Below, piece by piece: positions 1-64,000 of a DNA stretch of 64,000 nucleotides. The DNA lies in NCBI RefSeq assembly GCF_000376865.1, contig NZ_AQXQ01000011.1, positions 186,001-250,000 on the forward strand, written 5' to 3'. This DNA is from Thioalkalivibrio sp. ALJ7 (lineage in GTDB: Bacteria > Pseudomonadota > Gammaproteobacteria > Ectothiorhodospirales > Ectothiorhodospiraceae). How positions within the stretch are numbered: position 1 is the first letter of the stretch; every line of letters begins with the position of its first letter. The notes beneath the pieces were generated by a model. It was not told where the DNA came from and searched no databases. It saw nothing but the letters and a program-made list of their open reading frames with translations. A program made the translations under genes and the position numbers.

Positions 1-1422
1 TACGAAGCCGATTCGCGCGTCTTTGTGAACACCCAGTCCGTTCTGGACCCCCTGTTACGCGGTATGACGGTGCGCCCTGACACCGAGCAGCGACTGCGGA
101 TGATCACCAGCACGCTTCTTAGCCGCGACAACCTGGAACAGATCGCGCGCGACAGCGATCTTGATGTGCTTATCGGCAATTCCAGCCTGGATGCCCATGT
201 CTCACTGCTGCGCTCGGGCCTGACCCTGGAGGGCGGACAGCGCGACAACATCTATCGGGTCAGCTTCCGCCATCACAACCCCGACGTGGCTCATCAGGTC
301 GTGCGTGAGACGGTCAATCTGTTCATGGAGCGGGGGATGGGGGATTCGCGTCTGGACCTGACCACGTCCCAGCAGTTCATCGAGCGTCAGTTGGAAAGTT
401 ACGAGCGTCAGTTGCAGGAGAAAGAGGAAGAGATCGAGCAGTTCAAGCGCGATAACGCTCGTTTCCTCAGCGGCGATGGCAACTTCTACAGCCGCTTGGA
501 GCGCGCCCGAGAACAATTGCGTCAGGTACGTCTGCAGGAGCGCGAGGCCCAGAGCCGCCTTCAGACTTTGCAACGCCGTGCCGCGGAGAGTTCTGGGCCT
601 GCCGCAGTGGCGCGTTATCAGAACCCGGAGCTCGACCGGCGTATCAACGACATGCAGGAAAACCTGGACGCCATGCGTCAGCGTTTTACCGACGAGCACC
701 CGGACGTGGTCTCGACTCGGAGAATCCTGAATGAACTGGAAGAACGTCGGGAGCGTGAAGCCGCTGAGTACGCACGGAATCCGAGCACGATCCAGATGCC
801 GGGGTCGGGAGGCAGCGATCCGTTGGAGGTCGCCATCACCGAGACGCAGAGCGAACTCGCGTCGCTGCGTACACGCGTTCAGGATTTCGAGGAACGCGTG
901 GAAACGTTGGAAGGGGACGTCGATCGGGCACCGGCCGTGGAGTCCGAACTGACTTCGCTGACACGTAATTACGACGTCCTGCGCGATTCGTACCGTCAGC
1001 TCCAGAACCGTCGCGAGCAGGCGGTCATGTCCGGAGAGGTCGAGATGCAGACTGACTCGGTGGACTTCCGTGTCCTCGAGCCACCGCGGCGTCCGAGTGC
1101 GCCGGCCTCGCCCGACCGACCCTTGCTGGCCACGGGAATCCTGTTGTTGGGTCTGGGGGCCGGCACCGGCTTTGCTTTTCTGCTCTCCCAGATGCGTCGC
1201 ACGGTGGGCGATAGCCGCCAGCTGGCTGAGGTCACGGGGCGTCCGGTCCTGGGGACGGTGTCGCGGGTGCGTACATCCAATCACCGGCGGCGGCGTTTCT
1301 CGGAGCTTGTGTTCTTCGCGCTGGGGGTAGGCAGTCTGTTATTGGTTTTTGCTGCAGTGATGACCCTTTACCTAACCGGTTCGGCGAATGTGATCGATGA
1401 CCTGATTCGGGTGTTGCGATGA
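1..1422 (+). CDS. XrtA-system polysaccharide chain-length determinant (Wzz/GNVR type), 5' partial
   Basis: The reading frame is open from base 1, so the true start and the N-terminal membrane segment lie outside the window. About 473 residues remain. The central part (roughly residues 130-320) is rich in E, Q and R and predicts a long coiled coil, as in Wzz/BY-kinase adaptor proteins. Near the C-terminus are a Pro-rich stretch (EPPRRPSAPASP) and two hydrophobic segments, one starting LLATGILLLGLGAG and one in the last 40 residues. Family knowledge: such inner-membrane proteins set polymer length and activate the partner tyrosine kinase, encoded next at 1523. The 100 bp to that gene show no terminator. 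Membership of the XrtA-specific branch rests on the seven following genes. Confidence 0.9.
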   Translation, partial: YEADSRVFVNTQSVLDPLLRGMTVRPDTEQRLRMITSTLLSRDNLEQIARDSDLDVLIGNSSLDAHVSLLRSGLTLEGGQRDNIYRVSFRHHNPDVAHQVVRETVNLFMERGMGDSRLDLTTSQQFIERQLESYERQLQEKEEEIEQFKRDNARFLSGDGNFYSRLERAREQLRQVRLQEREAQSRLQTLQRRAAESSGPAAVARYQNPELDRRINDMQENLDAMRQRFTDEHPDVVSTRRILNELEERREREAAEYARNPSTIQMPGSGGSDPLEVAITETQSELASLRTRVQDFEERVETLEGDVDRAPAVESELTSLTRNYDVLRDSYRQLQNRREQAVMSGEVEMQTDSVDFRVLEPPRRPSAPASPDRPLLATGILLLGLGAGTGFAFLLSQMRRTVGDSRQLAEVTGRPVLGTVSRVRTSNHRRRRFSELVFFALGVGSLLLVFAAVMTLYLTGSANVIDDLIRVLR

Positions 1423-1522
1423 ACGCAGTGCCATACAGAGGACTGTGGTCGGCCAGGTCAGACGATGAGTTTGGCAGTGGCTGCGAGCGCCGCGACTCGC
1501 AAACGACGCTGAGAGGCGCCGC

Positions 1523-2398
1523 ATGAGCATTATCGAAAAGGCACTCGACAAGAACCGGGCACGTCCGGACAAGGCTCGGATCGAAACGTCTACCCAAGAG
1601 GCTGAACAGGCCTCCGCCCCGAAGGTCCCCCGCTCGCGTGAGGCGCATATCGACTTTGCCTGGTTGCGCAAGCAGGGGATTGTCGTTCCGGGGGAAGGGC
1701 GCACGTCGGCGGCGGAGGAGTTCCGCATGATGAAGCGGCCGCTGCTGAACAATGCCTTCGGGCGGCACACGGCGATGAAGGTGCCCAAGGGCCGCCTGAT
1801 CATGGTGACCAGTGCGCTACCCGGTGAGGGCAAGACCTTTACCTCGACCAACCTGGCGCTCAGCATTGCCATGGAGGTGGACCGGACCGTTCTGCTCGTC
1901 GATTCCGATGTGGCGCGGCCGGCGATCCCCCGCACGATGGGGTTCCAGGCGGACCGCGGTCTGATGGATGTCCTGACCGACCCCAATCTCGATATTCCGG
2001 ATGTCCTGTTGCGCACCAATGTGGAGGGCCTGACGGTGCTTCCGGCGGGTCGCCCCCACGGACGCTCCACCGAGATCCTGGCCAGCGATGCCATGATGCG
2101 GTTGATCGATGATCTCCACGAGCGGTATGACGACCGGATCATCCTGTTCGATTCCCCTCCTCTTCTGGCCACCAGTGAGCCTGGGGTCCTCGCTCATCAC
2201 ATGGGCCAGGTTGTCATGGTCGTGGATGCCGATACGACGCCCGCATCTTCTGTGGAACGGGCGATGGATCAGCTGCAGTCATGCGATGTGGTGCTGTCGA
2301 TGCTCAACCGGGCGGCCCCGTCGCCGGGTATGGGCTATGCCGGCGGTTACTACTACGGGGGGCGGGATCATGAAATGGATGCGCGTGAACAGGCCTGA
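1523..2398 (+). CDS. XrtA-associated tyrosine autokinase (BY-kinase, CpsD/Wzc-like)
   Basis: 291 aa cytoplasmic kinase. Walker A is SALPGEGKT at residues 97-105, Walker A' is VLLVDSDVARP at about 123-133, and Walker B is IILFDSPP. The C-terminus has the expected tyrosine cluster (GYAGGYYYGG), the likely autophosphorylation site. The N-terminus begins MSIIEKALDK, typical of the PEP-CTERM-locus kinases. ATG at 1523 follows a GAGAGG motif. BY-kinases cycle between phosphorylated and dephosphorylated states to control polymer length with a Wzz partner, here the upstream gene. No stand-alone Wzb-type phosphatase gene is present; the phosphatase domain encoded at 24032-25846 is a possible partner (inference). 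Confidence 0.92.
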   Translation: MSIIEKALDKNRARPDKARIETSTQEAEQASAPKVPRSREAHIDFAWLRKQGIVVPGEGRTSAAEEFRMMKRPLLNNAFGRHTAMKVPKGRLIMVTSALPGEGKTFTSTNLALSIAMEVDRTVLLVDSDVARPAIPRTMGFQADRGLMDVLTDPNLDIPDVLLRTNVEGLTVLPAGRPHGRSTEILASDAMMRLIDDLHERYDDRIILFDSPPLLATSEPGVLAHHMGQVVMVVDADTTPASSVERAMDQLQSCDVVLSMLNRAAPSPGMGYAGGYYYGGRDHEMDAREQA

Positions 2399-3890
2399 GA
2401 CCACCCTGGGGTTAGGCGAACATGGCGTGCTGCGGGCGGGTTCGTGGTTCGTTGTGCTCGGCCTGGTGGCAACACCAGCGCTTGCCAGTGACTGGGAGAT
2501 CACGCCGCGAGTGAGCGTCTCCGCCGAGGTCACCGACAACGTCCTCCTGGCCCCGCGCGGGCAAGAGGAGTCGGACCTGATCGGCACGGTCCGCCCTGGT
2601 ATTTCCCTGCGTCGGGATGGCCCGACCATGGATACTCGGATCGACTATAGCCTGAACTCCCGTCGCTACTTGAACGAGTCGCGCGAAGACCGCGCGACCC
2701 ATTCCTTGCGTGCTCGCAACGACTGGGAGATTGTTCCCGATACGCTGTTCCTCGAGGCTCGCGCTACCCGTACCGAAAACGCCGCTTCGCTATTGGGCCC
2801 CGTCGGCATCGGGGCTAGCACGCCCCGTGATAATTTGCAGGAAACCACTCGCTACAGCATTTCGCCGGTATTGCGCACGCGTTACGGCAGCTTTGCCAAT
2901 CAGGAAATCCGATATACCTACGACGAGATTCGCTACCACCGAAGTGATCGCAACAATAGCGATGCCCATCGCGCCGAATACACCCTTGATAGTGGTGCCG
3001 CCTTCAATCGGCCGTTTTGGCAGCTCGCGGCGTTCTACGAAAAGGAACGTTACGAGGATGGTGTCGAAGGCGAGTTTAGTCAGATTAGTGCCACGGCGGG
3101 CTATCGCTTTGGCCGCTCATTGCGGTTGTTTGGCACGGTCGGGGAGGAGTTCAACGACTATGCCACGACCCGCGACGACGACGATGGCGGTTTCTGGGAG
3201 GTCGGTGCTGGCTGGGCGCCGACCCGAGTGACCAACATTGAGGCGCGCTACGGCGAGCGCTTTTTCGGCAAGACCCGCGCGCTGTCTGTGGATCATCGAA
3301 GCCGCCGCGCAAGCTACCGCGTCAGCTATAACGAGGGCATCGGTTCTACGCGTGACCGGCGTGGTGCCCAGTTCGATGTCCTGGCGGAGCAACTGGGAAC
3401 GACGGTCGACGACCTGTTCGATCAGTTCACCTTGGATGAGATTAGCTTCTTGCTAGCGCTCGCCGGCCTGACCGACGAGGCCCTGGTCGAAGACTACTTT
3501 TTCACTCAGACGTGGCGTGCCTCCTGGCGCTATGACACAGGGCGCAGCGTATTCGGCGTCAATGCCTTTCAGACTCAGCGCGAGTCAGAGATTCGCAGTG
3601 GTTTCGGCCTGTTCGAGGACAACAATCGTCGGACTGGAGTCAACGCTTCCTGGCAGTGGCGCTACGGGCCGCGCACGACTACGGAACTGGCGACGGGTTA
3701 TACCCGGACCCGTTTTCTCGGAACCGACCGCGAGGATGATCGCTGGTACCTGCGGGCGGGCGTCACGCGCGAGATCACTCCCGATCTGAGCGCGCGACTG
3801 TCCTACCGCCACCAGCGGCAAGACTCGGACAGTGCGGCCAACGAGTACCGAGAGAATTCCATCATCGGCACCCTGACCAAGGAATTCTAG
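2370..3890 (+). CDS. XrtA-associated outer-membrane beta-barrel protein (TIGR03016-like)
   Basis: 506 aa from ATG 2370, overlapping the kinase end by 29 bp and so probably translationally coupled. The frame is open further upstream, but residues from 2370 give a signal peptide (hydrophobic WFVVLGLVATPALA, cleavage after ALA), which fixes the start. The mature part is almost all amphipathic strands rich in Y, R, T and D, alternating with short turns. It ends in a phenylalanine (TLTKEF), the usual C-terminal signature of outer-membrane barrels. Members of this family sit in XrtA loci between the kinase and the ExeA-like ATPase. An export-channel or polymer-handling role is inferred from position only. 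Confidence 0.85.
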   Translation: MKWMRVNRPETTLGLGEHGVLRAGSWFVVLGLVATPALASDWEITPRVSVSAEVTDNVLLAPRGQEESDLIGTVRPGISLRRDGPTMDTRIDYSLNSRRYLNESREDRATHSLRARNDWEIVPDTLFLEARATRTENAASLLGPVGIGASTPRDNLQETTRYSISPVLRTRYGSFANQEIRYTYDEIRYHRSDRNNSDAHRAEYTLDSGAAFNRPFWQLAAFYEKERYEDGVEGEFSQISATAGYRFGRSLRLFGTVGEEFNDYATTRDDDDGGFWEVGAGWAPTRVTNIEARYGERFFGKTRALSVDHRSRRASYRVSYNEGIGSTRDRRGAQFDVLAEQLGTTVDDLFDQFTLDEISFLLALAGLTDEALVEDYFFTQTWRASWRYDTGRSVFGVNAFQTQRESEIRSGFGLFEDNNRRTGVNASWQWRYGPRTTTELATGYTRTRFLGTDREDDRWYLRAGVTREITPDLSARLSYRHQRQDSDSAANEYRENSIIGTLTKEF

Positions 3891-3892
3891 CC

Positions 3893-4972
3893 ATGTACGA
3901 AGAATTCTACGGACTGGAAGCTCGCCCCTTCGCACTGAGCCCTGACCCGCGGTTTTATTACGCGAGCAAGGGCCACAGCCGCGCGATGGCCTATCTCGAA
4001 TATGGGGTGCAGTTGGAGGAAGGCTTCATTGTCATCACCGGGGAGATCGGTGCCGGCAAGACCACGCTGGTACGCAGCCTGTTCCAGATGCTTGATGACA
4101 AACCGCTGGTGGCGGCACAGCTCGTCAGCACACAACTGGACGCCGAGGACCTCTTGCGCTCGGTTTGCCTCGCATTCGGGTTGGATGATGCCCCCAACCA
4201 CAAGGCCGGCCAGCTGCGGCGCCTTGAAGCCTTTCTAAAGGATACGCGCGCCCGTGGGCAACGGGCGCTCCTGGTGGTGGACGAAGCGCAGAACCTCGGC
4301 CCGGATGCGGTCGAGGAGTTGCGCATGCTGTCGAACTTTCAGGGAGACGATGGCCCTCTGCTGCAAAGTTTTCTCCTCGGCCAGCCCGAATTTCGGCGTC
4401 TGCTGCGCAGCGAGAACATGCAGCAGTTGCGCCAGCGGGTGATCGCGACCTACCACCTGGGCCCGATGGATGAGGACGATACCCGTGCCTACATCGAACA
4501 CCGGCTCACCCGGGTGGGTTGGGAGCATTGCCCGGAGTTCGCCGACGACATCTGGCCACGCATCCACGAATACACCAGCGGTATCCCGCGCAAGGTGAAT
4601 ACCTTCTGCGATCGCCTGCTGTTAATGGGCTACCTGGAAGAACGCACCCATCTGGATGGCGCCCATGCCCAAGTCGTGATCGACGAGATTGAGGAAGATC
4701 TGGGGCAGGATCCACTGGAAGAGGCCGCGCCACCCACTGCAACCACCGAGCGTTCGGCGGATGAGGAAAAGGAACTGGAGAACGGCGAAGGCCGCGTCGA
4801 GGACCGCTTGGCGCTGGTCCGTATTGAACAGGACATTGAGGCATTGCATGAGCGGTTGAATCGGATCGAGCGCAATATCTCGATCAGCTTCCGTTTGTCG
4901 CAGGAAGTCCTCGAAACGCTGCGTGACCAGTACGACCTGGAGCCTCCGCGCGGCACCGGGACCGGGCATTAG
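3893..4972 (+). CDS. XrtA-associated ATPase (ExeA-like, AAA)
   Basis: 359 aa, starting 2 bp after the barrel gene's stop. It begins MYEEFYGLEARPFALSPDPRF, typical of ExeA/GspA-like ATPases. Walker A is GEIGAGKTT at residues 50-58 and Walker B is LLVVDEAQNL near 130. A sensor region follows (LGQPEFRRLL, then RQRVIATYHLGPM). The C-terminal 90 residues are acidic and then predict a coiled coil. Family members (TIGR03015 type) are constant parts of XrtA exopolysaccharide loci. The likely role is powering assembly or export at the inner membrane. The exact substrate is unknown. Confidence 0.9.
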   Translation: MYEEFYGLEARPFALSPDPRFYYASKGHSRAMAYLEYGVQLEEGFIVITGEIGAGKTTLVRSLFQMLDDKPLVAAQLVSTQLDAEDLLRSVCLAFGLDDAPNHKAGQLRRLEAFLKDTRARGQRALLVVDEAQNLGPDAVEELRMLSNFQGDDGPLLQSFLLGQPEFRRLLRSENMQQLRQRVIATYHLGPMDEDDTRAYIEHRLTRVGWEHCPEFADDIWPRIHEYTSGIPRKVNTFCDRLLLMGYLEERTHLDGAHAQVVIDEIEEDLGQDPLEEAAPPTATTERSADEEKELENGEGRVEDRLALVRIEQDIEALHERLNRIERNISISFRLSQEVLETLRDQYDLEPPRGTGTGH

Positions 4973-4986
4973 GGAGCGGCTACGTC

Positions 4987-5898
4987 ATGTCATCCGCCCC
5001 AGCCCGTGCGCCGATGAAGCATGCACTCACGGTCGACGTCGAGGATTACTTTCAGGTTTCCGCCCTGGCCCCGCAGATCCCGAGGGACTCCTGGGATGGA
5101 CGCGAGTGCCGGATTGAACGCAATCTTGATCGGATCCTTGACCTGTTTGATCGCCGCGGTGCTTATGCCACCTTTTTTACTTTGGGCTGGATCGCCGAGC
5201 GTTACCCGAAGGCTATTCGGCGCATCGTCGAGGCGGGTCATGAGCTGGCCAGCCACGGCTACGGTCACCAGCGCGTAACCGATCTCACGCCTGAAGCATT
5301 CCGCGCCGACGTGATCCGCGCGCGCGGGTTGCTTGAGGACCTTTCCGGGTCCCCTATCCGGGGCTATCGCGCACCCAGTTTTTCCATTGGTGCCGACAAC
5401 CTCTGGGCGCTCGAGATTCTGGACGAGACAGGGCACGACTACAGCTCAAGCATTTACCCGGTCCGCCACGATCACTACGGGATGCCGAGCGCCCCCCGCG
5501 AGCCCCATCGTCCACTGGACGGAGGCATCCTGGAACTCCCGCCAGCGACACTGCGCATGGCCGGCCGAAATCTGCCGGCGGCTGGCGGCGGCTACTTCCG
5601 GCTCCTTCCCTACTCCATCTCGCGACGGGCCCTGCAGCGGATCGAGCGGGTCGATGCGATGCCTGCAGTGTTCTATTTCCACCCTTGGGAGATCGACCCC
5701 GGCCAGCCGCGTATTTCCGGCGTTACCGCCAAGACGCGTTTCCGGCACTACGTGAACCTGCACCGTATGGAGGCGCGTCTGGATCGCCTGTTGCAGGACT
5801 TCCGATGGGATCGAATGGATCGGGTATTCGCCGTCCCCCTCGATTTGCGGGCACCTGTTTTGACCTCCTCGGAGGGCGATCGTGTATCAGTCGCCTGA
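4987..5898 (+). CDS. XrtA-system polysaccharide deacetylase (NodB-like)
   Basis: 303 aa. The N-terminal signature HALTVDVEDYFQVSAL carries the catalytic Asp pair of the XrtA-specific deacetylase branch (TIGR03006 type). SHGYGHQ supplies the metal-binding histidines, and RGYRAPSFS and FYFHPWEID are the conserved motifs 3 and 5. No signal peptide is seen, so a cytoplasmic or membrane-associated site is likely. It would remove N-acetyl groups from the growing polysaccharide (family knowledge). It starts 14 bp after the ATPase gene and its end overlaps the next gene by 17 bp. Confidence 0.9.
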   Translation: MSSAPARAPMKHALTVDVEDYFQVSALAPQIPRDSWDGRECRIERNLDRILDLFDRRGAYATFFTLGWIAERYPKAIRRIVEAGHELASHGYGHQRVTDLTPEAFRADVIRARGLLEDLSGSPIRGYRAPSFSIGADNLWALEILDETGHDYSSSIYPVRHDHYGMPSAPREPHRPLDGGILELPPATLRMAGRNLPAAGGGYFRLLPYSISRRALQRIERVDAMPAVFYFHPWEIDPGQPRISGVTAKTRFRHYVNLHRMEARLDRLLQDFRWDRMDRVFAVPLDLRAPVLTSSEGDRVSVA

Positions 5899-6955
5899 AG
5901 ACCAGGAACGGATAACGGGCGCGCTGCGCATCCAGGTTCGCACACTCGATTCGACCGGCCATGCGCGCTGGGATGCCTTCGTCGATGACTGCCCGCAGGC
6001 TACGTTCTTCCACCGCGCCGGCTGGGCAACAGTCATGCAGCGCGCGTTCGGGCATCCCGTCTGGTTTCTTTATGCGGAGCAGGGCGGGGATGTTCAGGGC
6101 GTGCTGCCGCTGGTCCGCGTGCGGTCGCGTCTGTTCGGCGACGCCCTGGCTTCGATCCCGTTTGGTGTTTATGGCGGCATTGCCGCGCAGACTCCAGAGG
6201 CCTTCGAGGCCCTGGACCGGCGCGCCCGGTCACTTGCCGAGGAGTTGCAGGTCGATTACCTGGAATACCGCCATCTGGAGCCGCAGTATCCCGACCGGCC
6301 AACCAAGAACGATCTGTACTTCACCTTCCGCAAGGTGATGGAGCCCGAGGTCGAGGCCAACATGAATGCGATTCCCCGCAAGCAGCGCCGCATGGTGCGC
6401 AAGGGAATCAAGGCAGGTCTGACGAGCGAGTTCGAGCCCGATATCGAGCGCTTCTATCCAATCTTCGCGTCCAACGTGCGGCGTATGGGGACCCCGGTCT
6501 TCAGCCGACACTACTTCGAGACTTTGCTCGCCGTGTTTGGCGAGGAATGCAGAGTGCTCACGGCGTTGCACGACGGTGACCCGGTCGCTAGCGTCGTGAC
6601 CTTCTACTTCCGTGACGAGGTACTTCCATACTACGGCGCAGGTACGCCCGAAGCGCGCCAGGTCGCGGGCTATGACTTCCTCTACTGGGAGCTGATGCGC
6701 CGCGCCTGTGAGGACGGATACCGTATATACGACTTCGGTCGCAGCAAGCGTGATACCGGATCGTTCAGTTTCAAGAAGAACTGGGGCTTCGAGCCGCTGC
6801 CGCTGTACTACGAGTATCACCTGGTGCGCGCGCGAGAGATGCCCGACGTAAACCCGCTCAACCCCAAGTACCGCTACTTCATCAAGGCCTGGCAGCACCT
6901 GCCACTGCCCGTCGCCAACTGGCTCGGCCCCAAGCTCTCCCGCTCCCTCGGTTGA
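5882..6955 (+). CDS. XrtA-associated FemAB-like acyltransferase
   Basis: 357 aa from GTG 5882, overlapping the deacetylase gene by 17 bp. FemAB/GNAT-fold protein: the C-terminal half contains IPRKQRRMVRKGIKAGL, YYGAGTPEAR, YDFLYWELMRRA and DFGRSKRDTGSFSFKKNWGF, the core of the TIGR03019-like XrtA branch. FemAB enzymes transfer aminoacyl groups from aminoacyl-tRNA; the XrtA members may acylate the deacetylated sugar made by the preceding enzyme (inference). A repeat unit and the GxxExxY gene follow before the operon resumes at 7599. Confidence 0.9.
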   Translation: MYQSPEDQERITGALRIQVRTLDSTGHARWDAFVDDCPQATFFHRAGWATVMQRAFGHPVWFLYAEQGGDVQGVLPLVRVRSRLFGDALASIPFGVYGGIAAQTPEAFEALDRRARSLAEELQVDYLEYRHLEPQYPDRPTKNDLYFTFRKVMEPEVEANMNAIPRKQRRMVRKGIKAGLTSEFEPDIERFYPIFASNVRRMGTPVFSRHYFETLLAVFGEECRVLTALHDGDPVASVVTFYFRDEVLPYYGAGTPEARQVAGYDFLYWELMRRACEDGYRIYDFGRSKRDTGSFSFKKNWGFEPLPLYYEYHLVRAREMPDVNPLNPKYRYFIKAWQHLPLPVANWLGPKLSRSLG

Positions 6956-6993
6956 AGAGCCTTTCCAGCACCGCGGCCATAGAGAACACCGAG

Positions 6994-7598
6994 CAGGTCA
7001 AGGTCAGGGGCGGATTTACCACGAAGAACACGAAGACACGAAGGAATGCCAAGGCAAGTTCAAATGCAGCGCTGGGCTTGTCACCGGGGCCACGGGGCGC
7101 ACGGAGAGCGGCTACTGCAAGAGCGGGTTGACCGCGAAGACACAAAGGGAAACCAGCAAGTGACTATGGGGAAGAAATGGAATTCGACCCGCTATCGAAG
7201 AAGGCCATTGGATTGGCGATTGAGGTACATCGCGAGCTTGGGCCGGGGCTCTTGGAGTCGGTTTACGAGAAATGCCTAGTGCACGAAATGCTGGAATCCG
7301 ATCTGTACTGCGTCTCTCAGGTTCCGATACCGGTCACGTACAAAGGGCAGGAGCTGGATTGTGGCTACCGTATCGACATTCTTGTCGAGGACAGACTGAT
7401 GCTGGAGCTGAAAAGCGTGGACGCCCTGCAAAGGATTCACGAGGCCCAAACCCTCACATACATGAAACTCGCCAATATCTCGCAAGCCCTGCTGATAAAT
7501 TTCAACAGTGTGCGCCTCAAGGATGGCCTCAAACGACTGGTCCTTTGAATTGAATGTCCTTCTTCGTGCCTTAGTGAGCTTCGTGGTGAACACGCCCT
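6994..7598. repeat. Nested inverted-repeat unit U1 enclosing the GxxExxY gene
   Basis: The left arm (about 6994-7052) reads GGTCAAGGTCAGG, then TTTACCACGAAGAACACG and ACACGAAGG. A second, degenerate arm (about 7129-7160) has CGCGAAGACACAAAGGGAAA. The right arm (about 7555-7595) is the complement type: TTCTTCGTGCC, then GAGCTTCGTGGTGAACACG. Five further units (U2-U6) carry the same arms. U1 differs in lying between two co-directional operon genes and in holding a complete ORF. It also explains the 640 bp break in an otherwise gap-free XrtA operon. No target duplication was recognised. Confidence 0.75.
7177..7548 (+). CDS. GxxExxY family protein (PD-(D/E)XK-nuclease-like)
   Basis: 123 aa. The name-giving motif is at residues 23-34 (GPGLLESVYEKC), followed by YKGQELDCGYRIDILVEDR and LELKSVD. 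The Asp and the E-L-K triad match a PD-(D/E)XK nuclease core, and AQTLTYMKL and LLINFNSVRLKDGLKRLV complete the family pattern. Full length and intact. ATG 7177 follows GGGGAAG. It lies inside repeat unit U1 in the middle of the XrtA operon. Nothing links it to polysaccharide synthesis; a role with the surrounding repeat is inferred from location. No biochemical function is known to me for the family. Confidence 0.88.
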   Translation: MEFDPLSKKAIGLAIEVHRELGPGLLESVYEKCLVHEMLESDLYCVSQVPIPVTYKGQELDCGYRIDILVEDRLMLELKSVDALQRIHEAQTLTYMKLANISQALLINFNSVRLKDGLKRLVL

Positions 7599-8834
7599 AT
7601 GGATGATCTTTTATATCTGGTGCATCGGATTCCGTGGCCGCCGAACAAGGGCGACAAGATCCGTTCGCATCACATCCTGCGCTATCTGACGCAGCACTAC
7701 CGTGTGCACCTGGGCACCTTCGTCGACGATCCCGATGACCTCGTGCATACGGCCGAGGTCGAGGGACTGTGTGCCAGCACCTGCATCCGTCCTCTGGATA
7801 GCCGGCGCGCCCGGCTGCGGGCGCTGGGAGGGCTCGCGACCGGCGCGCCGCTGACGCTGCCGTGGTATCGCGACCGGGGTCTACAGCGCTGGGTCGACGA
7901 CACCATTGAGCGTCATTCCATCTCGCGGGCGCTGATCTTTTCTTCCGCTATGAGCCAGTACCTGGAGCGCCATCCGGGGGTCGTTCAGGTCACCGACTTT
8001 GTGGATGTCGATTCGGATAAGTGGACCCAGTACGCCGCGACCCGGCCCTGGCCTTTGAGCGCGATCTATCGCCGGGAGGGGCGCCGCTTGCTAGCCTACG
8101 AACGCCGGCAAGCCGCCCGTAGCTCGGCCAGCCTGTTTGTCTCGCCCGATGAGGCCGAAGCATTTCGCGAGCGTGCACCCGAGAGTGCGGAGCGTATTCA
8201 CGCCATGAACAATGGGGTCGACCATGCGCATTTCGCGCCGGACCGGGTACCGGCCCACAATCCCTACCCTCCCTACAGCCGCGTGATGGTGTTCAGCGGA
8301 GCCATGGACTACTGGCCCAATGTCGATGTCGTAGTGTGGTTTGCCCGCGAGGTGTTCCCGGAAATCCGTGTTCAGGAACCACATGCGTTGTTCTACATCG
8401 TGGGCAGTCGACCGGCCCCGGCAGTGACCGAACTTGGGCGCCTGCCTGGGGTGATGGTCACCGGTTTTGTCGAGGACATGCGTGCCTGGATCGGACATGC
8501 CGACCTGGCCGTGGCCCCGCTGCGTATCGCCCGCGGGGTGCAGAACAAGGTCCTGGAGGCCATGGCGCTGGCGCGCCCGGTCGTGGCCTCGCCACAGGCC
8601 CTGGAGGGCCTTTCCGCGCAGCGTGAGCAGGAGGTGATCGAGGCCCCTGCCGAACCCGCAGCCTTTGCCCGTGCGGTGCTGCGGGGACTCGCAGAAGGTC
8701 CGTCGGAGCGCGGCGAGCGCGCCCGCAAACGGGTCGAAACCGATTACGACTGGGCCCGCAATCTGGCGCGGCTCGACGGCTACCTGCAGGGACCCGTGGC
8801 ATCCACTGCGGCCCCCAGTATGGAGACGACATGA
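7599..8834 (+). CDS. XrtA-associated glycosyltransferase (TIGR03087-like, GT-B)
   Basis: 411 aa. Begins MDDLLYLVHRIPWPPNKGDKIR, the strongly conserved N-terminus of the PEP-CTERM-locus transferase family. The C-terminal GT4-like domain includes VFSGAMDYWPNVDVV, FYIVGSRPAP, VTGFVEDMRAWI and VLEAMALARPVVAS. It would transfer a sugar from an activated donor onto the lipid-linked repeat unit at the cytoplasmic face. The ATG lies only a few bases after the right arm of U1, so the insertion replaced the normal intergenic region. It overlaps exosortase A by 4 bp (ATGA). Confidence 0.92.
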   Translation: MDDLLYLVHRIPWPPNKGDKIRSHHILRYLTQHYRVHLGTFVDDPDDLVHTAEVEGLCASTCIRPLDSRRARLRALGGLATGAPLTLPWYRDRGLQRWVDDTIERHSISRALIFSSAMSQYLERHPGVVQVTDFVDVDSDKWTQYAATRPWPLSAIYRREGRRLLAYERRQAARSSASLFVSPDEAEAFRERAPESAERIHAMNNGVDHAHFAPDRVPAHNPYPPYSRVMVFSGAMDYWPNVDVVVWFAREVFPEIRVQEPHALFYIVGSRPAPAVTELGRLPGVMVTGFVEDMRAWIGHADLAVAPLRIARGVQNKVLEAMALARPVVASPQALEGLSAQREQEVIEAPAEPAAFARAVLRGLAEGPSERGERARKRVETDYDWARNLARLDGYLQGPVASTAAPSMETT

Positions 8835-10387
8835 AGACTGCCCCGTCCATGCTCGACGGGATGTTGCCCGGACGCGTCTGGTGGTGGCCATTGGCTGTGC
8901 TGGCGCTTCTGTTGGCCATCACGCTTCTGGTGTTTCAGCCCACCTATGCATCCATGGTGGATACCTGGTCGCGCTCGGAGACCTTTACCCACGGCTTTCT
9001 GATTGTCCCCATCGTGCTCTTTCTGGTCTGGCTCAAGCGCGATGAACTGGCGGGTCTGACGCCGCAGCCGAATGCCTGGGCGTTAATCCCGATGGCACTT
9101 CTGGGACTGGCCTGGGTGATGGCCGAATTGGTCGATGTGACCTCGGTGCGCCAGTTTGCCGCGACGTTGATGATTCCAACGGTGGTTTGGCTGATCCTGG
9201 GCAACGCCGTGCTGCGAGCCTTGCAGTTTCCCCTCGCATACCTGTTGTTCGCCGTACCATTCGGCAACTTCCTGGTCCCGCCACTAATGGATTTCACCGC
9301 CGACTTCACCGTGTACGCCGTCCAGTTGTCGGGCATTCCGATTTATCGCGATGGTCTGCAGTTCGAGCTACCGACCGGGAGTTGGTCGGTGGTGGAGGCC
9401 TGCTCGGGTGTGCGTTATCTGATTGCCTCGGTCGCGCTGGGTACGCTTTACGCCTACATCATGTACCGCAGCATGTGGCGTCGATTGGTGTTCGTCGCGG
9501 TGTCCATCGTGGTGCCGATTGTAGCCAATGGCTTGCGTGCCTACATGATCGTGATGATCGGGCATTTAAGCGGCATGGAGCACGCCGCCGGGGTGGACCA
9601 CCTGATCTATGGCTGGCTCTTTTTCGGTTTCGTCATCTTCCTGATGTTTTGGATTGGCACAATATGGCGCGAGGACGGTGCCCCGGCCTCGGCGGGTCAC
9701 GTGGAGCCACCGCAGCATCAGGCGGGTTCTTCGGGACCGGGCCGGTTGGCCACGGTGGGGCTTCTGGGCGTACTGATGGTTGCAGCGGCCCCGGCCTACA
9801 GCGAGTGGATGAACCAGCGTGACCTGGGCCAGGTTCAGGGCCTCGGGTCCGGACCGTTTGCGGTGGCGGATTGGCAAGCTCAGGATGTCGAGTCCGCTGC
9901 GTCCTGGCAGCCGGGCTACCGCTATGCCCGCGCCGAGCGCGGAGGCTGGGTGGCGCGCATGGAGGAGGCGCCCGCAGTGGGTGCTCATGTCGCCTATTAC
10001 CGCGAGCAGCATCGCTACGGCAGCATGGTCGGCTGGGACAACATCCTTGCCGGCCGTCATCAGTCTGATTGGACGCAACAGCGGCTGGGTTCGGTGTCTC
10101 TGGAGAATGGCGTACGAGCCGAGCGGTTCCGGTTGCGCGGCCCGGATCGTCAGCTACTGGTCTGGCGTCTGTACTGGGTCGGTGGGGCGCTTACGACCCG
10201 GCCACACGAGGTAAAGGCGCGCGAGGCCCTGAACCGGCTGGTCGGTGGACGTGATGATGCCGCCCTGCTCGTGTTTTATGTCGAGTACGACGATGCCCAG
10301 GAGGCGGCCGAGTCCGAACTGGGGCGGTATGTCGACCATGCCCTCCCAACGATGCTGGATCAGCTGGATGAGGTCCGCTCGCGTTGA
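8831..10387 (+). CDS. xrtA: Exosortase A with EpsI domain
   Basis: 518 aa polytopic inner-membrane cysteine protease/transpeptidase. About eight membrane segments lie in residues 18-280. The catalytic triad is visible: Cys191 in VVEACSGVRYL, Arg236 in ANGLRAYM and His257 in GVDHLIYGW. Residues 300-518 form a soluble EpsI/DUF3485-like domain with one more membrane anchor (LATVGLLGVLMVAAAPAY). XrtA recognises C-terminal PEP-CTERM signals, as in the proteins encoded at 17459-18019 and 39183-39992, and anchors or releases them at the cell surface. ATG overlaps the upstream stop by 4 bp. Confidence 0.95.
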   Translation: MKTAPSMLDGMLPGRVWWWPLAVLALLLAITLLVFQPTYASMVDTWSRSETFTHGFLIVPIVLFLVWLKRDELAGLTPQPNAWALIPMALLGLAWVMAELVDVTSVRQFAATLMIPTVVWLILGNAVLRALQFPLAYLLFAVPFGNFLVPPLMDFTADFTVYAVQLSGIPIYRDGLQFELPTGSWSVVEACSGVRYLIASVALGTLYAYIMYRSMWRRLVFVAVSIVVPIVANGLRAYMIVMIGHLSGMEHAAGVDHLIYGWLFFGFVIFLMFWIGTIWREDGAPASAGHVEPPQHQAGSSGPGRLATVGLLGVLMVAAAPAYSEWMNQRDLGQVQGLGSGPFAVADWQAQDVESAASWQPGYRYARAERGGWVARMEEAPAVGAHVAYYREQHRYGSMVGWDNILAGRHQSDWTQQRLGSVSLENGVRAERFRLRGPDRQLLVWRLYWVGGALTTRPHEVKAREALNRLVGGRDDAALLVFYVEYDDAQEAAESELGRYVDHALPTMLDQLDEVRSR

Positions 10388-11580
10388 TGGCCAGTGCCAC
10401 CCCCCATGTGCTTGCTCGCGATGGCCGCGATGAACGCCCCCTCGTGGCCCATATCGTGTACCGGCTCGATGTCGGTGGGCTCGAGAACATCCTGATCGAG
10501 CTGGTCCGTCACCTGCCACGGGAGCAGTTCCGCCACGTGATTATCTGTATCGCTGACTACACGGCCTTCAGTGCAAGGGTCCCCGAGGACGTGCCGATTC
10601 ACGCGCTCCACAAGACCCCGGGTCTTGGGCTCGGCATGTTCTTTCGGCTGTGGCGTCTGTTGCGTCGGCTGCGACCGGATATCGTCCACAGCTCCAACCT
10701 TGCCGCGCTCGAGTGCCAGCCGGTGGCCGCCTTGAGCGGGGTTCCTGCTCGGGTTCATGCGGAACACGGATGGGACATGGCCGATCTCGACGGCACCAAC
10801 CCAAAGTATCGCCGACTGCGTCGTTGGCTGAGTCCCTGGGTGCATCGCCACGTGACCGTTTCCGCGCACCTGGCCCGTTACCTGACGGACGTGGCCCGAA
10901 TCCCGACCGAACGAGTGCAACACATCGTGAACGGGGTGGATACCGAACGTTTCACTGCAGACTTGACCGCACCTTCATCGGCGCCCGAGTGCCGCGTGAT
11001 TGGCACGGTAGGGCGTCTTGCACCCGTCAAGGATCAGGTGACGCTGGTACAGGCATTTGCCCTTCTGCGCGCCCGGATGCCGGAGCAATTCCCGAGTCTG
11101 CGATTGGTGCTGATCGGGGATGGCCCCGAGGCAGGCAAGCTGCGTGCGTTGGTTGCGGAGCTGGGCATAGAAGACCAGACCAGCTTGCCCGGCAACTGCA
11201 GCGAAATGCCGGAACAGTTACGCGAGCTGGATCTCTTCGTCCTGCCGTCACTGGCGGAGGGGATTCCGGTCACGGTGCTAGAGGCCATGGCGACGGGGCT
11301 CCCAGTGGTGGCATCGCGGGTTGGCGGCTTGCCGGAGTTGGTCGAGGACGGGGTCAACGGAACCCTGATCTCTCCTGGCGATGCCGAGGCGCTCAGCGTG
11401 GTGCTCGCCGCGTACGTGGCCGACCCCGAGCGCGCCCGCCGGGAGGGTCAGGCCGCACGCCAGCGTGCCGTCGAGACCTTCGGGCTGCAGCGCATGGTCG
11501 ACGCCTATGCCGCGCTTTACCAGGAAGTCCTGGTTGCCCACGGGGCTCGCCGGGTTCCCGTGGCGCGAGAGCGGCAATGA
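10387..11580 (+). CDS. XrtA-associated glycosyltransferase (TIGR03088-like, GT4)
   Basis: 397 aa. ATG 10387 shares one base with the XrtA stop (TGATG). N-terminal HIVYRLDVGGLENILIELV matches the PEP-CTERM-locus GT family. VGTVGRLAPVKDQVTLVQAF, LVLIGDGPEAGKLRAL and LPSLAEGIPVTVLEAMATG (with the E-x7-E pattern) form the GT4 donor-binding half. It probably acts in repeat-unit assembly with the enzyme encoded at 7599. A 22 bp gap separates it from the amidotransferase gene. Confidence 0.92.
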   Translation: MASATPHVLARDGRDERPLVAHIVYRLDVGGLENILIELVRHLPREQFRHVIICIADYTAFSARVPEDVPIHALHKTPGLGLGMFFRLWRLLRRLRPDIVHSSNLAALECQPVAALSGVPARVHAEHGWDMADLDGTNPKYRRLRRWLSPWVHRHVTVSAHLARYLTDVARIPTERVQHIVNGVDTERFTADLTAPSSAPECRVIGTVGRLAPVKDQVTLVQAFALLRARMPEQFPSLRLVLIGDGPEAGKLRALVAELGIEDQTSLPGNCSEMPEQLRELDLFVLPSLAEGIPVTVLEAMATGLPVVASRVGGLPELVEDGVNGTLISPGDAEALSVVLAAYVADPERARREGQAARQRAVETFGLQRMVDAYAALYQEVLVAHGARRVPVARERQ

Positions 11581-11602
11581 TCCCATTGAAGGACCACTAG
11601 CC

Positions 11603-13516
11603 ATGTGCGGCATCACCGGCATACTCGCCGCCGACCACGCGGCCACGCCCGACCGCTCGTTGCTTGAGCGCATGAATGCGGTGCAGGTTCATCGCGGCCC
11701 TGATGAAGGCGGCACGCATCTCGAGCCGGGTATTGCGCTGGGACATCGGCGGCTGTCGATCATCGATCTGGCGAGTGGCCAGCAGCCCCTCGGCAACGAA
11801 GACGGCAGTGTGCTCACCGTCTACAACGGCGAGATCTACAACTTCCCCGAACTGATGCGAGAGCTCCAGGCATGCGGGCATCACTTCCGTACGCACTGCG
11901 ACACCGAGGTGATCGTTCATGCCTGGGAAGAGTGGGGCGAGGCCTGTGTCGAGCACTTCCGCGGCATGTTTGCGTTCGCCATCTGGGATCGCAATCAGCA
12001 GACCCTGTTCCTCGCCCGCGACCGCCTGGGTATTAAGCCGCTGCATTACGCGCACCTGCCCGACGGGCGCTGGCTGTTCGCGTCCGAGATCAAGTCGCTG
12101 CTGACCTGTCCGGAGCTTTCGCGCGACCTCGATCCCAAGGCCGTGGAGGAATATTTCGCCTACGGCTATGTCCCCGATCCGCGCAGCATCTTCTCTGGCG
12201 TTCGCAAGCTACCGCCAGGCCATACCCTGACCCTGCAGCCTGGAACGGAAACAGCGTGGCCGCGCCAGTACTGGGATCTTCATTTCGCCGCCTCGAGTCC
12301 CGCCAGCACGGACGCGGCCAGGGACGAGCTGCGCGCGCGCCTGCGTGAGGCGGTGGATATCCGTATGGTTTCGGAGGTGCCGCTGGGGGCGTTTCTGTCG
12401 GGCGGCGTGGACTCCAGCGCCGTGGTGGCGACCATGAGTCAGCTCTCGGATGCGCCAGTGAATGCCTGTTCCATAGGTTTTGGCGATCCCCGTTTCAACG
12501 AAAGCGATCATGCGCGCGCGGTGGCCGAACGGGTGGGTGCGCGGCACTTCCTCGATCAGGTGGACGCGGACCGGATGCAGCTAATCGACCCGCTCGCGCA
12601 GCTCTATGACGAACCCTTTGCGGACAGCTCGGCGCTGCCGACCTACGAGCTCTCGCGCCTGACGCGGCAGCACGTGACGGTTGCCCTGTCCGGGGATGGT
12701 GGCGACGAGACACTGGCCGGCTATCGCCGCTACCGGGGGTTTCGCCAGGAGGAGCGGTTGCGCGGCTTGCTGCCGGGCGGCGTGCGCCGCCCGCTATTCG
12801 GGGCATTGGCAGCGCTCTACCCCAAGGCTGATTGGGCCCCTCGCGCGTTCCGCGCCAAAGCGACCTTCCAGGCGCTGGCGCGGGATGCAGTGGAAGGCTA
12901 CCTGCGCAGCGTCGCGGTGGTGGATGATGCCAGCCGCGCTCGACTCTTCTCGGAGCGTTTTCGTCAGGAGCTTCAGGGGTACGCGGCGAGCGAGGTACTG
13001 CACACTCACGCGGCCAATGCCTCGAAGGAGGAGCCGTTGGACTTCGTCCAGTACCTGGACCTGAAGACCTGGCTGCCCGGCGATATCCTGACCAAGGTCG
13101 ATCGCGCCAGCATGGCTCACAGTCTGGAAGTTCGGGTACCGATACTCGATCATCCGTTCGTCGAATGGGCGGCGACTCTGCCGGCCAACCTGCGCCTGCA
13201 TCAGGGCGAGGGCAAGTATGTGCTCAAGCGCGCCTTCGAGCAGGATCTGCCGCATGATGTGCTCTATCGGCGCAAGCAGGGGTTTGTAATGCCCATCGCG
13301 GACTGGTTTCGTGGGCCGTTGCGCGACACGCTGCGCCAGGCTGTTCTCGGCGATCGTCTGGCCGACTCCGGCTGGTTCAATCCTGACCGCCTGCGCCAGC
13401 TGGTGGACGAACACCAGAGTGGGCGCTCCGACCATTCGCGCCCGCTCTGGGCACTTCTGATGTTCGAATCGTTCCTGCGTCAGCGGGTCGATGTCCCCGC
13501 CGAACGGATCCAATGA
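11603..13516 (+). CDS. XrtA-system amidotransferase (asparagine synthase family)
   Basis: 637 aa. The start at 11603 is fixed by MCGITGI, which puts the catalytic Cys2 of a class II glutamine amidotransferase at the N-terminus after processing. HRGPDEGG and YNGEIYN complete the glutaminase domain. The synthetase PP-loop is SGGVDSSAV, with ALSGDGGDE and KVDRASMAHSLEVRVP downstream. The frame is open upstream, but that stretch overlaps the preceding GT and is not coding. The XrtA branch (TIGR03108 type) probably amidates a sugar carboxylate or aminoacyl group rather than making free asparagine (inference). Confidence 0.93.
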   Translation: MCGITGILAADHAATPDRSLLERMNAVQVHRGPDEGGTHLEPGIALGHRRLSIIDLASGQQPLGNEDGSVLTVYNGEIYNFPELMRELQACGHHFRTHCDTEVIVHAWEEWGEACVEHFRGMFAFAIWDRNQQTLFLARDRLGIKPLHYAHLPDGRWLFASEIKSLLTCPELSRDLDPKAVEEYFAYGYVPDPRSIFSGVRKLPPGHTLTLQPGTETAWPRQYWDLHFAASSPASTDAARDELRARLREAVDIRMVSEVPLGAFLSGGVDSSAVVATMSQLSDAPVNACSIGFGDPRFNESDHARAVAERVGARHFLDQVDADRMQLIDPLAQLYDEPFADSSALPTYELSRLTRQHVTVALSGDGGDETLAGYRRYRGFRQEERLRGLLPGGVRRPLFGALAALYPKADWAPRAFRAKATFQALARDAVEGYLRSVAVVDDASRARLFSERFRQELQGYAASEVLHTHAANASKEEPLDFVQYLDLKTWLPGDILTKVDRASMAHSLEVRVPILDHPFVEWAATLPANLRLHQGEGKYVLKRAFEQDLPHDVLYRRKQGFVMPIADWFRGPLRDTLRQAVLGDRLADSGWFNPDRLRQLVDEHQSGRSDHSRPLWALLMFESFLRQRVDVPAERIQ

Positions 13517-13529
13517 AGGCACTGGACGC

Positions 13530-14900
13530 ATGAGCGAAGCCTTCCGCCAAAAGGAACTGTTGCCGCAGCCCGACTGGCCGTTACGGATGCCTCAGACGCT
13601 GGCACGGCATCTGTTGTGGCCATTGCATGAAAGGCTGCGCGGGCGTGAGACGCCCGTCCACTTGCGTGCCTTACAGCGGGGCGAGCGCGCCGGTGGGACA
13701 TGGCTGTCGCACGAACACACGAACAAGCTGGAAGCCCTTCTCGCGCACTGCGCGGCCAACGTTCCCTACTATCGCGAGATCCTGGCGGGGTCGCCCCCGG
13801 ACCTTGAAGCGTTTTCGGTGCTGGAGCGGGACAGCGTGCGCGAGCGCGGGCGCGAGTTGCTGGCCGACAACGCTTCTGGCCCCTTGCTGCCCTCCAGTAC
13901 CGGCGGCTCCACCGGGCGGCCGCTGGTGTTCTGGTCGGATCGCGTGAAAGAAGCGCGCCACAACGCGCAGAAGCTCCGCTTTCGCGGCTGGTTTGGCATC
14001 CGCCCGGGCGATCGGCAGGTGGATTTTTGGGGCTCGCCGATCGAACTGAGCAAGGCCTCGCGCATGCGCGTCATCAAGGATCGCTACTTCCTCAACCAGG
14101 TCGTGCTGTCGGCGCACGACCTGACGCCGGAACGTTTGGAGGCCTATGTGCGCTTCCTTGGCCGTTTTCGCCCTCGGCTCGTGTACGGCTATCCGACCGT
14201 GATCGTGCGCGTGGCTCAGACGTTCGAAGCGAATCCGGGCCTGGCACGTGGCTGGCGCCCACAGGTGGTGGTCTGTACCTCGGAGATGCTTTACCCGCAG
14301 GTGCGTGAACAAATCGCGGGCATCCTGCGGTGTCCGGTCGCCAACGAATACGGCTCGCGCGATGGTGGACTGGTTGCGCACGAGTGCCCGCACGGGCGCC
14401 TGCATATCGCCACCGAGCATGTGCATGTGGAGGTCGATCAGCCCGACGAAGACGGCATTGGGGACCTGCTAATCACCAACCTGGATGGCTATAGCATGCC
14501 ATTCGTACGCTACCGTGTGGGTGACCGCGGACGCCTGGGTGATGGTGCGGACTGCCCCTGCGGCTCGCCACTGCCCACGCTGGATCGGTTGGAAGGACGG
14601 CGCAACGACTTCCTGGCCGGGTCCGAGGGGCGTCGGGTGCACGGGTCCGCCGCCAACTACGTGATGCGCGAGATGCCGCAGGTTGCGCAATACCGGCTGG
14701 TGCAGCGCGCCGACCTAAGCCTGGATATCGAGGTGATCGCAAACGGTCCCTGGGGCGAGGCCGAAACCCGGGCGGTGACGCGGGGTATGCAGGGCATCCT
14801 GCATGCCGAGGTGCCGGTGCGGTTGAAGCTCGTGGACCACATCGCGCCGTCCCCGTCCGGCAAGTACCGCTGGGTCGAGAGCGAGGCCCTGGAATCGTGA
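13530..14900 (+). CDS. PaaK/CapK-like adenylate-forming enzyme
   Basis: 456 aa from ATG 13530; an earlier in-frame ATG at 13491 would overlap the amidotransferase. The phosphate-binding loop is SSTGGSTGRPLVFWSD. NEYGSRDGGLVAHEC and the DGYSMPFVRYRVGDRG adenylate motif follow, then a Cys-rich CPCGSPLPTLDRLEGR as in phenylacetate-CoA ligases. CapK-like members occur in capsule and exopolysaccharide loci, where they probably activate a carboxylic acid. The substrate is unknown. The GTG of the next gene overlaps its stop. Confidence 0.85.
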   Translation: MSEAFRQKELLPQPDWPLRMPQTLARHLLWPLHERLRGRETPVHLRALQRGERAGGTWLSHEHTNKLEALLAHCAANVPYYREILAGSPPDLEAFSVLERDSVRERGRELLADNASGPLLPSSTGGSTGRPLVFWSDRVKEARHNAQKLRFRGWFGIRPGDRQVDFWGSPIELSKASRMRVIKDRYFLNQVVLSAHDLTPERLEAYVRFLGRFRPRLVYGYPTVIVRVAQTFEANPGLARGWRPQVVVCTSEMLYPQVREQIAGILRCPVANEYGSRDGGLVAHECPHGRLHIATEHVHVEVDQPDEDGIGDLLITNLDGYSMPFVRYRVGDRGRLGDGADCPCGSPLPTLDRLEGRRNDFLAGSEGRRVHGSAANYVMREMPQVAQYRLVQRADLSLDIEVIANGPWGEAETRAVTRGMQGILHAEVPVRLKLVDHIAPSPSGKYRWVESEALES

Positions 14901-16108
14901 AGATCCTCTACCACCACCGGACCCGTGGCGAGGATGCCCAGGGCATTCACATCCGTGCGCTGTGCGATGCGTTCCGCGAGCTCGGGCACGAGGTGCACAT
15001 GGTGGCACCACTGCAACGGCGTGCGCCGGGGCGCCCGGAAGGGGGCCCGTCGGCTCCTTCGTCGAAACCCGCGGACGACGGGGATGCGCGCCCTACGCTT
15101 GGAGGCGTGCCGATCCCGTTCTGGTTCTACGAGCTGCTCTCGCTGGCTTACAACCTGCCGGCGATGATCCTGCTGCTAGTGGCGGTTTTGCGCCACCGGC
15201 CGACCTTCATCTACGAACGCTACAGCCTGTTCAGCTTCGCCGGACGCCTCGTCGCGTGGCTTACCCGTCGTCCGTTGGTGCTGGAGGTGAACGCCCCGCT
15301 CAGCCTCGAGCTGCAAACCCATGGCGATCTGGTTCTCCGGCGCCTGGCCCAGTCCATCGAGGACTGGCTTTGCCGCCGTGCTGATCGAACCATCGTGGTG
15401 ACCCAGGCCATGGCCGATATCTTCGCCGCACGCGGGGTGCCGCGCGAACGCCTGATGGTGATGCCCAACGGCGTCGACGGAGCGCATTTCCATACGGGTG
15501 TGGACGGCTCGGCGATCCGCGAGCACTACGGCCTGCAAGAGGCGAGGGTGGTCGGATTCGTGGGCTGGATTCGTCCCTGGCACGGGGTCGATGGCCTGAT
15601 CCATGCTATGGCCAGCCTGCGCGCGCGCCACCCGTATCTGCACCTGCTGGTCGTCGGCGACGGTCCGGCCATCCCGGCGCTGCGCAACCAGGTGGCACAA
15701 CAAGAGCTGGAGGCCTGCGTGCATTTCACCGGCCCGGTCGAACGCGATGCGATCCCGGCCCATATCGCTGCATTGGATATCGCCGTGCAGCCGGATGTGA
15801 CCGACTACGCGTCCCCGATCAAGCTGTTCGAATACCTCGCCCTTGGCCGTGCTGTGGTTGCGCCCGACAAGCCGAACATCCGTGAGGTCGTCCAGCACGA
15901 GCAGGGGGCGCTGCTGTTCCCGCCTCGCGACTGGGGCGCGCTGGCGGAGCAGCTCGAACGCCTGCTCACAGACGATGCCTGGCGTCAGGGACTGGGGGAG
16001 CAGGCCGCAGCACTGGTGGATTCGCGCGGCTATACCTGGCAGGCCAATGCCCGGCACGTGATCGAGAGCATCCAGCAAGTGGCGTCCTCGAGTCGGGACG
16101 CCGCATGA
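14897..16108 (+). CDS. Glycosyltransferase family 4
   Basis: 403 aa from GTG 14897 (4 bp overlap). N-terminal ILYHHRTRGEDAQGIHIRAL is the acceptor-side loop. VVGFVGWIRPWHGVDGLI, LLVVGDGPAIPALRNQV, VHFTGPVERDAIPAHIAALD and SPIKLFEYLALGRAVVAPD are classic GT4 C-domain motifs. A hydrophobic stretch LPAMILLLVAVL near residue 95 suggests membrane association. It continues the XrtA operon and probably adds one sugar of the repeat unit. Confidence 0.88.
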   Translation: MKILYHHRTRGEDAQGIHIRALCDAFRELGHEVHMVAPLQRRAPGRPEGGPSAPSSKPADDGDARPTLGGVPIPFWFYELLSLAYNLPAMILLLVAVLRHRPTFIYERYSLFSFAGRLVAWLTRRPLVLEVNAPLSLELQTHGDLVLRRLAQSIEDWLCRRADRTIVVTQAMADIFAARGVPRERLMVMPNGVDGAHFHTGVDGSAIREHYGLQEARVVGFVGWIRPWHGVDGLIHAMASLRARHPYLHLLVVGDGPAIPALRNQVAQQELEACVHFTGPVERDAIPAHIAALDIAVQPDVTDYASPIKLFEYLALGRAVVAPDKPNIREVVQHEQGALLFPPRDWGALAEQLERLLTDDAWRQGLGEQAAALVDSRGYTWQANARHVIESIQQVASSSRDAA

Positions 16109-17316
16109 AACTGCTGGTTCTGTCGCGAGTGTTCCCCAACGCGGTACAGCCGACCTACGGCGTGTTCGTGCGCGAACGCATGTTCCGCGTAGCGCAGCAT
16201 ATCCCGTTGGTCGTGGTGGCCCCGGTCGCCTGGTTTCCCGGGCAGGGGTTGATCCGCCGATTCTGGAAGCCGCACTTTCGCCCGCCCATCCCGCGCCACG
16301 AGATCCAGGACGGGGTCGATGTCTACCACCCCCCGTTCCTGTGTATTCCCGGCATCATGAAATGGACCGACGGTCCGTTTTTGGCGCTGAGCATCCTGCC
16401 GCTTGTACGGCGCCTGAAGCGCGAACAGGGCATCACCGCCATCGACAGCCATTTCATCTACCCGGACGGTGTCGCCGCGTGGCTGCTGGGCCGCTGGGTC
16501 AAGCTCCCCTGGACCATCACCCTGCGCGGCACGTTGCTGCGCATCTCGCGCACGCGTGTATGTCGCTGGCTCTCGCTGCATGCTATGCACGGCGCGGCTC
16601 GGGTGTTTTCCGTGTCGGACGACCTTCGCCGCCTCGCGCTAGAGATGGGCATCCCGTCCGAAAAGGTGCAGGTCATGCCTAATGGCATCAACCTCGATTA
16701 CTTCCAGCCCGAAGATCGCGAGACCTGTCGCCGCGAACTTGGCTTGCCGCAAAAGGCCAAGATCATGATCACCGTCGGCGGACTGAACGAGCGAAAGGGT
16801 TTCCACCGTGTGATCGAGCAGATGCCGGCGCTCCTGGAGCAGCACCCGGATTTGTACTATCTCTGCGTGGGTGGCGGTGGTCCCGACGGCAACGAACTGG
16901 CCTGGCTACAGGGGCTTGCGAAGGAGAAGGGCGTGAGCGAACGCGTGCATTTCACCGGCGCGATCGCCCCGGAACGACTGCGTTTCTACTACTCCGCTGC
17001 TGACCTGTTCGTACTCGCCACCCGCTTCGAGGGCTGGGCCAATGTATTCCTGGAGGCGGCCGCCTGCGGCCTCCCGACCGTCACCACCCGCGTGGGCGGC
17101 AACGCCGAGGTCATCCACGCCGACTGGCTCGGCCGTCTGGTCGAGCTCGGCGACGGCGAAGCCCTGCGCGATGCGATCTCCGAGGCCCTGCAGAGCCAGT
17201 GGGACCGACAAGCCATCATCGCTTACGCCCGCGAAAACCGCTGGGAGGCGCGCATCCCAACGCTTGTAGGGCGCCTGAAAGAAGTGGTCAACAGGGAAGG
17301 TAGATCGCCGGATTGA
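16105..17316 (+). CDS. Glycosyltransferase family 4, last gene of the XrtA operon
   Basis: 403 aa, 4 bp overlap with the preceding GT. MKLLVLSRVFPNAVQPTYG, DSHFIYPDGVAAW and WTITLRGT form the N domain. ITVGGLNERKGFHRVIEQM, YLCVGGGGPDGNEL and LFVLATRFEGWANVFLEAAA form the donor-binding domain. It is the last co-directional gene of the core operon; a REP-like palindrome and a stem-loop follow at 17339-17441, facing the convergent PEP-CTERM gene. Confidence 0.88.
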   Translation: MKLLVLSRVFPNAVQPTYGVFVRERMFRVAQHIPLVVVAPVAWFPGQGLIRRFWKPHFRPPIPRHEIQDGVDVYHPPFLCIPGIMKWTDGPFLALSILPLVRRLKREQGITAIDSHFIYPDGVAAWLLGRWVKLPWTITLRGTLLRISRTRVCRWLSLHAMHGAARVFSVSDDLRRLALEMGIPSEKVQVMPNGINLDYFQPEDRETCRRELGLPQKAKIMITVGGLNERKGFHRVIEQMPALLEQHPDLYYLCVGGGGPDGNELAWLQGLAKEKGVSERVHFTGAIAPERLRFYYSAADLFVLATRFEGWANVFLEAAACGLPTVTTRVGGNAEVIHADWLGRLVELGDGEALRDAISEALQSQWDRQAIIAYARENRWEARIPTLVGRLKEVVNREGRSPD

Positions 17317-17338
17317 CCACAGCGGGCCCGCCGGGAAC

Positions 17339-17399
17339 TTCGCCTGCAAGCAGGTTCCTACACGCAACTAGCCGCCGCAGGAGCCTGCTTGCAGGCGAA
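17339..17399. repeat. REP-like palindrome
   Basis: Inverted arms TTCGCCTGCAAGCAGG (left) and CCTGCTTGCAGGCGAA (right) enclose about 25 bp. The layout matches the repetitive extragenic palindromes common in gammaproteobacteria. It sits between convergent genes, where it may act as a bidirectional terminator or mRNA stabiliser. Confidence 0.7.
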
Positions 17400-17400
17400 A

Positions 17401-17441
17401 GGCATGACCAACGGTTGCGATTCGCAGGCGTTGGTCATGCC
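17401..17441. terminator. Stem-loop between convergent genes
   Basis: A perfect 13 bp stem, GGCATGACCAACG with CGTTGGTCATGCC, around a 15-base loop. There is no clear T-run on either side, so Rho-independent termination is uncertain. It lies 18 bp beyond the stop of the convergent PEP-CTERM gene. Confidence 0.5.
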
Positions 17442-17458
17442 GAAATGCCCGTTCTTCG

Positions 17459-18019
17459 TTAACTCCGGCGACGGAGGCGAGCTGCACCGAGCGCCAGAAG
17501 GCCGAGTCCGAAAAGGCCCAGCGTGGCAGGAAGGGGTACCTCGGTAGCCTCCACATCGAAGCGAGTCCAGTCGAAGTCCCAGTCCCGTTCGCCGCCCAGG
17601 GCCAGGCGCACTTCAACGTAGTCGTTGGCGGAAAATTCCACGCTGGTTTCGGTCATGTCATAAAAGCTTCCGACGCCTACACCGCTGTAGATGAAGTCAT
17701 CGGGAACAACGGGGTGAGGGGTTCCCGTACGCAGCACTTCGCCGTCCTGGCGCACTTCAAAGAATGCGACCGGTGCTGCTGAGTCATTAAAGAAATCCAG
17801 GGTGATCGAATCCAGGCCGAAATTCGTCACCAGGACATAGGGCGCCACCTGGCCCTCGCGGCTGGGCACTTCCTGAGCGAAGTTCAGTGCATTGGTGCTC
17901 GGGGCATCGAACGAAGATACGACTTCTTCACCGGTAATCGGCGCGGCTTGTGCCGACAGGGGCAGGCCAACCATGGCGAGCGCAGCTAGCGCGCCAAGGG
18001 TGTTTTTAGAAAGGGACAT
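17459..18019 (-). CDS. PEP-CTERM (VPLPA-type) sorting-domain protein
   Basis: 186 aa exported protein. It has a signal peptide (LGALAALAMVGLPLSAQA, cleavage before APITG) and a roughly 135-residue beta-rich domain without cysteines. The C-terminal sorting signal is VPLPATLGLFGLGLLALGAA followed by RLRRRS: the P-L-P motif, a hydrophobic span and an Arg cluster. It is a predicted XrtA substrate at the surface or in the exopolysaccharide matrix. The domain resembles no family I can name. ATG follows GGAGAG. A good -24/-12 promoter candidate lies about 115 bp upstream (18133-18148). Confidence 0.9.
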   Translation of the reverse strand: MSLSKNTLGALAALAMVGLPLSAQAAPITGEEVVSSFDAPSTNALNFAQEVPSREGQVAPYVLVTNFGLDSITLDFFNDSAAPVAFFEVRQDGEVLRTGTPHPVVPDDFIYSGVGVGSFYDMTETSVEFSANDYVEVRLALGGERDWDFDWTRFDVEATEVPLPATLGLFGLGLLALGAARLRRRS

Positions 18020-18132
18020 AGTGCTCTCCAGTCACGGGTCACGCCTGCGGATCTCGAATTGCCCGAGGATTGGCAGGCTCCACCTCAGGAACGCTGATAG
18101 CGTTTCGGCCTTTTTGCCGTGGGTGTTATGCA

Positions 18133-18148
18133 AGCAATCTCTATGCCG
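18133..18148 (-). promoter_or_regulatory. Candidate sigma-54 (-24/-12) promoter for the PEP-CTERM gene
   Basis: On the minus strand the site reads CGGCATAGAGATTGCT. Against the consensus TGGCACG-R-N3-TTGCW it keeps GGCA, the exact 10-base spacing between GG and GC, and a perfect TTGCT. Predicted transcription would start near 18122, leaving a leader of about 100 nt that includes a small hairpin (18090-18104). In other XrtA bacteria PEP-CTERM genes are controlled by the PrsK/PrsR sigma-54 system (established knowledge). Confidence 0.6.
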
Positions 18149-18278
18149 ACGGAGCAAAAAAACCGCATGGCAGTAAGTTATGTCCACCTAGCGGCTACAT
18201 GCGATAGCAGTTGTAAAGTATCTCGACGCCTCTGGGTGTGGGCTTGCAGGGGGCGGCCAACCGGGGGAGCATCGCTGC

Positions 18279-20069
18279 ATGCAAAGAGATGATGGACAGG
18301 ATGCGGTCGAGGGAGAACGACGTGCCCTCTTGAGATTGACCACAGGGGTTTCCGGCGCGCTGCGGGCACTGGTCCGCGCAGATGGCACGCTCTCGGACCC
18401 TTGCTCGGACGCACCCTCGCCATCCGACCATTACGCCCCGGTGTTCTCGGCACTCGCGATGCTGGTGACATCAAGCGGGACCCAATGGCGAAAGCCCCTT
18501 GAGCAATGGGCGCGGATGCCGGCGCACGCTAGAGGTCATGAGCCGTTCAATCGGCTTGGAATAGGGCTGCTGGCCGAGACGCTAGGCCGGCAAGAATCCC
18601 CGGATGTGGATCTCCGATCCGTTCATGCCATGCTTTCGCTGTGTCCGCTGGCGCGGACCTACCCATCGAACAACTGGAGCCTGCTGGCGCAGGCGCTGCG
18701 CGTACGCGAGGCGGAAAGCCCGCGACGACTGGCGTGGGAGCGGCGTCGCTTGCGGGCCCAGGTGCGGCGCTGGACGACCCGCGAGGGAGGTTTCATCGAC
18801 TTCCCGCGGCGGCCGAATGCGGAGCGCGGGATCGCGACACCGGTTGCCTACCATCTGAAATATCTGCTGTGTCTGCACCTTGCACTGGGCCGCGACCCCG
18901 ACCTTGAACTGGAGCGGGCCTTGATACGCGGCCTCGACTGGCTGCGCCTGTTCCTGACCGATGCCGGCTACTGCGGCGGTTTCGGGCGCAGCAATCATGC
19001 CCTGTTTGGTGATGCCTGCCTGCTCACGGTCTTGCATGGACTGCTGCAGCGCCCTGATGCGTTGCGGCCGGATGCGGCGCAGGAGGTGCTCCGCGTCGCC
19101 CGCAACATTCGCCAGCGTCTTGAGTGCCAGCGTCGCGACGATGGCCTCCTATGGCTGACGCCTGGGGGCGGCTGCGGTGAAGCGGCCGGGTGGGATGGCT
19201 ACATGTTCCTGAGCGTCTACAACGCCTGGTTCGCCGGTCTACTATCCGCAACCATAAACGGCCATCCCTGGCTCACAGGAACCTCGCTGCCGGACTGGAC
19301 GCCTGCATGGAACCCGGAGCAGGGAATCCACGAAGACCGCGAGGCCGGTCTGCTGCGGTTTCGGGGCGAGCGCGTGGACGCGCAGATCTCGACACGCGGC
19401 CAGGCGGTCCAGGGATTTGGCCGCTCGATGGTGGATCTGCGTCAGGCGGCCATGTGCCCGTTCCATGTGGAGGTAGACGGCCGCCCGGTCGTGGCGCCAC
19501 CGCCGCGGATCAGTGCGGAATCCCTTAAGAAACATCCGGGGCATGCGGGCGGGACACCCATCGTGGAGGCGGACGAGGTGCTGTTCGGCATGACGCGGCT
19601 TGACGCCGTCACGGTGGAGGCCGTCGATTCGGGAGTTGTGCTTACAGGTTCTGGAAGCCCGGTTCGTCTGACTCGCGCCCCGGAACGCACACTCTGGGAT
19701 CGTCTACGAGCCACCCTGGACTGGCGCCTCCTCGGCGGCCATCTCGGGCGTCAGCAGGGCCTGCGTCCGCCGACCCACCCAGGGTATCGGTGGGCGGCGC
19801 GACTGGAGATTGACGACGCCAAAGCCGTCCTGCGTTACCAGCTCCACCTGCATCCGTCCTCTCGGAAGCCGCATCCACGGTGGCTCAACCCTGCCGGAAA
19901 TCGACGTCTGGTGCGGGAGACGGAGTCGACCGACGCCTCGTGCCGCTCTTCACTTGGCCTCACTGCCAGCCAGGCGGGTCCACCCGCACCCTGGCCGGGC
20001 GAGGGCGCAACCCGGAAATGGGAAGTTCGGCTTGCCGAATTGGACTCCGGTTCTTCAGAGCAGACCTGA
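18279..20069 (+). CDS. Uncharacterised protein, probable alpha-helical toroid (heparinase-like)
   Basis: 596 aa from ATG 18279 after GGGGGAG. No signal peptide. The first 300 residues are helical with repeated aromatic/His/Asn motifs (YPSNNWSLLAQAL, FGRSNHALFGDACLL, WDGYMFLSVYNAWFAGLL), as in alpha/alpha toroids of polysaccharide lyases and glycan hydrolases. Residues 330-560 are beta-rich, as in the C-terminal sandwich of heparinase II/III-type proteins. I cannot assign a family with certainty. Divergent from the PEP-CTERM gene and convergent with a beta-helix gene. A role in trimming or modifying the exopolysaccharide is inferred. Confidence 0.6.
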   Translation: MQRDDGQDAVEGERRALLRLTTGVSGALRALVRADGTLSDPCSDAPSPSDHYAPVFSALAMLVTSSGTQWRKPLEQWARMPAHARGHEPFNRLGIGLLAETLGRQESPDVDLRSVHAMLSLCPLARTYPSNNWSLLAQALRVREAESPRRLAWERRRLRAQVRRWTTREGGFIDFPRRPNAERGIATPVAYHLKYLLCLHLALGRDPDLELERALIRGLDWLRLFLTDAGYCGGFGRSNHALFGDACLLTVLHGLLQRPDALRPDAAQEVLRVARNIRQRLECQRRDDGLLWLTPGGGCGEAAGWDGYMFLSVYNAWFAGLLSATINGHPWLTGTSLPDWTPAWNPEQGIHEDREAGLLRFRGERVDAQISTRGQAVQGFGRSMVDLRQAAMCPFHVEVDGRPVVAPPPRISAESLKKHPGHAGGTPIVEADEVLFGMTRLDAVTVEAVDSGVVLTGSGSPVRLTRAPERTLWDRLRATLDWRLLGGHLGRQQGLRPPTHPGYRWAARLEIDDAKAVLRYQLHLHPSSRKPHPRWLNPAGNRRLVRETESTDASCRSSLGLTASQAGPPAPWPGEGATRKWEVRLAELDSGSSEQT

Positions 20070-20252
20070 TGGCGCCAGGGCGCTATCGGAATGCTCTGGA
20101 AACGTGGGCATCGTGATGCGGGCACAGGCGCGTCACAGGAAGATACGAAGGCTGGAAGAATTTCTCGGTAGTGATCCTGAGCTTGATGCGATTCGCCTGA
20201 TCCATCGGCATCCTGCAATAGGGGCTCCTTGCGCGACACAAACTGCCAGTAC

Positions 20253-20290
20253 GTAGGGTTGGGTGCGGTTGAGCGCAGCGAAGCGCACCG
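20253..20290. repeat. Short palindromic repeat
   Basis: GTAGGGTTGGGTGCGGTTGA followed by GCGCAGCGAAGCGCACCG. GGTGCG pairs with CGCACC, giving an imperfect hairpin of a kind commonly scattered between proteobacterial genes. No function is assigned. Confidence 0.5.
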
Positions 20291-20304
20291 TTCGGCGAGG
20301 GGGG

Positions 20305-20380
20305 TGTGGGAGCGGCCTTGGCCGCGAAGGGGGCGTGGCCAGGGACACGGGCGGTATTCGCGTGCAAGCACGCTCCCACA
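20305..20380. repeat. REP-like inverted pair
   Basis: The left arm TGTGGGAGCGGCCTTGGC (continuing CGCGAA) and the right arm TTCGCGTGCAAGC (continuing ACGCTCCCACA) are opposite copies of a GTGGGAGCG...CGCGAA element about 28 bp apart. This is the arrangement typical of REP doublets. It lies between convergent genes. Confidence 0.65.
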
Positions 20381-20568
20381 GGGAGGCGGTGGATGACCGG
20401 AGCACAACGCGTCCAACCCGGTATGGGAGTGCCCCTTACGCCTCCTTCCGGGCTTCGTGTCTTCCTGTGTGGCGCTTTGGCAGACGTCCCGAGCCCCGGT
20501 TTGCTGCTCGACAGCGCCTCGTCCCCGGACGGGGCGCCAACTCTGTGGCGAGAAAGACCTGCGCAGGT

Positions 20569-21987
20569 CTACAGGTCGCTGAACAGGCGGCCGTGGCGGC
20601 GTTCGAGCTCGGTGGGCAGGTGGCAGGTGCCGGCGGAGTACTGGATGGCGCCCACGTCGGCGCGACCCTGGCGAGGTTGCCCGCAGAAGTCGTGCTCGAC
20701 TCGGGGTGGTTCCGAGCCCGAACCCAGCGGACGGGCATCCGGCTCGTCCAGTCGCAGGTCGCCCAGCCCGGGCGCCAGGAGCCAGCGCTCCATGGGTGCA
20801 TGGCGTTGTCCCAGGAGGCTGTTGTGTGCCCAGTCGGCCGTACCCTCGATGGCCGATTGGGTCCAGCGCGCGATGCGCTCGGGAATCCAGCTGGGATAGC
20901 GTTCCTGGTAATAGCCGATCCGCTGGATCAGTTCGTCGCGCAGCCCTGGCACGTAAGCGGCGGTGTCAAACCAGCCAGTGGCGACGTTGCCTTCGGTCTC
21001 GAGCTCGGCGTCGTCGCGCGCCCATACGGTGCCGGTGATCAGATTGTCCACCACTGTCGCACGCGTTTCCGGGAAACGACCCTGGATGCCGTAGGCGTTG
21101 AACACCGTATTGTTGGCGACCAGTGCTCCCTCGGCGCGATTCAGGTAAAGCCCCGGTTCCTGCGGACAGTTGAGGATGATGTTGTTGGTCATCTGGCTGT
21201 TCACGCTTTCCGGACAGGTCTCGCAATCCCCGATCTCGCGCCGGTCCAGAACACCGGGGCTAGTGCCACCCCCACCCAGCGACAGCCCAATGCGGCGCTG
21301 GCCCGTGTGGCGCCACTCGCAGATGACTAGGTTGCGGTCGAATACGGCGTTCGCCGCGCCGCCCTTTGCGAACCCCGGCGAGCCATGCCGGCCTGGCGTG
21401 CCCTGCGCAATGTCGGCGATAAAGTTTTCCTCGATTCGCCAGCCTTGTCCGCCGACAATATCAATGGCGACAACCGGCCATCGAGTGGTGTGGATGGCAT
21501 CGTTCACGAACACGTTACGGCGGATCTGCACATGGTCCGGAAAACGCCTTGGGTCACCCTCGCCGTTGGCCTTGATCGCCGCGTGAAAGTTACGAAAGCG
21601 GTTGCCCTCGACCAGGACATGATCGGCTTCGCGCACGATGTGCAGGGCGTGGTTGCCGCCGCCATCCCCGCGAAAGTCCAGATCGCGGATCTCCCAGTGG
21701 GGCGCAAACAGTTTGATCGCGGTGCTGTGGCGGGAATGAATCACCGCCGTCCCGGGGATGCTCGCGCGCAGCACGATCGGCTCGGCCTCGGTGCCGGGCT
21801 CCCGCAGGTTGATACGACGCTCCAGCTGGTAGTCGCCCGGGCGCAGTTCAATCACGCCACCCGCACTGGCCTGAGACAGGGCGCGTTCCAGTTGTGTCGC
21901 ATCCGAAACCAGGCGCGATTCAGCCCCGGCGATCACGGGCAGGCACATGGCGACGAGCGCTAGGGCAACACGGACTAGTGTACGCAC
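20569..21987 (-). CDS. Exported right-handed parallel beta-helix protein
   Basis: 472 aa from GTG 21987, which gives a good signal peptide (RTLVR, then VALALVAMCLPVIAGA, cleavage before ESRLV). The frame stays open for another 312 bases upstream, but that DNA is a MITE-like repeat. The mature protein opens with GGVIELRPGDYQLERRINLR. It then shows repeated N-x-hydrophobic coils (VEGNRFRNF, IRRNVFVND, IEENFIADI, FDRNLVICE, MTNNIILNC, VANNTVFNA), typical of PL6/C5-epimerase-like beta-helices. Likely a periplasmic or surface polysaccharide lyase or epimerase; the substrate is not evident. The element end at 21962-21991 encodes its start codon and first eight residues. Confidence 0.8.
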   Translation of the reverse strand: MRTLVRVALALVAMCLPVIAGAESRLVSDATQLERALSQASAGGVIELRPGDYQLERRINLREPGTEAEPIVLRASIPGTAVIHSRHSTAIKLFAPHWEIRDLDFRGDGGGNHALHIVREADHVLVEGNRFRNFHAAIKANGEGDPRRFPDHVQIRRNVFVNDAIHTTRWPVVAIDIVGGQGWRIEENFIADIAQGTPGRHGSPGFAKGGAANAVFDRNLVICEWRHTGQRRIGLSLGGGGTSPGVLDRREIGDCETCPESVNSQMTNNIILNCPQEPGLYLNRAEGALVANNTVFNAYGIQGRFPETRATVVDNLITGTVWARDDAELETEGNVATGWFDTAAYVPGLRDELIQRIGYYQERYPSWIPERIARWTQSAIEGTADWAHNSLLGQRHAPMERWLLAPGLGDLRLDEPDARPLGSGSEPPRVEHDFCGQPRQGRADVGAIQYSAGTCHLPTELERRHGRLFSDL

Positions 21988-22261
21988 TCCCGCTCGAGTC
22001 GTTTTTGCTTGCGAACAAGGCGCGGCGACCGCCGTGCAGTCATCCTGCACAAGGAAGCCGCAACGCCGTGCGCGCGCCCGTTTTTGATAACAACGGGCGG
22101 CCGAGCCCCGTCTTTCAATCGCTTGTGGGGGTTGGTGCCCCAGGTTCCCCGATCCTGCGTCGTGCCACTTGCGAGTAGAACTACTACCCGCTGCGTCGCG
22201 CACCTTCCCTCGGAAAGCCTGGGGTGCCAACGCGAGTGTGTACACTAATCCGTGTTGCCCT
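21962..22261. mobile_element. MITE-like element, copy A
   Basis: About 300 bp with terminal inverted repeats of about 30 bp: the left end starts AGGGCAACACGGACTAGTGT, and the right end on the complement starts AGGGCAACACGGATTAGTGT. Just inside the left end is CGCTCGAGTCG; just inside the right end is CGGAAAGCCTGGGGTGCCAA. Both blocks recur almost unchanged in copy B (41648-41928). It encodes no transposase. No clear target duplication is seen; flanking GCGCT occurs on both sides but is offset by four bases. It separates two divergent genes and overlaps the start of the beta-helix gene. Confidence 0.75.
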
Positions 22262-22327
22262 GGATAGCGCGCGCTCCTGCGTATTGCATGGTTCGGCATG
22301 AACGGTCCTCCCGTTTCCTCTGGCCGG

Positions 22328-22370
22328 GTGGGACCGGCCGGCGTGATGCGAGCCGCCGGATTGGTCCCAC
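22328..22370 (+). promoter_or_regulatory. Leader hairpin upstream of the GT2 gene
   Basis: GTGGGACC pairs with GGTCCCAC, extended by CCGG/CCGG with a bulge, around GCGTGATGCG. The stem ends 47 bp before the ATG at 22418. It could be an attenuator or leader structure, or another small palindromic repeat. No T-run follows. Confidence 0.35.
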
Positions 22371-22417
22371 AATCCTGCTAATCTGGCGCCCATCCCGAAC
22401 GGATACCGCCAAGACCG

Positions 22418-23398
22418 ATGGAACAGACCCCCTACCGCAGTCTGCTGGAACGCCTGGCACAAGCGCGCTCCTGCGAACGTGCAGTGGATTGGTCCATCTG
22501 CGTCTTCGCCAGCCGCGAGGGGGCGCGCATTCAGGATTGTCTGTCAGCCCTGCGCCATGCGACCAGTGGTTGGCAGTCGCCGGAACTAACGGTCGTGGTG
22601 AACGGACCCGCCACAGGAACGGCCGGGGCCGCGCGCGAGGTGCTTGCTCGCTGGCCGTATCCCGCCCGGGTGGTGGAGATCACGCTGGGGGACAAGGCCA
22701 ACGCCTGGAACCAGTACATCCACGGCCTGCGGCCCGATGCCCGCTGGCACCTTTTTGTGGATGGTTACGTGGTTCCCGACGGCGCGGGCCTGGAGGTACT
22801 TCGCGAGCGCTGCGAGGCCGCACCCGCCGAGCAAACGGCGGCCACAGGCATGCCAGCGGGCGAGCATGCCGGCGCGGTACAAATGCGCGAGTTCGTTACC
22901 CGCCACGGTGGGGTCCTGGGCGGACTGCACGCCCTGCGCGGCGAGTTTGTCGAGCGCCTGGTGGCGCGCGGGCTGTTCCAGCCTTGGGGGCTGTACCGGG
23001 GTGACGGTCTGATCGGGTCGTGGATCTGCCACGACCTCGATCCGCGCGCCAACCGTTGGGACAAGCAGCACATCATTGCCGTGCCGCAGGCCGCCTGGCA
23101 GGGCGAGCGTCTCTGTCCCTGGTCGCCACGCGACCTGCTCACCCACTGGCGGCGCATGCACCGCCAGGCCCAGGGCCGGATGGAAAACCGGGCCATCAAG
23201 GACATCATCTACCGCGAAGGGTACGAGGGGCTGCCGGACTCCGCCCGGGAGTTGGTCGAACACGCGCTGATCCTGGGGCCGGGCGACAACGACGGCACCC
23301 CGCTTCGCCGCTTGTTGCGCGCGCGCGTCGCGCGCCATGTCCGGCAGGCCCCGGTGCCGGCCCCGGAAGCTTTCCTGCCCCGCAACGAATCCACCTGA
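22418..23398 (+). CDS. Glycosyltransferase family 2-like protein
   Basis: 326 aa. N-terminal WSICVFASREGARIQDCLSAL and LTVVVNGPATG match the nucleotide-binding start of GT-A enzymes. DKANAWNQYI and LFVDGYVVPDG hold the acidic D-x-Y/DG donor-metal region. The rest lacks strong motifs, so it is a divergent GT2. Its upstream region includes MITE copy A and a hairpin. Convergent with the ACP gene across repeat unit U2. Confidence 0.7.
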   Translation: MEQTPYRSLLERLAQARSCERAVDWSICVFASREGARIQDCLSALRHATSGWQSPELTVVVNGPATGTAGAAREVLARWPYPARVVEITLGDKANAWNQYIHGLRPDARWHLFVDGYVVPDGAGLEVLRERCEAAPAEQTAATGMPAGEHAGAVQMREFVTRHGGVLGGLHALRGEFVERLVARGLFQPWGLYRGDGLIGSWICHDLDPRANRWDKQHIIAVPQAAWQGERLCPWSPRDLLTHWRRMHRQAQGRMENRAIKDIIYREGYEGLPDSARELVEHALILGPGDNDGTPLRRLLRARVARHVRQAPVPAPEAFLPRNEST

Positions 23399-23763
23399 AG
23401 GGCTGTAGATTCACCACGAAGCACACGAAGGCACGAAGAAAAGCCAGGTCAAGGTCAGAAGCTATCTACAGGAAGGTCGTGAAGGCGCGGAGGCATTCAA
23501 TGTAACCGTCCGAACCAAGGCGATTTCGGACGCCGCGCCGAGCCACCACACGCCCAAGGCCAGTCATCGCGAGTCGCAAAGCGATGCGGCGATCAGCAAG
23601 GGATTGCCCGAGCGCTGGCCCGGCAGATTGCCGCGCTCCGCTCGCAATGACAGCTCCAAGTCAGTCCTTTTAATCCCGTTCTCCTCCCTGCCTTCCCGCG
23701 TCCCTGTAAATGGCCCTTGATCTGGCCCTTCTTCGCGCCTTCGTGTGTTTCGTGGTGAAAACC
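23399..23763. repeat. Nested inverted-repeat unit U2
   Basis: Outer arms are TTCACCACGAAGCACACGAA (about 23410) and CCTTCGTGTGTTTCGTGGTG (about 23738). Inside lies a second inverted element, 23562-23652, with ends GTCATCGCGAG and CTCGCAATGAC plus GCGGCGATC/GATTGCCGC internal arms. Short tags occur beside the arms (GGTCAAGGTCAG on the left, CCTGTAAATGGCCCTTGA on the right). No coding potential. It lies between convergent genes and could form a long hairpin in either transcript. Confidence 0.75.
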
Positions 23764-23777
23764 GCCCTTGACCTCGT

Positions 23778-24035
23778 TCAGCGGTTCTCGGCCTGTTTGG
23801 CCTCTACGAACGCCACCAGCGAACCCACCGTGGCAAAAAGCTCCGCGCAGACCTCATCGTGCTCGATGCGGATGTCAAAGCGGTCCTCCATTGCGGCGAC
23901 CACGTAGGCCACGGCCATGGAATCCAGTTCCGGCACATCCCCCATCAACCGAGTGTCCGCATCGAACCCTCGCGTGCGTCCGCCCAGTTCCAACTCGGCC
24001 TCGAGCATGTCCAGTACGTCCTGCTGAAGGCTCAT
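23778..24035 (-). CDS. Acyl carrier protein, XrtA-associated type
   Basis: 85 aa from ATG 24035 with Shine-Dalgarno CGGAGGTG. An acidic four-helix ACP with phosphopantetheine-attachment motif PELDSMAVAYVVAAME (Ser in LDSM). ACPs of this kind normally accompany the XrtA acyl-CoA ligase and PLP decarboxylase, here encoded about 26 kb away at 49736-52810. In this genome it is the last gene of a five-gene minus operon and overlaps the ATP-grasp fusion gene by 4 bp. It probably carries an acyl or aminoacyl group for polysaccharide decoration (inference). Confidence 0.85.
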   Translation of the reverse strand: MSLQQDVLDMLEAELELGGRTRGFDADTRLMGDVPELDSMAVAYVVAAMEDRFDIRIEHDEVCAELFATVGSLVAFVEAKQAENR

Positions 24036-25846
24036 TGCGCACCTCCGGATTTTGCTGCGCCGATCCCGGCCAATGCCTCCACACAGGGGCGCAGCCCCTC
24101 CAGGCATTTGGTCACAGCTTCCATGCCTTCACCGTAGGGGTCGCGGATCTGCTGGCCGTCGCGGGCGAACCGGCCATCCGGGTGCAGGGTGCCCAACAGG
24201 TACGTGCGTCTGGCCGCTTCGGGGAACTGTTGTTGCATGCGCACTCGGTGCAGCCGGTCCATGATGAAGATGAGATCAGCTTGCTGGACGATCTCGTGGT
24301 CCAGCCGTTGCGCCCGATGCGCCTCCAGGGAAATGCCCAATCGCTCCGCGGCAGCACGCGCATCCGGATGCGCGGGATTGCCGTCTTCGGCGCACAGCCC
24401 GGCAGACCGAATCGTGATCCCGGAAGCGTTTCCGCGTTCCGCAACGATCCGCTCCAGCCAGGCGGCTGCAAACGCGCTGCGGATGATGTTGCCATGGCAG
24501 ACAAACACCACCGAGCGTGCCGCTCGAATCGTCTCTGCGTCGGGTGCCTGGGGCTTGCTGCGTAGTCCCAGCGCGGCATAGCGAACCACGCCCACGGCGC
24601 CGAGTCGCATGATCGGGCGTAGTGCGGCGTACCAGCGCCACGGCAATACGCGCCGCGCGACCTTGTTCCAGATCTGCGCGCTCACCTGCCGGATGGCGCG
24701 GCCGAGATCCTCCAGTGCGGGTAGTGGATCGCGCCAGCTCCACAAGGCATCGCGGGTGTGGGGCGACACGAAATCCCAGGCGAATGTCCCGAAATCCGCC
24801 GCGGCCCGCCGGGCCGGGTACTCGCGGCCCAGTGCGGCGGCCGCCGCCTCCGGAAGGCGCAGCACGTCCCCCGCGAGCCAGCGCATCCGCCGACCCGGCG
24901 CATAGCCCTTTGGCTCGGGTGTCTCCCCATGTGCCAGTTGCCACTGGTACCACGGAAACTCAACCCCGCACTGCAAGGGCAGCGCGATGGAGCCCCAGTA
25001 GCGCCCGTTGATCTCCATCAGCGCCGTACGCCCAGTGTCGGGATCCTGGCGAAACTCCACCATCGCCACGCCCTCCCACCCCAAGGCGCGCAGCAACCGC
25101 AGCGAGTGGTCCAGGAGTTTCGGATCGGGCGTCTCGCCCAGGCAGCGGGCCGCAACACCCCCCGCGACCGGATACTCCTTCAGGCGCCGATGCTGGAAGG
25201 TCGCAACCGGCTCGCCGTCATGCATTAGCACCTCAATGCCAACCCCGTGCCCCGGCACAAACTCCTGCAGCATCCAGGCATCCCCGGAACGAAAGTGCGA
25301 GGCCATCAGCTTGTCGAGCGTATCCCGATCCTCCAGGTAGCGCAGGCGCAGTGCCGTCTCCCGGCCCTTGTCCGCCGGCTTCACGATAGCCGGAAAACGG
25401 AACCCCTCCAGCGTCGCGCCCAGACCATCCTGACTCGTCAGCACGCACGTCTGCGGGATCGGCACGCCTGCCGCTTCCGCGGCTTCCAGCGTCTTGCCCT
25501 TGTCCAGCACCTTGCGGAACGTCTCCGCCGGTGGGCAGAGAAGGTGCACTTTGGAGCGCCACTCCTCCTCGTGCAGCGACAGTGCTGACAGCACCTCGTC
25601 CCCCGTCGGGATAATCGTGTCTACCCCAAATTCTTCGATGACGCGCTGCAAGTCCTCCCGAAAAAGCTCGGGCGACAGGGTTGGCGGACGAAGATAGCAG
25701 TAACCGGAAAGCGACCGAGAGCGCATCTCTGGCGTGCCCGGCATTAGTGAGGCCGCGACCACGGGAATGCCGTGCATCGCGAGGCATTGGGTCAGCGGAA
25801 TTACGACACGCGGCGTGGCGCCGACTATCAGCGTGGTATTCGTCAT
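24032..25846 (-). CDS. ATP-grasp / low-molecular-weight protein-tyrosine-phosphatase fusion
   Basis: 604 aa from ATG 25846. Residues 1-310 are an ATP-grasp ligase: N-terminal LIVGATPRVVIPLTQCLA, then FPAIVKPADKGRE (ATP lysine), WMLQEFVPGHGVGIEVL and ALMEINGRYWGS (Mg-binding Glu/Asn). Residues about 310-440 are a linker with little similarity. Residues 445-600 are an LMW-PTP: CHGNIIRS at 450-457 (C-x5-R) with the general-acid DPYG at 569-572. Ligase and phosphatase active sites both look intact. The PTP could reverse the BY-kinase encoded at 1523; the ligase substrate is unknown. Overlaps both neighbours by 4 bp. Confidence 0.85.
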   Translation of the reverse strand: MTNTTLIVGATPRVVIPLTQCLAMHGIPVVAASLMPGTPEMRSRSLSGYCYLRPPTLSPELFREDLQRVIEEFGVDTIIPTGDEVLSALSLHEEEWRSKVHLLCPPAETFRKVLDKGKTLEAAEAAGVPIPQTCVLTSQDGLGATLEGFRFPAIVKPADKGRETALRLRYLEDRDTLDKLMASHFRSGDAWMLQEFVPGHGVGIEVLMHDGEPVATFQHRRLKEYPVAGGVAARCLGETPDPKLLDHSLRLLRALGWEGVAMVEFRQDPDTGRTALMEINGRYWGSIALPLQCGVEFPWYQWQLAHGETPEPKGYAPGRRMRWLAGDVLRLPEAAAAALGREYPARRAAADFGTFAWDFVSPHTRDALWSWRDPLPALEDLGRAIRQVSAQIWNKVARRVLPWRWYAALRPIMRLGAVGVVRYAALGLRSKPQAPDAETIRAARSVVFVCHGNIIRSAFAAAWLERIVAERGNASGITIRSAGLCAEDGNPAHPDARAAAERLGISLEAHRAQRLDHEIVQQADLIFIMDRLHRVRMQQQFPEAARRTYLLGTLHPDGRFARDGQQIRDPYGEGMEAVTKCLEGLRPCVEALAGIGAAKSGGAQ

Positions 25847-27555
25847 GTGGTGTCGCCATCTCCCGTACGGTCGGCTTTCCTGACGGCGCGTTCCAGAAGG
25901 CTGATTGTAAGCATGCCTCCGAGGCAGTCGATGCCAGCTTGTCCCAGGCGGTTGCCTGACTGAGTGGGCATCCGCGCACCCTTGGTGCCGAGACAGCTTT
26001 CCAGCCATTCCGAGTCTGAAAGAGCGGTCGCCGCCGCACTTCGAAAACTCTGATCCCGTCGGGCGATACGGGCGAAATTGCCCTCCGGGGGCTGAAGGAA
26101 GGGTCGGCCGGGCCAGGCTCTGTCGAGCAGGGGGCGCAACTGGCGAGCGATCGCCTTGCCACGGGAGCGGGGCCTGGGGTCCAGAAGGGGCAGGCCGGTC
26201 TTGTCATACGGGATCGCGGCCAGGTTCGGGTCCAGCCGGTGGATGATGCGGCGATAAAGCCAGGAGCCTCTGCGAAGTTCCCAGGGGAGGCGCAGGGCAA
26301 AGTCCATCAGTTGATGGTCGAGTGCCGGGGTGCGGACATCCAGGTAGTTTTGATTCAGGCGGACGATGTTGTACACGAGGCGGCGACTCCGGTTCTCGAG
26401 GTAGTGCAGCTGGCTGGCATCCAGCCCTGCATCCGCACTCGGATACTCCTCGCGGATATAGTCGGTTAGCAGGGAAACTTCTTCGCTCTCGGCGGAAAAA
26501 CCAAGCGCCTTCGCGTTGTAGCGCATTCGTGCCAGTTGCCCTTCGATCTGAGCCTCCCGCGACTGATCACGCAGGAAGGTCGCCTTGAACAGCAGGTCCT
26601 GCAGGAAGCCGTCGATTGTTGCCGTGGAACCCGTTTCCGTGAGCCGCCGTGCGGTGCCAACCAGCCGCCAGTGGGCGATGTTGAAATCGCCCGGGCCCAG
26701 TGCCGGATCGAAGGTAGCCGCGTGCCGCATGCCTTCAGCCGAGTCGAACCGCTCGATCGGGCGGCCAAGGTAACGGCCGATCTTCCGGGCGTAGGGCCAC
26801 TCGACATTGCCAAGGTCGTGGCAATGGAACAGGCGGGCCCGCTGGCTTAGCTCCGGGTGCAGGGCAAGGTTGCAGCGCGAATCCAGCCCGGCCGTGACGG
26901 GCATTGCCACCGCGGAGGCCTCCAGGCCCGCCGCGCCAGCCTGGTGCGCAGATGCGAGTCGCTCGGCTGCCTCGTCCAGCCAGGGCTCGATGGGCCCGGT
27001 GGGTGCTGTGGACACGGGTGGAGGCGACCAATAGCGGGTACAACGCGGTGCCAGGCCCGGATTCGCGAAATGGCAACGACTGGCAGGAGGGAGGAGTGAA
27101 ACCCCCTCCAGCAGGGTCCGGTTGCCCCAGGGATTGTCCAGGAAGATGGTGGAGAGGGCTCCGATTCGGTCCGGCCCCGGTGTGCGGGGCATCAGGGCTG
27201 CCAGATCGGTCAGGCGGGAGGCGAGCCAGGTTCGTCCGTCCTGAATCGCCCAATGAACCGGAATGGCCCCGATACGATCCGAGACTACCTCCACACCTTC
27301 CGGTCCCCAGAGAATCTCAAGCCAGGAGCCGTCGCGCCTCTCGGGGAGTTCCGCTTCCGCAGCGGGTAGGTGGTGTTCGTGTATGAGGATGCCGCTGCTG
27401 CGTAAGCGCGCGAGACGGTAGGTCTTGTGACGGCTATGGATGCGCAGGTGGATACCGTTTTCAGCGATGGTGAGCCATTCGTTCGGCTCCGCCGGATCGT
27501 TCCAGGGCCCGTAGGCGGAGCCCTGCATCCCAAACACCCCCTGCAGGATCAGCAT
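25843..27555 (-). CDS. Asparagine-synthetase-like protein without catalytic Cys2
   Basis: 570 aa from ATG 27555; ATG 27528 (MQGSAYG, better spaced from CAGGGGG) is an alternative. The N-terminal half keeps a glutaminase-like fold (DRIGAIPVHW, RLTDLAAL) but does not start with Met-Cys, so ammonia from glutamine is unlikely. The C-terminal half has a divergent PP-loop, VTAGLDSRC in place of SGGxDS, and late motifs LNQNYLDVRTPALDHQLMDFA. Similar proteins act as amide- or lactam-forming adenylating enzymes in other pathways (family knowledge). The substrate here is unknown. It overlaps the ATP-grasp gene by 4 bp. Confidence 0.8.
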   Translation of the reverse strand: MLILQGVFGMQGSAYGPWNDPAEPNEWLTIAENGIHLRIHSRHKTYRLARLRSSGILIHEHHLPAAEAELPERRDGSWLEILWGPEGVEVVSDRIGAIPVHWAIQDGRTWLASRLTDLAALMPRTPGPDRIGALSTIFLDNPWGNRTLLEGVSLLPPASRCHFANPGLAPRCTRYWSPPPVSTAPTGPIEPWLDEAAERLASAHQAGAAGLEASAVAMPVTAGLDSRCNLALHPELSQRARLFHCHDLGNVEWPYARKIGRYLGRPIERFDSAEGMRHAATFDPALGPGDFNIAHWRLVGTARRLTETGSTATIDGFLQDLLFKATFLRDQSREAQIEGQLARMRYNAKALGFSAESEEVSLLTDYIREEYPSADAGLDASQLHYLENRSRRLVYNIVRLNQNYLDVRTPALDHQLMDFALRLPWELRRGSWLYRRIIHRLDPNLAAIPYDKTGLPLLDPRPRSRGKAIARQLRPLLDRAWPGRPFLQPPEGNFARIARRDQSFRSAAATALSDSEWLESCLGTKGARMPTQSGNRLGQAGIDCLGGMLTISLLERAVRKADRTGDGDTT

Positions 27556-27592
27556 CCCGGGTGTCGTCTCGCGGGTTGTTCTTCCACGTGGC

Positions 27593-29140
27593 TCATCGTG
27601 AAGATGAGGCGGTATCCGGGCCGAACAGCTGATGGTTACCCGTCAGCTTCATTGCCCAATGGCGTTTGATGATCTTGCGCTCGACGGCCATTTCCAGTCC
27701 CCGGGTTTCCGCGCCGAGTGGTCGCCCGGACAAGAACCAGAGCGCCAGCAGAACTAGTGCGTAGGTCGCGATCCCTAACGGGATCAATACGACGAGCTGA
27801 AGGGCTCCCGTCGCGCTGCTGGTCAGTTCGGGCAGGGCCCTCTCTGTCGCCAGCAGGACCCCTAGCATCGCAATCGACGCGGCGACCGGGCGCCACACGA
27901 CTGCGAAGAAGTCCTTGCCCTGCATTTGTAGGAAGTGCGAGACCAACATGACACCGAAAGGCAGGAGCAGGGTCGAGGCGATTACTTTTGACCAAACTGC
28001 CACCTCCAGCCCGTAGCCCGCCCACAGCAGATAGCCCATCAGGGGCAGGGTGATCAAGACATCGGCCAGGACAAAGATCCCGACCCAGTAGGGCTTGTTG
28101 AGTGCCATGAACAGCGAGAAGCGGTTGCCGTGCAGGATGCGCGTGGCGCCCAGGATGGCGAGCACCTGGACCAGCGGGATGGTGACAAGCCAGTTTTCGC
28201 CCAGAAGCAGCCAAATCAAAGGTGCCGCAACACCGACCATGCCGAGGGCGGCGGGTACGGTGAGCAGGGTGACCATGCCCTGCGCCAGCAGGTATCCGCG
28301 GCGTAGCCGCGGCAGATCGTGAGAGACCTTGGCAAAGCCCGGGAACACGGCGCGCATGATGGGGGCATAGAGTTCGGAACTGGGCAGTTTTGCGATGTCG
28401 CTTGCGACGCGATAGGCCCCCAGACCGGCGGCGCCCTCCAGGCGGCCGACGATCCAGTCCGGGCCCCGGCCTTGCCCGTACATGGCCGCGTTGTTGAAGG
28501 TGATCCAGGCAGAGAAGCCAATCAGGTCACGCCACCCGGAGAGACTCAGCCGGGGGCGGAACGGGTGCATGCCGTAGCTGAGTGACAGGCCGACAATCGC
28601 CGATGTCAGGGAGCCGAGGACCAGGGCCCAGTAACTTTGCAAGTAGAAGGCCATGGCAATCGTGACCACGACGGCCGAGGCCTTCTTGCCAAAGCCGAAC
28701 AGGAACTCCTTGCGGAAGGTCAGCTCCTTGCGGAAGGCCACAATGCCGATGTTTTCGAAGCCGTGCAGGAACGAGATCGCGGCGAAGGCATAGACGATCG
28801 CTTCCACCCGCCCATCGTCGAAGAAGGCGGCTGCATGGGGCGCAGCCAGGATCAGTGCCAAAGCCCCTAGGGACTGGTAGATGAGCTTGATGGTCCAGGC
28901 GGTATCGTAGTGGCGGCGTTCGGCCTTCTGGTCCCGGATTAGTGCAAGGTCCAGCCCGAACGCACCAATCATTTCGACCAGGGCATAGAGCGCAAAGGCC
29001 ATGGCCACCAGGCCGAAATCTTCCGGCACCAGGATGCGCGCCAGAATGACGGTGCTGATCAGCCCCATGAAACGCTGAAAGGTGCGCAGCCCCATCATCC
29101 AGGCGGCGCCACTGGCCACCTTGTTGCCGAGATCCTTCAA
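27593..29140 (-). CDS. Polysaccharide flippase (Wzx/MATE-like)
   Basis: 515 aa from a TTG start (29140) after GGGGAG; no nearby ATG fits. Begins KDLGNKVASGAAWMMGLRTFQRFMGLIST, typical of Wzx/RfbX exporters, with about 12-14 membrane segments throughout. It would flip lipid-linked oligosaccharide across the inner membrane. It is the only flippase in the window and so is a good candidate for exporting the XrtA-locus repeat unit, although it lies in the tailoring module. It sits 37 bp before the asparagine-synthetase-like gene and 23 bp after the QueC-like gene. Confidence 0.88.
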   Translation of the reverse strand: MKDLGNKVASGAAWMMGLRTFQRFMGLISTVILARILVPEDFGLVAMAFALYALVEMIGAFGLDLALIRDQKAERRHYDTAWTIKLIYQSLGALALILAAPHAAAFFDDGRVEAIVYAFAAISFLHGFENIGIVAFRKELTFRKEFLFGFGKKASAVVVTIAMAFYLQSYWALVLGSLTSAIVGLSLSYGMHPFRPRLSLSGWRDLIGFSAWITFNNAAMYGQGRGPDWIVGRLEGAAGLGAYRVASDIAKLPSSELYAPIMRAVFPGFAKVSHDLPRLRRGYLLAQGMVTLLTVPAALGMVGVAAPLIWLLLGENWLVTIPLVQVLAILGATRILHGNRFSLFMALNKPYWVGIFVLADVLITLPLMGYLLWAGYGLEVAVWSKVIASTLLLPFGVMLVSHFLQMQGKDFFAVVWRPVAASIAMLGVLLATERALPELTSSATGALQLVVLIPLGIATYALVLLALWFLSGRPLGAETRGLEMAVERKIIKRHWAMKLTGNHQLFGPDTASSSR

Positions 29141-29163
29141 CGCCCTTCGTCTCCCCTATTCGC

Positions 29164-29979
29164 TTAGTAGCCGCGCAGTTTGCGTTTGCACCAGCGCTTG
29201 AAGCGGTAGCCTCGTGGCAAATGCTCCAGGGCGCTGACAACGCCGCCGTTGAACCGGGCTCGCCACGGTAAGCGATCGCCGACACCCTTGGAAACGACCA
29301 TCCGGCATGGCACGCAGAATCCGCAGGGTTGGCCGGAGCGCGTGGGCATATGGCAGAACCAGGTCTGCTCGAGAAGGTCCAGGAACCCATGCTTTTTTGC
29401 GTATTCGCGCATTTCGGCCTTGCCAATATGCAGGGTTGGAAAGCTGAACAGGTTAAACAGGCTTTCCGGGGTGGCTTCATCCAGCGCTGGGTGCACCGGC
29501 TTTAGCCGGTACTCGCGCCGGCCTTGCGTCAGGTCCGGGTCCAGGAAGAAAAAGTCCTCGTTGTATTGCACGCAGACCTCGATACCCTGCAGGTCGTGCT
29601 GGCGGACCAGTTCGGCCAGCCAGATGTACTGTTCGCCAATGCCTCGCGTGCGCACCAGTTCGGCGTATTTCTGCCGAAGTTCGGGGTCGGGTTCCGTGGT
29701 TTGGGCGCTTAGCACTTGCAACTCGCCCAGATGCCCATGGCTCGCGCGTTGATTGATTAGCTGGCGGAGCCGATCCATTACCTGGGTTTCCTGCTCAAGG
29801 GACTGTCGAGTCTCGTCGCGCACGTAAACGGGCGCGATCGACTCCCCGTGGTGCAGCACCAGGTCGAGGACACGGAAGGTGGAGTCCCAGCCGCCGGTCC
29901 AGAACACGACACGGCGTGGTTGGCGCTCCGCTTCGGCATGCGCCACCGATATGGCCCTTGTGGCCGTGGGTTCCTGCAC
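29164..29979 (-). CDS. QueC-like PP-loop protein 1
   Basis: 271 aa from GTG 29979 with strong SD GGAGGAG. The PP-loop is WTGGWDSTF (residues 27-35), a variant of SGGxDST. A C-terminal zinc site has Cys209, Cys219, Cys222 and Cys225 (C-x9-C-x2-C-x2-C), the layout of 7-cyano-7-deazaguanine synthase QueC. The basic tail (residues 226-271) is extra. Queuosine synthesis is unlikely to be its job, because the gene heads a surface-polysaccharide operon and a paralogue lies 1.3 kb away. An amide- or nitrile-forming ATP-dependent modification is plausible (inference). Confidence 0.8.
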   Translation of the reverse strand: MQEPTATRAISVAHAEAERQPRRVVFWTGGWDSTFRVLDLVLHHGESIAPVYVRDETRQSLEQETQVMDRLRQLINQRASHGHLGELQVLSAQTTEPDPELRQKYAELVRTRGIGEQYIWLAELVRQHDLQGIEVCVQYNEDFFFLDPDLTQGRREYRLKPVHPALDEATPESLFNLFSFPTLHIGKAEMREYAKKHGFLDLLEQTWFCHMPTRSGQPCGFCVPCRMVVSKGVGDRLPWRARFNGGVVSALEHLPRGYRFKRWCKRKLRGY

Positions 29980-30139
29980 CGCTGCTCCTCCGGGGGTGAG
30001 GCCTAATAACGCCCCTGCTGTCGAGTCGCTAAGCCCGCACTGTATGATCCGCTTACTGTAATGCAGCTGGCCACCACGATTGCCTGATGCGCGCGGCCCT
30101 CCGTCTGCTGAGCGTTACTTGGAATAGCGAGGTATCGCA

Positions 30140-31258
30140 TTGAAGCTGAGTTTTGTTGGCGACGTTCGCCTGATTTCGGATCGGACGGCAACTCCGGGGG
30201 CTTTGCCTTCGAGCCCGTTCGATCGAGTGCAACCCCTCTTGGGTGATCCGGATGTGCTAAGCGGTAATCTGGAATGCTTTTTCACCCATGACCTGACAAA
30301 TGAGCAGGGGCACTGGAAACACGCCAAGGTCCTTCGGGCTGATCCAGCCATGTGCAGCACCCTGGTGGATGCCGGATTTGATGTCGTTAATCTGGCCAAC
30401 AACCACATCATGGACGGTGGTCCTTATGGTCTGGAGGAAACGATTCAGACTCTGGATCGTCACCGCTTGCCTTGGATGGGGGCAGGACGTTCCTTCCATG
30501 AAGCGGTTGCTCCCACATTGGTCGAGCGCCAGGGGAAGGTCATCGCTTTCCTGTCGGCTGGTGATAACTCCCATGACTATGCAGCGAGCGATGGTCCCGG
30601 TGTGGCCCCCATGGAGCCATTTGATGATCTTCTGGCCCGTACCCGGCAAGCTTCGAAGAGCGCTGACCTTGTCGTGGTCCAGCTGCATGCGGATCTGGAG
30701 TTCAGCGAAGCACCCGCCCCTTATCGCGTACGACTGAGCCGGCAGTTGATCGACCATGGCGCCCACCTGGTCATCCAGCATCATCCGCATGTGGTGCAGG
30801 GCGTCGAGGAATACGGTGGCGGATTGATCGCGTATTCGTTGGGGAATTTTGTGTTCAACGTGCACGGGAATTCCTATCAAAGTGGCTATCCCGAAGCGCG
30901 CTACGGATGGATCTTGTCGGTGGATGTCGACCACGGAGCGGAGGGGCCACGGGTGCGCGGCTGGAACATGGAGCCGGTCTGGATTGCCGAGGACCATCGT
31001 CCGGAGCCACCCAGCCCGGAGCGCCGAGAGGAGGCTCTAGTGGAGTTTCGCCGCCGTTGCGATTTGTTGAAAAATGATCGTGCCATTCGGCGCGCCTGGC
31101 GCCACCGGAGCTGGCGCGAGGCGCGCTACCACGCGCTGATGGCCTACTACAAGACGCGGCGGGGCAAACCCCTCGCCGCGATGGGTGACCTGATCGATCT
31201 ACCCCTTCGACCGCGCAATCGACATTGGATCCTCGGGTTCCTCGGCTTGAGTCGGTAA
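30140..31258 (+). CDS. CapA-like metallophosphoesterase-fold protein
   Basis: 372 aa from TTG 30140 (GAGGTA upstream); no ATG or GTG in reach. Motifs of the CapA/PgsA family are all present: FVGDVRL, GNLECF, LANNHIMDGG, HADLEF, HHPHVVQGVE and YSLGNFVF, which hold the metal ligands. There is no signal peptide or membrane anchor, unlike secreted CapA of poly-glutamate capsules, so it is probably cytoplasmic. The C-terminal 90 residues are basic and family-specific. It lies between two QueC-like genes, divergent from one and convergent with the other. Confidence 0.82.
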   Translation: MKLSFVGDVRLISDRTATPGALPSSPFDRVQPLLGDPDVLSGNLECFFTHDLTNEQGHWKHAKVLRADPAMCSTLVDAGFDVVNLANNHIMDGGPYGLEETIQTLDRHRLPWMGAGRSFHEAVAPTLVERQGKVIAFLSAGDNSHDYAASDGPGVAPMEPFDDLLARTRQASKSADLVVVQLHADLEFSEAPAPYRVRLSRQLIDHGAHLVIQHHPHVVQGVEEYGGGLIAYSLGNFVFNVHGNSYQSGYPEARYGWILSVDVDHGAEGPRVRGWNMEPVWIAEDHRPEPPSPERREEALVEFRRRCDLLKNDRAIRRAWRHRSWREARYHALMAYYKTRRGKPLAAMGDLIDLPLRPRNRHWILGFLGLSR

Positions 31259-31301
31259 GCGGACGCCGGGGGTGTACGTTCGGTGAGGTGGCGGAGTAGG
31301 T

Positions 31302-32111
31302 TCAGGCTTCTTTCTGGCTTCTCGCCGCGGCCCGAGCCTCCTGAGATTGCCGAATCCGCCAGCTAACGGCCCTGGGTAGCAGGCGGATGGGGCGTTCAAT
31401 CAACCAATAGCGCAGCTTGCCGCGCCATCCCACTCGTTTGGCTTCACCCTTGCGTTCGAGCATCAAAACGCACGGTCGGCAGGTCCCGCACGGATGCATC
31501 CCCGAGAGGGGCGTATGGCAGAAGCAGGTCTTGGCGAGAGGGCCCTTCCAGCCCAGTTCCTTCGCTTGTTTTCGGAGTTCCAGCGGACCGCGTCGTGCTA
31601 GCGGAAGCGAGTAGTGTGCGAAGAGGACCGAGACATCCCCTGCGTCGCGTTCCACTGTCATGGTGGGGCAGCCGTCGATGTTCGATTCAATGAGGTGGTC
31701 TTCCAGGACAGCGGCGATACGATCCCCCTGGACGATTCCGATTTCGATTCCATCAAGGCCTTCGGCCTTCACGAGCATCGCTAGCCAGCGATACTGGTTA
31801 CCGACCCTGTGGCTTCGCATGATCTCCTGGAAAGCGTCGTCAATGGTCTCGTCATGCGGGATGGCCTCGCGTTGATGCGTCATAAGGGGCTGTATTCGCC
31901 CCGCTTCTGCGAAGCCCTCTTCGATCAGAGCCCGGCTGATCCGCTTCATGGTCAGGATTTCCATACCAGACGAGCGTCGACGCGGGTCAATTACGTAGTG
32001 CGGCTGGATAGGCCGGTCCGTGAGGTGCAGCAGTTCCATCACGCGGAAGGTCGAGTCCCAGCCGCCGGTCCAGAAAATGTCAATTGGCTCGTCGCTGTTG
32101 GTGGCGCTCAT
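31302..32111 (-). CDS. QueC-like PP-loop protein 2
   Basis: 269 aa from ATG 32111. PP-loop FWTGGWDSTF (residues 13-22) and Cys198, Cys208, Cys211, Cys214 repeat the pattern of the protein encoded at 29164, with YRWLAMLVKAEGLDGIEIG aligning to YIWLAELVRQHDLQGIEVC in the first copy. The middle differs strongly, so the two are old paralogues rather than a fresh duplication, and perhaps act on different substrates or as a heterodimer. Its 3' end faces the CapA-like gene across 43 bp; its start diverges from the ATP-grasp gene at 32254. Confidence 0.8.
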   Translation of the reverse strand: MSATNSDEPIDIFWTGGWDSTFRVMELLHLTDRPIQPHYVIDPRRRSSGMEILTMKRISRALIEEGFAEAGRIQPLMTHQREAIPHDETIDDAFQEIMRSHRVGNQYRWLAMLVKAEGLDGIEIGIVQGDRIAAVLEDHLIESNIDGCPTMTVERDAGDVSVLFAHYSLPLARRGPLELRKQAKELGWKGPLAKTCFCHTPLSGMHPCGTCRPCVLMLERKGEAKRVGWRGKLRYWLIERPIRLLPRAVSWRIRQSQEARAAARSQKEA

Positions 32112-32253
32112 GGGCTTTTCTGGATTCTCACTGGGTGAACGGGTAGGTGCTGACGCGATGCGTATAGCGAGGAAACGCGAAGCCCGCACTTTCTTCGTGT
32201 TTTGTATAGGCTAGATCCTAGAGCATTTCTGCCGGCTATCAACGGAGGATTAC

Positions 32254-33309
32254 GTGAAAATTGCTATACAGCCGGATGCCGTGATGCACCCAAGTGGCGA
32301 GCGGCAGTCGTATTCCGAGCAATGGGAGCGTTATGCCGACCAAAAGGGTGTCGAAACTGTCCGGGTGGACGTTTGGGGCCCTGATGTGCTGGAGCGGATT
32401 CGTGAATGCGATGCGTTCATGTGGCGATGTATGCCGTCATTGAAGGAGCGTTCCCGCGCGGCAGCGTTGCTGCATGCAGTGGAGTTTGGTCTGAACCTTC
32501 CGGTATTCCCTTCGTGGAATACGCGCTGGCATCTGGAGGACAAGGCGCTGCAGGCCCAAATGTTCGAGGCGATGGATCTGCCTCATCCCCTCACCTGGCT
32601 TTTTCACGACCGCGACCGGGCGCTCGACTTCGTCCGGCGCGCCAACTATCCGTTCGTCCTCAAGCTTGCATCGGGGATTCGCTCCGGGGCTGTCCGGCTC
32701 GTGGAAAACCTGCAGCAGGCCGAGCGCCTGGTGGATCGGTTGTTCGGCGAAGGGTTGTACTGGGTGGACCTGCCCCCTTCGGGAGGGATCAACGAAGCTC
32801 TTCGCCGTGGAAGGCGGGCGATTGGCGCCCTTCGCGGGCGTAACGTTGATGCCCCCTCTGATGAACGCGAGCTGCACCGGGGATACTTTTTGGCCCAGGA
32901 GTTTGTTCCGAATAACGATTTTGACACGCGGATTGCCGTCGTTGGCAATCGGGCGTTCGGTTTCAGGCGCCTCAATCGCCCTGATGATTTCCGGGCAAGC
33001 GGTAGTGGACAGGTCGATTGGGACCCTGCCAGGATTGATGCGGAGCTTGTGAGGATGGCTTTCGACATCAGCCGGCGACTTCAGGCCCAAACGGTGGCTT
33101 TTGACTTCATCAAAAAAAATGGGAAACCACTGATTCTTGAACTGACCCTGACGTATGCCACTTGGGCCGTGAATCGATGTCCCGGCTTCTGGTGGCAGGA
33201 AAGCGCCGACGCCGATCCAGTTTGGTGCGATCAGAGTGTGCGAGTCGAACAGGCATTGTTCGATGATTTCGTCCAGGGCTGCCACCCGGAAGGCGGCGTT
33301 GCGCAATGA
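32254..33309 (+). CDS. ATP-grasp protein (RimK-like)
   Basis: 351 aa from GTG 32254 behind a good SD (CGGAGGAT). ATP-grasp features: YPFVLKLASGIRSGAVRLV (ATP-binding Lys and loop), FLAQEFVPNNDFDTRIAVVG and AFDFIKKNGKPLILELTL (metal-binding acidic residues). The C-terminal WAVNRCPGFWWQ is unusual. RimK-type enzymes form amide bonds between a carboxylate and an amine. Next to the QueC-like pair it suggests an aminoacyl or amide modification of a sugar or precursor (inference). Confidence 0.78.
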   Translation: MKIAIQPDAVMHPSGERQSYSEQWERYADQKGVETVRVDVWGPDVLERIRECDAFMWRCMPSLKERSRAAALLHAVEFGLNLPVFPSWNTRWHLEDKALQAQMFEAMDLPHPLTWLFHDRDRALDFVRRANYPFVLKLASGIRSGAVRLVENLQQAERLVDRLFGEGLYWVDLPPSGGINEALRRGRRAIGALRGRNVDAPSDERELHRGYFLAQEFVPNNDFDTRIAVVGNRAFGFRRLNRPDDFRASGSGQVDWDPARIDAELVRMAFDISRRLQAQTVAFDFIKKNGKPLILELTLTYATWAVNRCPGFWWQESADADPVWCDQSVRVEQALFDDFVQGCHPEGGVAQ

Positions 33310-33349
33310 GTGACCGCTTGCCGCCCATAATGCGAAATGGGACGGCCCT

Positions 33350-34462
33350 ATGACGCGAATCGTATTTGTTGGCGACGATCCCAAGGCGCGGCAGTTCGTC
33401 GAAGCACTTCGCCAGTATGGTCGAGATGCCGAGGCTTGGGGCACCTATCCGTTTACGGCCTGGAAACATCTGCTCGCGAGGCGGGGTGTTTCTCGGGGAG
33501 ACGTGATCGTGATTCGGTATCTCAATGACAATCCCTCTTGGTTCGTCTCCATCGGCAAGCCCTTTGGCGATGTTCTGACACTCCTTGTTGCCCGCGTCCG
33601 GGGTATACGCGTCTATTGGCTTTGTCACAATCTGGACCGAGAGACGGAGAGCTACTGGCCCTTGATCAGTTCATTGCGTCGATGGCTATACGCCCGCCAG
33701 GCCGAGGCGATTGCGATCACCGATCCGGCATTGATGGCTGCAGCGCCGGCGGTTTTCGGACGCCACCGGCACAAAGTTTTTCCCATGTCAATGGGGCTTT
33801 TGCCGAAGCGCCGCCGTTTCAATAAGCCTGAGCTCGAGGAACAAGTTCGAAACTTCTTTGGCCGCGATCCAGCCTGCAAGCATCAGCTGAACATCCTGTG
33901 CGCTGGCGTATCCGGCCCCAAGTACCTGCATTTTGACCTGTTACCGGTGCTGGAGGAGCGTTTGCGGCAGCTGGGCTGGAGCCCGCGTATAGCAGTAGTC
34001 ACTCGGTTTCTCAGGAAGGGCGAGTGGTCCAGAGGAAAGAATTACCGCTCCTTCATCGATTGGTGTGAAAAGACCCCATCTGTGCTTTTGGTGAAACGCT
34101 ACATCGACCTCGATGAGTCGGAATGGACCGACGATGTGGATCTGATCTGGCGCGCCATGGGGGATTGGTCATTCGCTTTTACGTTGCTCAACGCGGCCAG
34201 AGCTAGGATCCCGGTGTTAGCCTTTGACAGCGGGGGGGTCGGGGCTATCGTGCGGCAGGAGAAGATCGGGGCAACCGTTGCTTGGGACTTTTCGAACCTG
34301 GGCGAAGCGGTTCAAACAGCGCTTAGAACGCCTAGCGAGAACTACGAGACGTTTCTGGCTCAGCGCTCCTGGTCGAAGGCGGCACAGTCCATATCGGATG
34401 CGATCGACCATGGCGGCGCCAAGACGCCTCTGGCCGAGGCAAGCCGGTCGTTGGAGTCCTGA
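33350..34462 (+). CDS. GT-B-fold glycosyltransferase-like protein
   Basis: 370 aa. TRIVFVGDDPKARQFVEALR and GIRVYWLCHNLDRETESYW form an N-terminal Rossmann half. AGVSGPKYLHFDLLPVLEE, LLVKRYIDLDESEW and VLAFDSGGVGAIVRQEKIGATV resemble the donor-binding half of GT4-like enzymes, but the usual E-x7-E is replaced. It is called glycosyltransferase-like on fold and context. It lies 40 bp downstream of the ATP-grasp gene; its stop is 4 bp from the convergent GT2 stop. Confidence 0.6.
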   Translation: MTRIVFVGDDPKARQFVEALRQYGRDAEAWGTYPFTAWKHLLARRGVSRGDVIVIRYLNDNPSWFVSIGKPFGDVLTLLVARVRGIRVYWLCHNLDRETESYWPLISSLRRWLYARQAEAIAITDPALMAAAPAVFGRHRHKVFPMSMGLLPKRRRFNKPELEEQVRNFFGRDPACKHQLNILCAGVSGPKYLHFDLLPVLEERLRQLGWSPRIAVVTRFLRKGEWSRGKNYRSFIDWCEKTPSVLLVKRYIDLDESEWTDDVDLIWRAMGDWSFAFTLLNAARARIPVLAFDSGGVGAIVRQEKIGATVAWDFSNLGEAVQTALRTPSENYETFLAQRSWSKAAQSISDAIDHGGAKTPLAEASRSLES

Positions 34463-34466
34463 CGAA

Positions 34467-35486
34467 TCATCGGGGTTTTCCGGATGCTTCGGGACGAAGC
34501 CGCGAAACTAGCCAGAGTGCTCCGGTCAGAAGCGCGTAAGGTGTCGTGCGCCAGTAGGTGGGACGGTGTCGCCACGCAGCCCAGAAGGAGGGGGCAGCGG
34601 CTGCCCTGGCGCCATTCCAGAAGAGTTGGTAACCCATGGAAAAGTGCAGCCCAAAGCGGCGCCGACGTAGTTCCGCCGGGGTGATTTTTTGACCGTCTGG
34701 ACCGGAAACCCCCCACTGGCGTACGGCGGAGTCGAGCACGCTCAGCGCGTAATTCGTGGAGGCCCAGCGCTTGGTGGCGCTTTGCGGGTGGCGTCGGTAC
34801 AGCGCGAAGGAGCGCGCGAGAGTGAGGATGGGTGTCAGCCGCGAGGCGCGCAGCCAGTAGTCGTAATCCTGGGCCAGGCGCAGGTCCTCGCGGAATTCGC
34901 CGATCGTGTCCACTAGTTCGCGGCGCATCACCACGGCTCCAGTCCAGACGATGGTGTCCAGCAGCAGGCGGTGGTAGATCCAGCCGGAGCGCTCCGGGTC
35001 CAATGCCTGCGGGTCTTCCTCTCCGGTTTCGCGGGCGAAGGCGCCCGGGGCGCGCCACATGCCGTTCTCGTCCGGGCTCCAGAGCGTGAACTCGCTGGCC
35101 ACCATGGCGCACTCGGGATATGCCCGCAGGCACTCGATCTGGGCCTGCAGCTTGCCGGGCAGCCAGACATCGTCCCCATCCAGAAAGGCTATCAGGTCCC
35201 CGCGTGCCGCCCGCAGGCCCACGTTGCGGCTGGCTCCTGCGCCGCTTGAGCGCTGCGCGGTTTGCAGTAGTTGCACCGGACCCTGAAAACCGTGCGCCAC
35301 TGCGGCCGTATCGTCGATGGAGCCATCGTCGATGACGAGAATCTCCAGACGGGGATAGTCCTGATCGACGATGCTCTGCAAGGTCTCCTCCAGGAAGTCT
35401 GCGCAGTTGCACGCCGGTACGATCACCGAAACAAGGGGGCTGTCCGCCAGGGCCGGCCAGAAAGGAGGAGGAGGCTTGCTTGGCAC
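34467..35486 (-). CDS. Glycosyltransferase family 2
   Basis: 339 aa from GTG 35486 after AAGGAG. PLVSVIVPACNCADFLEETL, EILVIDDGSIDDT, GAGASRNVGLRAARGDLIAF and LDGDDVWLPGK give a textbook GT-A domain with D-G-D-D metal motif. The C-terminal 80 residues hold an amphipathic/hydrophobic segment (FSMGYQLFWNGARAAAAPSF). It is the last gene of a four-gene minus operon with the XrtA-type O-antigen ligase, a deacetylase and a sulfotransferase-like protein. Confidence 0.92.
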   Translation of the reverse strand: MPSKPPPPFWPALADSPLVSVIVPACNCADFLEETLQSIVDQDYPRLEILVIDDGSIDDTAAVAHGFQGPVQLLQTAQRSSGAGASRNVGLRAARGDLIAFLDGDDVWLPGKLQAQIECLRAYPECAMVASEFTLWSPDENGMWRAPGAFARETGEEDPQALDPERSGWIYHRLLLDTIVWTGAVVMRRELVDTIGEFREDLRLAQDYDYWLRASRLTPILTLARSFALYRRHPQSATKRWASTNYALSVLDSAVRQWGVSGPDGQKITPAELRRRRFGLHFSMGYQLFWNGARAAAAPSFWAAWRHRPTYWRTTPYALLTGALWLVSRLRPEASGKPR

Positions 35487-35499
35487 GTCCAGAAGCTCC

Positions 35500-36930
35500 T
35501 TAGCGTAACCGGCCAGGGTCCATGATCGTCCCGCCTGTCTCGGACGGGGTGCCGGAAGACTTCGGGGTTTCCGCTTTCGGCTCCACTGTCTGCGGCGCGC
35601 GGGCTTGCTGCACAGGGGCGGCGATTGGAACCGCTTCCAGAAGTTCGCGGCGCAGCACGATCGCCATGGCGATAAAGGCCAGGTAGAGATCGAAATAGGC
35701 CAGGCTCAGGAAGGCGCCGGCGACCATGTAGCCGATCAGGCCGATGGCGAGTGCCCATGCCCACTCGGCAATCCAAAGGGTTTCGTCCCGCTGACGCCCT
35801 TCACGGCTCAGGCGGAAAAGGGTCAGCAGGCTGAAACCGAGCAGCATCAGGAACAGCGCGAGCCCAATGAAACCGTGCTCGCCGAGCATCTGGAAGTAGA
35901 TGCTATGTACGGCGATTGGCCCACTAACGACCGGGTTCTCGCGATCCAGGTAGCTGAGCCAGATCTCGGGGGGCAGACGCTGGATGCTCATGCCGGAGCC
36001 GGTGAGAGGGTAATCCACCGCCACATTCCACGAGACGTTCCACGCATCGAAGCGCCCGCCCGCGGACGCATCTTCTTCGTAGTTGACGAGGGTGTCGATC
36101 TGGTGCTCGATCTTGTCGGGGACCGTAACGCCGACCACAACGATCGCCAGGAGGCCGGTCGCGATCATGGTTCCCTTGTAACGCATCTTCAGGAAGATGA
36201 GCGGGAAGGTGATGGCCAGGGCGACCCACGCGCCCCGAGAATGGGTGCCGATGATCGAGATCAGGTGGAACCAGAAACCCAGGTACAGCCCCAGCCCGAT
36301 CAGCTTGTGGAAGCGTTCGTAAAGCGGGAAGTGAAAGGGCAGCTCGAAGCGCCCCTGGTACACCTGGCGCGCGAGGACCAGCACCAGCGGGAGGGTCATG
36401 ACGAGTGCCAGACCGATATCCGTATTGCCACGGACAAATGATCCCGGTGGTCCCAGCACCATGCCACCAAACCCGCTCGCGAGCGTGTAAGGCCCACCCT
36501 TGAAACCGAAATAGGCGATGGAAAGCGTGATCACCGCCAGTACGGCCATGGTTCGGACTTTGCCAAAGACCAGCATGGGCGCGATCAGCGTGAACAACAT
36601 GATCTTCATCACGGTGTCCCAGCGCTGAAGGGCGACCTCAGGCTGCCAGGCGAAGAACAAAGAGATCGCGGTGATGTGCCCGAACAGGAGGATCATCAAC
36701 ACGCTTTCCCGAGTGAACGGGAGCGCGCGCCGGTCCTTGTTCAGTACGAGCGCCACCAGGGTGGCAATCCCGACCGCCATGGCGACCGGCATTGTCTGGA
36801 TGAACCCCCAGGCGAGGCGATGGGGGTTCATCAGCCCTACCCAGTACCACATGGCGATACCGACCCATGGCCGCCACAGGATGAAGGGCAGCGAGCCGAA
36901 GATCAGGAGAGCGAAGACGATATCGCGCAT
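35500..36930 (-). CDS. Putative O-glycosylation/O-antigen ligase, XrtA-associated
   Basis: 476 aa polytopic membrane protein. The start MRDIVFALLIFGSLPFILWR and VGLMNPHRLAWGF are signatures of the exosortase-A-associated ligase family (TIGR03097 type). The Wzy_C region includes GTHSRGAWVALA and a large periplasmic loop (residues about 270-340) with SGMSIQRLPPEIWLSYL. It has about 11-12 membrane segments and a Pro/Lys-rich cytoplasmic tail. It is thought to transfer the polymer to a protein or lipid acceptor; the acceptor is unproven. 36 bp separate it from the deacetylase gene. Confidence 0.9.
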   Translation of the reverse strand: MRDIVFALLIFGSLPFILWRPWVGIAMWYWVGLMNPHRLAWGFIQTMPVAMAVGIATLVALVLNKDRRALPFTRESVLMILLFGHITAISLFFAWQPEVALQRWDTVMKIMLFTLIAPMLVFGKVRTMAVLAVITLSIAYFGFKGGPYTLASGFGGMVLGPPGSFVRGNTDIGLALVMTLPLVLVLARQVYQGRFELPFHFPLYERFHKLIGLGLYLGFWFHLISIIGTHSRGAWVALAITFPLIFLKMRYKGTMIATGLLAIVVVGVTVPDKIEHQIDTLVNYEEDASAGGRFDAWNVSWNVAVDYPLTGSGMSIQRLPPEIWLSYLDRENPVVSGPIAVHSIYFQMLGEHGFIGLALFLMLLGFSLLTLFRLSREGRQRDETLWIAEWAWALAIGLIGYMVAGAFLSLAYFDLYLAFIAMAIVLRRELLEAVPIAAPVQQARAPQTVEPKAETPKSSGTPSETGGTIMDPGRLR

Positions 36931-36966
36931 GGGCGTGCCGGCGACCGGGATCGCACTCGGAGGGTG

Positions 36967-37932
36967 TCAGGCTACGGTAACCGGATGGCGGGTGTTTCGC
37001 ACCAACTGCGCGAGAAATTTGGCCGGATTGCGTGACCAGGGCGTAAAGCGGGGGAGCTGGAATCGGTCGGAGCGGGCATTGCTGCTGCCCATCGACGTCG
37101 ACACGGCCGCACTGAAACCGGCATTGCGTACCAGTGCGACGTCGCGGGCCGTGTAATCCTGGCTGGGCCTGCCGTTCGGGTAGGCGAACAGGTCTACGGG
37201 TTGTCCCGTGATTGTCTGAAGCCGTTGCCGGCCTTCGGTGATCTCCCGGGCTGCGGTGGCTTCGTCTTCCTGGGCCAGGATGGGATGCGACAACGTATGC
37301 CCGCCGATGGTCATGCCGGCGTTTGCCAGTTCACACACCTGTTCATCGGTCATCATCAGGTCGTCCGGTAGATCGGCTCCGATCTGGTCGGCGACGGCGC
37401 GCACCGCCTCTTCCCGCTCGGATCGCGGAAGCCACTTGATCTCGCGAATAATGGATCGGACTGCGTTTCTCCGGCTGTCTGCGTCCGTCAGGTTGTGCAT
37501 TCCGAACCCTTGAGTGGCGAGGTCCAGCTCGCCGTCTGGCGCTCGCCGGATCGCCTCGATCAGCGTGTCGTTGAACATCCGTCCGCCGTTCAGATAGCCC
37601 GCTGCTATGAAGAAGGTGGCCGGCAGCCCGTGGCGCTGCAGCACCGGAAGCGCATGCAGCCGGTTATCGGCATAGCCGTCGTCAAAGGTGATGGCGGTGG
37701 CCCGTGGGGGCAGCGTTCCGGCTTCGAGCCGCTCCAGCGCTTCGGGAAGTGGCAGCACGCTGGAGTGTCGGGCGAGCAGATCCATCTGCCAGTCGAAGGT
37801 GGCGATATCCGGGTCATCCGGCTTGAGCGGGTCGGGCTCCGGCAAAACCTGGTGGTACAGCAGGATCGAAAGCCTTTTTCCGGGTTGGATCAAAGGCCAG
37901 AGCATCTGGATTGCGGTCGGGAGTCCACGCAT
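36967..37932 (-). CDS. Polysaccharide deacetylase family protein
   Basis: 321 aa. LSILLYHQVLPEPD at the start, TFDDGYADN (catalytic and metal Asp), IGGHTLSHPIL (His-x3-His) and DLFAYPNGRPSQDY are NodB motifs. An inserted stretch around residues 115-185 (NDTLIEAIRRA...) is typical of deacetylases of the PgaB/IcaB-like side. No signal peptide is evident. It differs from the XrtA-core deacetylase at 4987, so the locus has two deacetylation activities. Co-directional with the ligase gene. Confidence 0.88.
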   Translation of the reverse strand: MRGLPTAIQMLWPLIQPGKRLSILLYHQVLPEPDPLKPDDPDIATFDWQMDLLARHSSVLPLPEALERLEAGTLPPRATAITFDDGYADNRLHALPVLQRHGLPATFFIAAGYLNGGRMFNDTLIEAIRRAPDGELDLATQGFGMHNLTDADSRRNAVRSIIREIKWLPRSEREEAVRAVADQIGADLPDDLMMTDEQVCELANAGMTIGGHTLSHPILAQEDEATAAREITEGRQRLQTITGQPVDLFAYPNGRPSQDYTARDVALVRNAGFSAAVSTSMGSSNARSDRFQLPRFTPWSRNPAKFLAQLVRNTRHPVTVA

Positions 37933-38011
37933 TGCCGTAGACCATGCTAGGGAGTGCCGACTACGCTATGCCTTGGCTCCAGCGAAAACCAGAGCGCTCC
38001 CAAGAGCCTCC

Positions 38012-39010
38012 TTACGATTGATTCACGTCTGCCTGCTCAACGCGTTCGCGTACCTCCTTCTCCTCGCGTTCAAAATCGATTCGCTCCTCTATTTCGCGGG
38101 GGTTGGCATTGTGCCGTTTGCCTGACAGCTCGGTATGCGCCTTGAGTATGCGGCCCCATTCGGTATCTTCCATAGCCGGTTTGAGCAGCCGCCCTACGCG
38201 AACGAATTCGTCCTGAGCATTAAGTGCTTGGGCGGAGGTGTCGACGACGAGGGCGCCTCGATCCCGGAGCATGCGGCTGTAGAAATCGATCCGCCTTTCG
38301 GTCTCCAGTGCGTACCAGAAACAGAGCTGATAGTCGGAAAGGTCCCGCCAGCCGGCGATGGGGAGCACGCCGGGATCGTCCGGCTGTAGCAGGAACGTCC
38401 AGCCGTATCGCGTTCGTGCCGGAATTGTGTAGCGGGTGAGATAGCTCAGCGCGACGGCGCGCGCATCGCGATGGAGGTTCACGACCGAGGGCACGAGGCC
38501 GAGGTCCAAAAGCGGTTCTACGAACCCCTTGCTGAACAGGTGGCTTGTTTCGACGATGGTGCCTTTATCCACCATCGCACGGGCCGGAAGCTTGTAGTCG
38601 GTAAGGAACTTTCGGGCGAGTTCCGGGTTGCGGAGCGCCGGCCGCATCTGACGCTGAAAGGCAGGCTCCGGCTCGTGAAAGCTGGCGGTGTCCGGCATCA
38701 AGGCCATCAAGCGAGTCAGATACTCCGACCCTGTGCGCCCGGCACTTAGCGAGAATACGAGCTGCTTTTCCCTGAGCCGTTCGATTGCTGTTTCAGTGGG
38801 CATCCGGTGTCGCAGTGGACGGCCAAGCTTGTACCACCCCTTCAACCGGCCGTATGCGTAGAGCGCGTGCTCGACGCCCAGTGGACGCAGCGTTCTCCTC
38901 CCGTGGTGCACAAGATCCGATGTTGGCGACACTGGATGGCTCCGGCGTGAGTGGAAATACTTTGCGATGATCTTACGGCCTTTCCGCTCGATACCGATAC
39001 CGGAGTCCAC
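38012..39010 (-). CDS. Sulfotransferase-like P-loop protein
   Basis: 332 aa if GTG 39010 is used. The frame is open to 39229, but that would run through the promoter and start of the PEP-CTERM gene; ATG 38803 is a shorter option that leaves out a plausible basic N-terminus. The 5'-phosphosulfate loop is LVFSLSAGRTGSEYLTRLM, and VVNLHRDARAVALSYLTRY resembles the 3'-phosphate-binding motif. These are sulfotransferase features; the acceptor is probably a sugar of the polysaccharide (inference). The C-terminus is highly charged. First gene of the minus operon down to 34467. Confidence 0.7.
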   Translation of the reverse strand: MDSGIGIERKGRKIIAKYFHSRRSHPVSPTSDLVHHGRRTLRPLGVEHALYAYGRLKGWYKLGRPLRHRMPTETAIERLREKQLVFSLSAGRTGSEYLTRLMALMPDTASFHEPEPAFQRQMRPALRNPELARKFLTDYKLPARAMVDKGTIVETSHLFSKGFVEPLLDLGLVPSVVNLHRDARAVALSYLTRYTIPARTRYGWTFLLQPDDPGVLPIAGWRDLSDYQLCFWYALETERRIDFYSRMLRDRGALVVDTSAQALNAQDEFVRVGRLLKPAMEDTEWGRILKAHTELSGKRHNANPREIEERIDFEREEKEVRERVEQADVNQS

Positions 39011-39113
39011 AAGGCTGTTCGGCGTGAGTGGGTTGTCCGGGGATTTTACATTTTGTGAACTCGAAGACGGGATGGGGGCTGGAAATCTATTTAATTTCAA
39101 ATAATTAGAATTA

Positions 39114-39129
39114 TGGCCCGTTTTGTGCA
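39114..39129 (+). promoter_or_regulatory. Candidate sigma-54 promoter for the THxN PEP-CTERM gene
   Basis: TGGCCCGTTTTGTGCA: TGGC and G at consensus positions, 10-base GG-GC spacing, TGCA at -12. It directly follows a strikingly AT-rich stretch (39086-39113) in otherwise GC-rich DNA, which could bind IHF. The predicted start near 39140 leaves a leader of about 43 nt to ATG 39183. Confidence 0.6.
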
Positions 39130-39182
39130 ATCCGTGCAGTGGAGCCGGTACAAGCCGGAATTGACTGGGCAGGAGAGCCAAT

Positions 39183-39992
39183 ATGCGCACCAAGACCAAG
39201 GCAGTGAGCCTGGCGGTTGCAGCCGCCATGACCTTCGCCGCAGCGCCCGCGAGCGCTGCATTCGTAAATACCTGGGATTACACCGTTTCGCTGGAGTGGA
39301 TCATCGCGGGCCCGGACGCGCCGACCTTCACGTCAGGGACGGGCTTCCAGGAGGTGACTTCCGAGCGCTTGAGCTGGGGGAGTGCGAGCGGCAGCGTCGA
39401 CCCTAGTGTGAACACGAACCGTAGCGGACTGCAAATCATTGATTCGCCAGCAAACGGGGCAATCAATACGGGGGATTCTGTAACGACTGTAGGTATCACT
39501 CACTTCAACAGTGAGATCTCGGCCAATTTCGCCACGCTGAATACCGCGACGTTGCTGACCAATCTGATCCTGACGCCCTTGGATCCGCCGGTCACTGGCG
39601 GTGCATCTTTGCCGCCCCTCTCGCTGCAGTTTGCGACGACGTTTACGGAGACGCCCAACGTCGCCAATTGCGGCTTCCCTGTCGTGAATAACTGTGACGA
39701 TATTTTTATCGTCAACTTCGAAGCCTTGCAGCAGACGTTTACGCTGGAAGGGGTCACGTACAACACCAGCGTCGTGGCGGATGGTCTGGGGTTCCTGGAT
39801 GACGCGACCTGTGCGGCAGCTGGGGAGGGTCCCGGATGCTTTGGTTTGACTACGCCGGAATTCGAGTTCACTACAGTGAACTTCGGCTTCGGGATCGAAG
39901 CAGTACAGGTGCCCAACCCGGCTATGCTGGTATTGTTCGGCACTGGCCTGCTGGCCCTGGGGGCGGTGGCACGGCGTCGTAACAAGGTCTGA
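39183..39992 (+). CDS. THxN-family PEP-CTERM protein
   Basis: 269 aa. Signal peptide VSLAVAAAMTFAAAPASA, cleavage before AFVN. The domain contains ERLSWGSASG and VGITHFNSEIS, where THFN fits the THxN signature that names a PEP-CTERM family. Four cysteines (NCGF, NNCDD, ATCA, GPGCF) could form disulfides. The C-terminal sorting signal is VPNPAMLVLFGTGLLALGAV then ARRRNKV, with P-N-P in place of PEP. A predicted XrtA substrate. It has its own promoter candidate and a strong terminator at 40016-40040, so it is monocistronic. Confidence 0.92.
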   Translation: MRTKTKAVSLAVAAAMTFAAAPASAAFVNTWDYTVSLEWIIAGPDAPTFTSGTGFQEVTSERLSWGSASGSVDPSVNTNRSGLQIIDSPANGAINTGDSVTTVGITHFNSEISANFATLNTATLLTNLILTPLDPPVTGGASLPPLSLQFATTFTETPNVANCGFPVVNNCDDIFIVNFEALQQTFTLEGVTYNTSVVADGLGFLDDATCAAAGEGPGCFGLTTPEFEFTTVNFGFGIEAVQVPNPAMLVLFGTGLLALGAVARRRNKV

Positions 39993-40015
39993 GCGGCACC
40001 GTAATGCCTAATGGG

Positions 40016-40040
40016 AAGGGGAGCCTTGTGCTCCCCTTTT
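40016..40040 (+). terminator. Rho-independent terminator of the PEP-CTERM gene
   Basis: A perfect 9 bp GC-rich stem, AAGGGGAGC with GCTCCCCTT, a 5-base loop CTTGT and a trailing TT, starting 24 bp after the stop codon. Confidence 0.85.
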
Positions 40041-40077
40041 CATTTGGGTGGTGTATTCCCGTCATCGGAGCTTGCGA

Positions 40078-41640
40078 ATGAAACGGGAAGGCCCTTTCGT
40101 ACGGCATCCGCGTTTGGCGATGGCGCTGACGGTCCTCGGCGTGCTCGTTGGTGGGCTTGCCTTCCGCATTTCGTTGCCGGTTGAGAGTTGGTTCTGGTAC
40201 GACGAGATCTACGGAGCGACCTTTGCATCCGGAACCCTGTATGAAGCGTTGCTGGGACCGCTGCGCTTTGATCTGCACCCTCCGCTTTATTACTTGCAGC
40301 TGTGGTTGTGGGCCAGGGTGGATGCCGGAGATACGTGGCTGCGGCTGAACTCTGCGGCGTGGGGGCTGGCGGCGGCAGTGATGGCCTGGCAGGTCGCACG
40401 GCAGTGTCTGGGGGAGCGCGAGGCGTGGATCGCATTGTTTCTGATGCTGGTGGTCCCCGCTGCTGTCGTAACGGCCCAAGACCTTCGCATGTATCCCATG
40501 TTGATGGCTCTGGCGCTAATGTCGTCCTGGGGCGCACTCCTCTGGTTTTCTCCCCGACCCGCTGCACGTACCGGCGCCTGGATGCTGGCCCTGGCCGGAG
40601 TGGCGGCTGCCTACTCCCATGCGACCGGTGTGCTGATCCCTGTAGCGGCGGCCGTGTTTTCGTTGTTGCTCTGGAGGCAGACGACAGCGCATCGGGTGAC
40701 AATGCGCGGGTGGATTCTGGTGCAGGGGCTGGTAGCGGTCGCTGTTCTCCCGGCGGTGCTCAACAGTATGATCCGGTCGGTTGGCCACATGACGCTCCCG
40801 GACGGGGCGGTTGTCGTCGGCACACTGACACGCCTGCTCTTGGATCAAGCGGCCATGCAGCACCCTGCATTGTTGGTGCTGGGCGTGCTCCTCCTGGCGG
40901 GAAGTATCCTGGGGGCCTGGTGGTCGTCTCTGCGCTGGATGTTCGTCGCCTACGTTCTGTTTCCGATCCTTCTCCTGCTCGCTGTGAGTTATTTCGTGCG
41001 ACCGGTCTGGCATTTGCGGGCGTTGTATCCGCTAACGCCGTTCCTGGTGCTCGGGGGCGCTGTGGCACTGGCACGGCTGGGCGATGTTCTTGCGAGAATG
41101 ACCCGCCTGCGAGGGGCTGCATCCGCGCCCGCGCTGCTGATGACGATGCTGCTGGTCGTCCTAGCCGTCTGGAACGCAAGTTTGGTGGAAAAGTCCCACC
41201 GTTATCCCGCTGCAGTCGAGTTTGTCCAGAGTCACCTGGCGCCAGGTGACATCGTATGGGCACCGGATTTCGTCTCGGCCTGGGCGGTGAAGCGGTACTG
41301 GATTGGGCCGCGATGGGGTTCCATCACTCGAATTCAGGGTGAACCAACCAGCGAGCAGTGGCGCCGGATTTATGACCGGCTGGGTGACCCGTGGCTTGAA
41401 CGGATTGGGTTAGCCGCGGAAGGCCGTTCGATTGCCGCTGGGGAAAGCCGCATCTACACAGGCCCGGGTGTGGATGAAACCATGCTGGGACGATCCAGTA
41501 TCTGGGTTGTTGGGAATCAAGCAGCCCCGGCAGGCGAGGCGTTGCAGGGGGAAGGCTATGTGCTGCTTCGGGAAGAGGACTTTCGCGGCGTTGGCGTCGC
41601 CGAGTTTGCCTTCATCGGACCGCCCGACCCGAAGGACTGA
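40078..41640 (+). CDS. GT39/ArnT-like membrane glycosyltransferase
   Basis: 520 aa from ATG 40078 (GGAG 8 bases before); GTG 40048 would run into the terminator. About 11 membrane segments. The first periplasmic loop carries WFWYDEIYGATF (catalytic-type acidic residue) and DLHPPLYYLQLWLW, as in PMT/ArnT-family transferases that use polyprenyl-phosphate sugars. ALNSMIR-type and HLRALYPLTPFLVL segments follow. The soluble C-terminus (residues 390-520) is periplasmic. It would glycosylate a lipid, glycan or protein outside the membrane. Its stop codon touches the flank of MITE copy B. Confidence 0.82.
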   Translation: MKREGPFVRHPRLAMALTVLGVLVGGLAFRISLPVESWFWYDEIYGATFASGTLYEALLGPLRFDLHPPLYYLQLWLWARVDAGDTWLRLNSAAWGLAAAVMAWQVARQCLGEREAWIALFLMLVVPAAVVTAQDLRMYPMLMALALMSSWGALLWFSPRPAARTGAWMLALAGVAAAYSHATGVLIPVAAAVFSLLLWRQTTAHRVTMRGWILVQGLVAVAVLPAVLNSMIRSVGHMTLPDGAVVVGTLTRLLLDQAAMQHPALLVLGVLLLAGSILGAWWSSLRWMFVAYVLFPILLLLAVSYFVRPVWHLRALYPLTPFLVLGGAVALARLGDVLARMTRLRGAASAPALLMTMLLVVLAVWNASLVEKSHRYPAAVEFVQSHLAPGDIVWAPDFVSAWAVKRYWIGPRWGSITRIQGEPTSEQWRRIYDRLGDPWLERIGLAAEGRSIAAGESRIYTGPGVDETMLGRSSIWVVGNQAAPAGEALQGEGYVLLREEDFRGVGVAEFAFIGPPDPKD

Positions 41641-41647
41641 AGCCTGG

Positions 41648-41928
41648 GGAAACACTCGTAAATGTACGCATTCGCGCTCGAGTCGCTTTTGCGTGCGAAC
41701 AAGGCGCGGTGGCTGCCGTGCAGTCATTCTGCACAAGGGAACCGCAACGCCGTGCGCGCGCCCGTTTTTGATCAGCAACGGGCGGCCGAGCCCCTTGGGG
41801 TTGGTACCCAACGTTCCCCGATCCTGCGTTGCGGCCCTTGCCGGTAGATCCACTACCGGCTGCACACCGCGCCTTGTCTCGGAAAACCTGGGGTGCCAAC
41901 GCGAATGCGTACATTAACGAGTGTTTCC
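41648..41928. mobile_element. MITE-like element, copy B
   Basis: 281 bp with 29 bp terminal inverted repeats: the left end starts GGAAACACTCGTAAATGTAC, and the complement of the right end starts GGAAACACTCGTTAATGTAC. The similarity extends outward a further 9 bp (GAAGCCTGG/GAAGGCTAG). It shares inner blocks with copy A: CGCTCGAGTCG, GCGAACAAGGCGCGG, CCGCAACGCCGTGCGCGCGC and CTGGGGTGCCAACGCGA. A small hairpin GGTAGATCCACTACC lies near the right third. No transposase. Confidence 0.75.
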
Positions 41929-42053
41929 CTAGCCTTCGATGATTCGTGGCATGCGGTGTGATGCCGAACGTTAGGGAGGACTTCGAGGGCCGCATTTCTG
42001 CGTAGGTGGCTTGTGCGAGACTAACGCGTTCGCTTCTCTGGATTGGCCAACGA

Positions 42054-43145
42054 ATGCATGACTGGAGGCTGTCACGCCTGTCGCTTGATGACGCCGGTAC
42101 GGCTTGGGTGGCGCTGGATGCGCGCGCGCCCGCTGTTCCTTTTCTGACGCATGGCTGGTTCCGCTGTCTGCTTGCGGCCGCCGACGGGGGCGTGACCCCG
42201 GAGCCGGTGCAGGTGACCGGGCCGGCGGGGCAGCAGTTGATGGCTGCGCTGTATCGGCGAGGGGCGTTACGGTCCCGAATCATCCCTTCGCGCGTGGTCT
42301 ACCTGAACGAGACGGGTGACGCGGAACTGGATCGGGTGACCCTGGAGCACAACGGGTTGGCCGGCGACACAGCGCACGAGCCGGAGGCACTGCGGGCGCT
42401 ACTGGAGGACCTGCTGGCGCAAGGCCCCGAGTGGGACGAATTCTCGCTGGGGTGGCTGGCGGCGGAGCGCTGGGCGGTTCTGGAGCGGGCATTGCAGGGT
42501 CTTGCTCTGCAGCCGGAGGTGGTGGACCGCAAGCCCTTCCACTTTGTGGACCTGCAGGGATTGGGTGGGCTGGAAGATTATCTGGCGGGGCTTAGCCGCA
42601 ATACCCGTTATCAGATACGGCGGGCCATGCGCGGGTACGGCGGAGAGGACGCGCTGACGGTGGAGCGGGCCACGGGTTCAGAGCAGGCGCTGAAGTGGTT
42701 CCGGGCGATGGTCGAGTGGCATCAGGAGGAGTGGACTGCGCGGGGCAAGCCAGGCGCGTTTGCCAGTACCTTTATGCGCGACTTCCACGAGTGCCTGATT
42801 ACCCGGGGTGCACCGGATGGCCGGGCGCAGGTGCTGCGGGTCCAGGGCGTGGAGGGCCCGGTCGGGTATCTCTATAACCTGGCGGCGGGGGACTACATCT
42901 GCAATTACCAAAGCGGATTCCGCTACAGCGATGACCCGAAGCTGAAGCCGGGACTGGTGTGTCATGCCCAGGCGATTGGGCTGGCGGCGACGCAGGGCTT
43001 CGCCCGCTACGATCTGCTGATGGGCGACAGCCAGTACAAGCGCAGCCTGGGGAATGGCCAGGGCGAGATGCTGCAGGTGCGACTGCGACGGCCGCGATGG
43101 CGGTTCCGTGTGGAGCATACCCTGCGCAAACTCCGGGGCGGTTGA
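42054..43145 (+). CDS. GNAT/FemAB-fold acyltransferase
   Basis: 363 aa from ATG 42054; GTG 42006 is an alternative, and neither has a clear SD. The C-terminal half has LSRNTRYQIRRAMRGYGG, VEWHQEEWTARGKPGAF, YNLAAGDYICNYQSGF and YDLLMGDSQYKRSLG, as in CelD/BioF2-like GNAT proteins of polysaccharide loci. It probably acylates a sugar nucleotide or lipid-linked sugar. The stop TGA shares its last base with the ATG of the giant ligase gene, so the two are coupled. Confidence 0.75.
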   Translation: MHDWRLSRLSLDDAGTAWVALDARAPAVPFLTHGWFRCLLAAADGGVTPEPVQVTGPAGQQLMAALYRRGALRSRIIPSRVVYLNETGDAELDRVTLEHNGLAGDTAHEPEALRALLEDLLAQGPEWDEFSLGWLAAERWAVLERALQGLALQPEVVDRKPFHFVDLQGLGGLEDYLAGLSRNTRYQIRRAMRGYGGEDALTVERATGSEQALKWFRAMVEWHQEEWTARGKPGAFASTFMRDFHECLITRGAPDGRAQVLRVQGVEGPVGYLYNLAAGDYICNYQSGFRYSDDPKLKPGLVCHAQAIGLAATQGFARYDLLMGDSQYKRSLGNGQGEMLQVRLRRPRWRFRVEHTLRKLRGG

Positions 43146-46100
43146 TGGCGATGGGGCCGCCAATGGCGCCCTGGTCGCGTTCCATCTGCGGGTTCTGGGC
43201 CCTTTTGTCGCTGGCGGCGGCGCTCTACGTGACGCTGCTGCCCTTCGAATTCCGGGAGCTCTCGCTGGAACGCGCCTGGGCGATCTACAGCAATATGCAG
43301 ATGACCGGGCCGGGTGCGCGCGGCCGCCAGCAGTTTATGTCCAACGTCCTGATGTTCCTGCCGCTGGGCTTTTTCCTGGCGGCGTGGGTGGGGTATGCCT
43401 CGCGCCGGTCCGGTGTGGTGATCGGGACGGTCTTCCTGGTGGCGGCCTTCGGTTTGCTGGTGACGGCGACGGTGGAGTTTCTTCAGGTGTGGTTGCCCTA
43501 CCGGTATCCCGCCGGGGCTGACATCCTGGGCAACTTTACGGGCGCGTTGCTGGGTGCCGTTGCCTGGTTTGCGTTGCGGCGCCCGTTAGCGCATTGGCTC
43601 ACGGTGCTAGGCCGGTCCGGCCCTGCCACCTTGCGTCTGGCGCTCGCGGGATATGCGGTGGCCTACGTGCTGGTCGGTCTGGTGCCGTTCGATCTGGTGC
43701 TGTCGACGGAGGAGTTGGCTCAGCGGCTGCAATCCGATGCCTGGGGTTGGTGGGTGGCACCGGGCGCCTGCCGGGAAGGATTGGCGTGTGGTCTCGGGTT
43801 GGGACTGGAAGTCCTGGTCAGTATGCCGGTGGGGCTGCTGATTGGCGTGTGGATGTTGGGAAACGGCCGTGCACGGGTTTGGGCGGTGGTGCTCGTGATT
43901 CCTGTGGCCGTTTCCCTGGAGCTGGCCAACCTGATGACCCTCTCGGGTATTGCTGAGGGGCGTTCGGTTATTACGCGCGCGCTGGGCATGGTGGTGGGTG
44001 TTGCATTGGTCGGCTTCTTGCCCTCCCATCCCCATGGCCTGATCCGCTGGTTGCAGCAGTGGCGTATTTCGTTGCTGGCGCTGGGCGCCCCGATTTACGT
44101 CTTTCTGTTGCTGGCTGTGAATTACGAGTTCGGCCCGTATCACCTGGATCTGGAGACGGCGGCGCAGCGCCTGGCGGATACGCGACTGCTGCCTTTCTAC
44201 TATCACTACCACGTGTCCGAAGTGGCGGCGCTGCGCAGTGTGGCGCTGCACGTGCTGATGTATCTGCCGGTAGGCGTGCTGGTGTGGTTAATGTACCTGG
44301 ACCGCTCCCCGCGCTGGACAGGGTTGGCCCGATTGGCGGCTTTGACAGGTGCGCTGACGGCCTTGTGGGTCGAGTCCGGCAAGCTGTTCCTGGAAACGGG
44401 GCGTCCGGACAGCACCAGCCTGGTCCTGGCTGCTTTGGCGGCTGCGGCCAGTGCGGGCACGTTGCACTGGCTTGTGCGGGCGAGCCGGCCCACGTACGCC
44501 CTCGAATCGGAAGCGCCGTCAGCACCTGAGGCGAAGCCCGAGTTGCATGCAGAGCCGCTCGATCCGGGCGCCGGTTTTGCGTTTTCCTGGAACAGGTGGA
44601 TTGCCAGTGGCCTGGCGCTGGTGGTACTGGGGATCGCGGCGGCCTGGCCGGTGGCGACGGGGTGGCTAGTGTTGGGCCTGGTCGCCTATGCGGTGGCGCT
44701 TATCCGTTGGCCCTTTGCCTGGCTTCTGGTAATCCCGGCCCTCATCCCATTGCTGGACGGGTCGCTGTACACGGGGAGGCTGTTTGTCGGGGAGCTGGAT
44801 CTGTTCCTGCTGATGACGGTTGCGGGTACCCTGTGGCACTGGCGTTCCCCGCGACAGGGGTTGGATCTGCCGCGGGTTGTGTCGTGGCCTTTGGGGTTGC
44901 TGGTCGTTTCCACGCTGGTTGCGCTGGTGATCGCGTTCTGGCCCTGGCCGGCCTGGGAGCCGGGCCATATGGCGCACTACGCAACCGAGTGGAACGCACT
45001 TCGGGTCGCCAAGGGTTTGTTGTGGGCGGTGATCCTGCTTGCGTTGGTTCGCGGGGCGCCTGGGACACCCCGCGAGGCAATCCGTCGTTGGTTCCCGGCG
45101 GGTGTGGCCCTGGGGCTCTTGGCCACGATCCTGGTGGTTCTGCGGGAACGCGTCACCTATCCGGGGTTTTTGGATTTTGCCCATCCCTATCGCATCTCGG
45201 GCTGGTTTACGGACATGCATGTGGGTGGCCCGAGCATCGAGACGTTCCTCGTGCTCGCGCTCCCGGTCGCTCTGATCTGGGCCTGGCGGCAGCGTGCCCC
45301 CCTGGCCTGGGCGGCAACTCTGGTGTTGGCACTAGGGGCGCTTTACGCCGTGGCCATGACCTATTCCCGCGGGGGCTATCTCGGCCTTCTGGTCGGGCTT
45401 GCGGCGGTGCTGTTGGTGGGCGCGCTCATGCTGCTGCGGGGGCGGACACGCCGGGCCGGCCGCGGGAGTGCCATGGCGGCAGTCCTCCTGGTCGCCGCCG
45501 GCGTGCTGTTGCCGACCCTGCTCGGTGGTGTGGCCGAGCAGCGCATGAGCCAGGTGGCCGAGGGTCTGGACGCGCGCCTGGCGCACTGGCGGCTCGCGCT
45601 GGACCTGCCGGGGGGCAATGCCTTGAGTCCGTGGATTGGGCGTGGCCTGGGCCAGTTCCCGCAGGCGTATCGCCAGGCGTACCCGGAAGGCCGTGTTCCG
45701 GCGAATTTCGCCTTCGCTGATGACAGCTTGCATCTCGGCACGGGCGATTCGGTGTATCTGAATCAGCGTGTTGCGCTGGATCGTAGCCAACCGTATGCCC
45801 TTGGCGTTCGGGTGCGTAGCGATCAGGGCGGTCGATTGGGGATTTATCTGTGCGAGAAGCCGATCCGGCACTCGTTCGAGTGTGTCTCCGCGCAGATCTC
45901 GGTGTCATCGGGTGCGGAGTGGAAGGAGTCGCATTGGACGTTGGATCTGAGCGAAATGGATACGCGCCCGTGGCCGATCCGGCGCGGCCTGGTCCTGTCC
46001 CTTGCGCACGCGGGCGGCGGGCCGAGCGTTCTGGAGATTGATTACGTGCAATTGACCGACGTCGCGGGCCGTGAGCAGCTACTCAACGCGGATTTCGCGG

Positions 46101-46537
46101 CGCAGGGCCGACACTGGTACTTCACGACCGACCACCTGTGGCCCTGGCGGGTCGAGAACCAGTGGCTGGAGATCTACCTCGATCAGGGCCTGCTGGGTTT
46201 GGTGGCTTTCGTATGGCTGACGCTGGCAGCGCTCTGGCTGTTGCTGCGCCGGGCGCTGCGGGGCGACGCGTTTGCCCTGGGCAGTCTGGCCGGCGTCCTG
46301 GGTGCGCTGGCGGTCGGCGTTTTCGGCACCATCTTTTTCTCGCCCAGCGTGGCGCTCTTGTTCTACCTGGTGCTGCTCCTGGGCGCAGTCGGCTCCGGCC
46401 AAGAGGCAAGTCAAGGGCGTATTCACCACAGAGGACACGGAGGACACAGGGAAGGACAAGGGCCAGGTCGAGGGCCGATTTACCACGAAGCTCACGAAGG
46501 CACGAAGGAGGTCAAGGTCAAGATGGGCTCACCATAG
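43145..46537 (+). CDS. Triple-VanZ / O-antigen-ligase fusion with extracytoplasmic beta-domain
   Basis: 1130 aa. Three VanZ-like modules in series: residues about 15-145 (EFLQVWLPYRYPAGADILGN), 175-300 (ELANLMTLSGIAEGRSVITR) and 320-460 (ESGKLFLETGRPDSTSLVLA). Residues 480-790 are a polytopic Wzy_C/ligase region (GWFTDMHVGGPSIETFLVLA, AMTYSRGGYLGLL). Residues about 845-985 look like a carbohydrate-binding beta-sandwich inside the long periplasmic loop, followed by VENQWLEIYLDQGLLGLVAF. It probably polymerises or ligates glycan. The last 40 residues or so (HHRGHGGHREGQGPG...) are read from repeat unit U3. Confidence 0.78.
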   Translation: MAMGPPMAPWSRSICGFWALLSLAAALYVTLLPFEFRELSLERAWAIYSNMQMTGPGARGRQQFMSNVLMFLPLGFFLAAWVGYASRRSGVVIGTVFLVAAFGLLVTATVEFLQVWLPYRYPAGADILGNFTGALLGAVAWFALRRPLAHWLTVLGRSGPATLRLALAGYAVAYVLVGLVPFDLVLSTEELAQRLQSDAWGWWVAPGACREGLACGLGLGLEVLVSMPVGLLIGVWMLGNGRARVWAVVLVIPVAVSLELANLMTLSGIAEGRSVITRALGMVVGVALVGFLPSHPHGLIRWLQQWRISLLALGAPIYVFLLLAVNYEFGPYHLDLETAAQRLADTRLLPFYYHYHVSEVAALRSVALHVLMYLPVGVLVWLMYLDRSPRWTGLARLAALTGALTALWVESGKLFLETGRPDSTSLVLAALAAAASAGTLHWLVRASRPTYALESEAPSAPEAKPELHAEPLDPGAGFAFSWNRWIASGLALVVLGIAAAWPVATGWLVLGLVAYAVALIRWPFAWLLVIPALIPLLDGSLYTGRLFVGELDLFLLMTVAGTLWHWRSPRQGLDLPRVVSWPLGLLVVSTLVALVIAFWPWPAWEPGHMAHYATEWNALRVAKGLLWAVILLALVRGAPGTPREAIRRWFPAGVALGLLATILVVLRERVTYPGFLDFAHPYRISGWFTDMHVGGPSIETFLVLALPVALIWAWRQRAPLAWAATLVLALGALYAVAMTYSRGGYLGLLVGLAAVLLVGALMLLRGRTRRAGRGSAMAAVLLVAAGVLLPTLLGGVAEQRMSQVAEGLDARLAHWRLALDLPGGNALSPWIGRGLGQFPQAYRQAYPEGRVPANFAFADDSLHLGTGDSVYLNQRVALDRSQPYALGVRVRSDQGGRLGIYLCEKPIRHSFECVSAQISVSSGAEWKESHWTLDLSEMDTRPWPIRRGLVLSLAHAGGGPSVLEIDYVQLTDVAGREQLLNADFAAQGRHWYFTTDHLWPWRVENQWLEIYLDQGLLGLVAFVWLTLAALWLLLRRALRGDAFALGSLAGVLGALAVGVFGTIFFSPSVALLFYLVLLLGAVGSGQEASQGRIHHRGHGGHREGQGPGRGPIYHEAHEGTKEVKVKMGSP

Positions 46538-46905
46538 AGGGCACAGAGTTCAGGGAGAAGGGCGCTGCATTGAAAAGGGCTGTCGCTGTGGGCACAGCGC
46601 GGCAATCTCTTGCAGGTCGCCGCGTCGTTTCGCCACTCGCGATGACGCAATTTTTTCGAGTGAGCGGTTTTTTGGGTTGCCAGCTGGCGAAGCGGTTACC
46701 GGTCACGTCGCATCATCGTTACCCCTAAGTCCGACCTCCTAAAACCAATCAATCCGAATTTCTTCGTATCTTCCCATCTTCCTGTAAACCGCTCTTGACC
46801 CTGGCCTCGCCCTCCTTCGTTCTTCGTGAGCTTCGTGGTCAATAAGCCGTTGACCGGGCCCTTCTCCGTGTCCTCTGTGCGCTCTGTGGTGCAACAGCCC
46901 TTGAC
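46410..46905. repeat. Nested inverted-repeat unit U3
   Basis: Left arms are TTCACCACAGAGGACACGG (about 46421) and TTTACCACGAAGCTCACGAA (about 46479). Right arms are TTCGTGAGCTTCGTGGTC (about 46822) and TCCGTGTCCTCTGTG (about 46865). The arms are double and nested, as in U6. Inside, 46582-46646 is a partial copy of the GTCAT...GATGAC element with GCGCGGCAATCTC and CGCCGCGTCG. The unit starts within the 3' end of the VanZ/ligase gene and fills the gap to a convergent gene. Confidence 0.75.
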
Positions 46906-46909
46906 GGCG

Positions 46910-47647
46910 TTAAGCGCGGTTGGCGGGAGGGTGCAGGGTGATGGTCGGGACGTGCCCATCTGGACGGGTCAGGGCGAGGAAGGGGGGGCGGCCGGTGAGC
47001 AGGAGTTCGGAGCGGCCCAGTTGCAGGAAGTAGAGGCTTCCGATGCGTCGGGCACCCAGGCGTTCATGGGCGCGCAAGGAGCTTCCGTTGAAGGCCGATA
47101 TTCGGCTCAGGCTCCATTCGATCCCGCGTTCCTGCAAGGCGCGGTCGGCCGCCTGCCACAGTTCGGCGAATACCAGGCCGCCCCGGGCCTCGGGGAAGAC
47201 ATACACATCCACGTCCAGTGCGCAGGGCGCATCCGGCGGCGGTTGCAGAACGCAGCGATGCTCGTTCTCGTGATAGGGCCCGAACAGCAGCCAGATAAAG
47301 CCCAGCATGTGGGTCTCGCCGTTCGCTGCGAACGCGGCAAGACAAACGCCACCATGTTCCTGGCGATAACGCACCTGCTCCGTCGCTCGTGGTAACTGTG
47401 CCAGGGCCGCGGGGTCTTCCGTGATGTCCCGGATTTGCAGCCGCCCCGGACGGTTGCCGGATGCATGCATCTGCCCTACCGGCTGCGCGAGCAGGTAGTA
47501 GCGTGCCAGACCCAGATGATCATTCAGGCGTTGCAATGCCCCGTGGAGTCCCAGAAGCAGTGCGTTTGCCAGGCCCAGATCGCGCCGACGACTGCGAAAT
47601 CGTTGCAGGACACGTGTCACGGGTGCTCGTCCGGTTGCGCTGCGCAT
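46910..47647 (-). CDS. GNAT-family acetyltransferase-like protein
   Basis: 245 aa. YYLAQPVGQ-type middle, MLGFIWLLFGPYHENEHRC, LDVDVYVFPEARGGLVFAELWQAAD and ISAFNGSSLRAHERLGAR form a GNAT core; the A-x-N-x2-S-x3-H-E/LG end motif is clear. A basic N-terminus (RFRSRRRD) precedes it. The substrate is unknown. Convergent with the VanZ/ligase gene across U3, and divergent from the GAF gene. Confidence 0.72.
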   Translation of the reverse strand: MRSATGRAPVTRVLQRFRSRRRDLGLANALLLGLHGALQRLNDHLGLARYYLLAQPVGQMHASGNRPGRLQIRDITEDPAALAQLPRATEQVRYRQEHGGVCLAAFAANGETHMLGFIWLLFGPYHENEHRCVLQPPPDAPCALDVDVYVFPEARGGLVFAELWQAADRALQERGIEWSLSRISAFNGSSLRAHERLGARRIGSLYFLQLGRSELLLTGRPPFLALTRPDGHVPTITLHPPANRA

Positions 47648-47884
47648 GTGGCCTGGGATCCGGGGGACCCTGGGCTACTACGTGTGCGTGTGAGTGAATC
47701 GAGTATTCAACCCGAAGATTAGTCTGCGGCCCTGGGGGCGGCAACCGGGCCAACTCACGCTTCGCGTTGGTTGCGTACTGCTGCGTCATTGCGGCCACCG
47801 TAGAATGGCCGATGGTATTGGCTGGAGGGGTGGCCGGTTTTCCGCACGTGCACATGGATCAATGACTTTTGGAATCCGAAACTC

Positions 47885-48610
47885 ATGAATGAGGCCTTTT
47901 CCACCTTTGATGAACGCCTGCTGGAATTGGCTTCTTTCGTCGAAGATGCCGAGTCGTTGGAGAAGGGTCTTTCGCGGTTGGCAGCGCTGGTGGGTCATGC
48001 CATGGAATGCGAACGTTGTTCGATCATGCTGTTAAAGCGGGACTCGGACGGAGGTGACGCCCGCCTTCGGGTTCAGGCGCACCATGGGTATCTGCCTGAT
48101 CAGGCCTATGACGTTCGGCAACCGCTGGGTTCGGGAATCGCGGGGCGGGTGGCGAGCGCGGGCAAGGGGCTGCTGATTCGGGATCTACATGCTTCCGATC
48201 TTGCAGCCGAGGCGCTTCGGGCCGAAGGCTCCGGCCCGGTGGACGTGATTGCGGTTCCTGTGATTCTGGAGGGGGACCTCCTGGGTGTAATCAACATCGA
48301 CAGCCCCAGGGGGCGGGACCGGTTGACCCATGAGGATTTCCGCATGGCGTTGATCCTGGCTCTGGTGGTGGCCAAGTCGGTCCTGGTCCATCGTTTGAAG
48401 GGGCTGCTGCGTACGAGTTTTGCGCAAGTCGCGCTGGCACGGGAGGCAAAGGGCGACGAAGGGCCGATTACCCATGAGCCGGAGGCCGTGGCAAGGATTC
48501 TGGCTCGCAGCCTGTTCGACGAAATGACTCGGGCGGGTCTATCCCGCGATCACGTGCTGGTCGCGGCCGCGGAATTGATTGGCTGCGTGGGTGGGGGCGA
48601 GAAGGCATGA
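47885..48610 (+). CDS. GAF-domain protein
   Basis: 241 aa. Residues 15-165 form a GAF domain: CERCSIMLLKRD, LGSGIAGRVASAGKGLLIRD, VDVIAVPVILEGDLLGVINI. The C-terminal 70 residues are helical without an output domain I recognise. It is likely a small-molecule or redox sensor, or a scaffold. A weak -24/-12-like site (TGGCCGGTTTTCCGCA, 47831-47846) lies 38 bp upstream; the -12 element is poor, so it is not listed separately. The ATGA overlap couples it to the methyltransferase gene. Confidence 0.82.
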   Translation: MNEAFSTFDERLLELASFVEDAESLEKGLSRLAALVGHAMECERCSIMLLKRDSDGGDARLRVQAHHGYLPDQAYDVRQPLGSGIAGRVASAGKGLLIRDLHASDLAAEALRAEGSGPVDVIAVPVILEGDLLGVINIDSPRGRDRLTHEDFRMALILALVVAKSVLVHRLKGLLRTSFAQVALAREAKGDEGPITHEPEAVARILARSLFDEMTRAGLSRDHVLVAAAELIGCVGGGEKA

Positions 48611-49341
48611 CGGATTCCGAGTTCGAACAGCGTTGGCGGCGGCGCTTTGTCGAGCGTGGGGCCCAGTGGGACGACGATGCCGGTATTGCGGGCTGGACCC
48701 CCACGGGGCTGAACAGCCGGGTCCGCCAGTTTCAGCATTGGTGGCGGCTCGCCAGTCCGCCAAAAGGCTGTTGGCTGGATATCGGTTGTGGTGCCGGGAC
48801 CTACACGCGAATGCTGCAGGTTGAGGGGTATCAGGCGGTGGGATTGGATTATTCCCCGCCATCGGTGCAAAAGGCCCGTGATCGAAGCCCCGACGGGATC
48901 GACTGGCTGGCGGCGGACATCCACCAATTGCCGTTACCGGATGCAACCGCCGATGGCATTCTCTGTTTTGGCGTTATGCAGGCGCTCTCGGACCCGGTCC
49001 CGGCCCTTGCCGAGATGGCACGAGTGATGCGCCCAGGCGGTGAGATTTGGGTGGATGCGCTCAATGCCCGGTGTCTGCCAACACGGGTGCAGGAGTACCG
49101 CCGTCATCGCGCCGGTCGCCCGCCCCATCTGCGTTATGACACGCGAGCGAGCCTGGAGCAGGCTGCCCGCGCAGCAGGGCTGGATCCGATGGCGCTGTAC
49201 TGGCTTCCTCTTGCGCCGGGGCGCTTGGCGCGTTTGCAGGGCGTGCTGGAAAGCCGACCCACACGAGGGCTTCTGAGCGCCCTTCCTCCGTTGGCGGCCG
49301 GGCTGAGCCACTCGTTCATCCTCCGCGCCCGGCGCCTGTGA
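48607..49341 (+). CDS. Class I SAM-dependent methyltransferase
   Basis: 244 aa. Motif I is WLDIGCGAGTYTRMLQ, with motif II GLDYSPPSV, then DWLAADIHQLPLPDATADGI and AEMARVMRPGGEIWVDAL. This is the UbiE/type-11 layout. The N-terminal WRRRFVERGAQWDDDAGI is family-typical for polysaccharide-locus methyltransferases. The acceptor may be a sugar or lipid; not known. The stop is followed directly by repeat unit U4. Confidence 0.85.
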   Translation: MTDSEFEQRWRRRFVERGAQWDDDAGIAGWTPTGLNSRVRQFQHWWRLASPPKGCWLDIGCGAGTYTRMLQVEGYQAVGLDYSPPSVQKARDRSPDGIDWLAADIHQLPLPDATADGILCFGVMQALSDPVPALAEMARVMRPGGEIWVDALNARCLPTRVQEYRRHRAGRPPHLRYDTRASLEQAARAAGLDPMALYWLPLAPGRLARLQGVLESRPTRGLLSALPPLAAGLSHSFILRARRL

Positions 49342-49344
49342 AAT

Positions 49345-49735
49345 TCAAGGGCGTTTTTCACCACAGTGGTCACGAAGCCCACAGAGAAGGGTCAAGGGCA
49401 AGGGCGATTTACAGGCAGGTAAGAGGATAAGAAGCAGAGCTGGATTGGTCAGACTGTCATTGCGCGTGTCGCGCGGCCAACTTCCGGAAAGCGCAGGGGC
49501 AATCTCTCGCGGATCGCCGCGTCGCTTTGCGACTCGCGATGACGGATTTCTTGGCGTTAGGGGGCTCTCGGGCAACGGACTATTGATGACGGCCGAAGAT
49601 CACAGTCCCATCCATTGCGTCCCGCAAGCCCCTCACCGTTAGAACAAACGAATCTGAATTCCTTCCTGTCATCTCATATTCCTGTGAACAGCTCTTGACC
49701 GCGCCTTTCTCTGTGAGCTGTGGGGTGGGATTTCT
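49345..49735. repeat. Nested inverted-repeat unit U4
   Basis: Left arm TTTTTCACCACAGTGGTCAC (about 49354), with CACAGAGAAGGGTCAAGG after it. Inside, 49456-49542 has ends GTCATTGCGCG and CTCGCGATGAC with GCGCGGCCAAC and CGCCGCGTCGC. The right arm is eroded: CTTGACCGCGCCTTTCTCTG (about 49695) and GAGCTGTGGGGTGG. It lies between convergent genes and has no ORF of interest. Confidence 0.7.
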
Positions 49736-50974
49736 CTACAGGACGATCTCGGCGGGGAGTGGGTGGTCGAGGAAGGCGACGGGGCTGGCCGTGAGGCCGT
49801 AGGCGCCGGACTGGAAGATGGCGATCAGGTCGCCAGGTTCAGCGTGCGGCAGGTGTACCTGGCTGGCCAGGCGGTCGAGCGGGGTACACAGGGGGCCAAC
49901 GATATTCACGACTTCGCTCGCCTGGTTATTGAGTCGGGTGGCGACGGCCACCGGAAAGTTGCGCCGTACTACCTGCCCCAGATTGCCGGAGGCCGCGAGG
50001 TGGTGGTTCATCCCGCCATCCGTCACCAGGAAGGTCTCACCACGCGATACCTTTCGATCGACAACGCGTGTCAGATAAACCCCGGATTCCCCTACCAGGT
50101 AGCGGCCCAGTTCGAGCACTAGACCCGTTTCCGGCCAACGTTCGTGCAGCCGAACCTGAAGCTGGGCCAGCCCCTCGGCAATGGGTGCAATCTCCAGTGG
50201 CCGATCCCCGGGGAAATACGGAATGCCAAAGCCGCCGCCGAGGTTCACGAATTCCGGGATGATGCCGCCCGGACAGACATTCAGGATCAGATCAAGCGAC
50301 CGCGCCTGGGCCTCCGCAATCGCCTCGGCCTGGAGATTCTGGGAGCCGGCGTATATCTGAAACCCCGCGATATAAACGGGCAGGTGCCGGGCCTCTTCCA
50401 GCAGTTCGGGGACCTCTTCGGCGTCAATGCCGAAGGGCGAGGCGCCGCCGCCCATGTGCATCCCCGAGGATTTTAATCGGAAGTCCGGATTGAGCCGGAT
50501 GCTGATGGGTACGCGGTGCCCTTGTCCGCGCGCTAGATCAGCCGCCTGGTGCAGTTGGGTAAAGGATTCGATGCCGACCACACTGCCGGCGTTCAGGGCG
50601 GCTTGCAGATCGGTCGTGGTCTTGCCCGGTCCTGCGAGCGAGATGTCACGCCCCGCAATGCCGGCGTGTAGAGCGCGTTGCAGCTCGCCGGCCGAGGCGA
50701 CATCCATGCCGTCCAGCCACGGGGCGAGCCGACGCAGTAGCTGTGAATGCGGATTGGCCTTGACGGCGTAGTGCAGCTTAACCCCATCGGGAAGCTGGCT
50801 ACGCAGGTCCTGAATTCGCACGCCAGCGTCTTCAGCGTTGTAAACGTATAGGGGCGTACCGTGTTGCATTGCGAGCATGCTGGCGGGCTGGCCGGCAATC
50901 AGTAGTTGTCCCTGCGAGTCGGTCTCCAGTCCCTCCGGCCAGTAATGGGGGGCGAGCTCGGTTGTCTGTGCCAT
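49736..50974 (-). CDS. PLP-dependent decarboxylase, XrtA-associated (LysA-like)
   Basis: 412 aa from ATG 50974; ATG 51007 (MHIPQRL) is possible. Type III-fold decarboxylase: the PLP lysine is K72 in LHYAVKANPHSQ. The glycine-rich phosphate loop is NLGGGFGIPYF, with LELGRYLVGESGVYL, VTDGGMNHH and IVGPLCTPLD (active-site Cys). The family (TIGR03099 type) is paired with the acyl-CoA ligase encoded at 51185 and an ACP in XrtA organisms. Likely chemistry: decarboxylation of an amino acid, or of its activated form, for use as a decoration (inference). Confidence 0.9.
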   Translation of the reverse strand: MAQTTELAPHYWPEGLETDSQGQLLIAGQPASMLAMQHGTPLYVYNAEDAGVRIQDLRSQLPDGVKLHYAVKANPHSQLLRRLAPWLDGMDVASAGELQRALHAGIAGRDISLAGPGKTTTDLQAALNAGSVVGIESFTQLHQAADLARGQGHRVPISIRLNPDFRLKSSGMHMGGGASPFGIDAEEVPELLEEARHLPVYIAGFQIYAGSQNLQAEAIAEAQARSLDLILNVCPGGIIPEFVNLGGGFGIPYFPGDRPLEIAPIAEGLAQLQVRLHERWPETGLVLELGRYLVGESGVYLTRVVDRKVSRGETFLVTDGGMNHHLAASGNLGQVVRRNFPVAVATRLNNQASEVVNIVGPLCTPLDRLASQVHLPHAEPGDLIAIFQSGAYGLTASPVAFLDHPLPAEIVL

Positions 50975-51184
50975 TAGAGTTTCCCGGAGGCGCTGAGGTA
51001 TGTGCATGTTCACGCCTGACTCGGTGCGACGAGTATGCAAGGCGTGGTGAATGCAGTGTAGCCGAGCGATATCAGCCGGGGTGCGGCGCCGTTAGTGCAT
51101 GGTCAAGTCGATTCTTTGAGCCGGGATGCTCTGCTTTTTTTCGCCAGCGGTTGGGGCCCGATGGTGGCCGTCACCATGTGGTGG

Positions 51185-52810
51185 TTAGCTCGCGTCCCCC
51201 CGAGGTTCAGGCTGTAGCGTGCCGTCTTCTAGTGCTCGTCGCAGATAGCTGCGGTCGATCTTGCCGTGTGCCGTGAGGGGTAGGCCTTCGGGGAGCGGCA
51301 CCCAGATTCGGGGTTGCATGTAGCCTGGTAGGGTCTTGCGACACCACCGGCTCAGGTTCGCGGGCGTTACCGATGCCTGGCGAGGTTGGAAGATGACCGC
51401 TACCGCTTCGCCCAGCTCGTCGTCGGGTACGCCCAGCGCGACGGCCTCCACAACGTATGCCGACTCCAGGAGAACGCTTTCCACTTCGGTGGGACTGACT
51501 CGATACCCGGAGGTCTTGATCATGTCGTCGTCGCGTCCGGCGAAATACAAAAGTCCTTGCGCGTCCTGATAGACCCGATCCCCGGACCACACGGCGATCT
51601 CCGAGCGGGGATGCTCCGCGGGTGTTAATGGCCAGGGCCGGAAGCGAGCGGCCGTGGCTTCCGGGTCGTTCCAGTAACCGAGTGCAACGAAGGCCCCTCG
51701 GTGCACCAGCTCGCCTTCCTCTAGCGGATTGCAACGCGAGCCATCGCTGCGGACCACGGCAATCTCGGCATTGGGTACGGCTCGGCCGATGGATGTGGGA
51801 AAGCGGTCCACAAGGTCGGGATCAAGGTAGGTTGAGCGGAAGGCCTCGGTAAGACCGTACATCAGGAACAGTCGGGCATCAGGAGCCTTCTCGCGCAATC
51901 CACGGACCGTTGCTTCGGGCAGATGACCGCCCGTGTTCGTCATCTGCCGTAGGCTGTGGATCAGCCCTTCGGGCCACGACTCTCGCACCAGGGCCTGCCA
52001 GAGAGTGGGTACGCCGGCCAGCGTCGTGGCCCGGAACAGGGCGGCTTCCTGCACGAGTGCGGCCGCGGAAACGTATTCGGTCAGCCGGCAGCAGGCGCCC
52101 GCGTGCAGGCTGGATAGAAGCTGATTCAGACCGTAATCGAAACTGAAGGGCAGTACAGCCATGAGGCGATCGTCTGTGCCCAGTTCAAGGTAAGTCGCCA
52201 CGCTGGCGGCCCCTGCGCGCAGATTGCGATGCGACAGCAGTACACCCTTGGGCGCACCCGTGCTGCCGGATGTGTAAAGGATTGCGACAGGATCGTGATC
52301 GGTGCTTGGTGGGCGTGAAATGACGCGCGCCATAGGAGCAGTGTTCCAGGCCAGGGCGCCGCTGTGTGGCGGATGGTCGGTCGCGCCGTGGTCCACGAGC
52401 AGCACTCGAAACGGCGATTCCGTGAGGTGGCTGGAGTCAGGATCGGGTGTCAGGGCCTCGAGGCGAGCGCTCGATGTCACCAGAAGCCGAGACTCAGAGT
52501 GGCGCAGGATGTGTTCCGCCTGACGCTGGCGAAGGCCGGGATTGACCGGTACAAACAAGGCGCCAACACGACTTGCGGCCAACATGGCGACGACCGCCTC
52601 TGCCCGTTTTTCGAGGTAAACGGCGACCCGGTCTCCGGCGCGGATGCCGCTCTCGACCAACAGCGCGGCGACACGCTCAGTTTCATCGTCGAGTTCGGCA
52701 AACGACCAACAGTCCGAGCCACTCTCCAGAGCTGGGGCGTTCGGGAGGAGGTTGGCTTGGCGGCTGAGTAGGCTGTCGAGTCGGATGTCGGTGCCCAGGT
52801 CGGGTGTCAT
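51185..52810 (-). CDS. Acyl-CoA ligase (AMP-forming), XrtA-associated
   Basis: 541 aa. The AMP-binding motif is AILYTSGSTGAPKGVLLSHR. MYGLTEAFRSTYLDPDLVDR is the diagnostic segment of the exosortase-A ligase family (TIGR03098 type). FAGRDDDMIKTSGYRVSPTE and LPLTAHGKIDRSYLRR supply the hinge and catalytic lysine. It would adenylate a carboxylic or amino acid and load it on CoA or on an ACP such as the one encoded at 23778. It lies 210 bp upstream of the decarboxylase gene; its promoter region is shared with the divergent HPr-rel-A cassette. Confidence 0.92.
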   Translation of the reverse strand: MTPDLGTDIRLDSLLSRQANLLPNAPALESGSDCWSFAELDDETERVAALLVESGIRAGDRVAVYLEKRAEAVVAMLAASRVGALFVPVNPGLRQRQAEHILRHSESRLLVTSSARLEALTPDPDSSHLTESPFRVLLVDHGATDHPPHSGALAWNTAPMARVISRPPSTDHDPVAILYTSGSTGAPKGVLLSHRNLRAGAASVATYLELGTDDRLMAVLPFSFDYGLNQLLSSLHAGACCRLTEYVSAAALVQEAALFRATTLAGVPTLWQALVRESWPEGLIHSLRQMTNTGGHLPEATVRGLREKAPDARLFLMYGLTEAFRSTYLDPDLVDRFPTSIGRAVPNAEIAVVRSDGSRCNPLEEGELVHRGAFVALGYWNDPEATAARFRPWPLTPAEHPRSEIAVWSGDRVYQDAQGLLYFAGRDDDMIKTSGYRVSPTEVESVLLESAYVVEAVALGVPDDELGEAVAVIFQPRQASVTPANLSRWCRKTLPGYMQPRIWVPLPEGLPLTAHGKIDRSYLRRALEDGTLQPEPRGDAS

Positions 52811-52903
52811 GTTTCTTTACGGTTTCCGGGGCTGCGGAGCGGGTAAGAAACTGCGGCGGACAAGCTTCCTTTTAAAACAGTCGGTTGTAGCGTTATCTCG
52901 CTG

Positions 52904-52919
52904 TGGTATCAAACTTGCT
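52904..52919 (+). promoter_or_regulatory. Candidate sigma-54 promoter for the HPr-rel-A cassette
   Basis: TGGTATCAAACTTGCT: TGG, exact 10-base spacing, perfect TTGCT. It sits in a relatively AT-rich stretch. The predicted start near 52930 gives a leader of about 138 nt before ATG 53068. It resembles the site at 18133-18148, which also ends in TTGCT. Confidence 0.6.
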
Positions 52920-53067
52920 TTCCTTCTAGTATCAGTGCGTTCGAACAGTAGGCACGGCCCAGTTCTCGCGCTAGGATGAAACTGAACGTACTTGGAACAA
53001 TGGCATGCGGGACTCGGTGGAACAAGGCGCGATGCGCCGCTCGGCCGAGCATCCCGGAGGTAAGCGA

Positions 53068-53823
53068 ATGAATCACGATCAGCAGCAGGATCCGCGCTCG
53101 GAAGCGCCGCAGGACGCGCTCAATGCGCATGGTCGGACCCGGCGGCGCCTAAGCAAGGCGGCGCTGGGCACTGCGCCGGTGCTGATGACGCTGCATTCAG
53201 CGCCGCTGAAAGCGGCCGGCGCGAACTGCATGCCCTCCGGCTGGGTGTCCGGCAACACCTCCCGCCATGATGAGCCGCAGGAATGCGGTGGACGTACGCC
53301 TGGCTACTGGAGTGGCTCGGCCAACAACAACAGCACGAACCTTAACAGTGCGGCGTTTCAGAACCATCCGACGTGGCGTCAGGCGGTCGAAGAGGGTATC
53401 GCGTTTGCGTCGGATTACGGTTTCCCGGGGATGACGAACGACTATCGCCAGCATGCGGAGTCTGTCGGCCCCGGTAACTCGGGTAAGCCCGGTAAGCCCG
53501 GTAAGCCCGGTAAGCCCGGTAAGTCGGACAACTCGGCGGAGGAGATTCCGCTTACGATGCTCGGGGCGGTAGCGGCCTCCACCAGTGTCCTGGGGCTCAC
53601 AGGTCTCCCGCACGAGCATCAGATCATCCGCTTCGGCGCAGCGGCCTTGCTGAACGCGCGTTATACGCCGGGGTACCCGCTGTCCGAGCAGATGGTGCGG
53701 GACATCGTGACCGACACTCTGGTCGACGGCCACTACATCGCCAACAGCGGCGATCGCCTGGAACCGGAACAGGTGAAAGCCTTCCTCGAAAACACGATGG
53801 ACACGCCGACCTGGGGGCCGTGA
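53068..53823 (+). CDS. Candidate substrate/partner protein of the HPr-rel-A cassette
   Basis: 251 aa from ATG 53068 with an excellent SD (CGGAGGTAAG); ATG 53005 lacks one. N-terminal RTRRRLSKAALGTAPVLMTL has a weak Tat-like look but only R-R-R-L-S-K. ECGGRTPGYWSGSANNNS is a conserved-looking Cys/Trp block. Residues 138-152 are four G-K-P triplets, read from a 9-bp DNA repeat. The second half (NTMDTPTWGP end) is alpha-helical. No family is recognised. It is first in line before the PqqD-like, HprK-like and nucleotidyltransferase genes, so it is a possible modified substrate. Confidence 0.7.
   Translation: MNHDQQQDPRSEAPQDALNAHGRTRRRLSKAALGTAPVLMTLHSAPLKAAGANCMPSGWVSGNTSRHDEPQECGGRTPGYWSGSANNNSTNLNSAAFQNHPTWRQAVEEGIAFASDYGFPGMTNDYRQHAESVGPGNSGKPGKPGKPGKPGKSDNSAEEIPLTMLGAVAASTSVLGLTGLPHEHQIIRFGAAALLNARYTPGYPLSEQMVRDIVTDTLVDGHYIANSGDRLEPEQVKAFLENTMDTPTWGP
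53482..53523 (+). repeat. 9-bp in-frame tandem repeat
   Basis: Four identical GGTAAGCCC units (53482-53517) plus a partial fifth (GGTAAG). Each unit encodes Gly-Lys-Pro, so copy-number changes would alter linker length without a frameshift. Confidence 0.9.
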
Positions 53824-53859
53824 TCGGCCTGACCGCCCTCCTTCGCTTCGGTACAAGCC

Positions 53860-54132
53860 TTGTCCGATAAGCTCCTGGAGTCTTGCGCCAGCGTGCATCT
53901 TCGTCCGTGCGGCGAACAATGGGCTGCGTTCCATACCGGTACGGGGGACACCCATCTCCTGGATCCTGTCGCCGGGGCGATTCTCCAGTGTCTGCAGGAA
54001 AATGGTCCGCTGGTGCTGGCGCAGTTGTCCGACTGTCTTGAGTGGAACGCGGCCGATGCCGGTATCCTTGCCGAATGGCTTGCCGCGCTGCAGCACAATC
54101 GACTGATCCGGGAACGCACGGAGTGCCTCTAG
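53860..54132 (+). CDS. PqqD-like protein of the HPr-rel-A system
   Basis: 90 aa from TTG 53860, 36 bp after the previous gene. GDTHLLDPVAGAILQCLQEN and AEWLAALQHNRLIRER form the winged-helix PqqD/RRE fold used to recognise leader peptides in modified-peptide pathways. In the HPr-rel-A grouping a PqqD-like protein sits next to the HprK-related kinase (family knowledge). The 10 bp overlap with the kinase gene indicates coupling. Confidence 0.8.
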   Translation: MSDKLLESCASVHLRPCGEQWAAFHTGTGDTHLLDPVAGAILQCLQENGPLVLAQLSDCLEWNAADAGILAEWLAALQHNRLIRERTECL

Positions 54133-55049
54133 AGCGTGTTCCTCTGCGCAGCCTGGGGCCTACGGTCGTTCGTCGGCGTCTCGCCGGCGACGGCTTGCTA
54201 CTGGAGACTGGCCCCTTCGTGACGCGGATCCGCAGCCGGATTGCCAGCGTAGCTGAAGGCCTGGCCTCGGTTTACCGCGACTATCCAGTGCACGAGCCGG
54301 GTGCCTTTCACGATTTCGACTGCGAACTGCGCGCCCCGCGTACGCTGCGCCGGTTTTATCACCCCCAGGTGCTCTTCCTGTCCGACCGGCGCAGCGTGTT
54401 CAAGCCGCTTGCCTATCATCAGGCCTATCCGATGCTCGAATGGGGCATGAACTGGTGCATCGCCAGCCTGGTCCAGCATCGCCTCGTCCTGCACGCCGCC
54501 GCCCTCGAGCGGGGTGGTCGCGCGGTGCTGCTGCCCGCACCCCCTGGCTCCGGCAAAAGCACCCTGTGCGCCGCCCTGGCCCACAATGGCTGGCGGCTTC
54601 TGACCGACGAATCCGTACTGCTGGATCTGGATGCCGGAACGGTGTCCGGTCCGGTGCGGCCCGTCAGCCTGAAAAATGTCTCCATCGATGTGATTCGCGG
54701 GTTCTGTCCGGATGCTCGCCTGAATGCGCCGGTCCACGACACACTGAAGGGTACTGTGTCGCACATGTCCCCGCCGCAGGCATCCGTGGAACGTGCGGGG
54801 GAGGTGGCGGAACCAGCCTGGGTCATATTTCCGCAGTATCGCCAAGGGGTACCGGCACGGCTCATCGAACGCAGTCCGGGAGAATGCCTGACCGGACTGA
54901 TTGACAACGCCTTCAACTATGCGGCGCTGGGAACCCGGGCTTTCCATGGTCTGGGTGGGCTGAGCGAACGGGTTCGGTCGTTTGATTTCGTCTACGGCGA
55001 CCTTGACGAGGCGATGGACGTGTTCCAGAGGCTGGCCGATGGACGGTAA
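54123..55049 (+). CDS. HprK-related kinase A
   Basis: 308 aa from GTG 54123. P-loop LPAPPGSGKSTLCAAL at about 137-152; LVLHAAALERGGRAVLLPAP before it and LLTDESVLLDLDAG after it match the HPr kinase/phosphorylase C-domain core. The N-terminal 110 residues are specific to the HprK-rel-A branch. HPr kinases phosphorylate a serine of a partner protein; the partner here is not a PTS HPr and may be the protein encoded at 53068 (inference). Overlaps the nucleotidyltransferase gene by 11 bp. Confidence 0.85.
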   Translation: MPLERVPLRSLGPTVVRRRLAGDGLLLETGPFVTRIRSRIASVAEGLASVYRDYPVHEPGAFHDFDCELRAPRTLRRFYHPQVLFLSDRRSVFKPLAYHQAYPMLEWGMNWCIASLVQHRLVLHAAALERGGRAVLLPAPPGSGKSTLCAALAHNGWRLLTDESVLLDLDAGTVSGPVRPVSLKNVSIDVIRGFCPDARLNAPVHDTLKGTVSHMSPPQASVERAGEVAEPAWVIFPQYRQGVPARLIERSPGECLTGLIDNAFNYAALGTRAFHGLGGLSERVRSFDFVYGDLDEAMDVFQRLADGR

Positions 55050-56157
55050 TCGAGCGCTGTGCCTGGCCCTTGCGCGGCCCGAAAGCATGGCCGAGCGGAC
55101 CGACGGGGAATGGTCCACGATGCTCGCGGCAGCACGCGAGACGTCCCTGCTGGGTGCGCTCTGGCAACGGGCGCGGGAGGCAGGGCTGGAGACGGACCTT
55201 CCAGAGCCAGTTGCATTGCATTTGCAGGGGGCGGCATGGGTAGCGGAACGACGTGCCGAGGCCCTGCGCTGGGAGCTGGAGGAGCTGGGTCGAGGCATGC
55301 TGACGCGAATGGCGCCGCCCGTGTTACTGAAGGGGGCAGCCTACCTGCTGGCGGATCTGCCCAACGCACAGGGACGTCTGGCTAACGATATCGACCTGCT
55401 CTTTCCGGAGGCGGAGATCGAACGGGCAGAGTCACTGCTTTTCTTCGATGGATGGGCGGGGTCGCACCACAACGACTACGATCAGCGCTACTACCGCGAG
55501 TGGATGCACGAGCTGCCCCCTCTGGCCCACCGCCAGCGGGGGACTACACTCGACCTGCACCACAATATCCTGCCGCGCACTTTCCGCGTCCGACCGGATG
55601 CCGGCAGGTTGCGCGAGCAGAGTGTGGCCCTGCCGGCGCCGTGGCGTTTCCGCATGCTGGCGCCAGCACACATGGTGCTGCACGCCATGGTGCACCTGTT
55701 CTCCGAGACCGATTGGGAACGCGGTCTGCGCGACGTTAACGATATCCACGTATTGGTGAACCACTTCGCCGCTCGCGAGGGCGATGGGTTCTGGGAGGCA
55801 CTGCTGGTCGAGGCCGATGCGCTGGAGGTGACGTGGCTGGCGCAGCGGGCACTCTGGTTGTGTGGCCGTCATCTGGGTACGGACATTCCGCCCGAGGTTG
55901 TAAGGCGTCTCGCGGCCTCGCCGCGTGCTCGGCGCATCAACCCGGTGGCACGCTGGATGTTCCATCATGGCAGCCAGACGCGGGCGGCCTCCAGCACACC
56001 GTTGCAGGATGGGACCGCTCGCGGGCTCCTGTTTCTGCGCGGACACTGGCTCAAGATGCCGCCGGGCCTGCTGGTGCGGCACTTGTTCTACAAGGCCTTC
56101 CTCGCCGAAAAGGAAGACGACACGGATGTACAACCCGAACCCGACAAGCACGGGTGA
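55039..56157 (+). CDS. Nucleotidyltransferase-family protein (HPr-rel-A associated)
   Basis: 372 aa from ATG 55039. PPVLLKGAAYLLADLP and RLANDIDLLFPEAEIERAE give the K-G and D-x-D motifs of the NTP_transf_5 family; LDLHHNILPRTFRV supplies the third acidic residue. The C-terminal half is helical. Likely transfers a nucleotide to a protein or small molecule. It closes the four-gene cassette; its stop is followed at once by repeat unit U5. Confidence 0.85.
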   Translation: MDGNRALCLALARPESMAERTDGEWSTMLAAARETSLLGALWQRAREAGLETDLPEPVALHLQGAAWVAERRAEALRWELEELGRGMLTRMAPPVLLKGAAYLLADLPNAQGRLANDIDLLFPEAEIERAESLLFFDGWAGSHHNDYDQRYYREWMHELPPLAHRQRGTTLDLHHNILPRTFRVRPDAGRLREQSVALPAPWRFRMLAPAHMVLHAMVHLFSETDWERGLRDVNDIHVLVNHFAAREGDGFWEALLVEADALEVTWLAQRALWLCGRHLGTDIPPEVVRRLAASPRARRINPVARWMFHHGSQTRAASSTPLQDGTARGLLFLRGHWLKMPPGLLVRHLFYKAFLAEKEDDTDVQPEPDKHG

Positions 56158-56505
56158 GGTCAAGGTCGGCTCACCACGGAGGGCACAGAGGGCCCAGAGG
56201 AGGACCAGGCCAAAGGCCGTTCGCAGGAAGGTGGGAAGGCGGGAAGGAATTCAGATTCGTTGCCAGGGAGCCGGGAGTCTTGGTGACCTCAACCTGAAAT
56301 CGCGATCACCTGCACCCAACCAGGATGCCGACACCGCCGATCGACCGGTCATCGCGAGTGGCGAAGCGACGTGGCGATTTGCAAGGATTACCGCCAGCAT
56401 CCCTCCAGGAGACTGCCGTGCCACGTTCGCAATGACAGCCCCAAAAATTCCAGCCTTTCTTCCGGTCTTCCCATCTTCCTGTAATTCGTCCTTGACCTTG
56501 CGGAG
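56158..56505. repeat. Nested inverted-repeat unit U5
   Basis: Left arm GGTCAAGGTCGG, then CTCACCACGGAGGGCACAGA (56171), and the tag CAGGAAGGTGGGAAGGCGGG. The inner element 56348-56436 has ends GTCATCGCGAG and TTCGCAATGAC with GCGACGTGGCGATT and ACTGCCGTGCCAC. The right side keeps only the tag CTTCCCATCTTCCTGTAA and CTTGACCTTGCGG. It fills the gap between convergent genes. Confidence 0.7.
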
Positions 56506-56507
56506 CG

Positions 56508-57341
56508 TCAGTTGCCGCTTTGGTTGCGGTATTCCTGTAGCAAGGGACGGATTCGGTCGGAGGGGATGGCGTAGCTGATGCCGCTGGGCTGGCCGATGGC
56601 AGCTTCGCGGCCGCCCTGTACGAAGACCTGGTTAATGACGCCGATTACCTCGCCCGAACCCTTGCGGAACAGCGGACTCCCGCTGTTGCCCGGGTAGGCG
56701 GTGGCGTCCAGTTGAAAAACCATCGGCGGATCGTTGCGCAGGGCGCGGATGCGACGTTCATCGAGCTCGGCTGAGCTCCGGGCCGGAATCACCATCGGCG
56801 TGCGTGCGGAGATCGTGGCCCGGTGGGTGGCGGGATAGAGACCCAGGATCATCCCGATGGGGTAGCCGGTGAATGCCACTTCCTCGCCGACGCGGGCCGA
56901 GTCCGATGAGCCGAGGCGAAGAGCTGGTAGCGACGGCGCAGCGATTCGCAACAGAGCCAGGTCGTGATCCACCGAGCGGGCGACGACTTCGGCGTGGTGG
57001 ACCTCTGTGTTGCGGCCCTCCCCGCTGATGACCACCAGACGTTCGCGGCGCTCTTGGTCCAGCGTTTCGGGAATCACATGGTAGTTGGTTACGACCAGTC
57101 GGCCATCGTCGATAACGAAGCCGGTCCCGAGGTAGTCGGCCCGCGGGCTTCGTGTTGGCTGGAAGGTTGCGACTCCGACGACCGAGGGTTTGACCCGATC
57201 AATGGTGTCCGGAAGCCGTTCGGCCGAGGCCGAGGGGGCGCCTAGCGCGAGGGCAGCCGCCATGAGCACCAGCAGGAGGAGTTGATGCCAGGCCCACCGT
57301 CTGGAGTGGATTGTCCTGGGGATGCCGTTTTCGTTCGCCAT
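56508..57341 (-). CDS. Exported trypsin-like serine protease (Deg-like, no PDZ)
   Basis: 277 aa. Signal peptide: LLLLVLMAAALALGAPSASA, cleavage before ERLPD. The catalytic triad is visible: His in VVTNYHVIPE, Asp in SVDHDLALLRI, Ser in YPGNSGSPLFRKG. There is no PDZ domain, so it is a short S1C-type periplasmic protease. Possible roles are envelope quality control or processing of exported proteins of the locus. Neighbours: U5 downstream, purU upstream on the same strand. Confidence 0.9.
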   Translation of the reverse strand: MANENGIPRTIHSRRWAWHQLLLLVLMAAALALGAPSASAERLPDTIDRVKPSVVGVATFQPTRSPRADYLGTGFVIDDGRLVVTNYHVIPETLDQERRERLVVISGEGRNTEVHHAEVVARSVDHDLALLRIAAPSLPALRLGSSDSARVGEEVAFTGYPIGMILGLYPATHRATISARTPMVIPARSSAELDERRIRALRNDPPMVFQLDATAYPGNSGSPLFRKGSGEVIGVINQVFVQGGREAAIGQPSGISYAIPSDRIRPLLQEYRNQSGN

Positions 57342-57490
57342 CTTGGGTCTCCCGTCGCCCGCTTTTGTGATTTGGGCTACCCGCGGAGTCTAGTCCAGGC
57401 GCGTGTCGGCGACGGGTGCGGGCGTGACTTGGATGCCAGTGGCGTCCGGTTCAGCGTTAGTTGGCGGCAGTGAAGCGCTCCCTTCGATGA

Positions 57491-58345
57491 TTAATCGAAG
57501 ACAATGGTCTTGTTGCCGTGGGTGAGGACGCGGCCTTCGAGATGATAGCGCAGGCCGCGGGCGAGGACCCAGCGTTCGACGTCGCGGCCCTTGCGGATGA
57601 GATCCTGCACGCCGTCATCGTGGCGGATGCGGGTGACGTCCTGTTCGATGATCGGCCCGGCGTCGAGGTCCTCGGTGACGTAGTGGCAGGTCGCACCGAT
57701 CAGCTTTACACCACGGGCGAAGGCCTGGTGGTAGGGCCGTGCGCCGACGAACGAGGGCAGGAAGCTGTGGTGGATGTTGAGGATGCGCTCGGGGTACTCA
57801 TCGCACAGAGTCGGCGGCAGGATCTGCATGTAGCGCGCCAGCACGATGGCATCCGGGGCGAGTTCGCCCAGGCGTTGCTGGAGCTGGGCGAACGCGCCCT
57901 CACGGCCCTCTTTGGGTACCGGGATGTGCTCGAACGGGATGCCGTGGCAGGCAGCCAGGGGCTCCAGGTCCCGATGGTTGGAGAGAATGGCCGGGATCTC
58001 CATCTCCAGTTCGCCAGCGCTCCAGCGTGCGAGCAGGTCGCTGAGGCAGTGGGGTTCGCGCGAGACCATCAGCACGACACGGGGCCGGGTGTCTGCCGAA
58101 GCCAGCCACCAGTCCATGCCGAGATCGAGGGCCAGTTCGTCCAGGCGTTCGCGCAAGGCGGGCTCGGCGTCCACGGGCAGCGAGAACACCCAGCGCATGA
58201 AGAACCAGCCGGCCTCGGCGTCGGTGTGCTGGGCTGCCTCGGTGATCCAGCCGTCGGTGTTGGCGATCGCGTTGGCGATGCGCGCAACAATTCCGTGCTG
58301 ATCCGGGCAGCGAATACTCAGCCGAAAACGCGGTCGATCATCCAT
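57491..58345 (-). CDS. purU: Formyltetrahydrofolate deformylase
   Basis: 284 aa, normal family length. N-terminal ACT domain (LSIRCPDQHGIVARIANAIA). Formyl-transferase domain with LMVSREPHCLSDLL, SNHRDLEPLA, HHSFLPSFVGARPYHQAF and TCHYVTEDLDAGPII (catalytic N/H/D set). It hydrolyses 10-formyl-THF to formate and THF. Housekeeping; flanked by a protease gene and repeat unit U6. Confidence 0.96.
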   Translation of the reverse strand: MDDRPRFRLSIRCPDQHGIVARIANAIANTDGWITEAAQHTDAEAGWFFMRWVFSLPVDAEPALRERLDELALDLGMDWWLASADTRPRVVLMVSREPHCLSDLLARWSAGELEMEIPAILSNHRDLEPLAACHGIPFEHIPVPKEGREGAFAQLQQRLGELAPDAIVLARYMQILPPTLCDEYPERILNIHHSFLPSFVGARPYHQAFARGVKLIGATCHYVTEDLDAGPIIEQDVTRIRHDDGVQDLIRKGRDVERWVLARGLRYHLEGRVLTHGNKTIVFD

Positions 58346-58365
58346 GTCGTTTATGTATCCCGAAT

Positions 58366-58620
58366 AAGGTCAAGGGCGGGTTTTACCACGAAGCTCACGA
58401 AGGCACGAAGAAGGGCAAGGGCGGATTAACCACAGAGATCACGGAGGACACGGAGAAAACCAGGGATGGTTTTGTGGGCGGCAGGATTCCGATGAGCGTA
58501 GCGAATCGCGTCCTACCATATAAACCTTTGTCGTCTTTCTCCGTGTCCTCTGTGCACTCTGTGGTGCAATCGTCTTTGACCTTGCCCTTCTTCGTGCCTT
58601 CGTGAGCTTCGTGGTGAACA
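58366..58620. repeat. Nested inverted-repeat unit U6
   Basis: The cleanest unit: outer arms TTTTACCACGAAGCTCACGA (58381) and TTCGTGAGCTTCGTGGTG (58599); inner arms TTAACCACAGAGATCACGGA (58426) and TCCGTGTCCTCTGTGCACTC (58540). The tags GGTCAAGGGCGG and CTTTGACCTTGCCC border them. The core (58465-58530) lacks the GTCAT element seen in U2-U5 and shows GATGAGCGTAGCGAATCGCG instead. It lies between two co-directional genes. Confidence 0.8.
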
Positions 58621-58648
58621 CAAAGCGGCGCCAGGAAAGACGAGGGTG

Positions 58649-59599
58649 TCAGGCGGATTCGCGGCGCAGGCCGGAGGGGATGGAGAAGGTGATGGTCTCT
58701 TCGCGGCCGGAGAGTTCGGAGATGGTTTCGACGCCGTGGCCCTTGAGGAAGTCCAGGACTTCGTTGACCAGGACCTCCGGGGCGGAGGCGCCGGCGGTGA
58801 CGCCGATGCGGCTCTTGCCTTCCAGCCAGGCGGGGTTGATGTCGGCAGCGCCGTCCACCAAGTAGGACTCCACACCCATGCGGGCGCCGATCTCGCTCAG
58901 GCGATTGGAGTTGGAGCTGTTCTTGGAGCCCACTACCAGCAGCAGGTCGCATTGCTTTGCCAGGTCCTTCACCGCGTCCTGGCGATTTTGGGTGGCGTAG
59001 CAGATGTCCATCTTGCGCGGGCCTTCGATCTTCGGGAAGCGCGCGGTGAGGGCATCGATGATCCCGGCGGTGTCGTCCATCGACAGCGTGGTCTGGGAGA
59101 CGAAGGCGAGCCGATCGGGGTTCGTGACCTCGAGGTTTTCGACGTCGGCGATGGTCTCGACCAGCATCATGCGCCCTCCCTGCGAGTCGTCGAACTGGCC
59201 TAATGTGCCTTCGACCTCGGGGTGGCCGGCGTGGCCGATCAATACGACCTCGCGGCCCTCGCGGGCGTAGCGGCCCACCTCCAGGTGGACTTTGGTCACC
59301 AGTGGGCAGGTCGCGTCGAATACCGTCAGCCCGCGCTGCTCGGCCTCTTGCTGCACTCGTTTGGGCACGCCGTGCGCGGAGAAGATGACGACCTGGCCGT
59401 CCGGCACCTCGTTCAGTTCCTCGACGAAGCGCACACCGGCATCGGTCAGGCGCCCGACCACATGGCGGTTGTGCACCACCTCGTGGCGTACGTACAGCGG
59501 CGCGCCGTAAATCTCCAGAGCGCGCTCCACGATCTCGATGGCGCGTTCCACCCCGGCACAGAAACCACGCGGATTGGCGAGCTGGGCCTGCATGCTCAT
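58649..59599 (-). CDS. ispH: 4-hydroxy-3-methylbut-2-enyl diphosphate reductase
   Basis: 316 aa, full length. Iron-sulfur cysteines in [25 protein letters not shown] and [10 protein letters not shown], with [10 protein letters not shown] near the end. Last step of the MEP isoprenoid pathway. ATG 59599 follows AGGAG. It is the last gene of the ribF-ileS-lspA-FKBP-ispH block. Confidence 0.97.
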
Positions 59600-59625
59600 G
59601 CTGTTCTCCTGCGGTCGTTCGCGAC

Positions 59626-60060
59626 CTATTGCGGTTCCTTTACGGATACCACATCCACCTCGAAGGTGAAGTTCTGACCCGCCAGCGGGTGGTTGAAATC
59701 GACGGTGACGGTGTCGTCTTCAACCGCCTCGATACGCCCTGGAACGGCGTCGCCGGAGGGGCTGTTGAATTCGTAGATATAGTCCACTTCCAGCGGCAGA
59801 TCGTCCGGAAACTGCGAGCGGGGCATCTGTTGCACTGCCGCCTTATCCCGAAACGGGAACATGATGCCGGCCTCGATCGCAAATTCCCGGTGGTCGCCGG
59901 GCTCCAGGCCGACCAACAGGTCCTCCAGGCCGGGCAGGATCTCGCCGGATCCGATTTCCAGGGTAATGGGTTCGTCGCCGGTCCCGTCCACTAGATAGCC
60001 GTTCTCCAGGATCAGGCGATAGTGCATCTCGATGCGCGCGCCTTTGGTCGCGGTGGTCAT
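59626..60060 (-). CDS. FKBP-type peptidyl-prolyl isomerase (SlpA/FkpB-like)
   Basis: 144 aa from ATG 60060. [20 protein letters not shown] and [20 protein letters not shown] are FKBP motifs. The insert-in-flap region ([20 protein letters not shown]) and the closing [14 protein letters not shown] mark the SlyD/SlpA branch. Cytoplasmic folding helper. Its place between lspA and ispH is the standard gammaproteobacterial order. The stretch open upstream overlaps lspA and is not coding. Confidence 0.94.
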
Positions 60061-60062
60061 GC

Positions 60063-60569
60063 TTACTCCCGATGCGTTGGCGGATGGCTGTGGTCGCCTT
60101 CGATGAAGGTCGCCACGATCAGCGTGATGGCCCCCATGACGATCGCCATGTCGGCCACATTGAAGGCCGGCCAGTGATAGCCCGCCCAGTGAAAGTCCAG
60201 AAAATCCACCACTGCACCGTAGCGCAGGCGGTCGATCAGGTTGCCGATGGCCCCGCCCAGCACCAGGCCAAGGGCGGTCACCGACCACCAGGCCTGGCGC
60301 GGCAGGCGTGCCAGCCAGCCGATAATCAGCAGGCCGATGACCAAGGCGATGCCGCTCAACAACCAGCGGCCCCAGTCCCCAGCCCCGGCGAGAAAGCTGA
60401 AGGCCGCACCGGGGTTGTATACCAGCGAAAGGTTGAAGAAGCTCGTGATCTCCACTGGCGCGAACAGCGTCAGCGCGTGCTCGGCCCAGACCTTGGTGGC
60501 CTGGTCGGCGGCTACGATGGCCGCTGCGATCACCAGGCCCGGGCCCAAGCCGGAACCCTGCAGGCGCAT
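60063..60569 (-). CDS. lspA: Lipoprotein signal peptidase II
   Basis: 168 aa from ATG 60569, which shares one base with the ileS stop. Four membrane segments. Catalytic aspartates in GNLIDRLRYGAVVDF and AFNVADMAIVMGA. Cleaves prolipoproteins at the lipid-modified cysteine in the inner membrane. Confidence 0.96.
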   Translation of the reverse strand: MRLQGSGLGPGLVIAAAIVAADQATKVWAEHALTLFAPVEITSFFNLSLVYNPGAAFSFLAGAGDWGRWLLSGIALVIGLLIIGWLARLPRQAWWSVTALGLVLGGAIGNLIDRLRYGAVVDFLDFHWAGYHWPAFNVADMAIVMGAITLIVATFIEGDHSHPPTHRE

Positions 60570-63415
60570 CAGGCGAAACGCCGGGTTTCGCCCGGGCCTT
60601 CCACGTTGCTGACGCAACGCCCGCACAGTTCCGGATGCTGCGCGTGTTCACCCACGTCCGGGCGGCGGTGCCAGCAGCGCACGCATTTGGCCTGCTCGCT
60701 CTTGTGCACCACGATGCTGAGCGCCGTGCCGTCGTTCAGCTCGGCGCTGTGTGCGCCTTCCGGGGCGGCGCCGTTGGCCAGGCGAGCCTCGGAGGTGATC
60801 AACACGAAGCGCAGCTCGTCGCCCAGGCGTTCCAGCAACGCACGCGCTGTGGAATCGGCCGGCAGATGCAGGTCGATCTCGGCATTCAGCGAGGCGCCGA
60901 TACCCTGCTCGTTGCGCGCCAGTTCCAGGGCGCGGGCGACATGCGTGCGCACCTCCAGAATGCGGTCCCAGTCGCCATCGGAGAACGCGGCGTCCTCGGG
61001 CAGTGGCGCCAGCCCCTCGTACCAGGTGGAGAACAGCACGCTGTTGGGGCGTTCGCCGGGCAGGAGTTCCCATATCTCCTCGGCGGTGAACGTCAGAATC
61101 GGGGCGACCCAGCGGGTCAGGGCCTCGGCCACGTGGTACAGCGCGGTCTGGGCCGAGCGCCGCGCATGCGAGTCCGCCTGGGTGGTGTACTGGCGATCCT
61201 TGATCACGTCCAGGTAGAAGCTGCCCAGTTCCACCGAGCAGAAGTTGTGCACGCGCTGGTAGATCTGGTGGAACTGGTAGTCGTCGTAGGCGCGGGTCAC
61301 TTGTTCCTGCACCTGCAGGGCGCGGGCGACGATCCAGCGATCCAGCGGCAGCAGCTCGTCCAGGGGCAGGGCGTGCTCGGCCGGCTCGAAGCCGTTCAGG
61401 TTGCCCAGCAGGAAGCGGGTGGTGTTGCGGATGCGGCGGTAGGCGTCGGCGGTGCGGTCGAGGATGTCCTTGGAGATCGCCATCTCGCCGGAGAAGTCGG
61501 TCGCCGCGACCCACAGGCGCAGGATATCTGCCCCCAGCGTGGAGACGACCTCCTGCGGCGCGACCACGTTGCCGCGCGACTTGGACATCTTCTCGCCCTT
61601 CTCGTCCACGGTGAAGCCGTGGGTCAGCACCGCCTTGTAGGGCGCCTCGCCGCGCATGGCGACGCTGGTCAGCAGGCTGGACTGGAACCATCCGCGGTGC
61701 TGATCCGATCCCTCCAGGAACAGATCCACTGGCAGATCGCCCAGCTCCGGACGCTTCTGGACAACAGTGGAGTGCAATGCCCCCGAGTCGAACCACACAT
61801 CGAGGGTGTCGTTCAGCTTGATGTAGTCATCCGCCTTGTCGCCCAGCAGTTCTTTCGGATCCAGCTGGAACCAGGCCTCGATGCCGTTCTGCTCAATCCG
61901 TTGCGCCACCGCCTCCACCAACTCGGAGGTGTGCGGGTGCAGGCGGTTCGTCTCCTTGTGCACAAAGAATGGGATCGGCACGCCCCAGTTGCGCTGGCGC
62001 GAGATGCACCAGTCCGGCCGGTTGACCACCATGCCGTGGATGCGGGCCTGGCCCCAGCTCGGCATCCACCGGGTGTCGGCGATCGCCTTCAGCGCGTCCG
62101 CACGCAACTCGGCGCGCTCCATGCTGATGAACCACTGCGGGGTTGCGCGGAAGATGATCGGGGTCTTGTGGCGCCAGCAGTGCGGGTAGCTGTGCTCGAA
62201 CTTCACCGCCACGATCAGCGCGCCGCGGTCCTTCAGCACGTCGATCACATGGCCGTTGGCCTGATGTACGTTCTCGCCGGCGAAATGAGGGGTGTCCGGC
62301 AGGAAGCGGCCGTCCGGGCCCACCGGGTTCTCCACCGGCAGGCTGTACTGCAGCCCCACCGCGTAGTCCTCCTGGCCGTGGCCGGGGGCGGTGTGGACGG
62401 CCCCGGTACCGGTCTCGGTGGTCACGTGATCACCCAGGATCAGCGGGACCTGACGTTCCAGGAAAGGATGCTGCAGCATCAGGCCTTCCAGCGCCTGGCC
62501 CTTGGCGCGGGCCACGATCTGGCCTTCGCCCAGCGAGTATCGCTTGAGACAGTCCTCGACCAGAGCCTCAGCAAGCAAGATGCGCTCGTGCTCCAGCTCC
62601 ACCAGGGCGTAATCCAGTTCCGGGTGCAGGGCCACCGCCTGGTTGGCGGGCAATGTCCATGGGGTGGTGGTCCAGGTCACGACGCTGATGGGGCCGCGCG
62701 AGCCATCGATGCCGTCGAAGCGACGCAGGAAGTCGATGTCGTCGACCACGCGAAAGCGTACGTCGATTGCCTGCGAAAACTTGTCCTCGTACTCGACCTC
62801 GGCCTCGGCCAGCGCCGAGCCGCAGTCCACGCACCAGTGCACCGGCTTCTCGCCCATCTGCACGTGGCCGCGCTTAAAAATGGTGCCCAGCGCGCGGACG
62901 GTGTCTGCCTCTACCTGGTAGTCCATGGTCAGGTAGGGATTGTCCCAGTCCCCCAGCACACCGAGGCGCTGGAAGTCCGCGCTCTGGCCATTCACCTGTT
63001 CCTGGGCATACTCGCGGCAGGCCTTGCGGAAGGTTGCGGCATCCACGTCGCGGCCGGCCTTGCCCAGCTTCTGCTCCACCTTCAGTTCGATCGGCAGGCC
63101 GTGGCAGTCCCAGCCCGGTACGTAGGGCGCGTCAAAGCCGGACAGGGTCCGGCTCTTCACGATCACGTCCTTGAGGATCTTGTTGACCGCATGGCCGACG
63201 TGGATCGAGCCGTTAGCGTAGGGCGGACCGTCCGCCAGCACGAAGCGCGGCCGCCCGGCGCAGTATTCGCGCAGGCGCTGGTAGCGATCCTCCGCTTTCC
63301 AGGCCTCCAGCCACTCGGGCTCCCGCGTCGCCAGGCCGGCGCGCATCGGGAACGCCGTCTCGGGCAGGTTGAGGGTGTCCTTGTAGGGATTCGGCGGTGC
63401 CGGTTTGCGTGCCAT
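60569..63415 (-). CDS. ileS: Isoleucyl-tRNA synthetase
   Basis: 948 aa, typical length. Class I signatures: [15 protein letters not shown] (HIGH-type) and [10 protein letters not shown] (KMSKS). The editing-domain stretch [15 protein letters not shown] and the C-terminal zinc site [12 protein letters not shown]...LCGRC are present. Charges tRNA-Ile. The whole opposite strand is also open (60635-63586), a GC-bias artefact. Confidence 0.98.
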
Positions 63416-63448
63416 GAGCGAGTTCCGGATCGACCCTGTGGGCCGGTT

Positions 63449-64000
63449 TCAGCTGAATTGCGAGAGTTGGGTTCGGGCGGTTTCGACGTCGCGCGCGATC
63501 TGTTCACGCAGCGCCTCCAGACCCTCAAAACGTTGTTCGCCACGCACCTGCGCGACGGGTTCGAAGCAGACGGCCTCGCCATATAGGCCGGGTTGGCCCT
63601 GGAGTACGTGGGCCTCCAGGCGCTGTTCGGTACCGGCCACGGTCGGCCGCCAGCCGATGTTCGCGACGGCGGGCAAGGCCTCGCCGGAGGCCCGCCGCAG
63701 CCAGCCGGAATATACCCCGCGCAGCGCCAGCGGCCATGGCCCCATACGCAGATTTGCGGTGGGAAAGCCGATCGTCCGCCCGCGTTTGTCGCCATGCGCG
63801 ACCCGGCCATGCAGGCGGTAGGGTCGCCCCAGCAGCTCCGCCACCTGGGCAAAATCTCCCGCGACGGCGGCGGCGCGGACGCGTGTGCTACTGATGCGGC
63901 CCTCGGCGTCGCGCACGGTCGGTGTGGATTCCACCGTGAACCCGTGCTGTGCACCGCCTGCCTGCAGGGTCGACTGATCGCCCTCGCGCCCCCGTCCGAA
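63449..64000 (-). CDS. ribF: Riboflavin kinase/FAD synthetase, 5' partial
   Basis: The frame runs to the window edge, so the N-terminal part is missing; about 183 residues remain. FGRGREGDQSTLQ at the edge and ISSTRVRAAAVAGDF close the FMN adenylyltransferase domain. GRVAHGDKRGRTIGFPTANL and GVYSGWL start the riboflavin-kinase domain, with the C-terminal LREQIARDVETARTQL. Makes FMN and FAD. First gene of the conserved block with ileS, 33 bp apart. Confidence 0.94.
   Translation of the reverse strand, partial: FGRGREGDQSTLQAGGAQHGFTVESTPTVRDAEGRISSTRVRAAAVAGDFAQVAELLGRPYRLHGRVAHGDKRGRTIGFPTANLRMGPWPLALRGVYSGWLRRASGEALPAVANIGWRPTVAGTEQRLEAHVLQGQPGLYGEAVCFEPVAQVRGEQRFEGLEALREQIARDVETARTQLSQFS

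Follow-up and report, generated by a model that had tools for sequence, protein, structure and literature searches.

Two proteins resembling QueC, an enzyme whose usual role is in the synthesis of a modified tRNA base (queuosine), flank a CapA-like gene in Thioalkalivibrio sp. ALJ7, and the question that they raise is what such proteins do among genes for a surface glycan. Within the stretch of DNA analysed (64,000 nucleotides, hereafter the window), they are surrounded by an XrtA/PEP-CTERM exopolysaccharide locus. Family profiles identified exosortase A (XrtA; 8831..10387, + strand; TIGR03109, 367 bits), the marker of this locus type, together with an XrtA/PEP-CTERM system amidotransferase (11603..13516, +; TIGR03108, 1037.7 bits in the frame 11381-13516) and an O-glycosylation-ligase-type protein of XrtA systems (35500..36930, −; TIGR03097, 387.7 bits). 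These matches uphold a preliminary description of the DNA, which had placed the pair in a surface-glycan region rather than with queuosine genes.

Protein A, a QueC-like PP-loop protein of 260 amino acids (29164..29946, −; the longest ORF starts at 29979, and the gene caller prefers 29946), and its diverged paralogue protein B (269 amino acids; 31302..32111, −), which keeps the PP-loop and the cysteines, are 33% identical over 242 aligned positions (E 1e-35). Both contain FWTGGWDSTF and C-x9-C-x2-C-x2-C, as had been reported. The combined motif, defined as [ST]GGxDS followed by C-x8-10-C-x2-C-x2-C in a single open frame, occurred twice in the window and in none of 50 triplet-block shuffles of it. 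Against the QueC profile PF06508 (gathering score 22 bits), A scored just above the threshold (23.8 bits) and B below it (11.4 bits); the NCBIfam QatC profile gave 15.8 bits, relative to a cut-off of 280.

The gene between them (30140..31258, +; TTG start) encodes a CapA/PGA_cap-type calcineurin-like protein of 372 amino acids, which matched PF09587 over residues 2-240 with 199.5 bits (gathering score 27) and has a C-terminal extension common to its linked homologues. Its earlier characterization as a cytoplasmic-looking CapA-fold protein is fair, because it has no hydrophobic segment: the highest 19-residue mean hydropathy is 0.83, and the Pfam domain begins at residue 2. A and CapA are divergent, CapA and B are convergent, and the three genes do not form one operon. 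Sites resembling promoters or terminators showed no excess over shuffles.

On one side of this trio lie a RimK-like ATP-grasp gene divergent from B (32254..33309, +; PF08443, 37.9 bits, cut-off 21; TIGR00768, 47 bits, below its cut-off of 143.4) and a probable glycosyltransferase, weakly matched with all scores below cut-off (33350..34462, +). On the other are genes for a Wzx-type flippase (27593..29140, −; PF13440, 220 bits), an asparagine-synthase-like protein (25843..27555, −; PF00733, 20 bits, cut-off 21; macrolactam-cyclase subfamily, 30.3 bits, cut-off 300), an ATP-grasp protein fused to a low-molecular-weight phosphatase domain (24032..25846, −; PF15632, 38.5 bits, and PF01451, 80.8 bits, in the frame 24032-26008), and an acyl-carrier-type protein (23778..24035, −, start as given by the gene caller; PF00550, 21.3 bits, cut-off 20.8, in the frame 23778-24107). 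The annotated frame of the asparagine-synthase-like protein has no cysteine at its start. A PaaK-like adenylate-forming protein (13530..14900, +), also labelled 'CapK-like', had no match in Pfam and matched the NCBIfam DVU_1553-family AMP-dependent CoA ligase profile with 84 bits (below the cut-off of 300; frame 13491-14900). A gene for a chondroitinase-B-like beta-helix protein (20569..21948, −, start as given by the gene caller; PF14592, 32.5 bits, cut-off 24, in the frame 20569-22299) hints that the polymer may contain a uronic acid. No UDP-sugar dehydrogenase was found in the window, and the sole match above cut-off in this genome lies on contig 10.

Alignment of 45 relatives revealed strict conservation at P50, Y52, R58, E64, Q117, P181, C209, P212, C219, G220, C222 and C225, and D32 and S33 of the loop are invariant in the 44 rows that have the loop inside the frame. 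All four cysteine columns are filled in every row, with the spacing C-x8-10-CxxCxxC in 43 of them (x8 in 27, x9 in 16); A and B have x9 in this putative zinc site, compared with the C(x)8CxxCxxC of canonical QueC. The 'QueC layout' attributed to the pair applies to their fold and to the four cysteines, but it does not extend to the motifs SGGxDS, YxQxHxxE, VPxRN and YPDC that define canonical QueC (PMC13329287, a 2026 survey). Each of the four, including the SGGxDS phosphate loop, is missing from all 45 rows, whereas the canonical QueC of the same genome carries every one. A looser pattern, [VILM]PxRN, was matched in one row (L109), at a position before the PP-loop that marks it as a chance match. 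Likewise, 0 of 45 rows contained the Cap9 motifs [YF]xQ(x)5E, Y.DC and CE(x)6CxxCxxCxD, the QatC pattern C(x)19CGxCxxRR, or the WbpG motif CxxC(x)6CxC. Protein A matches the conserved pattern of the family in full; B departs from it at F180, K187, M190 and W207 (numbering of P0001) and lacks a lysine found in 41 rows.

Chains of QueC, Cap9 and QatC gave weak matches to a profile of the family (22.4, 12 and 10.6 bits, with E < 0.001 for QueC only). The structure model of A (pLDDT 86.3, pTM 0.82) had Cap9 as its best match (Z 11.7 over 159 residues, 3.3 Å, 18% identity), followed by QueC and YcfA (tied at Z 9.9), LarE (9.1), NcsA (8.6), TtuA (8.1) and ArtA (8.0). We assign A and B to a diverged and uncharacterised group of QueC-like PP-loop ATP pyrophosphatases, related to QueC, Cap9 and QatC; we know of no member of this group with a known activity.

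Glycan loci in three phyla contain relatives, several of which adjoin ATP-grasp genes. By our own labels, 26 of the 45 rows lie in glycan loci and 19 outside evident ones (among them halomonad orphans, a member next to a TIR gene, and phage contigs), so that a glycan role is not shown family-wide. Searches of plasmids and annotated phages with A (tblastn, E 1e-5 and 1e-3) returned no relatives; relatives on viral contigs exist. The association with CapA is conserved: the 3 of the 47 family genomes that encode an A-type protein are also the ones with the CapA orthologue, the two genes being adjacent, and the adjacency is seen again in a MAG of Halorhodospira and, in more diverged form, in Vreelandella. 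Of 369 class genomes, 13 besides our own had CapA relatives of 100-132 bits, and none of these 13 is among the genomes in which the search recovered a full-length member of the QueC-like family. A, CapA, Wzx and the asparagine-synthase-like gene are grouped in four loci, and a Wzx homologue adjoins A in L074 and L075 and CapA in L006. The arrangement of two copies around CapA is looser than first described: the A-CapA linkage stands, but strain ALJT carries B at a different place in the locus, and the tree puts the second copy of Halorhodospira away from B. An AU test gave no rejection (p 0.11), and a single B-type clade of second copies is thus neither supported nor rejected.

ATP-grasp genes are just as recurrent as neighbours, in seven loci (one cluster, six near-identical) compared with five for CapA. 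The six near-identical loci belong to the window's genus and have the QueC-like gene between ATP-grasp and PaaK-like genes, all on one strand; one of these ATP-grasp genes was scanned directly (PF14397), and the rest were called by cluster membership. In L064 and L067-L071 the QueC-like gene adjoins a PaaK-like homologue, which in L007 lies one gene off, and the L067 gene run includes a UDP-sugar dehydrogenase. An ATP-grasp gene is likewise found near the L108 member (one of four scanned), and the ATP-grasp-like neighbour in L105, which had no Pfam match, was called by its similarity to a phage protein. A phage lineage encodes a probable QueC-like/ATP-grasp fusion beside a UDP-sugar dehydrogenase gene; the ATP-grasp half of this fusion matched RimK with 18 bits (below the Pfam cut-off of 21), a PHROG with 19.4 bits, and the L105 protein, and the structure model is poor over that half (mean pLDDT 58.6). 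According to the searches made, the neighbour of the L110 member is no ATP-grasp.

We give an even chance to the proposal that A and B represent a QueC-like group in which ATP-driven activation of a carboxylate leads to an amide on a glycan precursor, and that they act here in glycan assembly; of the ATP-dependent amide or nitrile chemistry first envisaged, the amide is the more plausible part. ATP would be bound at the T-G-G-W-D-S loop and would adenylate a carboxylate on the precursor, most likely that of a carrier-bound hexuronate (the carrier being a nucleotide or a lipid), or of an amino acid attached to it. Attack by ammonia or an amine would yield the amide, and the ATP-grasp ligases of the locus could form another one. 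The cytosolic CapA-type metalloenzyme might then trim or epimerise the same intermediate before export by Wzx, and B may be a partner subunit or a second-site enzyme.

An alternative is modification of a protein or peptide in the manner of Cap9 and, as proposed, QatC. The enzyme would then attach a small carboxylate to a partner's N-terminus; phage virion proteins and PEP-CTERM proteins are examples of such partners. The closest solved fold is that of Cap9 in complex with a protein substrate, a remodelled QueC site in QatC is proposed to serve protein modification (PMC13279940), and phage members follow a Laminin_G-type gene (L101) and a carboxypeptidase/CBM gene (L100). We consider this unlikely, however: no row has the Cap9 motifs or the QatC cysteine pattern, and no protein cluster adjoins the gene in all branches of the family. 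It is quite unlikely that the gene is a general accessory or anti-phage function merely carried in hypervariable glycan loci, as orphan members in halomonad chromosomes and phage contigs, and one member adjoining a TIR-domain CAP12/PycTIR-type gene, might suggest. The grouping of A with CapA, Wzx and the asparagine-synthase-like gene in four loci and the one-strand order of the six genus loci argue against it, and a scan of A, B and CapA against PADLOC defence families gave no strong match (best 13.1 bits).

Sulfur transfer by a metal-bearing PP-loop enzyme, yielding a thioamide, thioacid or thiosugar, draws on the fold matches to YcfA, LarE, NcsA and TtuA. The QueC-like cysteine spacing (43 of 45 rows) and the filling of all four cysteine columns make such a role very unlikely, and sulfur-carrier or desulfurase families had no match among the subset of window genes scanned. 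A nitrile on a sugar or precursor would take two rounds of ATP use. QueC itself performs both steps (PMC13329287), and ArtA, a PP-loop nitrile synthetase, is among the fold matches, although its Z score is no better than those of many other PP-loop enzymes. In E. coli QueC, Y35, R99, Y131 and a fourth residue, Y189, are essential (PMC13329287); the motifs holding the first three are found in none of the 45 rows, and the Y189 position, which follows the first putative zinc cysteine, is histidine in A and B and tyrosine in 9 rows. A nitrile formed by the QueC route is therefore without positive evidence, and we regard it as highly improbable.

The housekeeping enzymes of queuosine synthesis are encoded apart from A and B, with a full canonical QueC (251 bits) on contig 9 and two PTPS/QueD-family matches on contig 12, while the window is on contig 11. 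Canonical QueC of at least 197 bits is present in 26 of 31 family-bearing genomes; none above 190 bits was found in the other five, two of which (G790 and G793) are MAGs in which a short contig carries the member, so that QueC is possibly missing from the assembly. PTPS/QueD-family matches were present in all eight genomes tried for the question of a deazaguanine pathway without QueC. That A and B are themselves housekeeping QueC copies, named beforehand as fatal to the first interpretation, is rejected on account of the genome's own QueC, its presence in the 26 genomes and the missing motifs, despite the QueC-like cysteine site and the five genomes with PTPS/QueD-family matches alone.

Carboxylate activation for an amide on a glycan precursor remains our preferred reading. 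The presence of these proteins in a slime-sugar cluster, without the active-site signatures of QueC, suggests that the scaffold has been reused to decorate a surface sugar. Nucleobase chemistry is conceivable even without these motifs: QatC has none of them either, and deazaguanylation of a protein is nevertheless proposed for it (PMC13329287). QueC-like enzymes beyond queuosine have recently been shown or proposed in CBASS and Qat systems. The part of the 2026 survey covered here does not mention a group like this one, and a term search of the survey's text gave 0 hits for polysaccharide, capsul-, CapA, ATP-grasp and glycan (PMC13329287); among the literature matches listed, with subscription journals largely outside, we recognised no description of a QueC-like protein alongside CapA or within an exopolysaccharide locus. 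Tentatively, a third use of the scaffold may exist, as a glycan-tailoring carboxylate ligase that works with ATP-grasp and cytosolic CapA proteins to make amidated or amino-acid-bearing exopolysaccharides. This count takes nucleobase synthesis and protein deazaguanylation as the first two uses. If true, it would extend the QueC scaffold to sugar chemistry, in exopolysaccharide loci and phages, provide a setting in which the role of cytosolic CapA proteins could be found, and lead one to expect exopolysaccharides that bear amides.

Several known systems can be set beside this locus. CapA/PgsA proteins of poly-gamma-glutamate systems have a membrane anchor or signal peptide, whereas the CapA protein of the window is predicted to be soluble. 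It can be aligned with the lasso-peptide epimerase MslH (8gq9), whose E44, N87, H88, D91, H259 and H295 correspond to E45, N88, H89, D92, H183 and H217, and whose calcium ligand H261 corresponds to D185; its score against the MslH family (NF038314) is 81.4 bits, compared with a cut-off of 700. Canonical QueC (PF06508) shares the PP-loop fold and the C-x8/9-C-x2-C-x2-C site with A and B, but has SGGxDS where the family has T-[GS]-G-[WF]-D-S, and lies with queuosine genes rather than in an exopolysaccharide locus. QatC of qatABCD (9y01, 9zee) is likewise a QueC-like scaffold without the canonical substrate-site motifs, but has ~400 amino acids with extensions, in contrast to the 260 of A. Cap9 of type IV CBASS (9nto), the closest solved fold, has a chain of 191 residues, and A is ~70 longer; it uses QueC chemistry to link a carboxylate with an amine (PMC13279940), a ligation that serves as a model for the reaction proposed for A. 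Finally, the WbpG-type N-acetyl sugar amidotransferases (8wex) ranked low for A in Foldseek (25, E 0.05), but these PP-loop proteins, annotated as adding nitrogen to a surface-sugar precursor (cluster 5 in PMC13329287), are a precedent for the role proposed for A.

Proteins A (29164-29946, minus strand; ORF from 29979) and B (31302-32111, minus strand) are paralogues (33% identity, E 1e-35) that share the PP-loop sequence FWTGGWDSTF and the four-cysteine site C-x9-C-x2-C-x2-C, a combined motif that occurs twice in the window and in none of 50 block shuffles. The gene that separates them is on the plus strand and encodes a PGA_cap (CapA) protein (199.5 bits) in which hydropathy shows no membrane segment. 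Profile matches to exosortase A, the TIGR03108 amidotransferase and the TIGR03097 ligase identify the region as an XrtA/PEP-CTERM exopolysaccharide locus, which also carries TIGR03087 and TIGR03088 glycosyltransferases and FemAB-type and deacetylase genes. The preliminary description of a PP-loop pair around a cytoplasmic-looking CapA-fold protein in a surface-glycan setting is thus confirmed. Profile searches placed a Wzx flippase, two ATP-grasp genes and an acyl-carrier-type gene near A and B, together with an asparagine-synthase-like gene that scored 20 bits against a cut-off of 21.

The window holds several other frames of note. ATP-grasp and low-molecular-weight tyrosine phosphatase domains are fused at 24032-25846, VanZ and Wzy_C domains share a single 1192-aa ORF at 42959-46537, and a chondroitinase-B-like beta-helix protein is encoded within the exopolysaccharide locus (20569-21948). 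Two proteins close to the exosortase locus (39183-39992 and 17459-18019) have C-terminal ends that, by eye, are PEP-CTERM-like. A 123-aa ORF flanked by FemAB and glycosyltransferase genes (7177-7548) presumably resembles a GxxExxY-type protein.

Linkage of A to CapA is conserved in related genomes, the nearest named ones being Thioalkalivibrio. An A-type protein, CapA, Wzx and the asparagine-synthase-like gene occur together in four loci: the window, two others from its genus, namely those of strain ALJT (L004/L074) and T. halophilus (L005/L075), and one in a Halorhodospira MAG (L006). Among 47 genomes of the window's taxonomic family, a CapA orthologue (>560 bits) is found in three, the same three that hold A, and weaker CapA matches (47-91 bits) in 11 more. 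A Vreelandella locus (L007) has a row of a PaaK-like gene, CapA (190 bits) and an A/B-family member. Two WTGGWDST proteins beside CapA recur in T. halophilus, where B adjoins CapA, but not in ALJT, where B sits elsewhere in the locus and the segment 31302-34462 (B, an ATP-grasp gene and a glycosyltransferase-like gene) has no counterpart at that place.

We reject A and B as housekeeping QueC, because the same genome has a separate canonical QueC on contig 9 (251 bits). Its two PTPS/QueD-family matches are both on contig 12. Canonical QueC was found at 197 bits or more in 26 of the 31 A/B-family-bearing genomes put to the test and was not found above 190 bits in the other five (G790, G793, G815, G902 and G913), despite which these five carry PTPS/QueD-family genes. 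Contig 11 of the window strain also encodes, ~61 kb past the window end (311042-311611), a second QueC paralogue (L002; 107 bits) whose loop reads SGGIESS, with E in place of D; matches of 90-111 bits occur in each of the 10 further genomes of the genus examined.

Motif counts and the tree were based on 45 rows, some near-identical, from 40 sources: the window and 39 loci (L006-L010, L061-L077, L100-L102, L105-L118), leaving out L103 and L104 (repeats of L102) and L004 and L005 (same places as L074 and L075). WT[GS]G[WF]DS is present in 44 of 45 rows, the exception (L110) having a frame that starts downstream of the loop, and 43 rows have the cysteine motif with a first spacer of 8 to 10 residues. 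The loop residues D32 and S33 score as invariant in 45 of 45 only if L110, whose letters there look fortuitous, is counted. Compared with canonical QueC, the family keeps the four-cysteine site, whereas SGGxDS, YxQxHxxE, VPxRN and YPDC are each absent from all 45 rows; the QueC layout ascribed to the pair stands for the cysteine site and PP-loop fold only. At columns conserved in at least 85%, A has the consensus residue throughout, and B departs from it at F180, K187, M190 and W207. A and B have histidine directly after the first cysteine, where 9 of the 45 rows have tyrosine; in E. coli QueC a tyrosine at this position is essential (PMC13329287, the source of the canonical motifs and their mutational tests). 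Judged by these sequence characters, the A/B family is a group of its own among QueC-like proteins. On the tree, A-type and B-type proteins form separate clades; the second Halorhodospira copy falls outside the B group, but a single clade of that copy with B is not rejected.

One scan of genome contigs yielded relatives at 7 loci, out of 26 pattern-matching stretches. Full-length matches (>180 bits) occur in 12 of 47 genomes of the window's taxonomic family (14 at E 1e-3, two of these short, ~20 bits) and, with the window strain counted, in 3 of 369 genomes of its class (34 at E 1e-3, the remaining 31 short, ≤33 bits); for its phylum, the strain again counted, full-length matches number 4 of 398 (E 1e-15). 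Matches were also obtained in 7 of 247 genomes from the phylum of a Bacteroidales MAG (E 1e-15, 171-285 bits, MAG included) and 10 of 201 from the family of Halomonas korlensis (its own genome included). Viral contigs contributed 5 loci, three with the same fusion gene, and tblastn against plasmids and annotated phages found no A/B relative.

An ATP-grasp gene adjoins B in the window. Six near-identical loci of the window's genus have an ATP-grasp gene directly flanking the A/B-family gene, a PaaK-like gene on the opposite side, and a UDP-sugar dehydrogenase (Pfam annotation from L067, the other five assigned by clustering). At L108:10747-16863, two tandem A/B-family genes stand beside four members of a single ATP-grasp cluster, of which one member was scanned. 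The phage fusion protein (L102:3891-5660; the same in L103, cut in L104) probably consists of an ATP-grasp N-terminal half joined to a QueC-like domain, and its gene in L102 lies between those for a UDP-sugar dehydrogenase and a large terminase. The ATP-grasp-like neighbour in L105 was assigned by similarity to this protein and by eye. By our labels, which are uneven because annotation depth varied between loci, 26 of 45 rows lie in glycan loci and 19 outside, with 6 changes on the tree; those outside are halomonad orphans, L061, L062, L063, L073, L076, L107 and L100-L102. The L061 member adjoins a TIR-domain gene of CAP12/PycTIR type (L061:10897-11799).

The predicted model of A (pLDDT 86.3, pTM 0.82) had no Foldseek match in the PDB at E 1e-3 or better, the top one being Cap9 of type IV CBASS (E 2e-3); the first among viral models was an iridovirus 'queuosine biosynthesis protein' (E 2e-8). 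When the best 1000 Foldseek chains were ranked by VIA-align 2, Cap9 (9nto) was the nearest solved fold (Z 11.7, 159 residues, 3.3 Å), followed by QueC (Z 9.9, 3.8 Å), YcfA (Z 9.9, 3.3 Å), TilS/MesJ (Z 9.6), QatC (Z 9.5, 5.7 Å) and LarE (Z 9.1, 3.4 Å). For this model, the matches apart from Cap9 are tied and show a common PP-loop fold, not function.

In the QueC reaction a carboxylate is activated by ATP and ammonia is the nitrogen source; Cap9 employs a protein amine instead (PMC13279940). Because the A/B family keeps the PP-loop aspartate and cysteine site while its other active-site motifs are replaced, the reading that asks for least is that ATP would activate a carboxylate other than that of QueC, yielding an amide. 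This reading is not forced, since QatC (qatABCD) likewise lacks the canonical motifs yet is proposed to handle a deazaguanine (PMC13329287). For amide formation by A and B, a glycan carboxylate is suggested as substrate by the locus setting, the UDP-sugar dehydrogenases of L067 and L102 and the window's chondroitinase-B-like gene. The observation that had made an ATP-dependent amide or nitrile modification of a sugar or precursor conceivable holds, and that interpretation is partly supported. What else the QueC scaffold does is a question of active interest, and the amide prediction lends itself to direct testing. As for CapA, our guess by analogy with MslH, a lasso-peptide epimerase (PMC10406935), is that it would carry out phosphoester or epimerase chemistry. 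E44, N87, H88, D91, H259 and H295 of MslH have counterparts in CapA, and MslH H261 aligns with D185 of CapA.
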